Origin: Tetraselmis striata
Taxonomy: Eukaryota; Chlorophyta; Chlorodendrophyceae; Chlorodendrales; Chlorodendraceae
Assembly: GCA_006384855.1 (NCBI GenBank)
Contig: VCJN01000731.1
Location: 104,903-168,902, forward strand
Direction of reading: 5' to 3'
DNA: 64,000 nt
Positions 1 to 64,000 of this stretch are shown here, in pieces. The notes beneath the pieces were generated by a model, which was given only the letters and a program-made list of their open reading frames with translations, was not told the origin of the DNA and made no database searches. Both the position numbers and the translations under genes were made by a program. Each line of letters starts with the position of its first letter. Position 1 is the first letter of the stretch.

Positions 1-316
1 TGACCCTCTTGATTTCTAGAGTTGACTGAGTTCCCGAATATTGAGCCATCTGACAAGTGAGCCCCTACAGGTCGGGACCATGGCCTGCCTGATCCCCGGA
101 TTGATCAAGGCTAAATGCTTGAGGCATCATGTAGATCAAGGCATGCATGCGTAGCTGGCGAGGCATCTGATGATGAGCTGACCCCGCAGTGCTCGACACA
201 CAGTGATGTCCTGTTCATCGGTCTGATGCACCTGATCCTGACATGCAATTGACACTTGCTGCTGCGGTACCGAAGTCGCCGCGCGGATGGCAGAGGACGA
301 CACGCATAGCCCCCAC
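1..316. other. Non-coding flank, nothing recognised
   Basis: No reading frame with convincing coding character and no RNA gene is visible. If the exons at 317-671 belong to a real gene, this stretch would hold its next intron and possibly later exons on the minus strand, but I cannot place them. Confidence 0.4.
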
Positions 317-671
317 CTGGATGGCCTTCACTGCCGCCTCCAGCTCACCATCCACCAGGCTGGTCACCGACGGCCGCCCAAGCCGCGCCTCTGGCTGCTC
401 CTGGAAGCGCGCCACCGTGTCCAGCAGCAGCGCCGCCACTGCAGGCAACAGGCAGCTGGCTCGGTCTGGATGCATTGCCACCGATCGCGCACCCATCCCC
501 AGCCCACAGTCCACCGCTCACAGCCCACAGCTCGCAGCCCACTTGAGACGCACCCTGCTTGTAGCGCGTATCCAGCAGCAGCTGCGGCAGGCCCGCCGGG
601 CGCCGCGCAGAGGCCGCCCGGCCCAGCGTGTCACATATATGCAGTAGCGCCTGCTCCCGCACGAAGGAGTA
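317..671 (-). CDS. Two exons of an unrecognised minus-strand gene (partial)
   Basis: On the minus strand, an exon at 671-554 (preceded by a CAG acceptor at 674-672) reads YSFVREQALLHICDTLGR and ends in LLLDTRYKQ. A GTGCGT donor at 553-548 and a CAG acceptor at 468-466 define an 88-bp intron (466-553). The second exon, 465-317, continues in phase (split Asp codon) with RASCLLPAVAALLLDTVAR and ends in AAVKAIQ before a GTGGGG donor. The joined 89 codons are open, leucine/alanine-rich and look helical, possibly part of a HEAT- or ARM-like scaffold; that is only an impression. I recognise no family. Start, end and further exons are not identified. The consistent intron phase supports it, but short GC-rich open frames can arise by chance. 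Confidence 0.35.
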
Positions 672-2468
672 CTGGCTGCTGGCTGCGCTTGGCGTGGCAG
701 AGGGGGGGGGGGGCACTTAGCTACTGTTTGTTTCAGCAGTCGGTCAGTCAGTTCACTAGTTACTCGTTACACACGTCTGACCAGATTTCATCACGAACTG
801 CAGGCCACACAAATGAACATGGAATCTCGGCAGGGAAACTAGCTGATTTTATACTGGCTGCCTCTGGCTCAGATAAGCAAGTGCAGCTCCTCAGGTGCTG
901 ATCCTGGCAGGCGCTTGACTCCTTTTGGCCCAGGCAACCAGCTTGCCGGTTGCCATCAGGTATGTGCGTGTTTTAGGAGAGGGGGAGGGGGGGGGGCAGC
1001 TGTGAACCTTGCTCAAGCGCCTGGTTCAGGTCTGCTGTCAGTTGTTTTGCGAAGTGGCGACTGCGGCAAGCGGGGAGTTGGGTGGGTGTTTACTCTGTGC
1101 AGCTGGGATCGCTCCCACGGAGTGTCCATTTCAAGCACTGCAGCAACGCATAAGCCCAGCTTCCCACGGATCAACGGGTCAGACGGAAATCCGCCTGCAA
1201 AGGAGTGTTGGGAAGCAGGGAGTCAAAGGAAGGGGTGGTCTGGAAGGGCCGCGGGGCGGGGGGAACCTGGTCAGGTCCTGCGCCATGAGGTGTAACACGC
1301 TGGGCAGTCCGTCAGTCAGTCCGTCCGTCATTCTGTCGCCGCTGCCGGCCGCCGGCGACGGCTGCGCCGAGGTGGTCATCGCCCGAGGTGCTCAGGAGTA
1401 TGCGCCGTGTCCGACAGCAGCTCGCTGGGTGTACCAAGATGGGGGATGTTGCGGTGGTATTCAGCTTTTTGGAGGGGCTGGGCCACAATCATTTGAGATG
1501 TAAACACAGTACAGTTCAGTGATTGCTCGAAATGGGCCCCTGCCGCACTGAAGCGAGAACGGGCCCTAATTTCAACACATTCCCACCCCGTTGGGGCGGG
1601 ATGGTTGCTAGCCCAGGCCCTAGCAAGAAACCCCCGGACCATGACCGCTTCTAGGTCAGCTTCTGGGTCCCCCTAGCTTGCCCAGAAATTGGGCCGGATG
1701 AATCGGCCGTTTGGGTGGTCCCGTGGTGGGGTTCCTGGGCTGGTTCGGAATTAGTGAGTCGGGCCGGTAGAACGTAAGTAAGGGCGGTCCCAACACCGCA
1801 GTCCCGATCACCAAGCAGGTCAAACAGGCCCGAGTGAGTGCCTTCCAGCCACGGTTTCAGTGGCAGGTAGCTTCAAGATAGTGCCACTAATCCGAGAAGG
1901 TAGCGATAGTGCTGGGTATACGCCATACGTGGGCCGGTGGTACGGCATTGAAGGTCGGCGTGCGGCTGTCGGCGGTGAGCGTTCAGAACTCACACCTAGC
2001 CCGAGGGCCTCACCAGCTCACCGTCCCCCAGCTCGACCCCTCACCCTTCGCCAGCTCACAGACTGCTAGCTAAGTAATACCTGCACCTTTATGTTGGTTG
2101 ACTCGTTGTTGGGATGTGTGATCTCACCCTGGCCAGCCGGGATGGTGGGTTATGTCTCGCGCCACCCGAGGATGGTAATCATCCACGATGCCACGGGTCG
2201 GACCGAACGCACCGCGCCGGCGTGTAGCGACCGCGCGACACTCATAGTCGCGATATCACGGCCGTCCGGGGCTCCCTAAAGGGTTTTCCTTACGGCGCGG
2301 TGAGCGCACCATAGCGACGGTGGATGTGCGGGTGCTGCGAATCGGTCACGGCGAGATCAATGACCGCTTCGTGTTGAAATTACTTTCAATTTTATGGGAC
2401 TTTTTCCGGGACTTTTTGGGGGACTTTTTTCATTTCGAATTTTGCCCAAAAAGTATCCGTTACGGTTT
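672..2468. other. Mostly non-coding spacer
   Basis: The stretch holds G runs at 702-713 and 987-996 and scattered short open frames with no recognisable motif. It includes phrases rich in GGGCC and GGTGG around 1,680-1,790. A T-rich segment with three spaced copies of GGGACTTTTT-like sequence lies around 2,397-2,430. No gene can be supported here. Confidence 0.4.
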
Positions 2469-2496
2469 GTGACGAGTATTCTCGAATACTCGTCAC
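2469..2496. repeat. Perfect 13-bp-arm palindrome
   Basis: GTGACGAGTATTC at 2469-2481 is followed by two bases (TC) and by its exact reverse complement at 2484-2496, giving a 28-bp hairpin-forming dyad. It follows a T-rich stretch and lies about 95 bp left of the inverted retrotransposon fragments. It could be the tip of a foldback element or a binding site; nothing decides between these. Confidence 0.75.
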
Positions 2497-2589
2497 GCCG
2501 GGAAGTGACGCTCCGGTGACGCCTCGATCGACGTGGCACGTTCTGGTGCGAGTATTTAGCGTTACGCGTTACGCAAGCGTCTTCTATCC

Positions 2590-2728
2590 TTTTGGTGATT
2601 TCCGATATCGCCTTCTGCTGCTAGCTCATGTAATTATTATATGTCTTCTATCCTTCGACCCTAACACAATACAGGTTATGATTGCGCCTCCCCCGACCCC
2701 CGGCCTCTGGCTGTGGCGTGGCCGATGG
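2590..2728 (+). repeat. Inverted fragments of the retrotransposon
   Basis: 2590-2634 is an exact 45-bp reverse-complement match to 3868-3912 (start of the element's 3' UTR). 2687-2728 matches the reverse complement of 8235-8276 (5' leader just upstream of the ORF) with two mismatches in 42 bp. Read in the element's sense (+ strand here), 3' UTR start comes before 5' leader, the reverse of the normal order. The 52 bp between them match neither. The block abuts the end of the ORF-less copy at 2728. Confidence 0.8.
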
Positions 2729-3540
2729 CACTGTGAGATTCAGATGTCATACAGGTGACGAAGCACTACTACTAGCGACTATTATTTATCCGTGAAGGCT
2801 GCTGCTGGTGGCGGCACGTCCATCCAGTTACGTGCGAGTACATCCGGCGTTATTGCCGGCGGGCGATAAATCCTTTTTGTCATCATTCTGGTAGTCGTAC
2901 CAGCCCGGTGAAGCGTACATGGCACTGACGTACAAGGTACAAGGTTGTCCGTGTAGTACCAGGGTAGTACCGTGTGAGGATATATCCTATACCCTCACTA
3001 ACCCTAATCATCATAGCACACTAGCATGTGCGCGTAGCGCGCGCCCGTGATGACGGGCTGCGCCCGCGCCCTGTCGGCCACCCCGCGTCGCCTGATATAT
3101 CAGGCACGGCGCGTGTCGGCCTGTAACAGATCATACTAGACCACCACCATCGCGGAATAGCCACCACCAGCGCACATTCCCTCACATACCGGGTAGTACG
3201 CGATATATTTATTACGCCGGTACCGGGTATCTAGTACCCGGTTCCCGGTACCCGGGCACGATGACGAGAGGTCCTGTGGATAACTACGACTATTAGTACA
3301 TGGGAGCGCAAATCTCAGCCGTACTATTCGGGACACTGGGGAATTTTGTGTACATTATAGCTAGTACTGCTGAACGGGCCTGCCAGCCGTCCGATCAAAG
3401 GTCATCGGATGGGCGGTTTGGCTGCCATGTTTTGCCAAAGAGTGCTCACGTTACATAAATATTCGCGAGGGGGAGGGCGGGGGCAGGCAGCGGTTTGCCG
3501 AAGAATGATTGAATTACAATATTCGCGACAGCTGCCATCG
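2728..3540 (-). mobile_element. ORF-less deletion derivative of the retrotransposon
   Basis: On the minus strand this copy begins at 3540 with the same 5' terminus as the full element (3271-3540 matches 8292-8555). It then jumps at the motif GTCCTGTGGAT into 3' UTR sequence (3262-3191 and 2970-2728, matching 3846-3541 of the full copy). The whole ORF is missing. The jump coincides with a 14-bp direct repeat, GTCGTCCTGTGGAT, present at both ends of the missing internal region in the full element (3853-3866 and 8289-8302). The copy sits directly behind the 3' end of the full element with no intervening base, so the two form a head-to-tail tandem. It is a non-autonomous, internally deleted derivative; whether it can be mobilised in trans is inference. 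Confidence 0.8.
2971..3190. mobile_element. MITE-like insertion, 220 bp, 9-bp target duplication
   Basis: The insertion is absent from the corresponding position of the full element's 3' UTR (empty site GGGTAGTAC at 3776-3784). Here GGGTAGTAC occurs on both sides, at 2962-2970 and 3191-3199. The ends share a short inverted motif, TGTGAGG, near the left edge and its complement CCTCACA near the right. Inside are palindromes AGGATATATCCT (2977-2988) and CCTGATATATCAGG (3091-3104). There is no coding capacity. A 9-bp duplication is typical of Mutator-like elements, but the terminal repeats are too short to assign a superfamily. Confidence 0.65.
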
Positions 3541-3935
3541 GCACTGTGAGATTCAGATGTGACATACAGGTGACGAAGCACTACTCCTAGCGACTATTAT
3601 TTATCCGTGAAGGCTGCTGCTGGTGGCGGCACGTCCATCCAGTTACGTGCGAGTACATCCGGCGTTATTGCCGGCGGGCGATAAATCCTTTTTGTCATCA
3701 TTCTGGTAGTCGTACCAGCCCGGTGAAGCGTACATGGCACTGACGTACAAGGTACAAGGTTGTCCGTGTAGTACCGGGTAGTACGCGATATATTTATTAC
3801 GCCGGTACCGGGGATGTAGTACCCGGTACCCGGTACCCGGGCACGAACCCTAGTCGTCCTGTGGATCATTACATGAGCTAGCAGCAGAAGGCGATATCGG
3901 AAATCACCAAAATAAAAGGCAATCAGAAAGGTCCT
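3541..3935 (-). other. 3' UTR of the full-length retrotransposon
   Basis: This is the region between the stop codon of the large ORF and the element's 3' terminus. 3541-3846 is repeated in the derivative copy at 2728-3262, apart from the MITE-like insertion there. It contains a cluster of KpnI-like GGTACC/GGTACCC palindromic motifs around 3,800-3,840. No poly(A) tail is present; the terminus joins directly to the next copy's 5' end. The outermost 23 bp (3541-3563) recur in reverse complement at 16,406-16,428. Confidence 0.75.
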
Positions 3936-6900
3936 CTACATCGACTGCGGGGTGGAAGCAGGAACATGAGAAGACGCAGAGTGGGCACGAGCACACGCAT
4001 CAGACTTGGCCATCTGCACACCGGCAGAGAGAATGCCGCCCAGGGTACCATGCACGCAAGCCGAGACCCGCTGCAACAGCCCCCGCCGTGTGCGCGACAT
4101 GTGACGGCGGAACTCAGCAGGTTGGCCGGCGACAAAGTTTCGAAGTGCCTGAACGGATTGACCACGAAGAAAGCAAGAGGTCGGGGCGGAAGGACCGCCC
4201 GGGAAGTTGCGCACAGCCAACAGCACCGCGAAGATGTAGACCACAGTCAAAGCGGACTTCCCGAGTCGGCCGCGGTCCTCAACCACAAAAGGGTAGTACC
4301 GGTGAACACCCTGCACTGGGGCGGAAGACGCCCGGTCCGCTGCCAACTTAGCATGCTCCGCCTCGGTCGCCGCGATTCCCGGGATGCACCAGCGGGGGTC
4401 GTTGCTCCAAGTGGGGGTCGTGGAGGACACGCACGCGAAGTCGATCATGTAATCGCACGCTGCCCCTCCCCACCCCGCCAGCGTCAGGTCCGACGGCCGC
4501 GAGCGGTCCGCTGGGCGCAGCCCACTCGTCTCAAGGGTCAAGTCGCCGGCTCCCGAGCGGTCCCGGTCAAGCACCGCCCCCGCATCAATTGCCACAGATG
4601 CCCACAGATTCTTCAAAGCGGTATGCATGCGGTGCTTGTAGTTCGCTACGGGGCATATGGGTAGATGATCCACGATGAAATCCGTAGCGCTCCGGTTCGA
4701 GCCATCCGTAGAGCGAAGCCATAAGGGATCAATACCACACGTTGGGCCAGGGCAAGTGACAAGCGCGGAACCTCCGCGCGGGCAAAGGCCCAGTACCCGC
4801 GCAGCGGCGGCCGCATAAGCAGCATGGGGAATCTTGCGGGCGGACTCGTGATCCGACTGGAAAAGCGATAGGGAGCCCGGCCCGCACGCGCTGTACAGGC
4901 GCAGGGTATCAAGTCGCGAGGCCGCTGCACCAGTACGTTGGAAGCTGAGATCGAGGGCCACGAAGTCACGCAAGCGAATCGCACGGCTGAGGTGGCGTTG
5001 GACAACCATGGTCGTGGGTTGATCATCGGAGGTCGCACCCGAACCCGTACCCGAGGGCGGAGCAGTAGAACCTGGCAGCGATTCTGGGAGGGAAACAGTG
5101 GCTGCTGACGGAGGGTGTGCCACTAATTCGCCCGGCGACGGTATCTTCAGAGCTACAAAAGCGCATGTAGTAACGGTATTGGCAGTACTCGTACCACCGA
5201 TAGGAAGCAATTGCTGGGCAGCAGAGGCGGCCTCACCAGTACCAACTCCAAGAGGAGTGGCCGTAAAAGGAGATGTGGTGACGCGCAATCCTCCGCTAGT
5301 GCTCGTACCCGTACGGGTCGTAGTACCAGCTGCTGGATCCGATGCAGCGGTGGTCGTAGCATTACTGACCGTAAGTAACTCGAAGATCTCGTGGGCGTGC
5401 CCATACGCCGCGCGTGCGCGCCGCACATCTTCTTGCGGTAACGTGGTTAGGGCCCGTACAGTCTCGTACACGCGGCGCGTCTCACGCGCCCATGGCAAAG
5501 CACTCGTAGCCACGGACGACACCTCGGCGCGGACCGCCTCGTATAAGGGGCCAAGGGCGGGCCCGTACTCCCGTACTAGCTTTGGCAGGACAACCGATTG
5601 CGCGGAATAAAACGCCGCAGGGGCCTCGGACTGCAGCAATGCCAGATTCAGACCGCCAAAATCCGCGGGCATACTCATCTGAACGATTGCAGCCTCCATG
5701 CGCGGTGTAGACTGGTCGCAAGCGTCCAGGCCAAGCAGCGAAAACGCAGCCACGGCCTCCAAGAAAGGGTCCAGCTCCGACGGCGGCATCATGCGGCTGA
5801 GGAAGCCAGTCTGCCGCACCGCGCATACGACCAGCAACCGCATGGCCCCATGGTGGCAGCCGTATCCCGACGTGCCAAAGGAGGCGATGCGCTCCAACAG
5901 TGTGGCGTGGGCCTCCCGGCGCCGCCCCAACGCGCCGGTCATCCACTCGGGGTAATGGCTAATAGGAGCACCCAGGTACACGGCGCCATCCTGGACAGGA
6001 TCATCGGCCGGGGTCCGAAATCCTCCCGGGGCCAACTTCTCCCGTACTGTCCGCAACTCGGACTCGCTGTCGCCGGGGTGACGAACGTACCGCGTCTTAC
6101 TGTCCTGTACCATCAGTCCGACTTTGGAAAGCTCCGTGCAGTACTCGTCGAAAACGCGCGGAACGTGGGCCGCGGCAGTGGCCGCGCCGCAATCATCCGC
6201 AAAACTCTGGCAAAAAGTATCAGCGGCGGTACGAGCCACAACCGCTTGCACCGGGCCCGCGATAGCGAGGCAGAAGTATAGCGGGGCCAGGACATCACCC
6301 TGGCGTACACCCGTACGAGACTGTAGGGTGGCGCGCAAAGTACCGGGATCATCCGTCGCGTAGTAGTACAGGTCGCTAGGGCGATCGTACAACATCTGGA
6401 AAAAAGGGATCAGGCCATGTAGCCGCGGGTGCTGAAGCAAGCCGTAAAGTATCGCACCCCGGGATACCTCATTGAAGGCATTCCGAATATCCAGGAGTAG
6501 TAGTCCTTTCCCACCAGTACCACGCCCGCCGAAAAGTTGCAGCGCCACCCGCATGCTCATATACGCCGTCTCACAGCCAGCTCCCGACTGAAAGCTGCGT
6601 TGCACCGGGCCCATGACCTCCCGCGCATCCGCACCCACTTGCCCCAGAGCGTGGGCGGAGGCCAGGCGCACCAGCACGGAGCCGACGCCGAGCGGGCGTA
6701 CTCGCAGCGGCTCGCCGCGCTTTTCCCGCTCCTCGCGCGCGGCGGGGTCGTCCTTGTGGAGCGCAAAGACGGAGCCACTCGCCAAGAAAGCCGCAGTGCG
6801 CGAGTGGCACCGCCCCGCCAGGCAGCGGTTCACCCACAGGCGCCATGAAGGTACGTCTAGGTCCCTGATGTGCTCCCAACGCCACCAGTCCACATGCCCT

Positions 6901-8129
6901 GCGGAAAGGCGGGGTGCACGACGCAGAACCCGCCGCTGGTCCCCCCCCCACCGCATAACCTCATCCGCATTGTCGCCCCACGACGGCGGCGCCCGTTGCA
7001 GGTCCGGCGGTTCTTCGGGGGGAGAGTACTCCGGGCTGGTGGCAGCAGGAGGCGGATGGAGGGCATCGAGGGCAGGGAGCGCCGCAGCGGCGTCAGACAC
7101 CATGCCGAGGTCAGCAGTGTCCAGCGCCTGGCGAGCGCGGCGCAGCTCCTGCACAGCGGTGAGTTTCGCCGCCCGGCGGTGAGCATCCACCACCGCCGGC
7201 GGCACTACCCCATCAGCCGCAGCATCGGCGCCCCCTTCCGCAGCCTCAGCAGCAGCCGCCCGCGCCCTCGCAGATCGCCGGCGCTTCCGTCGGCGGGCAC
7301 TCCGAGATGTGGTCGGCGGCAGCTCACCCGCCTCCATCTGGTAATTATGTAACTCGCTGCCATCCCGCGATTCGCGCCACAGTTGCTGCATCCCGCACAC
7401 CGAGAAGCCGGCGCGCACAGCATCCCCTGCCTCCCACAGCCGCACTCGCCGCTCCGCCAATTTCCGCACAACTGCGGGGCTGCTGGATGGGTAGGGTCGC
7501 AGTAGTAGCCCCGCAAATACGCAGACAGCGCCTTCGGCCCCGTACGACCGGTCGTCGGTAGGAGGGAAGCGGTCAGCATAGGCCAGCGTACGGTCTAGCA
7601 GGGGGAAGAGGACAGGCCGAGCTGCGGGACAGACGCCGACAGCCGTGCCCCGCAGCGGCGTACGGGGCATCTTGCGGTAGACATCGCTGGTAGCGCACCA
7701 CCGAGCGGTGGCCGCGAGAGCGGCATCATGAGCGGCTGAGGCAGGAGCCGGCGCGTGCTGGCGCTGCAGCGCCCGCACGCCAGCCGCCGACGCCGGGAGA
7801 GCCACACCGGGGGGCGGAGCCGTGGGAGGAGGGGGGCTGCAGAACTGGCAGGTGGCGGCACGGGCCGCCGCTTGCGCGCCATGGAACACGTGGTGGCCCG
7901 AGCGCGGGCAGCCGTCTCGTGGGACGCACCGCAGATACACAGAAGGGTCGAAAGTCGTAGCGTAGGCGAGGTGCATGGCAGCTACCTCCGGGTCGTCGGA
8001 CTCCATCCCGTGGTTCACGTGCGTGCACAAGGGGGCTGGCCGCCGGTAGGTGCGTCCGCAGCCGCCATCGCAACACCGGAATTGCCAGTCAACGCCCCCG
8101 CCGGGCGTCGACGATTGCACCCGCGCCAT
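3936..8129 (-). CDS. Non-LTR retrotransposon polyprotein: zinc finger, reverse transcriptase, restriction-like endonuclease
   Basis: A single intact ORF of 1,397 codons runs from the first ATG (8129-8127, context GCGATGG) to TAG; the frame is open further upstream without an ATG. Residues from that ATG: an N-terminal C2H2-like finger (C19/C20, C24, H37, H40), a second Cys/His cluster (C68, C74, C94, C97), and a basic nuclear-localisation stretch near 273-287. The reverse transcriptase core follows: motif A LLLLDIRNAFNEV with D547, motif B RTGVRQGD (609-612 is RQGD), and motif C SFADD with D645/D646, so FADD replaces the usual YADD. Near the C-terminus are C1126, C1131, H1155, C1159, then RPSD (D1214) and YMIDF (D1230). 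This matches the CCHC-plus-PD-(D/E)XK arrangement of early-branching non-LTR elements (R2/CRE/NeSL-like). I see no AP endonuclease or RNase H. The enzyme would nick target DNA and prime reverse transcription there. All three catalytic aspartates are present, so it may be active. Confidence 0.85.
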   Translation of the reverse strand: MARVQSSTPGGGVDWQFRCCDGGCGRTYRRPAPLCTHVNHGMESDDPEVAAMHLAYATTFDPSVYLRCVPRDGCPRSGHHVFHGAQAAARAATCQFCSPPPPTAPPPGVALPASAAGVRALQRQHAPAPASAAHDAALAATARWCATSDVYRKMPRTPLRGTAVGVCPAARPVLFPLLDRTLAYADRFPPTDDRSYGAEGAVCVFAGLLLRPYPSSSPAVVRKLAERRVRLWEAGDAVRAGFSVCGMQQLWRESRDGSELHNYQMEAGELPPTTSRSARRRKRRRSARARAAAAEAAEGGADAAADGVVPPAVVDAHRRAAKLTAVQELRRARQALDTADLGMVSDAAAALPALDALHPPPAATSPEYSPPEEPPDLQRAPPSWGDNADEVMRWGGDQRRVLRRAPRLSAGHVDWWRWEHIRDLDVPSWRLWVNRCLAGRCHSRTAAFLASGSVFALHKDDPAAREEREKRGEPLRVRPLGVGSVLVRLASAHALGQVGADAREVMGPVQRSFQSGAGCETAYMSMRVALQLFGGRGTGGKGLLLLDIRNAFNEVSRGAILYGLLQHPRLHGLIPFFQMLYDRPSDLYYYATDDPGTLRATLQSRTGVRQGDVLAPLYFCLAIAGPVQAVVARTAADTFCQSFADDCGAATAAAHVPRVFDEYCTELSKVGLMVQDSKTRYVRHPGDSESELRTVREKLAPGGFRTPADDPVQDGAVYLGAPISHYPEWMTGALGRRREAHATLLERIASFGTSGYGCHHGAMRLLVVCAVRQTGFLSRMMPPSELDPFLEAVAAFSLLGLDACDQSTPRMEAAIVQMSMPADFGGLNLALLQSEAPAAFYSAQSVVLPKLVREYGPALGPLYEAVRAEVSSVATSALPWARETRRVYETVRALTTLPQEDVRRARAAYGHAHEIFELLTVSNATTTAASDPAAGTTTRTGTSTSGGLRVTTSPFTATPLGVGTGEAASAAQQLLPIGGTSTANTVTTCAFVALKIPSPGELVAHPPSAATVSLPESLPGSTAPPSGTGSGATSDDQPTTMVVQRHLSRAIRLRDFVALDLSFQRTGAAASRLDTLRLYSACGPGSLSLFQSDHESARKIPHAAYAAAAARVLGLCPRGGSALVTCPGPTCGIDPLWLRSTDGSNRSATDFIVDHLPICPVANYKHRMHTALKNLWASVAIDAGAVLDRDRSGAGDLTLETSGLRPADRSRPSDLTLAGWGGAACDYMIDFACVSSTTPTWSNDPRWCIPGIAATEAEHAKLAADRASSAPVQGVHRYYPFVVEDRGRLGKSALTVVYIFAVLLAVRNFPGGPSAPTSCFLRGQSVQALRNFVAGQPAEFRRHMSRTRRGLLQRVSACVHGTLGGILSAGVQMAKSDACARAHSASSHVPASTPQSM

Positions 8130-8291
8130 CGCGCCCACCACCACCGCCGCCCCCGCCGGGACCGCGACCCCCACGGGAGACCCCCTAGCAGAGGGGCATG
8201 GAGGGGCCAGAGGACGCCCCACGGTGCTGAACCCCCACCGGCCACGCCACAGCCAGAGGCTGGGGGTCGGGGGAGGAGTATTAAAATGGTC
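8130..8291 (-). other. Element leader between repeat A and the ORF
   Basis: This GC-rich segment follows repeat A in the sense direction and leads into the start codon. In frame with the ORF it is open back to about 8,290 but lacks an ATG, so it is probably 5' UTR. 8235-8276 is duplicated in inverted orientation at 2687-2728. The 14-bp repeat GTCGTCCTGTGGAT that marks the deletion point of the derivative copy begins at 8289. Confidence 0.6.
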
Positions 8292-8555
8292 GTCCTGTGG
8301 ATAACTACGACTATTAGTACATGGGAGCGCAAATCGCAGCCGTACGTACTTGGTAACACTGGGGAATTTGTAGTACTAGTACTGCTGATCGGGCCTGCCA
8401 GCCGTCCGATCAAAGGTCATCAGATGGGCGGTTTGGCTGCCATGTTTTGCCAAAGAGTGCTCACGTTACATAAATATTCGCGAGGGGGAGGGCGGGGGCA
8501 GGCAGCGGTTTGCCGAAGAATGATTGAATTACAATATTCGCGACAGCTGCCATCG
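8292..8555 (-). promoter_or_regulatory. 5' region of the retrotransposon (repeat A, copy 2)
   Basis: It closely matches 3271-3540 in the same orientation, with a few small differences near 8,336-8,372. The match stops exactly at CATCG (8555); beyond it the sequence enters unrelated poly-G, so 8555 is taken as the element's 5' end. The same end (3540) abuts the 3' terminus of the full element in the tandem. Non-LTR elements usually carry an internal promoter here; that role is inferred. Confidence 0.6.
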
Positions 8556-8691
8556 GGGGATGTGGCCCGGGGGGGGGGGGGGGGGGTGCGGGGGCGGGGG
8601 GACCACGCCCGCCCCGCCCCCCCCCGCCCCCCCTCGCCGCCAGCCGCTCCCGCCTAGGGGGGGGGGGGGGGGGGGGTAAAGGGGGCGGGGG
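8556..8691. repeat. G/C homopolymer block
   Basis: G runs at 8569-8586 (18) and 8657-8676 (20) flank a C-rich stretch, with further short G and C runs between. G-quadruplexes on one strand and i-motifs on the other are possible. Run lengths in assemblies are unreliable. Confidence 0.8.
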
Positions 8692-9300
8692 CTACTGCTT
8701 GTTCTTGTTCTTGCGTGCCCGGGGGACCCTCCGCTTCGACGATCTCGCTGCCTCCGCCTCCGCCTCCGCCTCCGCCTCCGCCTCCGCCTGCGCCTCCGAC
8801 TCCGCCTCCGACTCCGCGACCGTCAGTTTCTTACCTCGGCGTTTCTTCACTGGCCTCTTCCGCTTCTTGTCATCCGTCAGTAAGTGTCTTCACCACCCCG
8901 GGAGGCTGTGCCGTCGACGACGCCGCCATGAGCTTCCTTACCTTGGCGTCGGGACGCCCCCTGTGCCCAGACACCCACAACAAGCCACAATCGTTTCGCC
9001 TTTAAGCGGTTGAGGATGCGGCCTCCTCGGCCACCACGAGTTGCGCCGCTGGCACTGTGGAAGCCTTGGCGTTGAGGTGGGCCTTACGGCGCTCCCGGAC
9101 GAACCTGCGCGCGGCACAAGTTAGCCACGAGTGGGTGCGTGCTAATGCGGAGGATGGAGTGTTTTGTTGCGCCCCCACCTTGTCACGGGTTTCCTCATGT
9201 CTTTCTCGTCCTCCTCGATGCCGGCGGCGCGGACACGCGAGACAACAAGGCTCGCCGCCCACTTTTGCCCGGGGGGGCGAGGTCGGCCATGGCGCTGTGA
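8692..9300 (-). pseudogene. Broken minus-strand gene, lysine-rich C-terminus, unrecognised
   Basis: On the minus strand a frame reads ARTHSWLTCAARRFVRERRK and ends EEAASSTA with a TAA at about 9,004-9,002. The same frame continues past that stop as NDCGLLWVSGHRGRPDAKVR, then MAASSTAQPPGVVKTLTDG, and hits TGA near 8,875. A one-base shift there restores a frame reading DKKRKRPVKKRRGKKLTVAE, an (AE)n tract from the (GGCGGA)n repeat at 8,745-8,815, and a basic tail ending KNKNKQ with TAG at 8694-8692. Composition changes abruptly from ordinary to strongly basic, as in nuclear proteins. One stop and one frameshift argue for a decayed gene or uncorrected sequence errors. I do not recognise the family. 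Confidence 0.35.
8743..8815. repeat. TCCGCC hexanucleotide microsatellite
   Basis: About ten near-perfect copies of a CCTCCG hexamer occur, the last ones with GAC/TGC variants. On the minus strand it encodes alternating Ala-Glu and Ser-Glu within the broken gene described for 8692-9300. Confidence 0.85.
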
Positions 9301-9308
9301 GCGGTGAA

Positions 9309-9361
9309 GGGGGGGGGGGGGGCGGGGGGGGGGGGGGGGGGGCGGGGGGGGGGGGGGGGGG
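9309..9361. repeat. 53-bp almost pure poly-G tract
   Basis: G14-C-G19-C-G18 makes the longest homopolymer-like block in the window. It is a strong G-quadruplex candidate and a likely site of sequencing error. Open frames through it (poly-Gly/poly-Pro) are not credible as proteins. Confidence 0.9.
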
Positions 9362-9734
9362 CGGCCGAGGTGGAGAAACTAACACCCAGTCGACGACCGC
9401 CTTCCGCAGCAGTCAACGACACATCGGAGGCGAGGAGCAGCGCGCCACTACTATTTATATGCACGTATTGTCAAGAGCTAGTCGGTGCGGCATTGTGTCG
9501 GTGTAATTTCGCAATGTTTATTGTTGAAGTAGCACGGCGTAATGGATACGGCGAGTGAATCCGGGATAATGTGTGCGACGAATGTGCGCGCGCAGCGTTG
9601 TGCGGCGGTGTGCGGCGGTGTGCGGCGGTGTGCACCGATGTTAATATAGTGTGAATATTATATCGGCCGTAGACGATCAGGTCTGGCAGCACCGCCCGTG
9701 CTTGTAAATAAGCGACAATGGGTCTAGTCTCCCG
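9362..9734. other. Spacer with degenerate satellite edge
   Basis: No gene is supported. Three perfect copies of the 10-mer TGCGGCGGTG lie at 9601-9630. A 21-bp match to the satellite spacer (GTTAATATAGTGTGAATATT plus A) lies at 9640-9660, followed by about 75 bp that do not match the satellite well. This looks like an eroded array edge. Confidence 0.5.
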
Positions 9735-11328
9735 CTAGTCTGTGCACCGCAAGTGCACTCCGCAAGCCTCGCCTCCATCCGCGTCGGAACCGGTAGTAAG
9801 TGTTGTTGTGTGCGCACATCGTGACAACATTACACGGTGGCAATTGCAATTATTAGCGGTGGATAATGTGAAGGCGTTTTCGAAATCGACAGAGAATGAG
9901 GCGGTGCTGGCGGAGTGCATTGGCGGTGCACAGAATAGCGTGTTGCTGGGGTTTTGGCTGCATCGGACGCCGTATTCCCACCCATCCGGCACGGAATGTC
10001 CGGTTTTCACACATTTGTGTGTTAATAAAGCAGTGTGAATATTACGCGTCTTTTACGCCGGGTGGGTGGGCATCCGGCGTCCGATGCACCCCAATTATTT
10101 GCAGCACGCTACTCTACGCACCCCCAACGCACTCCGCAAGCCTCGCCTCCATCCGCGTCGGAACCGGTAGTAAGTGTTGTTGTGTGCGCACATCGTGACA
10201 ACATTACACGGTGGCAATTGCAATTAGCGGTGGGTAATGTGAAGGCGTTTTCGAAATCGACAGAGAATGAGGCGGTGCTGGCGGAGTGCATTGGCGGTGC
10301 ACAGAATAGCGTGTTGCTGGGGTTTTGGCTGCATCGGACGCCGTATTCCCACCCATCCGGCACGGAATGTCCGGTTTTCACACATTTGTGTGTTAATAAG
10401 TGTGAATATTACGCGTCTTTTACGCCGGGTGGGTGGGCATCCGGCGTCCGATGCACCCCAATTATTTGCAGCACGCTACTCTACGCACCCCCAACGCACT
10501 CCGCAAGCCTCGCCTCCATCCGCGTCGGAACCGGTAGTAAGTGTTGTTGTGTGCGCACATCGTGACAACATTACACGGTGGCAATTGCAATTAGCGGTGG
10601 GTAATGTGAAGGCGTTTTCGAAATCGACAGAGAATGAGGCGGTGCTGGCGGAGTGCATTGGCGGTGCACAGAATAGCGTGTTGCTGGGGTTTTGGCTGCA
10701 TCGGACGCCGTATTCCCACCCATCCGGCACGGAATGTCCGGTTTTCACACATTTGTGTGTTAATAAGTGTGAATATTACGCGTCTTTTACGCCGGGTGGG
10801 TGGGCATCCGGCGTCCGATGCACCCCAATTATTTGCAGCACGCTACTCTACGCACCCCCAACGCACTCCGCAAGCCTCGCCTCCATCCGCGTCGGAACCG
10901 GTAGTAAGTGTTGTTGTGTGCGCACATCGTGACAACATTACACGGTGGCAATTGCAATTAGCGGTGGGTAATGTGAAGGCGTTTTCGAAATCGACAGAGA
11001 ATGAGGCGGTGATAGGCGGAGTGCATTGGCGGTGCACAGAATAGCGTGTTGCTGGGGTTTTGGCTGCATCGGACGCCGTATTCCCACCCATCCGGCACGG
11101 AATGTCCGGTTTTCACACATTTGCGTGTGAATATATATAGTGTGAATATTACGTAGGCGTCTTTTACGCTGGGTGGATGGGCATCCGGCGTCCGATGCAC
11201 CCCGAATCTCACCAACACGCTACTCTACGCACCCCCAACGCATTCCGCCAGCCCCCCCTCTTTCCGCGCAGGTCCTACGTTCCATTGTATGTATATACAT
11301 ACGTACATGTATTGCTCCGAAACCAGCC
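9735..11328 (+). repeat. Satellite array 1 (short units, ends in a truncated long unit)
   Basis: About four short units have periods of 371, 367 and 368 bp, measured between copies of TGTTGCTGGG at 9941, 10312, 10679 and 11047. The array begins inside the plus-oriented 93-bp module. After a variant spacer near 11,120-11,150 it ends with the first half of a long unit (module plus TA-rich spacer, about 11,168-11,328), broken off within the motif CCGAAACCAGCCCA. The 3-bp TTA insertion and the CACAGAATAGC/CATAGAATAGC difference separate it from array 2. Small reading frames here have no independent support. Confidence 0.9.
10057..10361. repeat. Reference short unit: 93-bp inverted arms around a 119-bp core
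   Basis: Arm 1 at 10057-10149 and arm 2 at 10269-10361 are reverse complements of each other, the same length without gaps, with 73 of 93 positions matching by hand count. The core (10150-10268) holds TGTGCGCACA, a perfect 10-bp palindrome, flanked by GTTGT and ACAAC. A 62-bp spacer with CACACATTTGTGTG follows before the next unit. The same layout holds in every unit I examined in all four arrays, so each repeat could fold into a large hairpin. Confidence 0.85.
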
Positions 11329-11639
11329 CAAACTTTATGAGTGCACAAGTGTAAATGGGGGGGGGGGGGGGGGGGGGGATGTGGCGGCGGGGCATCCACT
11401 CACACATACCCCGGCGATGCATGACAGATATTACATGCCGTGGCGGGTCGGCGGGCCGACCCGGCGGGCCGACCCGGCGGGCCGACCCGGCGGGGGGGGG
11501 GGGGGGGGGGGCGTCTATTCAACTACACGTGCGACAGTGTCGTTTCGTGGAGCAGTATATGTGCCCGGCCTCATTTATACCGCCCCCTACCTGCGCTGCA
11601 TGGTCTACCCCTAAGAATTACTTAGCACAAACCGCCATT
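11329..11639. repeat. G-tracts and GC-rich 13-bp tandem repeat
   Basis: Homopolymers of 22 G (11357-11378) and 20 G (11492-11511) bracket three perfect copies of GCGGGCCGACCCG at 11451-11489. This marks the left edge of the 5.1-kb island between satellite arrays 1 and 2. No gene is seen. Confidence 0.8.
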
Positions 11640-12173
11640 ACTTAATAGGAACCTAGCACAGCCAGGCTTATATGCCCGCTTTCCCGATCAACTTCTACGC
11701 ACTTTCCGTCCCTCAACCGCCGGACATGGGGGTTAAGCCGCCAGCCTCGGCAGTTGCTTAGCCAGACTTGGCATCCCGTACCGTGTCCATGGCTTCGCAG
11801 CTCTGCCGCTGGCACACGCCGAGTCCGGCGCTTGCTGCCGCGGGGTTGCGCACGCATGCACGCACGGTAATACGCCGCCGACGCCGCCACGCTTACTTCC
11901 ACCACCTTCGCCAGCCGCAGCTTCGCACGCCTTTCCGCCGACATACGAAACGCACGAATCCCCCCCCCGTCCCCGCGTCATGTATATTATATTCGAGGCG
12001 ACTATGCGGGGCGCAGCACACGCCGCGGCGTGGGTCGGCGGAGCGACAGGCGGCGGGAGCCCTAATGGCCGGGCAGTATCCACACCCACACAGGCACCGC
12101 CGCTCACCTCCGACGCGGATGAACCGCCTCCCAAAGGAAACATGCCGGTTGGTGGTAAGCCCAGCAGGCGTGC
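11640..12173. other. Region of uncertain coding content
   Basis: A minus-strand open frame at 11944-11642 reads AERRAKLRLAKVVEVSVAAS and ends in HISLAVLGSY with a stop. Its composition is compatible with coding, but the opposite strand is also open and no motif is recognisable. It may be a remnant of a transposon gene like its neighbours. Confidence 0.25.
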
Positions 12174-12245
12174 GTGGGGTGCCGGCGCCGGTACTGGTGC
12201 GACGGAGCTGTCGCGTCAGGAACCGCACCGCATGTGGAGCAACAC

Positions 12246-12875
12246 ATGGCGGTGCCGGCCCCACCTATGTCTAGGGCCACCTCCTCACAACACCCCGCCA
12301 CGACGGCGTCGGCCACCGCCGACGGCGCCGTTGCGGGGGGGGACGCCCTGCCAGGCGACGATGATGCGCCTGGTGCGCCGCGTCAGGAGGCGGAGGAGGC
12401 CGTGGTCGAGGCGACTGATCGGGCTGAGGGGGTTGTCGAGGCGAGCGAGGCTGCGCTCGCGCCACCCGCCCCGCAGCCACCTGCGGGACATGCCGACTTG
12501 CTCGTCGCCATGTTGACCGGAGCACTACGAGCAGTGGCGGGAGGCGGCCACATGCACTATCATGTGCGTGTCCTGGCCGGACGCCCGTCATGCGTGGACT
12601 GCGGCCAACGGACGGACTGGGAGTGTTGCTGCGACGGCACCCCGGCTTTGTGCGGCCCCAAGTACCCATGCATGGCGACCCATCAGCGGGCAGTCCCCTG
12701 CCCGACCACGGCCACGAAGAGGGCGGAGTTCCGCCATGTCAGGGACGCGTTCCACGACGCGACTCGCGCCGCCGTGTGTGAGGCTTCCGAGAAGGCACGC
12801 GCGGCTGGTGGGGTGCGCAGGGTGAGGCGGCGGACGGCCCAGGAGCTGAAGGAGAGCGAGACATGCCGTCAGTGA
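12246..12875 (+). CDS. C-terminal fragment with piggyBac-like zinc ribbon
   Basis: The first ATG is at 12246 and the frame ends at TGA 12875. The N-terminal part is Ala/Pro/Glu-rich and low in complexity. The C-terminal part has an ordered cysteine cluster, CVDCGQRTDWECCCDG followed by LC, PC and TH. This resembles the CxxC...C..C...LC...C...H ribbon at the C-terminus of piggyBac-type (DDE_Tnp_1_7) transposases. A basic stretch, GGVRRVRRRTAQELK, ends the protein. No DDE catalytic core is seen upstream, so at best this is a detached tail or an exon of a split gene. The frame upstream is open without an ATG. The family call is from spacing only and is tentative. Confidence 0.35.
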   Translation: MAVPAPPMSRATSSQHPATTASATADGAVAGGDALPGDDDAPGAPRQEAEEAVVEATDRAEGVVEASEAALAPPAPQPPAGHADLLVAMLTGALRAVAGGGHMHYHVRVLAGRPSCVDCGQRTDWECCCDGTPALCGPKYPCMATHQRAVPCPTTATKRAEFRHVRDAFHDATRAAVCEASEKARAAGGVRRVRRRTAQELKESETCRQ

Positions 12876-12917
12876 GGTCGGGCGCAATGTCATTGGGTGG
12901 GGCACACGGGCGTGTAA

Positions 12918-13052
12918 CACTTGCACTTTGCGCGTACTGCTGGGTTACATCCAGGCTGCGTCACACTATGCAACCGGAAAGGCTGCGTTGCTACTGCAAA
13001 CGATGCGACGCCTCACTCTGTAGCAACCGCTGCCGCGCCTATCCCACAGCCG

Positions 13053-13083
<31 letters not shown>

Positions 13084-13233
13084 GCGCGGGATCCCCGCCA
13101 TCAACAGCTTGCACTTGCACTTTGCGCGTACTGCTAGGTTACATCCAGGCGGCGTCACACCGGAAAGGCTGCGTTGCTACTGCAAACGATGCTACGCCTC
13201 ACTCGGTAGCAACCGCTGCCCCGCCCATCCCAC
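12918..13233 (+). repeat. Imperfect direct repeat (130 and 122 bp) around poly-C
   Basis: Copy 1 at 12918-13047 and copy 2 at 13112-13233 are nearly identical apart from an 8-bp insertion in copy 1 and a few substitutions. They are separated by 28 C (13056-13083). In one plus-strand frame (12863-13255) each copy encodes RLRCYCKRCxASLxSNRC, again similar to a piggyBac C-terminal zinc ribbon (CxC..C...L....C). The reading frame crosses the poly-C as poly-Pro. A duplicated transposase tail is the simplest reading. Confidence 0.6.
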
Positions 13234-13255
13234 TCGGGATGCTGAGAGCAGCTAA

Positions 13256-13830
13256 AGGGCACCGGGGGCGGGGCAAGAGGGAGCAGGGCCAATGATTGTG
13301 GAAGAGCGGGGACCCGCTTGCATGCCATCGTATTATATCTTGCACAATATCTGTTGCTGCACTCATATCTCACATCACTAGCTTAGCTATAGTGATCCCC
13401 CCCCCCCCCCCCCCCCCGCACCGCGTACGCACAAGCCTGGGTATACGCATCAACTGCCCGCCGGGATGAGAAACTGGTATTGGTAGTGTGTCTGTGGGGT
13501 GGAGGGGGGGGCAAAAGAGCTGCCAATTGCTGCCAAGCTGGTGCGTTACATTGGGGCAGGCGCTGGGCAGACAATTGGGGCTCGCTTCAGAGCATTGTCT
13601 AGTGCCTATGCGGCTGCGCCGCCTCCGCCGCATGCAGACTCTCCGAGCTCACCAGCACCGCCACCTCAGTCATGCGGCCCTGCATCCCGCAGCCCGCCGC
13701 CGCCAGCCAGATCAGAGGTATCCAGAAGCCAGTGCTGGGGTTGTTGCGGCATGACCGCATAGTTTTCAGCGCCTGCCGTCCACAACTTGTAATGCATCCC
13801 TTTCCGCCGATTCCGCTGTATGCGCTGTCT
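13256..13830. other. Non-coding spacer with poly-C
   Basis: 21 C lie at 13397-13417. No reading frame here is supported by motif or composition. It may be the downstream intron or 3' region of the minus-strand transposase-like gene at 14.3-15.8 kb. Confidence 0.4.
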
Positions 13831-14323
13831 TGGCGCCGCGCTGCCCCGGCCGCCGCGCGTTGGCGCCGCGCTGCCCCGGCCGCCGCGCGTTGGCGCCGCG
13901 CTGCCCCGGCCGCCGCGCGTTGGCGCCGCGCTGCCCCGGCCGCCGCGCGTTGGCGCCGCGCTGCCCCGGCCGCCGCGCGTTGGCGCCGCGCTGCCCCGGC
14001 CGCCGCGCGTTGGCGCCGCGCTGCCCCGGCCGCCGCGCGTTGGCGCCGCGCTGCCCCGGCCGCCGCGCGTTGGCGCCGCGCTGCCCCGGCCGCCGCGCCT
14101 TGGCGCCGCGCTGCCCCGGCCGCCGCGCCTTGGCGCCGCGCTGCCCCGGCCGCCGCGCCTTGGCGCCGCGCTGCCCCGGCCGCCGCGCCTTGGCGCCGCG
14201 CTGCCCCGGCCGCCGCGCCTTGGCGCCGCGCTGCCCCGGCCGCCGCGCCTTGGCGCCGCGCTGCCCCGGCCGCCGCGCCTTGGCGCCGCGCTGCCCCGGC
14301 CGCCGCGCCTTGGCGCCGCGCTG
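13831..14323. repeat. 30-bp minisatellite, 16 copies
   Basis: Sixteen perfect-length copies starting TGGCGCCGCGCTGCC are followed by a 13-bp partial. Copies 1-8 end in GCGCGT and copies 9-16 end in GCGCCT; no other difference is seen. Because 30 is divisible by 3, all six frames stay open and give decapeptide repeats (for example RRQGAAAGAA on the minus strand). This explains the long open frames here. It follows a possible GTGGAC donor of the minus-strand gene, so it may sit in an intron. Confidence 0.95.
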
Positions 14324-14344
14324 GGTATCGAGTCCTCCCCTCCC

Positions 14345-15823
14345 TAGTGAGCGCGTCCACCTGCGCCTTGCGCTCGGGGCCGTCCTCCTCCGTCACCACA
14401 TTCTGCAAACCCCACCGCGTGACGAACCACGCAGCTCCTTGCAGGCGCTTGTACATGTGCCCAAGCACCGCCAGTCGTGACACCGAACGCACCACCGCTG
14501 GGGACGCGAGCTCCTTCTCGGGCATGATCGCCTTCACCCGGGCCTCCTCGAGGAGCGGACCGGCGTTAAGAATGGAAAACGTTTCCATGTGGTGCAAGCA
14601 GTCCTCCATGACCCAGCCGGGCTGCACCGTCACCTTGCCTGACCCTGCAGTCATGGAGGGGAATGCCGTCACGCCCACGCCCACGCCCACGCCCGGGGGG
14701 GGGGGGGGGGGGGGGGGGGAGGGGTTTACCTTTCGATTCTTGGACACTGCAAACGAAGGGCGCAACCCGCGTTCAAAGTTGCTGGGTATCGGGACTAAAG
14801 CCTGGCGCCGGTCTTCCTGCTTCATAGCTCGGAATCCAATGTGGCCCTGCACGGTGACAAATTTCCTCCAGAAGTCCCTTCCCAAGCCAAAAAAAAACAG
14901 GTGGAACGGCGCGAGGGGGAAGAGGTTGACCATGCTGACATAGCCCCGGACCACATGCACATGGCACACGCCATGGCAGCCAGTGTTCTGCTTGGCCTCC
15001 GCCAGCCGGGTTGTGTTGACCGCACGCCGGGCAAGGTGCGTGATTCACTGGACAAGTCATCGCCTTCATGGACGGTTACCAAGCGAGCCTCCCCGTCCGC
15101 ATCCACAGGGGGGTGCTCCTGGGCAGCCGTCATAGCCTCCACAACCTGCCACGCCGACCGGGCGGGTGCGTGTGATTCCATACAACCGCAGTTGAGTGGT
15201 GCCACCAGCACGCAGGCCGGGCCCACTCACCTCTGAACGCAGAAGGCCCACAATGCCCCCGTCCTCGAAAACAGCGCGCCACTGGGTCGCCCCGCCGTAG
15301 TCCTCCAACACCCACTCGGTAACGACGCCGGTTATCTCGCCGTAGTGCCATACTCCCCGGAACTTCTTGGCGATGACCTTCATGTAGAAGTCGCCGGAAT
15401 CGCCTTTCCATATCACGCCCTCATCGCGGGTTCCACGCCCGCCGGCGGCCACGCAGGCGCGTCGATGTCCATACCGTCTTCGCCAACGGGGTCCTCCCCC
15501 ACGCCCATCACATCGTCCACCTTCGAGCCGCCGTCGTCCGAGACCGGCGCCGGCGGGCCGTTTCCGACGGCTGCAGCTACTCCTGCTGCCGCCCCTGTTG
15601 TTGTTGCTGCTGCTGCTGCCGCCCCTGCTGCTGCTGCTTGTGATAAGGCGGCCTTGCGGCGCAACTTAGCCGCACGCTTCAACGAGTGGCTACAGTTCGG
15701 GAATTTTAGGAAGTGCCGCTCTCGCGCCATCTTCTCACAAGTGCCCGTCACGTTGCCCCGGCAGTGCTTGCATGAGTACACGCCATCCTTCGACACACTC
15801 GCTATCCATCCCTTTGCCGGCAT
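14345..15823 (-). pseudogene. Broken, intron-containing hAT-like transposase gene
   Basis: On the minus strand, from ATG at 15823: a BED-type finger (C18, C21, H37, C44 within YSCKHCRGNVTG...PNC), then a basic and poly-Ala/Thr linker to about 15,415. After a frame change comes a Tudor-like segment (KKFRGVWHYGEITGV ... WRAVFEDGG) ending at 15231. An 85-bp intron (15146-15230; GTGAGT...CAG, phase 0) precedes the exon beginning VVEAMTAAQEH. A second frame change near 15,040 leads to TRLAEAKQNTGCHGVCHVHV and MVNLFPLAPFHLFF. A 108-bp intron (14622-14729; GTAAAC...GTGCAG, phase 0) joins SKNRK to PGWVMEDCLHHMETF. The last part, ELASPAVVRSVSRLAVLGHM...LQGAAWFV, resembles the region of hAT transposases around their conserved TRF motif. 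The two frame breaks suggest decay. The superfamily is tentative, as I see no complete catalytic core. Confidence 0.4.
14695..14719. repeat. 25-bp poly-G inside an intron
   Basis: The run lies within the proposed minus-strand intron 14622-14729, next to four copies of CCCACG (14,671-14,694). Its intronic position explains why the poly-Pro frame across it need not be protein. Confidence 0.7.
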
Positions 15824-16405
15824 GCCTGCTGCCGCGCGCGAGGGGCGGGGGGGGGGGGGGGTTGAGAGTTGGGGTGGATGTAACCCACCACCGGCAGGCA
15901 ACACAGATGCGAGTGCGCGGCTGTCCGCGCTTGATTCAACGGTGAGCGGCGGTGACCGTGAGGCGACCCCATACTTCATGCGCGTGCTGGGGCGTTACAC
16001 AATCATCAGCAGTTAGGGCGGCTGCATTAAAACGCGCACCTACGAACACCACCTACCGCCTACCACCTACCGTACCACCTACATCCGCCCACACCTCCGC
16101 CCGTCGTGCCGCACATCGCGGCACACCGCGGGGTCAGCGGTCAGCGATGTGCGGTCAGCGATGTGCGGCGATGTGCAATGAGTGCGTACATCCGCCTGTA
16201 CTTAGCCCGGGTGCTCCGCGTCGGAGGGCGACACGCGAGCCCGCGTGCGCATATCAATTTGATGAAATTATGGAAACGAGAAATTCATATAGTACTTTAC
16301 AGGTCGCGCGCGATAGTCGTCGCTACTGGGTATGAAATCCACGTCCCTCGTCCGTCCCGTATCGTCCCCGTATGTCGTCGTTCGTCACCAGTAGGGCACA
16401 TTTAC
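15824..16405. other. 5' flank of the transposase-like gene and unassigned DNA
   Basis: 13 G lie at 15848-15860. Short tandem phrases (ACCACCTACC around 16,047-16,083; GATGTGCGGTCAGC around 16,135-16,170) occur. The segment from about 16,250 is less GC-rich. It ends in TTCGTCACC and then the 23-bp retrotransposon terminus, so its right part may be the 3' UTR of a different, related retrotransposon on the plus strand. No gene is supported. Confidence 0.4.
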
Positions 16406-16428
16406 GTCACATCTGAATCTCACAGTGC
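16406..16428 (+). mobile_element. Retrotransposon 3' terminus abutting the satellite
   Basis: These 23 bp are the exact reverse complement of 3541-3563, the 3' end of the element at 3.5-8.6 kb; the copy here is plus-oriented. Upstream similarity is weak apart from TTCGTCACC, so it is probably a related family sharing its 3' end. The next base resumes the satellite in the middle of a 93-bp module (TCCGCAAGCCCC). Confidence 0.65.
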
Positions 16429-19400
16429 TCCGCAAGCCCCGCCTCCATCCGCGTCGGAACCGATAGTAAGTGTTGTTGTGTGCGCACATCGTGACAACAT
16501 TACACGGTGGCAATTGGAATTATTAGCGGTGGATAATGTGAAGGCGTTTTCGAAATCGACAGAGAATGAGGCGGTGCTGGCGGAGTGCATTGGCGGTGCA
16601 TAGAATAGCGTGTTGCTGGGGTTTTGGCTGCATCGGACGCCGTATTCCCACCCATCCGGCACGGAATGTCCGGTTTTCACACATTTGCGTGTGAATATAG
16701 TGTGAATATAACGCGTCTTTTACGCCGGGTGGATGGGCATCCGGCGTCCGATGCACCCCAATTATTTGCAGCACGCTACTCTACGCACCCCCAACGCACT
16801 CCGCAAGCCCCGCCTCCATCCGCGTCGGAACCGATAGTAAGTGTTGTTGTGTGCGCACATCGTGACAACATTACACGGTGGCAATTGCAATTAGCGGTGG
16901 ATAATGTGAAGGCGTTTTCGAAATCGACAGAGAGAGAGGCGGTGCTGGCGGAGTGCATTGGCGGTGCATAGAATAGCGTGTTGCTGGGGTTTTGGCTGCA
17001 TCGGACGCCGTATTCCCACCCATCCGGCACGGAATGTCCGGTTTTCACACATTTGCGTGTGAATATAGTGTGAATATTACGCGTCTTTTACGCCGGGTGG
17101 ATGGGCATCCGGCGTCCGATGCACCCCAATTATTTGCAGCACGCTACTCTACGCACCCCCAACGCACTCCGCAAGCCCCGCCTCCATCCGCGTCGGAACC
17201 GATAGTAAGTGTTGTTGTGTGCGCACATCGTGACAACATTACACGGTGGCAATTGGAATTATTAGCGGTGGATAATGTGAAGGCGTTTTCGAAATCGACA
17301 GAGAATGAGGCGGTGCTGGCGGAGTGCATTGGCGGTGCATAGAATAGCGTGTTGCTGGGGTTTTGGCTGCATCGGACGCCGTATTCCCACCCATCCGGCA
17401 CGGAATGTCCGGTTTTCACACATTTGCGTGTGAATATAGTGTGAATATTAACGCGTCTTTTACGCCGGGTGGATGGGCATCCGGCGTCCGATGCACCCCA
17501 ATTATTTGCAGCACGCTACTCTACGCACCCCCAACGCACTCCGCAAGCCCCGCCTCCATCCGCGTCGGAACCGATAGTAAGTGTTGTTGTGTGCGCACAT
17601 CGTGACAACATTACACGGTGGCAATTGCAATTAGCGGTGGATAATGTGAAGGCGTTTTCGAAATCGACAGAGAGATGAGGCGGTGCTGGCGGAGTGCATT
17701 GGCGGTGCATAGAATAGCGTGTTGCTGGGGTTTTGGCTGCATCGGACGCCGTATTCCCACCCATCCGGCACGGAATGTCCGGTTTTCACACATTTGCGTG
17801 TGAATATAGTGTGAATATTACGCGTCTTTTACGCCGGGTGGATGGGCATCCGGCGTCCGATGCACCCCAATTATTTGCAGCACGCTACTCTACGCACCCC
17901 CAACGCACTCCGCAAGCCCCGCCTCCATCCGCGTCGGAACCGATAGTAAGTGTTGTTGTGTGCGCACATCGTGACAACATTACACGGTGGCAATTGCATA
18001 TTAGCGGTGGATAATGTGAAGGCGTTTTCGAAATCGACAGAGAATGAGGCGGTGCTGGCGGAGTGCATTGGCGGTGCATATAATAGCGTGTTGCTGGGGT
18101 TTTGGCTGCATCGGACGCCGTATTCCCACCCATCCGGCACGGAATGTCCGGTTTTCACACATTTGTGTGTTAATAGAGTGTGAATATTACGCGTCTTTTA
18201 CGCCGGGTGGATGGGCATCCGGCGTCCGATGCACCCCAATTATTTGCAGCACGCTACTCTACGCACCCCCAACGCACTCCGCAAGCCCCGCCTCCATCCG
18301 CGTCGGAACCGATAGTAAGTGTTGTTGTGTGCGCACATCGTGACAACATTACACGGTGGCAATTGCAATTATTAGCGGTGGATAATGTGAAGGCGTTTTC
18401 GAGATCGACAGAGAATGAGGCGGTGCTGGCGGAGTGCATTGGCGGTGCATAGAATAGCGTGTTGCTGGGGTTTTGGCTGCATCGGACGCCGTATTCCCAC
18501 CCATCCGGCACGGAATGTCCGGTTTTCACACATTTGCGTGTGAATATAGTGTGAATATTACGCGTCTTTTACGCCGGGTGGATGGGCATCCGGCGTCCGA
18601 TGCACCCCAATTATTTGCAGCACGCTACTCTACGCACCCCCAACGCACTCCGCAAGCCCCGCCTCCATCCGCGTCGGAACCGATAGTAAGTGTTGTTGTG
18701 TGCGCACATCGTGACAACATTACACGGTGGCAATTGCAATTATTAGCGGTGGATAATGTGAAGGCGTTTTCGAAATCGACAGAGAATGAGGCGGTGCTGG
18801 CGGAGTGCATTGGCGGTGCATAGAATAGCGTGTTGCTGGGGTTTTGGCTGCATCGGACGCCGTATTCCCACCCATCCGGCACGGAATGTCCGGTTTTCAC
18901 ACATTTGCGTGTGAATATAGTGTGAATATTACGCGTCTTTTACGCCGGGTGGATGGGCATCCGGCGTCCGATGCACCCCAATTATTTGCAGCACGCTACT
19001 CTACGCACCCCCAACGCACTCCGCAAGCCCCGCCTCCATCCGCGTCGGAACCGATAGTAAGTGTTGTTGTGTGCGCACATCGTGACAACATTACACGGTG
19101 GCAATTGCAATTATTAGCGGTGGATAATGTGAAGGCGTTTTCGAAATCGACAGAGAATGAGGCGGTGCTGGCGGAGTGCATTGGCGGTGCATAGAATAGC
19201 GTGTTGCTGGGGTTTTGGCTGCATCGGACGCCGTATTCCCACCCATCCGGCACGGAATGTCCGGTTTTCACACATTTGCGTGTGAATATAGTGTGAATAT
19301 TACGCGTCTTTTACGCCGGGTGGATGGGCATCCGGCGTCCGATGCACCCCAATTATTTGCAGCACGCTACTCTACGCACCCCCAACGCACTCCGCAAGCC

Positions 19401-22400
19401 CCGCCTCCATCCGCGTCGGAACCGATAGTAAGTGTTGTTGTGTGCGCACATCGTGACAACATTACACGGTGGCAATTGCAATTAGCGGTGGATAATGTGA
19501 AGGCGTTTTCGAAATCGACAGAGAATGAGGCGGTGCTGGCGGAGTGCATTGGCGGTGCATAGAATAGCGTGTTGCTGGGGTTTTGGCTGCATCGGACGCC
19601 GTATTCCCACCCATCCGGCACGGAATGTCCGGTTTTCACACATTTGTGTGTTAATAGAGTGTGAATATTACGCGTCTTTTCCGCCGGGTGGATGGGCATG
19701 CGGCGTCCGATGCACCCCAATTATTTGCAGCACGCTACTCTACGCACCCCCAACGCACTCCGCAAGCCCCGCCTCCATCCGCGTCGGAACCGATAGTAAG
19801 TGTTGTTGTGTGCGCACATCGTGACAACATTACACGGTGGCAATTGCAATTATTAGCGGTGGATAATGTGAAGGCGTTTTCGAAATCGACAGAGAATGAG
19901 GCGGTGCTGGCGGAGTGCATTGGCGGTGCATAGAATAGCGTGTTGCTGGGGTTTTGGCTGCATCGGACGCCGTATTCCCACCCATCCGGCACGGAATGTC
20001 CGGTTTTCACACATTTGCGTGTGAATATAGTGTGAATATTACGCGTCTTTTACGCCGGGTGGATGGGCATCCGGCGTCCGATGCACCCCAATTATTTGCA
20101 GCACGCTACTCTACGCACCCCCAACGCACTCCGCAAGCCCCGCCTCCATCCGCGTCGGAACCGATAGTAAGTGTTGTTGTGTGCGCACATCGTGACAACA
20201 TTACACGGTGGCAATTGCAATATTAGCGGTGGATAATGTGAAGGCGTTTTCGAAATCGACAGAGAATGAGGCGGTGCTGGCGGAGTGCATTGGCGGTGCA
20301 TAGAATAGCGTGTTGCTGGGGTTTTGGCTGCATCGGACGCCGTATTCCCACCCATCCGGCACGGAATGTCCGGTTTTCACACATTTGCGTGTGAATATAG
20401 TGTGAATATTACGCGTCTTTTACGCCGGGTGGATGGGCATCCGGCGTCCGATGCACCCCAATTATTTGCAGCACGCTACTCTACGCACCCCCAACGCACT
20501 CCGCAAGCCCCGCCTCCATCCGCGTCGGAACCGATAGTAAGTGTTGTTGTGTGCGCACATCGTGACAACATTACACGGTGGCAATTGCAATTATTAGCGG
20601 TGGATAATGTGAAGGCGTTTTCGAAATCGACAGAGAATGAGGCGGTGCTGGCGGAGTGCATTGGCGGTGCATAGAATAGCGTGTTGCTGGGGTTTTGGCT
20701 GCATCGGACGCCGTATTCCCACCCATCCGGCACGGAATGTCCGGTTTTCACACATTTGCGTGTGAATATAGTGTGAATATTACGCGTCTTTTACGCCGGG
20801 TGGATGGGCATCCGGCGTCCGATGCACCCCAATTATTTGCAGCACGCTACTCTACGCACCCCCAACGCACTCCGCAAGCCCCGCCTCCATCCGCGTCGGA
20901 ACCGATAGTAAGTGTTGTTGTGTGCGCACATCGTGACAACATTACACGGTGGCAATTGCAATTATTAGCGGTGGATAATGTGAAGGCGTTTTCGAAATCG
21001 ACAGAGAATGAGGCGGTGCTGGCGGAGTGCATTGGCGGTGCATAGAATAGCGTGTTGCTGGGGTTTTGGCTGCATCGGACGCCGTATTCCCACCCATCCG
21101 GCACGGAATGTCCGGTTTTCACACATTTGCGTGTGAATATAGTGTGAATATTACGCGTCTTTTACGCCGGGTGGATGGGCATCCGGCGTCCGATGCACCC
21201 CAATTATTTGCAGCACGCTACTCTACGCACCCCCAACGCACTCCGCAAGCCCCGCCTCCATCCGCGTCGGAACCGATAGTAAGTGTTGTTGTGTGCGCAC
21301 ATCGTGACAACATTACACGGTGGCAATTGCAATTATTAGCGGTGGATAATGTGAAGGCGTTTTCGAAATCGACAGAGAATGAGGCGGTGCTGGCGGAGTG
21401 CATTGGCGGTGCATAGAATAGCGTGTTGCTGGGGTTTTGGCTGCATCGGACGCCGTATTCCCACCCATCCGGCACGGAATGTCCGGTTTTCACACATTTG
21501 TGTGTTAATATAGTGTGAATATTACGCGTCTTTTACGCCGGGTGGATGGGCATCCGGCGTCCGATGCACCCCAATTATTTGCAGCACGCTACTCTACGCA
21601 CCCCCAACGCACTCCGCAAGCCCCGCCTCCATCCGCGTCGGAACCGATAGTAAGTGTTGTTGTGTGCGCACATCGTGACAACATTACACGGTGGCAATTG
21701 CAATATTAGCGGTGGATAATGTGAAGGCGTTTTCGAAATCGACAGAGAATGAGGCGGTGCTGGCGGAGTGCATTGGCGGTGCATAGAATAGCGTGTTGCT
21801 GGGGTTTTGGCTGCATCGGACGCCGTATTCCCACCCATCCGGCACGGAATGTCCGGTTTTCACACATTTGCGTGTGAATATAGTGTGAATATTACGCGTC
21901 TTTTACGCCGGGTGGATGGGCATCCGGCGTCCGATGCACCCCAATTATTTGCAGCACGCTACTCTACGCACCCCCAACGCACTCCGCAAGCCCCGCCTCC
22001 ATCCGCGTCGGAACCGATAGTAAGTGTTGTTGTGTGCGCACATCGTGACAACATTACACGGTGGCAATTGCAATTATTAGCGGTGGATAATGTGAAGGCG
22101 TTTTCGAAATCGACAGAGAATGAGGCGGTGCTGGCGGAGTGCATTGGCGGTGCATAGAATAGCGTGTTGCTGGGGTTTTGGCTGCATCGGACGCCGTATT
22201 CCCACCCATCCGGCACGGAATGTCCGGTTTTCACACATTTGCGTGTGAATATAGTGTGAATATTACGCGTCTTTTACGCCGGGTGGATGGGCATCCGGCG
22301 TCCGATGCACCCCAATTATTTGCAGCACGCTACTCTACGCACCCCCAACGCACTCCGCAAGCCCCGCCTCCATCCGCGTCGGAACCGATAGTAAGTGTTG

Positions 22401-24180
22401 TTGTGTGCGCACATCGTGACAACATTACACGGTGGCAATTGCAATTATTAGCGGTGGATAATGTGAAGGCGTTTTCGAAATCGACAGAGAATGAGGCGGT
22501 GCTGGCGGAGTGCATTGGCGGTGCATAGAATAGCGTGTTGCTGGGGTTTTGGCTGCATCGGACGCCGTATTCCCACCCATCCGGCACGGAATGTCCGGTT
22601 TTCACACATTTGCGTGTGAATATAGTGTGAATATTACGCGTCTTTTACGCCGGGTGGATGGGCATCCGGCGTCCGATGCACCCCAATTATTTGCAGCACG
22701 CTACTCTACGCACCCCCAACGCACTCCGCAAGCCCCGCCTCCATCCGCGTCGGAACCGATAGTAAGTGTTGTTGTGTGCGCACATCGTGACAACATTACA
22801 CGGTGGCAATTGCAATTATTAGCGGTGGATAATGTGAAGGCGTTTTCGAAATCGACAGAGAATGAGGCGGTGCTGGCGGAGTGCATTGGCGGTGCATAGA
22901 ATAGCGTGTTGCTGGGGTTTTGGCTGCATCGGACGCCGTATTCCCACCCATCCGGCACGGAATGTCCGGTTTTCACACATTTGCGTGTGAATATAGTGTG
23001 AATATTACGCGTCTTTTACGCCGGGTGGATGGGCATCCGGCGTCCGATGCACCCCAATTATTTGCAGCACGCTACTCTACGCACCCCCAACGCACTCCGC
23101 AAGCCCCGCCTCCATCCGCGTCGGAACCGATAGTAAGTGTTGTTGTGTGCGCACATCGTGACAACATTACACGGTGGCAATTGCAATTAGCGGTGGATAA
23201 TGTGAAGGCGTTTTCGAAATCGACAGAGAATGAGGCGGTGCTGGCGGAGTGCATTGGCGGTGCATAGAATAGCGTGTTGCTGGGGTTTTGGCTGCATCGG
23301 ACGCCGTATTCCCACCCATCCGGCACGGAATGTCCGGTTTTCACACATTTGTGTGTTAATAGAGTGTGAATATTACGCGTCTTTTCCGCCGGGTGGATGG
23401 GCATCCGGCGTCCGATGCACCCCAATTATTTGCAGCACGCTACTCTACGCACCCCCAACGCACTCCGCAAGCCCCGCCTCCATCCGCGTCGGAACCGATA
23501 GTAAGTGTTGTTGTGTGCGCACATCGTGACAACATTACACGGTGGCAATTGCAATTAGCGGTGGATAATGTGAAGGCGTTTTCGAAATCGACAGAGAATG
23601 AGGCGGTGCTGGCGGAGTGCATTGGCGGTGCATAGAATAGCGTGTTGCTGGGGTTTTGGCTGCATCGGACGCCGTATTCCCACCCATCCGGCACGGAATG
23701 TCCGGTTTTCACACATTTGCGTGTGAATATAGTGTGAATATTACGCGTCTTTTACGCCGGGTGGATGGGCATCCGGCGTCCGATGCACCCCAATTATTTG
23801 CAGCACGCTACTCTACGCACCGCCAACGCACTCCGCAAGCCCCGCCTCCATCCGCGTCGGAACCGGTAGTAAGTGTTGTTGTGTGCGCACATCGTGACAA
23901 CATTACACGGTGGCAATTGCAATTATTAGCGGTGGATAATGTGAAGGCGTTTTCGAAATCGACAGAGAATGAGGCGGTGCTGGCGGAGTGCATTGGCGGT
24001 GCATAGAATAGCGTGTTGCTGGGGTTTTGGCTGCATCGGACGCCGTATTCCCACCCATCCGGCACGGAATGTCCGGTTTTCACACATTTGTGTGTGAATA
24101 TAGTGTGAATATTACGCGTCTTTTACGCCGGGTGGATGGGCATCCGGCGTCCGATGCACCCCAATTATTTGCAGCACGCT
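16428..24180 (+). repeat. Satellite array 2: about 21 near-identical short units
   Basis: Tandem short units of 371 bp (368 when TTA in the core is missing) run without interruption and differ by only a handful of bases. Spacer variants (GCGTGTGAATATAG versus TGTGTTAATAGAG) and a TTTTCCGCC variant allow units to be tracked. Two units sharing both rare variants (around 19,643-19,684 and 23,349-23,390) are 3,706 bp, ten units, apart, pointing to recent amplification of a multi-unit block. The open frames of 80-117 codons on both strands repeat with the unit and carry no independent coding signal. Confidence 0.95.
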
Positions 24181-27100
24181 ACTCTACGCACCCCCAATGC
24201 ACTCCGCAAGCCCCGCCTCCATCCGCGTCGGAACCGGTAGTAAGTGATGTTGTGTGCGCACATCGTGACAAGATTACACAGTGGGAATTGCAATTATTAG
24301 CGGTGGATAATGTGAAAATGTTTTCGAAATCAACGGAGAATGAGGCGGTAGGTGCTGGCGGAGTGCATCGGCGGTGCATAGGATAGCGTGTTGCTGGGAT
24401 TTTGGCTGCATCGGACGCCGTATTCCCATCCATCCGGCACGGAATGTCCGGTTGCACACATTTGTGTGTGACTATAGTGTGAATATTACGCGTCTTTTAC
24501 GCCAGGTGGATGGGCATCCGGCGTCCGATGCACCCCGAATCTCACCAACACGTTACTCTACGCACCGCCAATGCACTCCGCCAGCCCCGCCTCTTTCCGC
24601 GCGCGTCCCACATTGCATTGTATATATACATACGTACATGTCCTGCTCCGAAACCAGCCCACATGTCTTTTACGCCGGGTGGATGGGCATCCGGCGTCCG
24701 ATGCACCCCAAGTATTTGCAGCACGCTAGTCTATGCACCGCCAATGCACTCCGCCAGCCCCGCCTCCATCCGCGTGGGAACCGGTAGTAAGTGATGTTGT
24801 GTGCGCACATTGTGACAACATTACACAGTGGGAATTGCAGTTAGCGGTGGATAATGTGAAGGCATTTCGAAATCGACGGAGAATGAGGCGGTGCTGGCGG
24901 AGTGCATCGGCAGTGCATAGAATAGCGTGTTGCTGAGATTTTGGCTGCATCGGACGCCGTATTCCCATCCATCCGGCACGGACTGTCCGGTTGCACACAT
25001 TTGTGTGTGACTATAGTGTGAATATTACGCGTCTTTTACGCCGGGTGGATGGGCATCCGGCGTCCGATGCACCCCGAATCTCACCAACACGTTACTCTAC
25101 GCACCGCCAATGCACTCCGCCAGCCCCGCCTCTTTCCGCGCGCGTCCCACATTGCATTGTATATATATACATCCGTACATGTACTGCTCCGAAACCAGCC
25201 CACATGTCTTTTACGCCGGGTGGATGGGCATCCGGCGTCCGATGCACCCCAAGTATTTGCAGCACGCTAGTCTATGCACCGCCAATGCACTCCGCCAGCC
25301 CCGCCTCCATCCGCGTGGGATCCGGTAGTAAGTGATGTTGTGTGCGCACATCGTGACAAGATTACACAGTGGGAATTGCAATTAGCGGTGGATAATGTGA
25401 AAATGTTATCGAAATCAACGGAGAATGAGGCGGTAGGTGCTGGCGGAGTGCATCGGCGGTGCATAGGATAGCGTGTTGCTGGGATTTTGGCTGCATCGGA
25501 CGCCGTATTCCCATCCGTCCGGCACGGAATGTCCGGTTCGCACAGATTTGTGTGTGACTATAATGTGAATATTACGCGTCTTTTACGCCGGGTGGATGGG
25601 CATCCGGCGTCCGACGCACCCCGAATCTCACCACTCGTTACTCTACGCACCGCCAATGCACTCCGCCAGCCCCGCCTCCATCCGCGTGGGAACCGGCAGT
25701 AAGTGATGTTGTGTGCGCACATCGTGACAACATTACACAGTGGGAATTGCAGTTAGCGGTGGATAATGTGAAGGCATTTCGAAATCGACGGAGAATGAGG
25801 CGGTAGGTGCTGGCGGAGTGCATCGGCGGTGCATAGGATAGCGTGTTGCTGGGATTTTGGCTGCATCGGACGCCGTATTCCCATCCATCCGGCACGGAAT
25901 GTCCGGTTCGCACAGATTTGTGTGTGACTATAGTGTGAATATTACGCGTCTTTTACGCCGGGTGGATGGGCATCCGGCGTCCGATGCACCCCGAATCTCA
26001 CCAACACGTTACTCTACGCACCGCCAATGCACTCCGCCAGCCACGCCTCCATCCGCACGCGTCGTACATTGCATTGTATATATATATACATACGTACATG
26101 TACTGCTCCGAAACCAGCCCACATGTCTTTTACGCCGGGTGGATGGGCATCCGGCGTCCGATGCACCCCAAGTATTTGCAGCACGCTAGTCTATGCACCG
26201 CCAATGCACTCCGCCAGCCCCGCCTCCATCCGCGTGGGAACCGGTAGTAAGTGATGTTGTGTGCGCACATCGGGACAAGATTACACAGTGGGAATTGCAA
26301 TTAGCGGTGGATAATGTGAAAATGTTTTCGAAATCAACGGAGAATGAGGCGGTAGGTGCTGGCGGAGTGCATCGGCGGTGCATAGGATAGCGTGTTGCTG
26401 GGATTTTGGCTGCATCGGACGCCGTATTCCCATCCGTCCGGCACGGAATGTCCGGTTCGCACAGATTTGTGTGTGACTATAATGTGAATATTACGCGTCT
26501 TTTACGCCGGGTGGATGGGCATCCGGCGTCCGACGCACCCCGAATCTCACCACTCGTTACTCTACGCACCGCCAATGCACTCCGCCAGCCCCGCTTCCAT
26601 CCGCGTGGGATCCGGTAGTAAGTGATGTTGTGTGCGCACATCGTGACAACATTACACAGTGGGAATTGCAGTTAGCGGTGGATAATGTGAAGGCATTTCG
26701 AAATCGACGGAGAATGAGGCGGTAGGTGCTGGCGGAGTGCATCGGCGGTGCATAGGATAGCGTGTTGCTGGGATTTTGGCTGCATCGGACGCCGTATTCC
26801 CATCCATCCGGCACGGAATGTCCGGTTGCACAGATTTGTGTGTGACTATAGTGTGAATATTACGCGTCTTTTACGCCAGGTGGATGGGCATCCGGCGTCC
26901 GATGCACCCCGAATCTCACCAACACGTTACTCTACGCACCGCCAATGCACTCCGCCAGCCCCGCCTCTTTCCGCGCGCGTCCCACATTGCATTGTATATA
27001 TACATACGTACATGTCCTGCTCCGAAACCAGCCCACATGTCTTTTACGCCGGGTGGATGGGCATCCGGCGTCCGATGCACCCCAAGTATTTGCAGCACGC

Positions 27101-30100
27101 TAGTCTATGCACCGCCAATGCACTCCGCCAGCCCCGCCTCCATCCGCGTGGGAACCGGTAGTAAGTGATGTTGTGTGCGCACATTGTGACAACATTACAC
27201 AGTGGGAATTGCAGTTAGCGGTGGATAATGTGAAGGCATTTCGAAATCGACGGAGAATGAGGAGGTGCTGGCGGAGTGCATCGGCAGTGCATAGAATAGC
27301 GTGTTGCTGAGATTTTGGCTGCATCGGACGCCGTATTCCCATCCATCCGGCACGGACTGTCCGGTTGCACACATTTGTGTGTGACTATAGTGTGAATATT
27401 ACGCGTCTTTTACGCCGGGTGGATGGGCATCCGGCGTCCGATGCACCCCGAATCTCACCAACACGTTACTCTACGCACCGCCAATGCACTCCGCCAGCCC
27501 CGCCTCTTTCCGCGCGCGTCCCACATTGCATTGTATATATATACATCCGTACATGTACTGCTCCGAAACCAGCCCACATGTCTTTTACGCCGGGTGGATG
27601 GGCATCCGGCGTCCGATGCACCCCAAGTATTTGCAGCACGCTAGTCTATGCACCGCCAATGCACTCCGCCAGCCCCGCCTCCATCCGCGTGGGAACCGGT
27701 AGTAAGTGATGTTGTGTGCGCACATCGTGACAAGATTACACAGTGGGAATTGCAATTAGCGGTGGATAATGTGAAAATGTTTTCGAAATCAACGGAGAAT
27801 GAGGCGGTAGGTGCTGGCGGAGTGCATCGGCGGTGCATAGGATAGCGTGTTGCTGGGATTTTGGCTGCATCGGACGCCGTATTCCCATCCGTCCGGCACG
27901 GAATGTCCGGTTCGCACAGATTTGTGTGTGACTATAATGTGAATATTACGCGTCTTTTACGCCGGGTGGATGGGCATCCGGCGTCCGACGCACCCCGAAT
28001 CTCACCACTCGTTACTCTACGCACCGCCAATGCACTCCGCCAGCCCCGCCTCCATCCGCGTGGGAACCGGTAGTAAGTGATGTTGTGTGCGCACATCGTG
28101 ACAACATTACACAGTGGGAATTGCAGTTAGCGGTGGATATTGTGAAGGCATTTCGAAATCGACGGAGAATGAGGCGGTAGGTGCTGGCGGAGTGCATCGG
28201 CGGTGCATAGGATAGCGTGTTGCTGGGATTTTGGCTGCATCGGACGCCGTATTCCCATCCATCCGGCACGGAATGTCCGGTTGCACAGATTTGTGTGTGA
28301 CTATAGTGTGAATATTACGCGTCTTTTACGCCAGGTGGATGGGCATCCGGCGTCCGATGCACCCCGAATCTCACCAACACGTTACTCTACGCACCGCCAA
28401 TGCACTCCGCCAGCCCCGCCTCTTTCCGCGCGCGTCCCACATTGCATTGTATATATACATACGTACATGTCCTGCTCCGAAACCAGCCCACATGTCTTTT
28501 ACGCCGGGTGGATGGGCATCCGGCGTCCGATGCACCCCAAGTATTTGCAGCACGCTAGTCTATGCACCGCCAATGCACTCCGCCAGCCCCGCCTCCATCC
28601 GCGTGGGAACCGGTAGTAAGTGATGTTGTGTGCGCACATCGTGACAAGATTACACAGTGGGAATTGCAATTAGCGGTGGATAATGTGAAAATGTTTTCGA
28701 AATCAACGGAGAATGAGGCGGTAGGTGCTGGCGGAGTGCATCGGCGGTGCATAGGATAGCGTGTTGCTGGGATTTTGGCTGCATCGGACGCCGTATTCCC
28801 ATCCGTCCGGCACGGAATGTCCGGTTCGCACAGATTTGTGTGTGACTATAATGTGAATATTACGCGTCTTTTACGCCGGGTGGATGGGCATCCGGCGTCC
28901 GACGCACCCCGAATCTCACCACTCGTTACTCTACGCACCGCCAATGCACTCCGCCAGCCCCGCCTCCATCCGCGTGGGAACCGGTAGTAAGTGATGTTGT
29001 GTGCGCACATCGTGACAACATTACACAGTGGGAATTGCAGTTAGCGGTGGATATTGTGAAGGCATTTCGAAATCGACGGAGAATGAGGCGGTAGGTGCTG
29101 GCGGAGTGCATCGGCGGTGCATAGGATAGCGTGTTGCTGGGATTTTGGCTGCATCGGACGCCGTATTCCCATCCATCCGGCACGGAATGTCCGGTTGCAC
29201 AGATTTGTGTGTGACTATAGTGTGAATATTACGCGTCTTTTACGCCAGGTGGATGGGCATCCGGCGTCCGATGCACCCCGAATCTCACCAACACGTTACT
29301 CTACGCACCGCCAATGCACTCCGCCAGCCCCGCCTCTTTCCGCGCGCGTCCCACATTGCATTGTATATATATACATCCGTATATGTACTGCTCCGAAACC
29401 AGCCCACATGTCTTTTACGCCGGGTGGATGGGCATCCGGCGTCCGATGCACCCCAAGTATTTGCAGCACGCTAGTCTATGCACCGCCAATGCACTCCGCC
29501 AGCCCCGCCTCCATCCGCGTGGGAACCGGTAGTAAGTGATGTTGTGTGCGCACATCGTGACAAGATTACACAGTGGGAATTGCAATTAGCGGTGGATAAT
29601 GTGAAAATGTTTTCGAAATCAACGGAGAATGAGGCGGTAGGTGCTGGCGGAGTGCATCGGCGGTGCATAGGATAGCGTGTTGCTGAGATTTTGGCTGCAT
29701 CGGACGCCGTATTCCCATCCATCCGGCACGGACTGTCCGGTTGCACAGATTTGTGTGTGACTATAGTGTGAATATTACGCGTCTTTTACGCCGGGTGGAT
29801 GGGCATCCGGCGTCCGACGCACCCCGAATCTCACCAACACGTTACTCTACGCACCGCCAATGCACTCCGCCAGCCCCGCCTCTTTCCGCGCGCGTCCCAC
29901 ATTGCATTGTATATATATACATCCGTATATGTACTGCTCCGAAACCAGCCCACATGTCTTTTACGCCGGGTGGATGGGCATCCGGCGTCCGATGCACCCC
30001 AAGTATTTGCAGCACGCTAGTCTATGCACCGCCAATGCACTCCGCCAGCCCCGCCTCCATCCGCGTGGGAACCGGTAGTAAGTGATGTTGTGTGCGCACA

Positions 30101-33100
30101 TTGTGACAACATTACACAGTGGGAATTGCAGTTAGCGGTGGATATTGTGAAGGCATTTCGAAATCGACGGAGAATGAGGCGGAGCTGGCGGAGTGCATCG
30201 GCAGTGCATAGGATAGCGTGTTGCTGGGATTTTGGCTGCATCGGACGCCGTATTCCCATCCATCCGGCACGGAATGTCCGGTTGCACACATTTGTGTGTG
30301 ACTATAGTGTGAATATTACGCGTCTTTTACGCCGGGTGGATGGGCATCCGGCGTCCGATGCACCCCGAATCTCACCAACACGTTACTCTACGCACCGCCA
30401 ATGCACTCCGCCAGCCCCGCCTCTTTCCGCGCGCGTCCCACATTGCATTGTATATATATACATCCGTATATGTCCTGCTCCGAAACCAGCCCACATGTCT
30501 TTTACGCCGGGTGGATGGGCATCCGGCGTCCGATGCACCCCAAGTATTTGCAGCACGCTAGTCTATGCACCGCCAATGCACTCCGCCAGCCCCGCCTCCA
30601 TCCGCGTGGGAACCGGTAGTAAGTGATGTTGTGTGCGCACATCGTGACAAGATTACACAGTGGGAATTGCAATTAGCGGTGGATAATGTGAAAATGTTTT
30701 CGAAATCAACGGAGAATGAGGCGGTAGGTGCTGGCGGAGTGCATCGGCGGTGCATAGGATAGCGTGTTGCTGAGATTTTGGCTGCATCGGACGCCGTATT
30801 CCCATCCATCCGGCACGGACTGTCCGGTTGCACAGATTTGTGTGTGACTATAGTGTGAATATTACGCGTCTTTTACGCCGGGTGGATGGGCATCCGGCGT
30901 CCGACGCACCCCGAATCTCACCAACACGTTACTCTACGCACCGCCAATGCACTCCGCCAGCCCCGCCTCTTTCCGCGCGCGTCCCACATTGCATTGTATA
31001 TATATACATCCGTATATGTACTGCTCCGAAACCAGCCCACATGTCTTTTACGCCGGGTGGATGGGCATCCGGCGTCCGATGCACCCCAAGTATTTGCAGC
31101 ACGCTAGTCTATGCACCGCCAATGCACTCCGCCAGCCCCGCCTCCATCCGCGTGGGAACCGGTAGTAAGTGATGTTGTGTGCGCACATTGTGACAACATT
31201 ACACAGTGGGAATTGCAGTTAGCGGTGGATATTGTGAAGGCATTTCGAAATCGACGGAGAATGAGGCGGAGCTGGCGGAGTGCATCGGCAGTGCATAGGA
31301 TAGCGTGTTGCTGGGATTTTGGCTGCATCGGACGCCGTATTCCCATCCATCCGGCACGGAATGTCCGGTTGCACACATTTGTGTGTGACTATAGTGTGAA
31401 TATTACGCGTCTTTTACGCCGGGTGGATGGGCATCCGGCGTCCGATGCACCCCGAATCTCACCAACACGTTACTCTACGCACCGCCAATGCACTCCGCCA
31501 GCCCCGCCTCTTTCCGCGCGCGTCCCACATTGCATTGTATATATATACATCCGTATATGTCCTGCTCCGAAACCAGCCCACATGTCTTTTACGCCGGGTG
31601 GATGGGCATCCGGCGTCCGATGCACCCCAAGTATTTGCAGCACGCTAGTCTATGCACCGCCAATGCACTCCGCCAGCCCCGCCTCCATCCGCGTGGGAAC
31701 CGGTAGTAAGTGATGTTGTGTGCGCACATCGTGACAAGATTACACAGTGGGAATTGCAGTTAGCGGTGGATAATGTGAAAATGTTTTCGAAATCAACGGA
31801 GAATGAGGCGGTAGGTGCTGGCGGAGTGCATCGGCGGTGCATAGGATAGCGTGTTGCTGGGATTTTGGCTGCATCGGACGCCGTATTCCCATCCGTCCGG
31901 CACGGAATGTCCGGTTCGCACAGATTTGTGTGTGACTATAATGTGAATATTACGCGTCTTTTACGCCGGGTGGATGGGCATCCGGCGTCCGACGCACCCC
32001 GAATCTCACCACTCGTAACTCCACGCACCGCCAATGCACTCCGCCAGCCCCGCCTCCATCCTCGTGGGATCCGGTAGTAAGTGATGTTGTGTGCGCACAT
32101 CGTGACAACATTACACAGTGGGAATTGCAGTTAGCGGTGGATATTGTGAAGGCATTTCGAAATCGACGGAGAATGAGGCGGTGCTGGCGGAGTGCATCGG
32201 CGGTGCGTAGGATAGCGTGTTGCTGGGATTTTGGCTGCATCGGACGCCGTATTCCCATCCGTCCGGCACGGAATGTCCGGTTCGCACAGATTTGTGTGTG
32301 ACTATAATGTGAATATTACGCGTCTTTTACGCCGGGTGGATGGGCATCCGGCGTCCGACGCACCCCGAATCTCACCACTCGTTACTCTACGCACCGCCAA
32401 TGCACTCCGCCAGCCCCGCCTCCATCCGCGTGGGAACCGGTAGTAAGTGATGTTGTGTGCGCACATCGTGACAAGATTACACAGTGGGAATTGCAATTAG
32501 CGGTGGATATTGTGAAGGCATTTCGAAATCGACGGAGAATGAGGCGGAGCTGGCGGAGTGCATCGGCGGTGCATAGGATAGCGTGTTGCTGGGATTTTGG
32601 CTGCATCGGACGCCGTATTCCCATCCATCCGGCACGGAATGTCCGGTTGCACAGATTTGTGTGTGACTATAGTGTGAATATTACGCGTCTTTTACGCCGG
32701 GTGGATGGGCATCCGGCGTCCGATGCACCCCGAATCTCACCAACACGTTACTCTACGCACCGCCAATGCACTCCGCCAGGCCCGCCTCTTTCCGCGCGCG
32801 TCCCACATTGCATTGTATATATACATACGTACATGTCCTGCTCCGAAACCAGCCCACATGTCTTTTACGCCGGGTGGATGGGCATCCGGCGTCCGATGCA
32901 CCCCAAGTATTTGCAGCACGCTAGTCTATGCACCGCCAATGCACTCCGCCAGCCCCGCCTCCATCCGCGTGGGAACCGGTAGTAAGTGATGTTGTGTGCG
33001 CACATTGTCACAACATTACACAGTGGGAATTGCAGTTAGCGGTGGATAATGTGAAGGCATTTCGAAATCGACGGAGAATGAGGCGGTAGGTGCTGGCGGA

Positions 33101-36100
33101 GTGCATCGGCGGTGCATAGGATAGCGTGTTGCTGGGATTTTGGCTGCATCGGACGCCGTATTCCCATCCATCCGGCACGGAATGTCCGGTTACACACATT
33201 TGTGTGTGACTATAGTGTGAATATTACGCGTCTTTTACGCCGGGTGGATGGGCATCCGGCGTCCGATGCACCCCAAGTATTTGCAGCACGCTAGTCTATG
33301 CACCGCCAATGCACTCCGCCAGCCCCGCCTCCATCCGCGTGGGAACCGGTAGTAAGTGATGTTGTGTGCGCACATTGTCACACCATTACACAGTGGGAAT
33401 TGCAGTTAGCGGTGGATATTGTGAAGGCATTTCGAAATCGACGGAGAATGAGGCGGTAGGTGCTGGCGGAGTGCATCGGCAGTGCATAGGATAGCGTGTT
33501 GCTGAGATTTTGGCTGCATCGGACGCCGTATTCCCATCCATCCGGCACGGACTGTCCGGTTGCACACATTTGTGTGTGACTATAGTGTGAATATTACGCG
33601 TCTTTTACGCCGGGTGGATGGGCATCCGGCGTCCGACGCACCCCGAATCTCACCACTCGTTACTCTACGCACCGCCAATGCACTCCGCCAGCCCCGCCTC
33701 CATCCGCGTGGGAACCGGTAGTAAGTGATGTTGTGTGCGCACATCGTGACAACATTACACAGTGGGAATTGCAGTTAGCGGTGGATAATGTGAAGGCATT
33801 TCGAAATCGACGGAGAATGAGGCGGAGCTGGCGGAGTGCATCGGCGGTGCATAGGATAGCGTGTTGCTGGGATTTTGGCTGCATCGGACGCCGTATTCCC
33901 ATCCGTCCGGCACGGAATGTCCGGTTCGCACAGATTTGTGTGTGACTATAATGTGAATATTACGCGTCTTTTACGCCGGGTGGATGGGCATCCGGCGTCC
34001 GACGCACCCCGAATCTCACCACTCGTAACTCTACGCACCGCCAATGCACTCCGCCAGCCCCGCCTCCATCCTCGTGGGAACCGGTAGTAAGTGATGTTGT
34101 GTGCGCACATCGTGACAAGATTACACAGTGGGAATTGCAATTAGCGGTGGATAATGTGAAAATGTTTTCGAAATCGACGGAGAATGAGGCGGTAGGTGCT
34201 GGCGGAGTGCATCGGCGGTGCATAGGATAGCGTGTTGCTGGGATTTTGGCTGCATCGGACGCCGTATTCCCATCCATCCGGCACGGAATGTCCGGTTGCA
34301 CACATTTGTGTGTGACTATAGTGTGAATATTACGCGTCTTTTACGCCAGGTGGATGGGCATCCGGCGTCCGATGCACCCCGAATCTCACCAACACGTTAC
34401 TCTACGCTCCGCCAATGCACTCCGCCAGCCCCGCCTCTTTCCGCGCGCGTCCCACATTGCATTGTATATATACATACGTACATGTCCTGCTCCGAAACCA
34501 GCCCACATGTCTTTTACGCCGGGTGGATGGGCATCCGGCGTCCGATGCACCCCAAGTATTTGCAGCACGCTAGTCTATGCACCGCCAATGCACTCCGCCA
34601 GCCCCGCCTCCATCCGCGTGGGAACCGGTAGTAAGTGATGTTGTGTGCGCACATCGTGACAAGATTACACAGTGGGAATTGCAGTTAGCGGTGGATAATG
34701 TGAAGGCATTTCGAAATCGACGGAGAATGAGGCGGTGCTGGCGAAGTGCATCGGCAGTGCATAGGATAGCGTGTTGCTGGGATTTTGGCTGCATCGGACG
34801 CCGTATTCCCATCCATCCGGCACGGACTGTCCGGTTGCACACATTTGTGTGTGACTATAGTGTGAATATTACGCGTCTTTTACGCCGGGTGGATGGGCAT
34901 CCGGCGTCCGATGCACCCCGAATCTCACCAACACGTTACTCTACGCACCGCCAATGCACTCCGCCAGCCCCGCCTCTTTCCGCGCGCGTCCCACATTGCA
35001 TTGTATATATATACATCCGTACATGTACTGCTCCGAAACCAGCCCACATGTCTTTTACGCCGGGTGGATGGGCATCCGGCGTCCGATGCACCCCAAGTAT
35101 TTGCAGCACGCTAGTCTATGCACCGCCAATGCACTCCGCCAGCCCCGCCTCCATCCGCGTGGGATCCGGTAGTAAGTGATGTTGTGTGCGCACATCGTGA
35201 CAAGATTACACAGTGGGAATTGCAATTAGCGGTGGATAATGTGAAAATGTTTTCGAAATCAACGGAGAATGAGGCGGTAGGTGCTGGCGGAGTGCATCGG
35301 CGGTGCATAGGATAGCGTGTTGCTGGGATTTTGGCTGCATCGGACGCCGTATTCCCATCCGTCCGGCACGGAATGTCCGGTTCGCACAGATTTGTGTGTG
35401 ACTATAATGTGAATATTACGCGTCTTTTACGCCGGGTGGATGGGCATCCGGCGTCCGACGCACCCCGAATCTCACCACTCGTTACTCTACGCACCGCCAA
35501 TGCACTCCGCCAGCCCCGCCTCCATCCGCGTGGGAACCGGTAGTAAGTGATGTTGTGTGCGCACATCGTGACAACATTACACAGTGGGAATTGCAGTTAG
35601 CGGTGGATAATGTGAAGGCATTTCGAAATCGACGGAGAATGAGGCGGTAGGTGCTGGCGGAGTGCATCGGCGGTGCATAGGATAGCGTGTTGCTGGGATT
35701 TTGGCTGCATCGGACGCCGTATTCCCATCCATCCGGCACGGAATGTCCGGTTCGCACAGATTTGTGTGTGACTATAGTGTGAATATTACGCGTCTTTTAC
35801 GCCGGGTGGATGAGCATCCGGCGTCCGATGCACCCCAAATCTCACCAACACGTTACTCTACGCACCGCCAATGCACGCCGCCAGCCCCGCCTCCATCCGC
35901 ACGCGTCGTACATTGCATTGTATATATATATATACATACGTACATGTACTGCTCCGAAACCAGCCCACATGTCTTTTACGCCGGGTGGATGGGCATCCGG
36001 CGTCCGATGCACCCCAAGTATTTGCAGCACGCTAGTCTATGCACCGCCAATGCACTCCGCCAGCCCCGCCTCCATCCGCGTGGGAACCGGTAGTAAGTGA

Positions 36101-39100
36101 TGTTGTGTGCGCACATCGTGACAAGATTACACAGTGGGAATTGCAATTAGCGGTGGATAATGTGAAAATGTTTTCGAAATCAACGGAGAATGAGGCGGTA
36201 GGTGCTGGCGGAGTGCATCGGCGGTGCATAGGATAGCGTGTTGCTGGGATTTTGGCTGCATCGGACGCCGTATTCCCGTCCGTCCGGCACGGAATGTCCG
36301 GTTCGCACAGATTTGTGTGTGACTATAATGTGAATATTACGCGTCTTTTACGCCGGGTGGATGGGCATCCGGCGTCCGACGCACCCCGAATCTCACCACT
36401 CGTTACTCTACGCACCGCCAATGCACTCCGCCAGCCCCGCTTCCATCCGCGTGGGAACCGGTAGTAAGTGATGTTGTGTGCGCACATCGTGACAAGATTA
36501 CACAGTGGGAATTGCAATTAGCGGTGGATAATGTGAAGGCATTTCGAAATCAACGGAGAATGAGGCGGTAGGTGCTGGCGGAGTGCATCGGCGGTGCATA
36601 GGATAGCGTGTTGCTGGGATTTTGGCTGCATCGGACGCCGTATTCCCATCCATCCGGCACGGAATGTCCGGTTGCACAGATTTGTGTGTGACTATAGTGT
36701 GAATATTACGCGTCTTTTACGCCAGGTGGATGGGCATCCGGCGTCCGATGCACCCCGAATCTCACCAACACGTTACTCTACGCACCGCCAATGCACTCCG
36801 CCAGCCCCGCCTCTTTCCGCGCGCGTCCCACATTGCATTGTATATATACATACGTACATGTCCTGCTCCGAAACCAGCCCACATGTCTTTTACGCCGGGT
36901 GGATGGGCATCCGGCGTCCGATGCACCCCAAGTATTTGTAGCACGCTAGTCTATGCACCGCCAATGCACTCCGCCAGCCCTGCCTCCATCCGCGTGGGAA
37001 CCGGTAGTAAGTGATGTTGTGTGCGCACATCGTGACAAGATTACACAGTGGGAATTGCAATTAGCGGTGGATAATGTGAAAATGTTTTCGAAATCAACGG
37101 AGAATGAGGCGGTAGGTGCTGGCGGAGTGCATCGGCGGTGCATAGGATAGCGTGTTGCTGGGATTTTGGCTGCATCGGACGCCGTATTCCCATCCATCCG
37201 GCACGGAATGTCCGGTTCGCACAGATTTGTGTGTGACTATAATGTGAATATTACGCGTCTTTTACGCCGGGTGGATGGGCATCCGGCGTCCGACGCACCC
37301 CGAATCTCACCACTCGTTACTCTACGCACCGCCAATGCACTCCGCCAGCCCCGCCTCCATCCGCGTGGGAACCGGTAGTAAGTGATGTTGTGTGCGCACA
37401 TCGTGACAACATTACACAGTGGGAATTGCAGTTAGCGGTGGATATTGTGAAGGCATTTCGAAATCGACGGAGAATGAGGCGGTAGGTGCTGGCGGAGTGC
37501 ATCGGCGGTGCATAGGATAGCGTGTTGCTGGGATTTTGGCTGCATCGGACGCCGTATTCCCATCCATCCGGCACGGAATGTCCGGTTACACACATTTGTG
37601 TGTGACTATAGTGTGAATATTACGCGTCTTTTACGCCGGGTGGATGGGCATCCGGCGTCCGATGCACCCCAAGTATTTGCAGCACGCTAGTCTATGCACC
37701 GCCAATGCACTCCGCCAGCCCCGCCTCCATCCGCGTGGGAACCGGTAGTAAGTGATGTTGTGTGCGCACATCGTGACAAGATTACACAGTGGGAATTGCA
37801 ATTAGCGGTGGATAATGTGAAAATGTTTTCGAAATCAACGGAGAATGAGGCGGTAGGTGCTGGCGGAGTGCATCGGCGGTGCATAGGATAGCGTGTTGCT
37901 GGGATTTTGGCTGCATCGGACGCCGTATTCCCATCCGTCCGGCACGGAATGTCCGGTTCGCACAGATTTGTGTGTGACTATAATGTGAATATTACGCGTC
38001 TTTTACGCCGGGTGGATGGGCATCCGGCGTCCGACGCACCCCGAATCTCACCACTCGTTACTCTACGCACCGCCAATGCACTCCGCCAGCCCCGCCTCCA
38101 TCCGCGTGGGAACCGGTAGTAAGTGATGTTGTGTGCGCACATCGTGACAACATTACACAGTGGGAATTGCAGTTAGCGGTGGATATTGTGAAGGCATTTC
38201 GAAATCGACGGAGAATGAGGCGGTAGGTGCTGGCGGAGTGCATCGGCGGTGCATAGGATAGCGTGTTGCTGGGATTTTGGCTGCATCGGACGCCGTATTC
38301 CCATCCATCCGGCACGGAATGTCCGGTTGCACAGATTTGTGTGTGACTATAGTGTGAATATTACGCGTCTTTTACGCCAGGTGGATGGGCATCCGGCGTC
38401 CGATGCACCCCGAATCTCACCAACACGTTACTCTACGCACCGCCAATGCACTCCGCCAGCCCCGCCTCTTTCCGCGCGCGTCCCACATTGCATTGTATAT
38501 ATACATACGTACATGTCCTGCTCCGAAACCAGCCCACATGTCTTTTACGCCGGGTGGATGGGCATCCGGCGTCCGATGCACCCCAAGTATTTGCAGCACG
38601 CTAGTCTATGCACCGCCAATGCACTCCGCCAGCCCCGCCTGCATCCGCGTGGGAACCGGTAGTAAGTGATGTTGTGTGCGCACATTGTGACAACATTACA
38701 CAGTGGGAATTGCAGTTAGCGGTGGATAATGTGAAAATGTTTTCGAAATCAACGGAGAATGAGGCGGTGCTGGCGGAGTGCATCGGCAGTGCATAGGATA
38801 GCGTGTTGCTGAGATTTTGGCTGCATCGGACGCCGTATTCCCATCCATCCGGCACGGACTGTCCGGTTGCACACATTTGTGTGTGACTATAGTGTGAATA
38901 TTACGCGTCTTTTACGCCGGGTGGATGGGCATCCGGCGTCCGACGCACCCCGAATCTCACCAACACGTTACTCTACGCACCGCCAATGCACTCCGCCAGC
39001 CCCGCCTCTTTCCGCGCGCGTCCCACATTGCATTGTATATATATACATCCGTACATGTACTGCTCCGAAACCAGCCCACATGTCTTTTACGCCGGGTGGA

Positions 39101-42100
39101 TGGGCATCCGGCGTCCGATGCACCCCAAGTATTTGCAGCACGCTAGTCTATGCACCGCCAATGCACTCCGCCAGCCCCGCCTCCATCCGCGTGGGAACCG
39201 GTAGTAAGTGATGTTGTGTGCGCACATCGTGACAAGATTACACAGTGGGAATTGCAATTAGCGGTGGATAATGTGAAAATGTTTTCGAAATCAACGGAGA
39301 ATGAGGCGGTAGGTGCTGGCGGAGTGCATCAGCGGTGCATAGGATAGCGTGTTGCTGGGATTTTGGCTGCATCGGACGCCGTATTCCCATCCGTCCGGCA
39401 CGGAATGTCCGGTTCGCACAGATTTGTGTGTGACTATAATGTGAATATTACGCGTCTTTTACGCCGGGTGGATGGGCATCCGGCGTCCGACGCACCCCGA
39501 ATCTCACCACTCGTTACTCTACGCACCGCCAATGCACTCCGCCAGCCCCGCCTCCATCCGCGTGGGAACCGGTAGTAAGTGATGTTGTGTGCGCACATCG
39601 TGACAACATTACACAGTGGGAATTGCAGTTAGCGGTGGATATTGTGAAGGCATTTCGAAATCGACGGAGAATGAGGCGGTAGGTGCTGGCGGAGTGCATC
39701 GGCGGTGCATAGGATAGCGTGTTGCTGGGATTTTGGCTGCATCGGACGCCGTATTCCCATCCATCCGGCACGGAATGTCCGGTTGCACAGATTTGTGTGT
39801 GACTATAGTGTGAATATTACGCGTCTTTTACGCCAGGTGGATGGGCATCCGGCGTCCGATGCACCCCGAATCTCACCAACACGTTACTCTACGCACCGCC
39901 AATGCACTCCGCCAGCCCCGCCTCTTTCCGCGCGCGTCCCACATTGCATTGTATATATACATACGTACATGTCCTGCTCCGAAACCAGCCCACATGTCTT
40001 TTACGCCGGGTGGATGGGCATCCGGCGTCCGATGCACCCCAAGTATTTGCAGCACGCTAGTCTATGCACCGCCAATGCACTCCGCCAGCCCCGCCTGCAT
40101 CCGCGTGGGAACCGGTAGTAAGTGATGTTGTGTGCGCACATTGTGACAACATTACACAGTGGGAATTGCAGTTAGCGGTGGATAATGTGAAAATGTTTTC
40201 GAAATCAACGGAGAATGAGGCGGTGCTGGCGGAGTGCATCGGCAGTGCATAGGATAGCGTGTTGCTGAGATTTTGGCTGCATCGGACGCCGTATTCCCAT
40301 CCATCCGGCACGGACTGTCCGGTTGCACACATTTGTGTGTGACTATAGTGTGAATATTACGCGTCTTTTACGCCGGGTGGATGGGCATCCGGCGTCCGAC
40401 GCACCCCGAATCTCACCAACACGTTACTCTACGCACCGCCAATGCACTCCGCCAGCCCCGCCTCTTTCCGCGCGCGTCCCACATTGCATTGTATATATAT
40501 ACATCCGTATATGTACTGCTCCGAAACCAGCCCACATGTCTTTTACGCCGGGTGGATGGGCATCCGGCGTCCGATGCACCCCAAGTATTTGCAGCACGCT
40601 AGTCTATGCACCGCCAATGCACTCCGCCAGCCCCGCCTCCATCCGCGTGGGAACCGGTAGTAAGTGATGTTGTGTGCGCACATTGTGACAACATTACACA
40701 GTGGGAATTGCAGTTAGCGGTGGATATTGTGAAGGCATTTCGAAATCGACGGAGAATGAGGCGGAGCTGGCGGAGTGCATCGGCAGTGCATAGGATAGCG
40801 TGTTGCTGAGATTTTGGCTGCATCGGACGCCGTATTCCCATCCATCCGGCACGGACTGTCCAGTTGCACACATTTGTGTGTGACTATAGTGTGAATATTA
40901 CGCGTCTTTTACGCCGGGTGGATGGGCATCCGGCGTCCGATGCACCCCGAATCTCACCAACACGTTACTCTACGCACCGCCAATGCACTCCGCCAGCCCC
41001 GCCTCTTTCCGCGCGCGTCCCACATTGCATTGTATATATACATCCGTACATGTACTGCTCCGAAACCAGCCCACATGTCTTTTACGCCGGGTGGATGGGC
41101 ATCCGGCGTCCGATGCACCCCAAGTATTTGCAGCACGCTAGTCTATGCACCGCCAATGCACTCCGCCAGCCCCGCCTCCATCCGCGTGGGAACCGGTAGT
41201 AAGTGATGTTGTGTGCGCACATTGTGACAAGATTACACAGTGGGAATTGCAGTTAGCGGTGGATATTGTGAAGGCATTTCGAAATCGACGGAGAATGAGG
41301 CGGTAGGTGCTGGCGGAGTGCATCGGCGGTGCATAGGATAGCGTGTTGCTGGGATTTTGGCTGCATCGGACGCCGTATTCCCATCCATCCGGCACGGAAT
41401 GTCCGGTTGCACACATTTGTGTGTGACTATAGTGTGAATATTACGCGTCTTTTACGCCGGGTGGATGGGCATCCGGCGTCCGATGCACCCCGAATCTCAC
41501 CAACACGTTACTCTACGCACCGCCAATGCACTCCGCCAGCCCCGCCTCTTTCCGCGCGCGTCCCACATTGCATTGTATATATACATCCGTATATGTACTG
41601 CTCCGAAACCAGCCCACATGTCTTTTACGCCGGGTGGATGGGCATCCGGCGTCCGATGCACCCCAAGTATTTGCAGCACGCTAGTCTATGCACCGCCAAT
41701 GCACTCCGCCAGCCCCGCCTCCATCCGCGTGGGAACCGGTAGTAAGTGATGTTGTGTGCGCACATTGTGACAACATTACACAGTGGGAATTGCAGTTAGC
41801 GGTGGATATTGTGAAGGCATTTCGAAATCGACGGAGAATGAGGCGGTGCTGGCGGAGTGCATCGGCAGTGCATAGGATAGCGTGTTGCTGAGATTTTGGC
41901 TGCATCGGACGCCGTATTCCCATCCATCCGGCACGGACTGTCCGGTTTGCACACATTTGTGTGTGACTATAGTGTGAATATTACGCGTCTTTTACGCCGG
42001 GTGGATGGGCATCCGGCGTCCGATGCACCCCGAATCTCACCAACACGTTACTCTACGCACCGCCAATGCACTCCGCCAGCCCCGCCTCTTTCCGCGCGCG

Positions 42101-45100
42101 TCCCACATTGCATTGTATATATATACATCCGTACATGTACTGCTCCGAAACCAGCCCACATGTCTTTTACGCCGGGTGGATGGGCATCCGGCGTCCGATG
42201 CACCCCAAGTATTTGCAGCACGCTAGTCTATGCACCGCCAATGCACTCCGCCAGCCCCGCCTCCATCCGCGTGGGAACCGGTAGTAAGTGATGTTGTGTG
42301 CGCACATTGTGACAACATTACACAGTGGGAATTGCAGTTAGCGGTGGATATTGTGAAGGCATTTCGAAATCGACGGAGAATGAGGCGGTAGCTGGCGGAG
42401 TGCATCGGCGGTGCATAGGATAGCGTGTTGCTGAGATTTTGGCTGCATCGGACGCCGTATTCCCATCCATCCGGCACGGACTGTCCGGTTGCACACATTT
42501 GTGTGTGACTATAGTGTGAATATTACGCGTCTTTTACGCCGGGTGGATGGGCATCCGGCGTCCGATGCACCCCGAATCTCACCAACACGTTACTCTACGC
42601 ACCGCCAATGCACTCCGCCAGCCCCGCCTCTTTCCGCGCGCGTCCCACATTGCATTGTATATATACATACGTACATGTACTGCTCCGAAACCAGCCCACA
42701 TGTCTTTTACGCCGGGTGGATGGGCATCCGGCGTCCGATGCACCCCAAGTATTTGCAGCACGCTAGTCTATGCACCGCCAATGCACTCCGCCAGCCCCGC
42801 CTCCATCCGCGTGGGAACCGGTAGTAAGTGATGTTGTGTGCGCACATTGTGACAAGATTACACAGTGGGAATTGCAGTTAGCGGTGGATATTGTGAAGGC
42901 ATTTCGAAATCGACGGAGAATGAGGCGGTGCTGGCGGAGTGCATCGGCGGTGCATAGGATAGCGTGTTGCTGGGATTTTGGCTGCATCGGACGCCGTATT
43001 CCCATCCATCCGGCACGGAATGTCCGGTTGCACAGATTTGTGTGTGACTATAGTGTGAATATTACGCGTCTTTTACGCCGGGTGGATGGGCATCCGGCGT
43101 CCGATGCACCCCGAATCTCACCAACACGTTACTCTACGCACCGCCAATGCACTCCGCCAGCCCCGCCTCTTTCCGCGCGCGTCCCACATTGCATTGTATA
43201 TATATACATACGTACATGTACTGCTCCGAAACCAGCCCACATGTCTTTTACGCCGGGTGGATGGGCATCCGGCGTCCGATGCACCCCAAGTATTTGCAGC
43301 ACGCTAGTCTATGCACCGCCAATGCACTCCGCCAGCCCCGCCTCCATCCGCGTGGGAACCGGTAGTAAGTGATGTTGTGTGCGCACATCGTGACAACATT
43401 ACACAGTGGGAATTGCAGTTAGCGGTGGATATTGTGAAGGCATTTCGAAATCGACGGAGAATGAGGCGGTGCTGGCGGAGTGCATCGGCGGTGCATAGGA
43501 TAGCGTGTTGCTGGGATTTTGGCTGCATCGGACGCCGTATTCCCATCCGTCCGGCACGGAATGTCCGGTTCGCACAGATTTGTGTGTGACTATAATGTGA
43601 ATATTACGCGTCTTTTACGCCGGGTGGATGGGCATCCGGCGTCCGATGCACCCCGAATCTCACCAACACGTTACTCTACGCACCGCCAATGCACTCCGCC
43701 AGCCCCGCCTCTTTCCGCGCGCGTCCCACATTGCATTGTATATATATACATACGTACATGTACTGCTCCGAAACCAGCCCCACATGTCTTTTACGCCGGG
43801 TGGATGGGCATCCGGCGTCCGATGCACCCCAAGTATTTGCAGCACGCTAGTCTATGCACCGCCAATGCACTCCGCCAGCCCCGCCTCCATTCCGCGTGGG
43901 AACCGGTAGTAAGTGATGTTGTGTGCGCACATCGTGACAACATTACACAGTGGGAATTGCAGTTAGCGGTGGATATTGTGAAGGCATTTCGAAATCGACG
44001 GAGAATGAGGCGGTAGGTGCTGGCGGAGTGCATCGGCGGTGCATAGGATATGCGTGTTGCTGGGATTTTGGCTGCATCGGACGCCGTATTCCCATCCGTC
44101 CGGCACGGAATGTCCGGTTCGCACAGATTTGTGTGTGACTATAATGTGAATATTACGCGTCTTTTACGCCGGGTGGATGGGCATCCGGCGTCCGACGCAC
44201 CCCGAAATCTCACACTCGTTACTCTACGCACCGCCAATGCACTCCGCCAGCCCCGCCTCCATCCGCGTGGGAACCGGTAGTAAGTGATGTTGTGTGCGCA
44301 CATCGTGACAACATTACACAGTGGGAATTGCAGTTAGCGGTGGATATTGTGAAGGCATTTCGAAATCGACGGAGAATGAGGCGGTGCTGGCGGAGTGCAT
44401 CGGCGGTGCATAGGATAGCGTGTTGCTGGGATTTTGGCTGCATCGGACGCCGTATTCCCATCCGTCCGGCACGGAATGTCCGGTTCGCACAGATTTGTGT
44501 GTGACTATAATGTGAATATTACGCGTCTTTTACGCCGGGTGGATGGGCATCCGGCGTCCGATGCACCCCGAATCTCACCACTCGTTACTCTACGCACCGC
44601 CAATGCACTCCGCCAGCCCCGCCTCCATCCTCGTGGGATCCGGTAGTAAGTGATGTTGTGTGCGCACATCGTGACAACATTACACAGTGGGAATTGCAAT
44701 TAGCGGTGGATAATGTGAAAATGTTTTCGAAATCAACGGAGAATGAGGCGGTAGGTGCTGGCGGAGTGCATCGGCGGTGCATAGGATAGCGTGTTGCTGG
44801 GATTTTGGCTGCATCGGACGCCGTATTCCCATCCGTCCGGCACGGAATGTCCGGTTCGCACAGATTTGTGTGTGACTATAATGTGAATATTACGCGTCTT
44901 TTACGCCGGGTGGATGGGCATCCGGCGTCCGACGCACCCCGAATCTCACCACTCGTTACTCTACGCACCGCCAATGCACTCCGCCAGCCCCGCCTCCATC
45001 CGCGTGGGAACCGGTAGTAAGTGATGTTGTGTGCGCACATTGTGACAACATTACACATTGGGAATTGCAGTTAGCGGTGGATATTGTGAAGGCATTTCGA

Positions 45101-46963
45101 AATCGACGGAGAATGAGGCGGTAGGTGCTGGCGGAGTGCATCGGCAGTGCATAGGATAGCGTGTTGCTGGGATTTTGGCTGCATCGGACGCCGTATTCCC
45201 ATCCATCCGGCACGGAATGTCCGGTTGCACACATTTGTGTGTGACTATAGTGTGAATATTACGCGTCTTTTACGCCGGGTGGATGGGCATCCGGCGTCCG
45301 ATGCACCCCGAATCTCACCAACACGTTACTCTACGCACCGCCAATGCACTCCGCCAGCCCCGCCTCTTTCCGCGCGCGTCCCACATTGCATTGTATATAT
45401 ATACATACGTACATGTCCTGCTCCGAAACCAGCCCACATGTCTTTTACGCCGGGTGGATGGGCATCCGGTGTCCGATGCACCCCAAGTATTTGCAGCACG
45501 CTAGTCTATGCACCGCCAATGCACTCCGCCAGCCCCGCCTCCATCCGCGTGGGAACCGGTAGTAAGTGATGTTGTGTGCGCACATTGTGACAACATTACA
45601 CAGTGGGAATTGCAGTTAGCGGTGGATATTGTGAAGGCATTTCGAAATCGACGGAGAATGAGGCGGTAGGTGCTGGCGGAGTGCATCGGCGGTGCATAGG
45701 ATAGCGTGTTGCTGGGATTTTGGCTGCATCGGACGCCGTATTCCCATCCATCCGGCACGGAATGTCCGGTTGCACACATTTGTGTGTGACTATAGTGTGA
45801 ATATTACGCGTCTTTTACGCCAGGTGGATGGGCATCCGGCGTCCGATGCACCCCGAATCTCACCAACACGTTACTCTACGCACCGCCAATGCACTCCGCC
45901 AGCCCCGCCTCTTTCCGCGCGCGTCCCACATTGCATTGTATATATATACATACGTACATGTCCTGCTCCGAAACCAGCCCACATGTCTTTTACGCCGGGT
46001 GGATGGGCATCCGGTGTCCGATGCACCCCAAGTATTTGCAGCACGCTAGTCTATGCACCGCCAATGCACTCCGCCAGCCCCGCCTCCATCCGCGTGGGAA
46101 CCGGTAGTAAGTGATGTTGTGTGCGCACATCGTGACAACATTACACAGTGGGAATTGCAGTTAGCGGTGGATATTGTGAAGGCATTTCGAAATCGACGGA
46201 GAATGAGGCGGTGCTGGCGGAGTGCATCGGCGGTGCATAGGATAGCGTGTTGCTGGGATTTTGGCTGCATCGGACGCCGTATTCCCATCCGTCCGGCACG
46301 GAATGTCCGGTTCGCACAGATTTGTGTGTGAGTATAATGTGAATATTACGCGTCTTTTACGCCGGGTGGATGAGCATCCGGCGTCCGACGCACCCCGAAT
46401 CTCACCAACACGTTACTCTACGCACCGCCAATGCACTCCGCCAGCCCCGCCTCTTTCCGCGCGCGTCCCACATTGCATTGTATATATACATACGTACATG
46501 TCCTGCTCCGAAACCAGCCCACATGTCTTTTACGCCGGGTGGATGGGCATCCGGCGTCCGATGCACCCCAAGTATTTGCAGCACGCTAGTCTATGCACCG
46601 CCAATGCACTCCGCCAGCCCCGCCTCCATCCGCGTGGGAACCGGTAGTAAGTGATGTTGTGTGCGCACATTGTGACAACATTACACAGTGGGAATTGCAG
46701 TTAGCGGTGGATATTGTGAAGGCATTTCGAAATCGACGGAGAATGAGGCGGAGCTGGCGGAGTGCATCGGCAGTGCATAGGATAGCGTGTTGCTGAGATT
46801 TTGGCTGCATCGGACGCCGTATTTCCATCCATCAGGCACGGACTGTCCGGTTGCACACATTTGTGTGTGACTATAGTGTGAATATTACGCGTCTTTTACG
46901 CCGGGTGGATGGGCATCCGGCGTCCGATGCACCCCGAATCTCACTAACACGTTACTCTACGCA
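24180..46963 (+). repeat. Satellite array 3: short and long units in higher-order repeats
   Basis: This array uses a diverged subfamily (GTGATGTTGTG, ATTACACAGTGGG, CATCGGCGGTGC). Short units (about 365-371 bp) and long units (about 541-546 bp) alternate in changing orders. About 29 long units can be counted by the marker CCGAAACCAGCCC. Near-identical segments recur at 914 bp (27,861/28,775), 1,087 bp (29,741/30,828), 1,456 bp (37,907/39,363 and 38,867/40,323) and 2,374 bp (24,510/26,884), showing several coexisting higher-order periods. The array ends abruptly at the inversion junction. Confidence 0.95.
24501..24977. repeat. Reference long unit: three copies of the 93-bp module
   Basis: Module(+) 24501-24593, TA-rich spacer 24594-24673 (with TATATACATACGTACATG), module(+) 24674-24766, core, and module(-) 24885-24977. 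The two plus modules are the same length and align without gaps; the minus module is their reverse complement with substitutions. The long unit is thus the short unit plus one extra module and spacer, about 174 bp. Confidence 0.85.
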
Positions 46964-46993
46964 TTGGCGTGCATTGGCGGTGCGTAGAGTAAC
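46951..46993. repeat. Inversion junction between arrays 3 and 4
   Basis: GTTACTCTACGCA (46951-46963) is mirrored by TGCGTAGAGTAAC (46981-46993) across a 17-bp spacer, and the symmetry extends outward through both modules to about 46,885 and 47,056. Left of it all units are plus-oriented, right of it all are minus-oriented. The spacer itself contains TTGGCGTGCATTGGCGG, a partial repeat of module sequence. Confidence 0.9.
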
Positions 46994-47586
46994 GTGTTGG
47001 TCAGATTCGGGGTGCGTCGGACGCCGGATGCTCATCCACCCGGCGTAAAAGACGCGTTTACCGGACATTCCGGAGTGCAACCGGACATTCCGTGTCGGAT
47101 GGATGGAAATACGGCGTCCGATGCAGCCAAAATCCCAGCAACACGCTATCCTATGCACTGCCGATGCACTCCGCCAGCACCGCCTCATTCTCCGTCGATT
47201 TCGAAATGCCTTCACATTATCCACCGCTAATTGCAATTCCCACTGTGTAATGTTGTCACGATGTGCGCACACAACATCACTTACTACCGGTTCCCACGCG
47301 GATGGAGGCGGGGCTGGCGGAGTGCATTGGCGGTGCATAGACTAGCGTGCTGCAAATACTTGGGGTGCATCGGACGCCGGATGCCCATCCACCCGGCGTA
47401 CAAGACATGTGGGCTGGTTTCGGAGCAGTACATGTACGTATGTATATATATACAATGCAATGTGGGACGCGCGCGGAAAGAGGCGGGGCTGGCGGAGTGC
47501 ATTGGCGGTGCGTAGAGTAACGTGTTGGTCAGATTCGGGGTGCGTCAGACGCCGGAAGCTCATCCATCCGGCGTAAAAGACGCGTA

Positions 47587-47632
47587 ATATTCACACTATA
47601 GTCACACACAAATGTGACTATAGTGTGAATAT
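47587..47632. repeat. 46-bp palindrome in X-type spacers (first of about 14)
   Basis: A 20-bp arm at 47587-47606 is followed by six bases (CACAAA) and its exact reverse complement at 47613-47632. TATAGTGTGAATA follows in further near-copies. The same block recurs in each X unit (for example near 48,726, 50,466, 53,380, 54,568 and 63,549). It looks like an inverted duplication of the ordinary spacer and adds a second, perfect hairpin to the unit. Confidence 0.85.
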
Positions 47633-50600
47633 ACCTGTATACTATAGTGTGAATATAGTGTGAATATGTCACAAACCGGACATTCCGTGCCGGATGGATG
47701 GGAATACGGCGTCCGATGCAGCCAAAATCCCAGCAACACGCTATCCTATGCACCGCCGATGCACTCCGCCAGCACCGCCTCATTCTCCGTCGATTTCGAA
47801 ATGCCTTCACATTATCCACCGCTAACTGCAATTCCCACTGTGTAATGTTGTCACGATGTGCGCACACAACATCACTTACTACCGGTTCCCACGCGGATGG
47901 AGGCGGGGCTGGCGGAGTGCATTGGCGGTGCATAGACTAGCGTGCTGCAAATACTTGGGGTGCATCGGACGCCGGATGCCCATCCACCCGGCGTACAAGA
48001 CATGTGGGCTGGTTTCGGAGCAGTACATGTACGTATGTATATATATATACAATGCAATGTGGGACGCGCGCGGAAAGAGGCGGGGCTGGCGGAGTGCATT
48101 GGCGGTGCGTAGAGTAACGTGTTGGTCAGATTCGGGGTGCGTCGGACGCCGGATGCTCATCCACCCGGCGTAAAAGACGCGTAATATTCACACTATAGTC
48201 ACACACAAATATGTGCAAACAAGACATTCCGTGCCGGATGGATGGGAATACGGCGTCCGATGCAGCCAAAATCCCAGCAACACGCTATCCTTTGCACCGC
48301 CGATGCACTCCGCCAGCACCGCCTCATTCTCCGTCGATTTCGAAATGCCTTCACATTATCCACCGCTAACTGCAATTCCCATTGTGTAATGTTGTCACGA
48401 TGTGCGCACACAACATCACTTACTACCGGTTCCCACGCGGATGGAGGCGGGGCTGGCGGAGTGCATTGGCGGTGCATAGACTAGCGTGCTGCAAATACTT
48501 GGGGTGCATCGGACGCCGGATGCCCATCCACCCGGCGTACAAGACATGTGGGCTGGTTTCGGAGCAGTACATGTACGGATGTGTATATATACAATGCAAT
48601 GTGGGACGCGCGCGGAAAGAGGCGGGGCTGGCGGAGTGCATTGGCGGTGCGTAGAGTAACGTGTTGGTCAGATTCGGGGTGCGTCAGACGCCGGAAGCTC
48701 ATCCATCCGGCGTAAAAGACGCGTAATATTCACACTATAGTCACACACAAATGTGACTATAGTGTGAATATACCTGTATACTATAGTGTGAATATAGTGT
48801 GAATATGTCACAAACCGGACATTCCGTGCCGGATGGATGGGAATACGGCGTCCGATGCAGCCAAAATCCCAGCAACACGCTATCCTATGCACCGCCGATG
48901 CACTCCGCCAGCACCGCCTCATTCTCCGTCGATTTCGAAATGCCTTCACATTATCCACCGCTAACTGCAATTCCCACTGTGTAATGTTGTCACGATGTGC
49001 GCACACAACATCACTTACTACCGGTTCCCACGCGGATGGAGGCGGGGCTGGCGGAGTGCATTGGCGGTGCATAGACTAGCGTGCTGCAAATACTTGGGGT
49101 GCATCGGACGCCGGATGCCCATCCACCCGGCGTACAAGACATGTGGGCTGGTTTCGGAGCAGTACATGTACGTATGTATATATATATATATATACAATGC
49201 AATGTGGGACGCGCGCGGAAAGAGGCGGGGCTGGCGGAGTGCATTGGCGGTGCGTAGAGTAACGTGTTGGTCAGATTCGGGGTGCGTCGGACGCCGGATG
49301 CTCATCCACCCGGCGTAAAAGACGCGTAATATTCACACTATAGTCACACACAAATATGTGCAAACAAGACATTCCGTGCCGGATGGATGGGAATACGGCG
49401 TCCGATGCAGCCAAAATCCCAGCAACACGCTATCCTTTGCACCGCCGATGCACTCCGCCAGCACCGCCTCATTCTCCGTCGATTTCGAAATGCCTTCACA
49501 TTATCCACCGCTAACTGCAATTCCCATTGTGTAATGTTGTCACGATGTGCGCACACAACATCACTTACTACCGGTTCCCACGCGGATGGAGGCGGGGCTG
49601 GCGGAGTGCATTGGCGGTGCATAGACTAGCGTGCTGCAAATACTTGGGGTGCATCGGACGCCGGATGCCCATCCACCCGGCGTAAAAGACATGTGGGCTG
49701 GTTTCGGAGCAGTACATGTACGGATGTATATATATACAATGCAATGTGGGACGCGCGCGGAAAGAGGCGGGGCTGGCGGAGTGCATTAGCGGTGCGTAGA
49801 GTAACGTGTTGGTCAGATTCGGGGTGCGTCAGACGCCGGAAGCTCATCCATCCGGCGTAAAAGACGCGTAATATTCACACTATAGTCACACACAAATGTG
49901 ACTATAGTGTGAATATACCTGTATACTATAGTGTGAATATAGTGTGAATATGTCACAAACCGGACATTCCGTGCCGGATGGATGGGAATACGGCGTCCGA
50001 TGCAGCCAAAATCCCAGCAACACGCTATCCTATGCACTGCCGATGCACTCCGCCAGCACCGCCTCATTCTCCGTCGATTTCGAAATGCCTTCACATTATC
50101 CACCGCTAACTGCAATTCCCACTGTGTAATGTTGTCACGATGTGCGCACACAACATCACTTACTACCGGTTCCCACGCGGATGGAGGCGGGGCTGGCGGA
50201 GTGCATTGGCGGCGCATAGACTAGCGTGCTGCAAATACTTGGGGTGCATCGGACGCCGGATGCCCATCCACCCGGCGTAAAAGACATGTGGGCTGGTTTC
50301 GGAGCAGTACATGTACGGATGTATATATATAGAATGCAATGTGGGACGCGCGCGGAAAGAGGCGGGGCTGGCGGAGTGCATTGGCGGTGCGTAGAGTAAC
50401 GTGTTGGTCAGATTCGGGGTGCGTCAGACGCCGGAAGCTCATCCATCCGGCGTAAAAGACGCGTAATATTCACACTATAGTCACACACAAATGTGACTAT
50501 AGTGTGAATATACCTGTATACTATAGTGTGAATATAGTGTGAATATGTCACAAACCGGACATTCCGTGCCGGATGGATGGGAATACGGCGTCCGATGCAG

Positions 50601-51511
50601 CCAAAATCCCAGCAACACGCTATCCTATGCACTGCCGATGCACTCCGCCAGCACCGCCTCATTCTCCGTCGATTTCGAAATGCCTTCACATTATCCACCG
50701 CTAACTGCAATTCCCACTGTGTAATGTTGTCACGATGTGCGCACACAACATCACTTACTACCGGTTCCCACGCGGATGGAGGCGGGGCTGGCGGAGTGCA
50801 TTGGCGGCGCATAGACTAGCGTGCTGCAAATACTTGGGGTGCATCGGACGCCGGATGCCCATCCACCCGGCGTAAAAGACATGTGGGCTGGTTTCGGAGC
50901 AGTACATGTACGGATGTATATATATAGAATGCAATGTGGGACGCGCGCGGAAAGAGGCGGGGCTGGCGGAGTGCATTGGCGGTGCGTAGAGTAACGTGTT
51001 GGTCAGATTCGGGGTGCGTCAGACGCCGGAAGCTCATCCATCCGGCGTAAAAGACGCGTAATATTCACACTATAGTCACACACAAATGTGACTATAGTGT
51101 GAATATACCTGTATACTATAGTGTGAATATAGTGTGAATATGTCACAAACCGGACATTCCGTGCCGGATGGATGGGAATACGGCGTCCGATGCAGCCAAA
51201 ATCCCAGCAACACGCTATCCTATGCACTGCCGATGCACTCCGCCAGCACCGCCTCATTCTCCGTCGATTTCGAAATGCCTTCACATTATCCACCGCTAAC
51301 TGCAATTCCCACTGTGTAATGTTGTCACGATGTGCGCACACAACATCACTTACTACCGGTTCCCACGCGGATGGAGGCGGGGCTGGCGGAGTGCATTGGC
51401 GGTGCATAGACTAGCGTGCTGCAAATACTTGGGGTGCATCGGACGCCGGATGCCCATCCACCCGGCGTAAAAGACATGTGGGCTGGTTTCGGAGCAGTAC
51501 ATGTACGTATG

Positions 51512-51537
<26 letters not shown>
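51512..51537. repeat. Expanded TA microsatellite (13 copies)
   Basis: The TA tract of the long-unit spacer is four to six dinucleotides in most units but reaches 13 here and 14 at 52070-52097. It is also longer than usual near 49,177, 55,010 and 60,657. Length varies unit by unit while flanks are constant, as expected from slippage. Confidence 0.85.
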
Positions 51538-51543
<6 letters not shown>

Positions 51544-52065
51544 AATGTGGGACGCGCGCGGAAAGAGGCGGGGCTGGCGGAGTGCATTGGCGGTGCGTAG
51601 AGTAACGTGTTGGTCAGATTCGGGGTGCGTCGGACGCCGGATGCTCATCCACCCGGCGTAAAAGACGCGTAATATTCACACTATAGTCACACACAAATAT
51701 GTGCAAACAAGACATTCCGTGCCGGATGGATGGGAATACGGCGTCCGATGCAGCCAAAATCCCAGCAACACGCTATCCTTTGCACCGCCGATGCACTCCG
51801 CCAGCACCGCCTCATTCTCCGTCGATTTCGAAATGCCTTCACATTATCCACCGCTAACTGCAATTCCCATTGTGTAATGTTGTCACGATGTGCGCACACA
51901 ACATCACTTACTACCGGTTCCCACGCGGATGGAGGCGGGGCTGGCGGAGTGCATTGGCGGTGCATAGACTAGCGTGCTGCAAATACTTGGGGTGCATCGG
52001 ACGCCGGATGCCCATCCACCCGGCGTAAAAGACATGTGGGCTGGTTTCGGAGCAGTACATGTACG

Positions 52066-52103
<38 letters not shown>

Positions 52104-55100
52104 AATGTGGGACGCGCGCGGAAAGAGGCGGGGCTGGCGGAGTGCATTGGCGGTGCGTAGAGTAACGTGTTGGTCAGATTCGGGGTGCGTCGGACGCCGG
52201 ATGCTCATCCACCCGGCGTAAAAGACGCGTAATATTCACACTATAGTCACACACAAATATGTGCAAACAAGACATTCCGTGCCGGATGGATGGGAATACG
52301 GCGTCCGATGCAGCCAAAATCCCAGCAACACGCTATCCTTTGCACCGCCGATGCACTCCGCCAGCACCGCCTCATTCTCCGTCGATTTCGAAATGCCTTC
52401 ACATTATCCACCGCTAACTGCAATTCCCATTGTGTAATGTTGTCACGATGTGCGCACACAACATCACTTACTACCGGTTCCCACGCGGATGGAGGCGGGG
52501 CTGGCGGAGTGCATTGGCGGTGCATAGACTAGCGTGCTGCAAATACTTGGGGTGCATCGGACGCCGGATGCCCATCCACCCGGCGTAAAAGACATGTGGG
52601 CTGGTTTCGGAGCAGTACATGTACGGATGTATATATATACAATGCAATGTGGGACGCGCGCGGAAAGAGGCGGGGCTGGCGGAGTGCATTGGCGGTGCGT
52701 AGAGTAACGTGTTGGTCAGATTCGGGGTGCGTCAGACGCCGGAAGCTCATCCATCCGGCGTAAAAGACGCGTAATATTCACACTATAGTCACACACAAAT
52801 GTGACTATAGTGTGAATATACCTGTATACTATAGTGTGAATATAGTGTGAATATGTCACAAACCGGACATTCCGTGCCGGATGGATGGGAATACGGCGTC
52901 CGATGCAGCCAAAATCCCAGCAACACGCTATCCTATGCACCGCCGATGCACTCCGCCAGCACCGCCTCATTCTCCGTCGATTTCGAAATGCCTTCACATT
53001 ATCCACCGCTAACTGCAATTCCCACTGTGTAATGTTGTCACGATGTGCGCACACAACATCACTTACTACCGGTTCCCACGCGGATGGAGGCGGGGCTGGC
53101 GGAGTGCATTGGCGGCGCATAGACTAGCGTGCTGCAAATACTTGGGGTGCATCGGACGCCGGATGCCCATCCACCCGGCGTAAAAGACATGTGGGCTGGT
53201 TTCGGAGCAGTACATGCACGGATGTATATATATAGAATGCAATGTGGGACGCGCGCGGAAAGAGGCGGGGCTGGCGGAGTGCATTGGCGGTGCGTAGAGT
53301 AACGTGTTGGTCAGATTCGGGGTGCGTCAGACGCCGGAAGCTCATCCATCCGGCGTAAAAGACGCGTAATATTCACACTATAGTCACACACAAATGTGAC
53401 TATAGTGTGAATATACCTGTATACTATAGTGTGAATATAGTGTGAATATGTCACAAACCGGACATTCCGTGCCGGATGGATGGGAATACGGCGTCCGATG
53501 CAGCCAAAATCCCAGCAACACGCTATCCTATGCACCGCCGATGCACTCCGCCAGCACCGCCTCATTCTCCGTCGATTTCGAAATGCCTTCACATTATCCA
53601 CCGCTAACTGCAATTCCCACTGTGTAATGTTGTCACGATGTGCGCACACAACATCACTTACTACCGGTTCCCACGCGGATGGAGGCGGGGCTGGCGGAGT
53701 GCATTGGCGGCGCATAGACTAGCGTGCTGCAAATACTTGGGGTGCATCGGACGCCGGATGCCCATCCACCCGGCGTAAAAGACATGTGGGCTGGTTTCGG
53801 AGCAGTACATGCACGGATGTATATATATAGAATGCAATGTGGGACGCGCGCGGAAAGAGGCGGGGCTGGCGGAGTGCATTGGCGGTGCGTAGAGTAACGT
53901 GTTGGTCAGATTCGGGGTGCGTCAGACGCCGGAAGCTCATCCATCCGGCGTAAAAGACGCGTAATATTCACACTATAGTCACACACAAATGTGACTATAG
54001 TGTGAATATACCTGTATACTATAGTGTGAATATAGTGTGAATATGTCACAAACCGGACATTCCGTGCCGGATGGATGGGAATACGGCGTCCGATGCAGCC
54101 AAAATCCCAGCAACACGCTATCCTATGCACTGCCGATGCACTCCGCCAGCACCGCCTCATTCTCCGTCGATTTCGAAATGCCTTCACATTATCCACCGCT
54201 AACTGCAATTCCCACTGTGTAATGTTGTCACGATGTGCGCACACAACATCACTTACTACCGGTTCCCACGCGGATGGAGGCGGGGCTGGCGGAGTGCATT
54301 GGCGGCGCATAGACTAGCGTGCTGCAAATACTTGGGGTGCATCGGACGCCGGATGCCCATCCACCCGGCGTAAAAGACATGTGGGCTGGTTTCGGAGCAG
54401 TACATGTACGGATGTATATATATAGAATGCAATGTGGGACGCGCGCGGAAAGAGGCGGGGCTGGCGGAGTGCATTGGCGGTGCGTAGAGTAACGTGTTGG
54501 TCAGATTCGGGGTGCGTCAGACGCCGGAAGCTCATCCATCCGGCGTAAAAGACGCGTAATATTCACACTATAGTCACACACAAATGTGACTATAGTGTGA
54601 ATATACCTGTATACTATAGTGTGAATATAGTGTGAATATGTCACAAACCGGACATTCCGTGCCGGATGGATGGGAATACGGCGTCCGATGCAGCCAAAAT
54701 CCCAGCAACACGCTATCCTATGCACCGCCGATGCACTCCGCCAGCACCGCCTCATTCTCCGTCGATTTCGAAATGCCTTCACATTATCCACCGCTAACTG
54801 CAATTCCCACTGTGTAATGTTGTCACGATGTGCGCACACAACATCACTTACTACCGGTTCCCACGCGGATGGAGGCGGGGCTGGCGGAGTGCATTGGCGG
54901 TGCATAGACTAGCGTGCTGCAAATACTTGGGGTGCATCGGACGCCGGATGCCCATCCACCCGGCGTAAAAGACATGTGGGCTGGTTTCGGAGCAGTACAT
55001 GTACGTATGTATATATATATATATATACAATGCAATGTGGGACGCGCGCGGAAAGAGGCGGGGCTGGCGGAGTGCATTGGCGGTGCGTAGAGTAACGTGT

Positions 55101-58100
55101 TGGTCAGATTCGGGGTGCGTCGGACGCCGGATGCTCATCCACCCGGCGTAAAAGACGCGTAATATTCACACTATAGTCACACACAAATATGTGCAAACAA
55201 GACATTCCGTGCCGGATGGATGGGAATACGGCGTCCGATGCAGCCAAAATCCCAGCAACACGCTATCCTTTGCACCGCCGATGCACTCCGCCAGCACCGC
55301 CTCATTCTCCGTCGATTTCGAAATGCCTTCACATTATCCACCGCTAACTGCAATTCCCATTGTGTAATGTTGTCACGATGTGCGCACACAACATCACTTA
55401 CTACCGGTTCCCACGCGGATGGAGGCGGGGCTGGCGGAGTGCATTGGCGGTGCATAGACTAGCGTGCTGCAAATACTTGGGGTGCATCGGACGCCGGATG
55501 CCCATCCACCCGGCGTAAAAGACATGTGGGCTGGTTTCGGAGCAGTACATGTACGGATGTATATATATACAATGCAATGTGGGACGCGCGCGGAAAGAGG
55601 CGGGGCTGGCGGAGTGCATTGGCGGTGCGTAGAGTAACGTGTTGGTCAGATTCGGGGTGCGTCAGACGCCGGAAGCTCATCCATCCGGCGTAAAAGACGC
55701 GTAATATTCACACTATAGTCACACACAAATGTGACTATAGTGTGAATATACCTGTATACTATAGTGTGAATATAGTGTGAATATGTCACAAACCGGACAT
55801 TCCGTGCCGGATGGATGGGAATACGGCGTCCGATGCAGCCAAAATCCCAGCAACACGCTATCCTATGCACCGCCGATGCACTCCGCCAGCACCGCCTCAT
55901 TCTCCGTCGATTTCGAAATGCCTTCACATTATCCACCGCTAACTGCAATTCCCACTGTGTAATGTTGTCACGATGTGCGCACACAACATCACTTACTACC
56001 GGTTCCCACGCGGATGGAGGCGGGGCTGGCGGAGTGCATTGGCGGTGCATAGACTAGCGTGCTGCAAATACTTGGGGTGCATCGGACGCCGGATGCCCAT
56101 CCACCCGGCGTACAAGACATGTGGGCTGGTTTCGGAGCAGTACATGTACGTATGTATATATATACAATGCAATGTGGGACGCGCGCGGAAAGAGGCGGGG
56201 CTGGCGGAGTGCATTGGCGGTGCGTAGAGTAACGTGTTGGTCAGATTCGGGGTGCGTCGGACGCCGGATGCTCATCCACCCGGCGTAAAAGACGCGTAAT
56301 ATTCACACTATAGTCACACACAAATATGTGCAAACAAGACATTCCGTGCCGGATGGATGGGAATACGGCGTCCGATGCAGCCAAAATCCCAGCAACACGC
56401 TATCCTTTGCACCGCCGATGCACTCCGCCAGCACCGCCTCATTCTCCGTCGATTTCGAAATGCCTTCACATTATCCACCGCTAACTGCAATTCCCATTGT
56501 GTAATGTTGTCACGATGTGCGCACACAACATCACTTACTACCGGTTCCCACGCGGATGGAGGCGGGGCTGGCGGAGTGCATTGGCGGTGCATAGACTAGC
56601 GTGCTGCAAATACTTGGGGTGCATCGGACGCCGGATGCCCATCCACCCGGCGTAAAAGACATGTGGGCTGGTTTCGGAGCAGTACATGTACGGATGTATA
56701 TATATACAATGCAATGTGGGACGCGCGCGGAAAGAGGCGGGGCTGGCGGAGTGCATTGGCGGTGCGTAGAGTAACGTGTTGGTCAGATTCGGGGTGCGTC
56801 AGACGCCGGAAGCTCATCCATCCGGCGTAAAAGACGCGTAATATTCACACTATAGTCACACACAAATGTGACTATAGTGTGAATATACCTGTATACTATA
56901 GTGTGAATATAGTGTGAATATGTCACAAACCGGACATTCCGTGCCGGATGGATGGGAATACGGCGTCCGATGCAGCCAAAATCCCAGCAACACGCTATCC
57001 TATGCACCGCCGATGCACTCCGCCAGCACCGCCTCATTCTCCGTCGATTTCGAAATGCCTTCACATTATCCACCGCTAACTGCAATTCCCACTGTGTAAT
57101 GTTGTCACGATGTGCGCACACAACATCACTTACTACCGCTTCCCACGCGGATGGAGGCGGGGCTGGCGGAGTGCATTGGCGGTGCATAGACTAGCGTGCT
57201 GCAAATACTTGGGGTGCATCGGACGCCGGATGCCCATCCACCCGGCGTACAAGACATGTGGGCTGGTTTCGGAGCAGTACATGTACGTATGTATATATAT
57301 ACAATGCAATGTGGGACGCGCGCGGAAGGAGGCGGGGCTGGCGGAGTGCATTGGCGGTGCGTAGAGTAACGTGTTGGTCAGATTCGGGGTGCGTCGGACG
57401 CCGGATGCTCATCCACCCGGCGTAAAAGACGCGTAATATTCACACTATAGTCACACACAAATATGTGCAAACAAGACATTCCGTGCCGGATGGATGGGAA
57501 TACGGCGTCCGATGCAGCCAAAATCCCAGCAACACGCTATCCTTTGCACCGCCGATGCACTCCGCCAGCACCGCCTCATTCTCCGTCGATTTCGAAATGC
57601 CTTCACATTATCCACCGCTAACTGCAATTCCCATTGTGTAATGTTGTCACGATGTGCGCACACAACATCACTTACTACCGGTTCCCACGCGGATGGAGGC
57701 GGGGCTGGCGGAGTGCATTGGCGGTGCATAGACTAGCGTGCTGCAAATACTTGGGGTGCATCGGACGCCGGATGCCCATCCACCCGGCGTAAAAGACATG
57801 TGGGCTGGTTTCGGAGCAGTACATGTACGGATGTATATATATACAATGCAATGTGGGACGCGCGCGGAAAGAGGCGGGGCTGGCGGAGTGCATTGGCGGT
57901 GCGTAGAGTAACGTGTTGGTCAGATTCGGGGTGCGTCAGACGCCGGAAGCTCATCCATCCGGCGTAAAAGACGCGTAATATTCACACTATAGTCACACAC
58001 AAATGTGACTATAGTGTGAATATACCTGTATACTATAGTGTGAATATAGTGTGAATATGTCACAAACCGGACATTCCGTGCCGGATGGATGGGAATACGG

Positions 58101-61100
58101 CGTCCGATGCAGCCAAAATCCCAGCAACACGCTATCCTATGCACCGCCGATGCACTCCGCCAGCACCGCCTCATTCTCCGTCGATTTCGAAATGCCTTCA
58201 CATTATCCACCGCTAACTGCAATTCCCACTGTGTAATGTTGTCACGATGTGCGCACACAACATCACTTACTACCGGTTCCCACGCGGATGGAGGCGGGGC
58301 TGGCGGAGTGCATTGGCGGTGCATAGACTAGCGTGCTGCAAATACTTGGGGTGCATCGGACGCCGGATGCCCATCCACCCGGCGTACAAGACATGTGGGC
58401 TGGTTTCGGAGCAGTACATGTACGTATGTATATATATACAATGCAATGTGGGACGCGCGCGGAAAGAGGCGGGGCTGGCGGAGTGCATTGGCGGTGCGTA
58501 GAGTAACGTGTTGGTCAGATTCGGGGTGCGTCGGACGCCGGATGCTCATCCACCCGGCGTAAAAGACGCGTAATATTCACACTATAGTCACACACAAATA
58601 TGTGCAAACAAGACATTCCGTGCCGGATGGATGGGAATACGGCGTCCGATGCAGCCAAAATCCCAGCAACACGCTATCCTTTGCACCGCCGATGCACTCC
58701 GCCAGCACCGCCTCATTCTCCGTCGATTTCGAAATGCCTTCACATTATCCACCGCTAACTGCAATTCCCATTGTGTAATGTTGTCACGATGTGCGCACAC
58801 AACATCACTTACTACCGGTTCCCACGCGGATGGAGGCGGGGCTGGCGGAGTGCATTGGCGGTGCATAGACTAGCGTGCTGCAAATACTTGGGGTGCATCG
58901 GACGCCGGATGCCCATCCACCCGGCGTAAAAGACATGTGGGCTGGTTTCGGAGCAGTACATGTACGGATGTATATATATACAATGCAATGTGGGACGCGC
59001 GCGGAAAGAGGCGGGGCTGGCGGAGTGCATTGGCGGTGCGTAGAGTAACGTGTTGGTCAGATTCGGGGTGCGTCAGACGCCGGAAGCTCATCCATCCGGC
59101 GTAAAAGACGCGTAATATTCACACTATAGTCACACACAAATGTGACTATAGTGTGAATATACCTGTATACTATAGTGTGAATATAGTGTGAATATGTCAC
59201 AAACCGGACATTCCGTGCCGGATGGATGGGAATACGGCGTCCGATGCAGCCAAAATCCCAGCAACACGCTATCCTATGCACCTGCCTATGCACTCCGCCA
59301 GCACCGCCTCATTCTCCGTCGATTTCGAAATGCCTTCACATTATCCACCGCTAACTGCAATTCCCACTGTGTAATGTTGTCACGATGTGCGCACACAACA
59401 TCACTTACTACCGGTTCCCACGCGGATGGAGGCGGGGCTGGCGGAGTGCATTGGCGGTGCATAGACTAGCGTGCTGCAAATACTTGGGGTGCATCGGACG
59501 CCGGATGCCCATCCACCCGGCGTAAAAGACATGTGGGCTGGTTTCGGAGCAGTACATGTACGGATGTATATATATACAATGCAATGTGGGACGCGCGCGG
59601 AAAGAGGCGGGGCTGGCGGAGTGCATTGGCGGTGCGTAGAGTAACGTGTTGGTCAGATTCGGGGTGCGTCGGACGCCGGATGCTCATCCACCCGGCGTAA
59701 AAGACGCGTAATATTCACACTATAGTCACACACAAATGTGACTGTGCAAACAGGACATTCCGTGCCGGATGGATGGGAATACGGCGTCCGATGCAGCCAA
59801 AATCCCAGCAACACGCTATCCTTTGCACTGCCGATGCACTCCGCCAGCACCGCCTCATTCTCCGTCGATTTCGAAATGCCTTCACATTATCCACCGCTAA
59901 CTGCAATTCCCATTGTGTAATGTTGTCACGATGTGCGCACACAACATCACTTACTACCGGTTCCCACGCGGATGGAGGCGGGGCTGGCGGAGTGCATTGG
60001 CGGTGCATAGACTAGCGTGCTGCAAATACTTGGGGTGCATCGGACGCCGGATGCCCATCCACCCGGCGTAAAAGACATGTGGGCTGGTTTCGGAGCAGTA
60101 CATGTACGGATGTATATATATACAATGCAATGTGGGACGCGCGCGGAAAGAGGCGGGGCTGGCGGAGTGCATTGGCGGTGCGTAGAGTAACGTGTTGGTC
60201 AGATTCGGGGTGCGTCAGACGCCGGATGCTCATCCATCCGGCGTAAAAGACGCGTAATATTCACACTATAGTCACACCACAAATATGTGCAAACAAGACA
60301 TTCCGTGCCGGATGGATGGGAATACCGGCGTCCGATGCAGCCAAAATCCCAGCAACACGCTATCCTTTGCACCGCCGATGCACTCCGCCAGCACCGCCTC
60401 ATTCTCCGTCGATTTCGAAATGCCTTCACATTATCCACCGCTAACTGCAATTCCCATTGTGTAATGTTGTCACGATGTGCGCACACAACATCACTTACTA
60501 CCGGTTCCCACGCGGATGGAGGCGGGGCTGGCGGAGTGCATTGGCGGTGCATAGACTAGCGTGCTGCAAATACTTGGGGTGCATCGGACGCCGGATGCCC
60601 ATCCACCCGGCGTAAAAGACATGTGGGCTGGTTTCGGAGCAGTACATGTACGTATGTATATATATATATATATATATACAATGCAATGTGGGACGCGCGC
60701 GGAAAGAGGCGGGCTGGCCGGAGTGCATTGGCGGTGCGTAGAGTAACGTGTTGGTCAGATTCGGGGTGCGTCGGACGCCGGATGCTCATCCACCCGGCGT
60801 AAAAGACGCGTAATATTCACACTATAGTCACACACAAATATGTGCAAACAAGACATTCCGTGCCGGATGGATGGGAATACGGCGTCCGATGCAGCCAAAA
60901 TCCCAGCAACACGCTATCCTTTGCACCGCCGATGCACTCCGCCAGCACCGCCTCATTCTCCGTCGATTTCGAAATGCCTTCACATTATCCACCGCTAACT
61001 GCAATTCCCATTGTGTAATGTTGTCACGATGTGCGCACACAACATCACTTACTACCGGTTCCCACGCGGATGGAGGCGGGGCTGGCGGAGTGCATTGGCG

Positions 61101-61204
61101 GTGCATAGACTAGCGTGCTGCAAATACTTGGGGTGCATCGGACGCCGGATGCCCATCCACCCGGCGTAAAAGACATGTGGGCTGGTTTCGGAGCAGTACA
61201 TGTA

Positions 61205-61222
61205 CTGTCTCTTATACACATC
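61205..61222. other. Nextera/Tn5 mosaic-end adapter remnant (artefact)
   Basis: CTGTCTCTTATACACATC equals 18 of the 19 bases of the Tn5 mosaic end used in Nextera libraries. It replaces the TA-rich spacer that every neighbouring unit has here. In reverse it translates to the well-known contaminant peptide DVYKRQ. It is not genomic. Confidence 0.95.
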
Positions 61223-63530
61223 CGATGTGGGACGCGCGCGGAAAGAGGCGGGGCTGGCGGAGTGCATTGGCGGGTGCGTAGAGTAGCGTGTTGGGTGAGA
61301 TTCGGGGTGCGTCGGACGCCGGATGCTCATCCACCCGGCGTAAAAGACGCGTAATATTCATACTATAGTCACACACAAATATGTGCAAACCGGACATTCC
61401 GTGCCGGGATGGATGGAATACGGCGTCCGATGCAGCCAAAATCCCAGCAACACGCTATCCTATGCACCGCCGATGCACTCCGCCAGCACCGCCTCATTCC
61501 CCGTCGATTTCGAAATGCCTTCACAATATCCACCGCTAACTGCAATTCCCACTGTGTAATGTTGTCACAATGTGCGCACACAACATCACTTACTACCGGT
61601 TCCCACGCGGATGCAGGCGGGGCTGGCGGAGTGCATTGGCGGTGCATAGACTAGCGTGCTGCAAATACTTGGGGTGCATCGGACGCCGGATGCCATCCAC
61701 CCGGCGTAAAAGACATGTGGGCTGGTTTCGGAGCAGTACATGTACGTATGTATATATACAAAGCAATGTGGGACGCGCGCGGAAAGAGGCGGGGGCTGGC
61801 GGAGTGCATTGGCGGTGCGTAGAGTAACGTGTTGGTGAGATTCGGGGTGCATCGGACGCCGGATGCCCATCCACCTGGCGTAAAAGACGCGTAATATTCA
61901 CACTATAGTCACACACAGATCTATGCAAAACCGGTCTCTTATACACATTCCGTGCCGGATGAATGGGAATACGGCGTCCGATGCAGCCAAAATCCCAGCA
62001 ACACGCTATCCTATGCACCGCCGATGCACTCCGCCAGCACCGCCTCATTCTCCGTCGATTTCGAAATGCCTTCACAATATCCACCGCTAACTGCAATTCC
62101 CACTGTGTAATGTTGTCACAATGTGCGCACACAACATCACTACTACCGGTTCCCACGCGGATGGAGGCGGGGCTGGCGGAGTGCATTGGCGGTGCATAGA
62201 CTAGCGTGCTGCAAATACTTGGGGTGCATCGGACGCCGGATGCCCATCCACCCGGCGTAAAAGACATGTGGGCTGGTTTCGGAGCAGTACATATACGGAT
62301 GTATATATATACAATGCAATGTGGGACGCGCGCGGAAAGAGGCGGGGCTGGCGGAGTGCATTGGCGGTGCGTAGAGTAGCGTGTTGGTGAGATTCGGGGT
62401 GCGTCGGACGCCGGATGCTCATCCACCCGGCGTAAAAGACGCGTAATATTCATACTAATAGTCACACACAAATATGTGCAGAACCGGGACAATTCCTGCC
62501 GGATGGATGGGGAGGCGAACGGGGCGTCCGATTGCAGCCAAAATCCAGCAACACGCTATCCTATGCACCGCCGATGACTACGCCAGCACCGCCTCAATTC
62601 CCCGTCCGATTTCGAAATGCCCTTCAACAAATATCCACCGCTAACTGCAATTCCCACTGGTGTATGTTGTCACAATGTGCGCACACTAACATCACTTACC
62701 TACCGGTTCCCACGCGGATGCAGGCGGGGCTGGCGGATGTGCATTGGCGGGTGGCTAGACTAGCGTGCTGCAAATACTTGGGGTGCATCGGACGCCGGAT
62801 GCCCATTCCACCCGGCGTAAAAGACATGTGGGCTGGGTTTCGGAGCAAGTACATGTACGTAATGTATATATACAAAGCAATGTGGGACGCGCGCGGAAAG
62901 AGGCGGGGCTGGCGGAGTGCATTGGCGGTGCGTAGAGTAACGTGTTGGTGAGATTCGGGGTGCATCGGACGCCGGATGCCCATCCACCCGGCGTAAAAGA
63001 CGCGTAATATTCACACTATTAGTCACACACAGATTCTATGCAAACCGGACATTCCGTGCCGGATGAATGGGAATACGGCGTCCGATGCAGCCAAAATCCC
63101 AGCAACACGCTATCCTATGCAACCGCCGATGCACTCCGCCAGCACCGCCTCATTCTCCGTCGATTTCGAAATGCCTTCACAATATCCACCGCTAACTGCA
63201 ATCCCACTGTGTAATGTTGTCACAATGTGCGCACACAACATCACTGTACTACCGGTTCCCACGCGGATGGAGGCGGGGCTGGCGGAGTGCATTGGCGGTT
63301 GCATAGACTAGCGTGCTGCAAATACTTGGGGTGCATCGGACGCCGGATGCCCATCCACCCGGGCGTAAAAGACATGTGGGCTGGTTTCGGAGCAGTACAT
63401 GTAGTGATGTATATATACAAGCAATGTGGGACGCGCGCGGAAAGAGGCGGGGCTGGCGGAGTGCATTGGCGGTGCGTAGAGTAACGTGTTGGTGAGATTC
63501 GGGGTGCATCGACGCCGGAAGCTCATCCAT
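61205..63530. other. Low-quality consensus patch in array 4
   Basis: Single-base insertions and deletions appear throughout (for example 61,405-61,415, 62,480-62,530, 62,570-62,760, 63,010-63,045), whereas units on both sides are almost identical to one another. A second adapter piece, GTCTCTTATACACAT, lies at 61934-61948. Clean X-type sequence resumes at about 63,531. The patch is probably unpolished long read or a bad join, so unit number and order here are unreliable. Confidence 0.85.
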
Positions 63531-64000
63531 CCGGCGTAAAAGACGCGTAATATTCACACTATAGTCACACACAAATGTGACTATAGTGTGAATATACCTG
63601 TATACTATAGTGTGAATATAGTGTGAATATGTCACAAACCGGACATTCCGTGCCGGATGGATGGGAATACGGCGTCCGATGCAGCCAAAATCCCAGCAAC
63701 ACGCTATCCTATGCACCGCCGATGCACTCCGCCAGCACCGCCTCATTCTCCGTCGATTTCGAAATGCCTTCACATTATCCACCGCTAACTGCAATTCCCA
63801 CTGTGTAATGTTGTCACGATGTGCGCACACAACATCACTTACTACCGGTTCCCACGCGGATGGAGGCGGGGCTGGCGGAGTGCATTGGCGGCGCATAGAC
63901 TAGCGTGCTGCAAATACTTGGGGTGCATCGGACGCCGGATGCCCATCCACCCGGCGTAAAAGACATGTGGGCTGGTTTCGGAGCAGTACATGCACGGATG

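Follow-up and report, generated by a model that had tools for sequence, protein, structure and literature searches.

The window, that is, the whole 64,000-nt stretch of the Tetraselmis striata contig analyzed here, contains a satellite totaling 49,180 bp within the limits 9733-11339 and 16428-64000 (Table 1). On the minus strand beside it, an open frame of 1428 aa (3936-8222) carries a reverse-transcriptase domain (RVT_1, E 3e-10, residues 507-714) and resembles the ORF of a non-LTR retroelement; six peptide patterns found no relatives of it in viral contigs. By BLAST with module queries, the satellite was split into one module, A (93 bp), and three spacers, C (~119 bp), L (~62 bp) and G (~82 bp). 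Module A is present in the window in 266 copies, comprising 102 forward copies before C, 59 forward copies before G, 103 copies inverted relative to the array (hereafter A') and two broken copies at an orientation flip, so that one short module is used in both orientations. The forward copies followed by C or G (n = 161) lead two kinds of unit, A-C-A'-L of ~370 bp (102 units) and A-G of ~175 bp (59 units), and three sequence families contain them in different proportions (A-C-A'-L/A-G: 25/1 in family a, 47/29 in b and 30/29 in c). The GC content of the satellite is about 0.53-0.56 and that of the flanks 0.54-0.68, in 2-kb steps.

Table 1. Positions of the satellite arrays and of representative modules and units in the 64,000-nt window.
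Feature	Position	Strand	Remarks
Array 1, family a	9733-11339 (approximate)	+	four A-C-A'-L units (367-377 bp), then one diverged A-G
Left arm, module A	10057-10149	+	unit named in the preliminary description
Spacer C (core)	10150-10268	+	119 bp
Right arm, module A' (inverted)	10269-10361	-	73/93 against the left arm
Spacer L	10362-10423	+	62 bp; with the flanking A' and A it makes another palindrome of comparable quality, the loop being shorter
Array 2, family a	16428-24593	+	truncated unit and 21 A-C-A'-L units, 368-372 bp
Family b array	24674-46965	+	A-C-A'-L-A-G plus extra A-C-A'-L units
A-C-A'-L-A-G repeat, family b example	24674-25214	+	~541 bp
A-G unit, example	25040-25214	+	~175 bp; no large palindrome, z -0.02
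Flip axis	46887-47057		arms 46887-46963 and 46981-47057; 77 nt, 95% complementary, 17 nt between
Family c array	46966-64000	-	minus-strand array with the module order as before; 29 repeat intervals; continues beyond the window
Long L, family c example	50452-50567	-	116 bp; perfect 20-bp inverted repeat with a 6-nt loop

The preliminary description had reported that the unit at 10057-10361 is a palindrome of 93-119-93 architecture, and this geometry proved exact, with 73 of 93 reverse-complement matches and no gap. The next unit (10424) has arms identical to these, and its shuffled arm gave a mean of only 26.1 matches of 93 (sd 4.2, maximum 40 in 10,000 shuffles). Across the 102 A-C-A' units the arm identity averages 0.801 (sd 0.037, range 0.548-0.849), showing that the arm symmetry extends, well above random, beyond the few units originally aligned by hand. 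The lowest value belongs to a degenerate edge copy at 9683; the first unit of array 1 has a degenerate left arm, and the truncated unit at 16428, which has no left arm, stands outside the count. One copy per unit type was folded. As single-stranded DNA the 305-nt unit 10057-10361 reached -92 kcal/mol, whereas 100 shuffles averaged -55.5 (sd 3.5; z -10.3), and one copy of A'-L-A gave a z of -11.9, while the only A-G copy folded, 25040-25214, was indistinguishable from its shuffles (-18.9 against a mean of -18.8 kcal/mol). Thus, the further statement that every unit is palindromic holds for the 102 A-C-A'-L units among the 161 forward A-led units and is overstated for the other 59, which are A-G. 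Because A' resembles the A that follows it across L (identity 0.794, 0.798 and 0.804 in families a, b and c) about as much as the A that precedes it across C (0.784, 0.798 and 0.823), the phase of the palindrome is arbitrary; the palindrome is a chain of alternately oriented modules, broken by A-G, with no single phase.

Unbroken runs of the 370-bp unit occupy 9.7-11.3 kb and 16.4-24.5 kb, the second of them (array 2) being closed by the leading A, at 24501, of an A-G unit. Past 24.5 kb, A-C-A'-L-A-G of 539-596 bp is the most frequent repeat. This length was found for 46 of the 57 intervals between successive copies of A after G (17 of the 28 of family b and all 29 of family c), and the remaining 11, all in family b, contain extra 370-bp A-C-A'-L units. 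The 17 intervals of family b measure 539-546 bp; those of family c fall into two classes, 541-560 bp (15 of 29) and 593-596 bp (14 of 29). The spacing between the arms in family b is likewise of two kinds, 122-123 bp in 29 of its 47 units and 118-119 bp in the other 18, and in the longer-spaced units that we viewed, the inner end of A' is altered (compare the A' near 25436 with that near 24885).

Palindromic units (102) and units that have no large palindrome (59) stand side by side here, and therefore the satellite offers a natural test of symmetry against sequence. In this test the sequence record argues against maintained pairing. Arms within one unit resemble each other about as closely as arms taken from separate units do (within/between identity 0.782/0.782 in family a, 0.798/0.798 in b and 0.822/0.820 in c). 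The changes that distinguish the arm consensuses of the families are one-sided throughout (one-sided/two-sided: a-b 14/0, a-c 10/0, b-c 4/0), and no compensatory change was seen; within units there was one two-sided change, which did not restore the match. Within families, with subfamilies mixed, arm-matched sites varied less (0.0074) than mismatched sites (0.0339), a contrast that, taken alone, would suggest a constraint on pairing. We therefore also compared rare variants at matched and mismatched sites, leaving out the degenerate A at 9683 and the A copies at 62,400-62,800 and scoring no class of fewer than 15 copies. Across C the values were 0.0022/0.0063 in family a, 0.0016/0.0014 in b and 0.0018/0.0035 in c, that is, a contrast of about threefold in a and none in b, on small event counts; across L they were 0.0018/0.0022 in b and 0.0032/0.0077 in c. 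The direct-repeat control gave 0.0019/0.0017 in b and 0.0015/0.0093 in c, and because these directly repeated A copies of family c show the contrast too, we do not credit it to pairing. Once the direct-repeat control is taken into account, arm identities, compensation and rare variants give no support to selection on pairing, and the symmetry of the unit looks like a relic kept by homogenization, with no sign of arm co-evolution.

At about 46,970 the whole array reverses its orientation. The segment 46880-47060 folds to -102.9 kcal/mol (z -22), and its hairpin is the only inverted repeat in the window with arms of at least 60 nt and a spacing of at most 30. Palindromic units at the first three ranks on the two sides of the axis are 0.97-0.99 alike, against an overall mean of 0.954 and a maximum of 0.993. 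Copies mirrored around the axis were not clearly more alike than others; the rank correlations were weak (Spearman -0.21, -0.39 and -0.40; p 0.16, 0.04 and 0.03), many distant pairs being equally alike.

A further inverted duplication was found inside the spacer L. The long form of L makes up 14 of the 29 family-c copies, and in both copies examined its 20-bp inverted repeat is 100% matched and one of its arms is the tail of L itself; the repeat is absent from the one short L examined. We also ran nine spacer comparisons, in which C, L and G were set against one another and against reverse complements, each with 300 shuffles. The alignment score of G with its own reverse complement was reached by none of them, so that A-G is not wholly asymmetric. 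The corresponding counts were 3 of 300 for C, 22 of 300 for L and 24 of 300 for C against L. The five other comparisons were reached by 107 to 298 of 300, which discounts hidden homology between those spacers, and a match of the two ends of C with each other was reached by 251 of 300. G and L end in the same 9 bases, GTCTTTTAC.

Inverted duplications thus occur here at three sizes, namely A/A' (identity 0.80), the flip axis (77 nt, 95%) and the tail of L (20 bp, 100%), and that they recur suggests that fold-back duplication generated them. We consider it probable, on the evidence of this one window, that a composite satellite grew from a single 93-bp module by fold-back duplications and unequal exchange, that its symmetry is a fossil and that its location is plausibly pericentromeric. 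A broken or replicating strand would fold back through a single-stranded hairpin and leave inverted copies, repeatedly; foldback inversions mediated by such hairpins have been reported in yeast, as described in PMC7467729. Unequal crossing-over would then spread and homogenize the inverted copies, and the palindrome of the unit would be the fossil of one old event, held by homogenization of the array and not by selection on pairing.

Footprints of exchange can be seen in the A copies at the joint between L and C. In family b, the A copies that precede C differ at ten positions from those that precede G. Among the 18 joint copies of this family, 15 have the A-before-G state at nine of these positions, with a third base at the remaining one, two have the A-before-C state at all ten, and one is mixed. 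All 24 joint copies of family a show the A-before-C state at seven positions and the A-before-G state at the final two; one position holds a third base. These types of joint A fit exchange between directly repeated A copies at different points, and in this outgroup-free comparison they fit either direction, from the 370-bp to the 541-bp repeat or the reverse. As for location, the repeat lengths of ~175, ~370, ~541 and ~595 bp are of nucleosome scale and form higher-order repeats, which is usual, if not defining, for centromeric satellites. Since 175, 370 and 541 bp are near one, two and three nucleosomes, the array may be (peri)centromeric or belong to other heterochromatin, a suggestion that we make with less confidence than the others.

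It is also conceivable, though in our judgment unlikely, that hairpins or cruciforms formed by the large palindromes assist in recruiting CENH3 and that the symmetry is selected for this purpose. Dyads or cruciforms have been proposed as deposition signals for CENPA in the account given in PMC8997354, and a comparable organization is described for Tribolium (PMC13081366). The strong single-strand folding of the unit, of A'-L-A and of the flip axis would suit such a role, as would the nucleosome-scale lengths and higher-order repeats. A long spacer between two arms disfavors cruciform extrusion from duplex DNA, and because the spacers here are about 62 to 126 bp, the units are unlikely to form cruciforms from the duplex; the flip axis, with its short spacer, could do so. 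Against such selection stand the absence of compensatory changes and the A-G units, which have no large symmetry. In a short-dyad test with one stretch per family and 20 shuffles each, the counts stayed at shuffle level in families a (5 against 4.7) and b (7 against 6.0) and were higher in c (10 against 4.2, sd 3.2), an elevation found as well in one of four flank stretches (14 against 7.6, sd 3.1). The strict CENP-B box (TTCGnnnnAnnCGGG, a motif of some taxa only) had no match on either strand of the whole window.

The preliminary description had offered another origin, an arrayed MITE or foldback element. Under this reading A and A' would be the terminal inverted repeats and C the interior of the element, with the array built by tandem insertion or by recombination. 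The inverted termini around a short interior (73/93) invite this reading, and an exact 2-bp match (AC in the consensus) adjoins the arms on the outside in 96 of the 102 units, against a 3-bp match in one and none in five. The units being mutual copies, this match counts as a single inherited state with a chance of 1 in 16, as compatible with a 2-bp target-site duplication as with chance, and nothing longer is conserved. Directly repeated A copies also stay homologous for 9 bases past the presumed terminus, into the shared end of L and G, and a third class of A, that of A-G, lies outside any A-C-A' element. The three array edges that we saw lie in a decayed L, inside an A and near the end of a G; only the last, near 11,339, is close to a module end, and two of the three fall inside modules. 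Next to array 1, a profile search detected a degenerate remnant of L at 9628-9660 (E 0.0014), indicating that this edge is decayed and not sharply cut. The same search found no copy of A in the about 14.7 kb of non-satellite window, the remaining flank hits being of C and G only (E 0.8 to 8). In Drosophila virilis, the foldback element Tetris gave rise to satellite internal repeats, according to PMC4079207, and Tetris with the TIR-220 satellite resembles the present case in that inverted repeats are tied to a satellite array. Tetris is described there as a DNA transposon, whereas here the inverted repeats were the one clear feature of a transposon that we found. Thus, we do not find support for a transposon origin of the array and regard it as improbable.

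Still less probable, in our view, is a role as a source of double-stranded RNA, in which read-through transcripts would fold and, after processing, yield small RNAs silencing the array; the long imperfect hairpins and a weak Rfam match to the hairpin miRNA family MIR408 (22.5 bits, E 0.01, gathering score 64; 24400-25700 only) speak for it, but the pairing is not upheld by compensation and such a hairpin might give that match anyway. With no Rfam match at the gathering score, no tRNA in the window and this one sub-threshold hairpin match, we set aside an RNA-gene or tRNA origin. A coding function was likewise set aside: open frames cross the array, but the length of C shifts by single bases between units.

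Hairpin junctions are a familiar artefact of long-read libraries, and the flip, perhaps more of the array, might have arisen in assembly from a foldback read or a mis-joined array; there is little chance of this, since a foldback would give near-identical arms, whereas those at the flip differ by 5% over 77 nt, the 13 mirrored module pairs nearest the axis are 0.84-1.00 identical with differing L lengths, L forms and repeat patterns are unlike on the two sides, and the 102 unit palindromes are independent of the junction. The differences in arms and L forms across the axis make an exact foldback artefact unlikely.

The satellite can be compared with a few described systems. A tandem array of foldback units had been called unusual for a satellite of this size, a fair description, but one with precedents in a satellite of 385 bp whose inverted repeats measure 80 bp and in larger Tribolium cases, as presented in PMC13081366. 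The former is from Trichogramma brassicae (Landais et al. 2000, as cited in PMC13081366) and is close to the present one in both unit length (385 against ~370 bp) and inverted repeats (80 against 93 bp); compared by description, a third copy of the module, higher-order repeats and a flip of the array are noted only here. In Tribolium madens, the macro-dyad satellites TmSat1 and TmSat2 are described as derived from one progenitor of ~110 bp, TmSat2 being a 704-bp repeat with ~300-bp arms, and the arrays as switching orientation at conserved inversion sites (PMC13081366). Like them, the Tetraselmis satellite has a short progenitor in both orientations (93 bp here against ~110 bp there), a palindrome within the repeat and flipping arrays: long imperfect inverted repeats lie within its monomer, and the single flip carries a 77-nt hairpin of 95%. 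The differences are of scale and composition. By the same account the Tribolium genomes are A+T-rich and their satellites, such as TmSat2 with its 704 bp and ~300-bp arms, fill multi-megabase regions, whereas here the GC content is about 0.55, the arms are 93 bp and one flip was seen in the window. The 1061-bp satellite of Tribolium brevicornis (Mravinac et al. 2005, as cited in PMC13081366) is similar in that its monomer consists of two related, inversely oriented segments, which at ~470 bp are, on a comparison by description, much longer than the 93-bp arms here. By analogy, we would regard the T. brassicae satellite and the Tribolium macro-dyad satellites as the closest precedents and the present case as one of the same kind.

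The present satellite adds a GC-rich example in which inverted subunits go together with a flip at the level of the array, the satellite examples compared being from insects, and its recurring inverted duplications suggest a concrete mechanism. A bolder form of it would have one hairpin-primed foldback process, still continuing, produce the symmetry at all three scales, the 20-bp repeat in L, the 93-bp arms and the flip of the array; nested dyads like those of Tribolium would then have arisen independently in a GC-rich genome from another lineage, because they favor (peri)centromere chromatin. We think this rather unlikely; if true, the satellite rewrites itself. Among the best matches listed in the open literature, algae and haptophytes included, no paper could be linked to this satellite. 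A blastn search with 10000-10400 as the query found no relatives in plasmids, and exact searches, which would miss diverged relatives, found none in viral contigs (one 21-base pattern) or prokaryote genome contigs (one 27-base pattern).

The flanks show several further features. Runs of poly-G/poly-C occur at 9309-9361, 11357-11378, 11492-11511, 13056-13083, 13397-13417 and 14695-14719, the one at 11357 starting less than 20 bases from the end of array 1; inside the satellite there are none of 12 or more bases, and none of six telomere-like motifs tried formed a run. The 5.1-kb island between the satellite arrays contains a minisatellite (13829-14323) with 16.5 copies of a 30-bp unit at 99% matches, crossed by open frames on both strands. 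At 12863-13255, a cysteine-rich segment is present twice in tandem within one predicted open frame.
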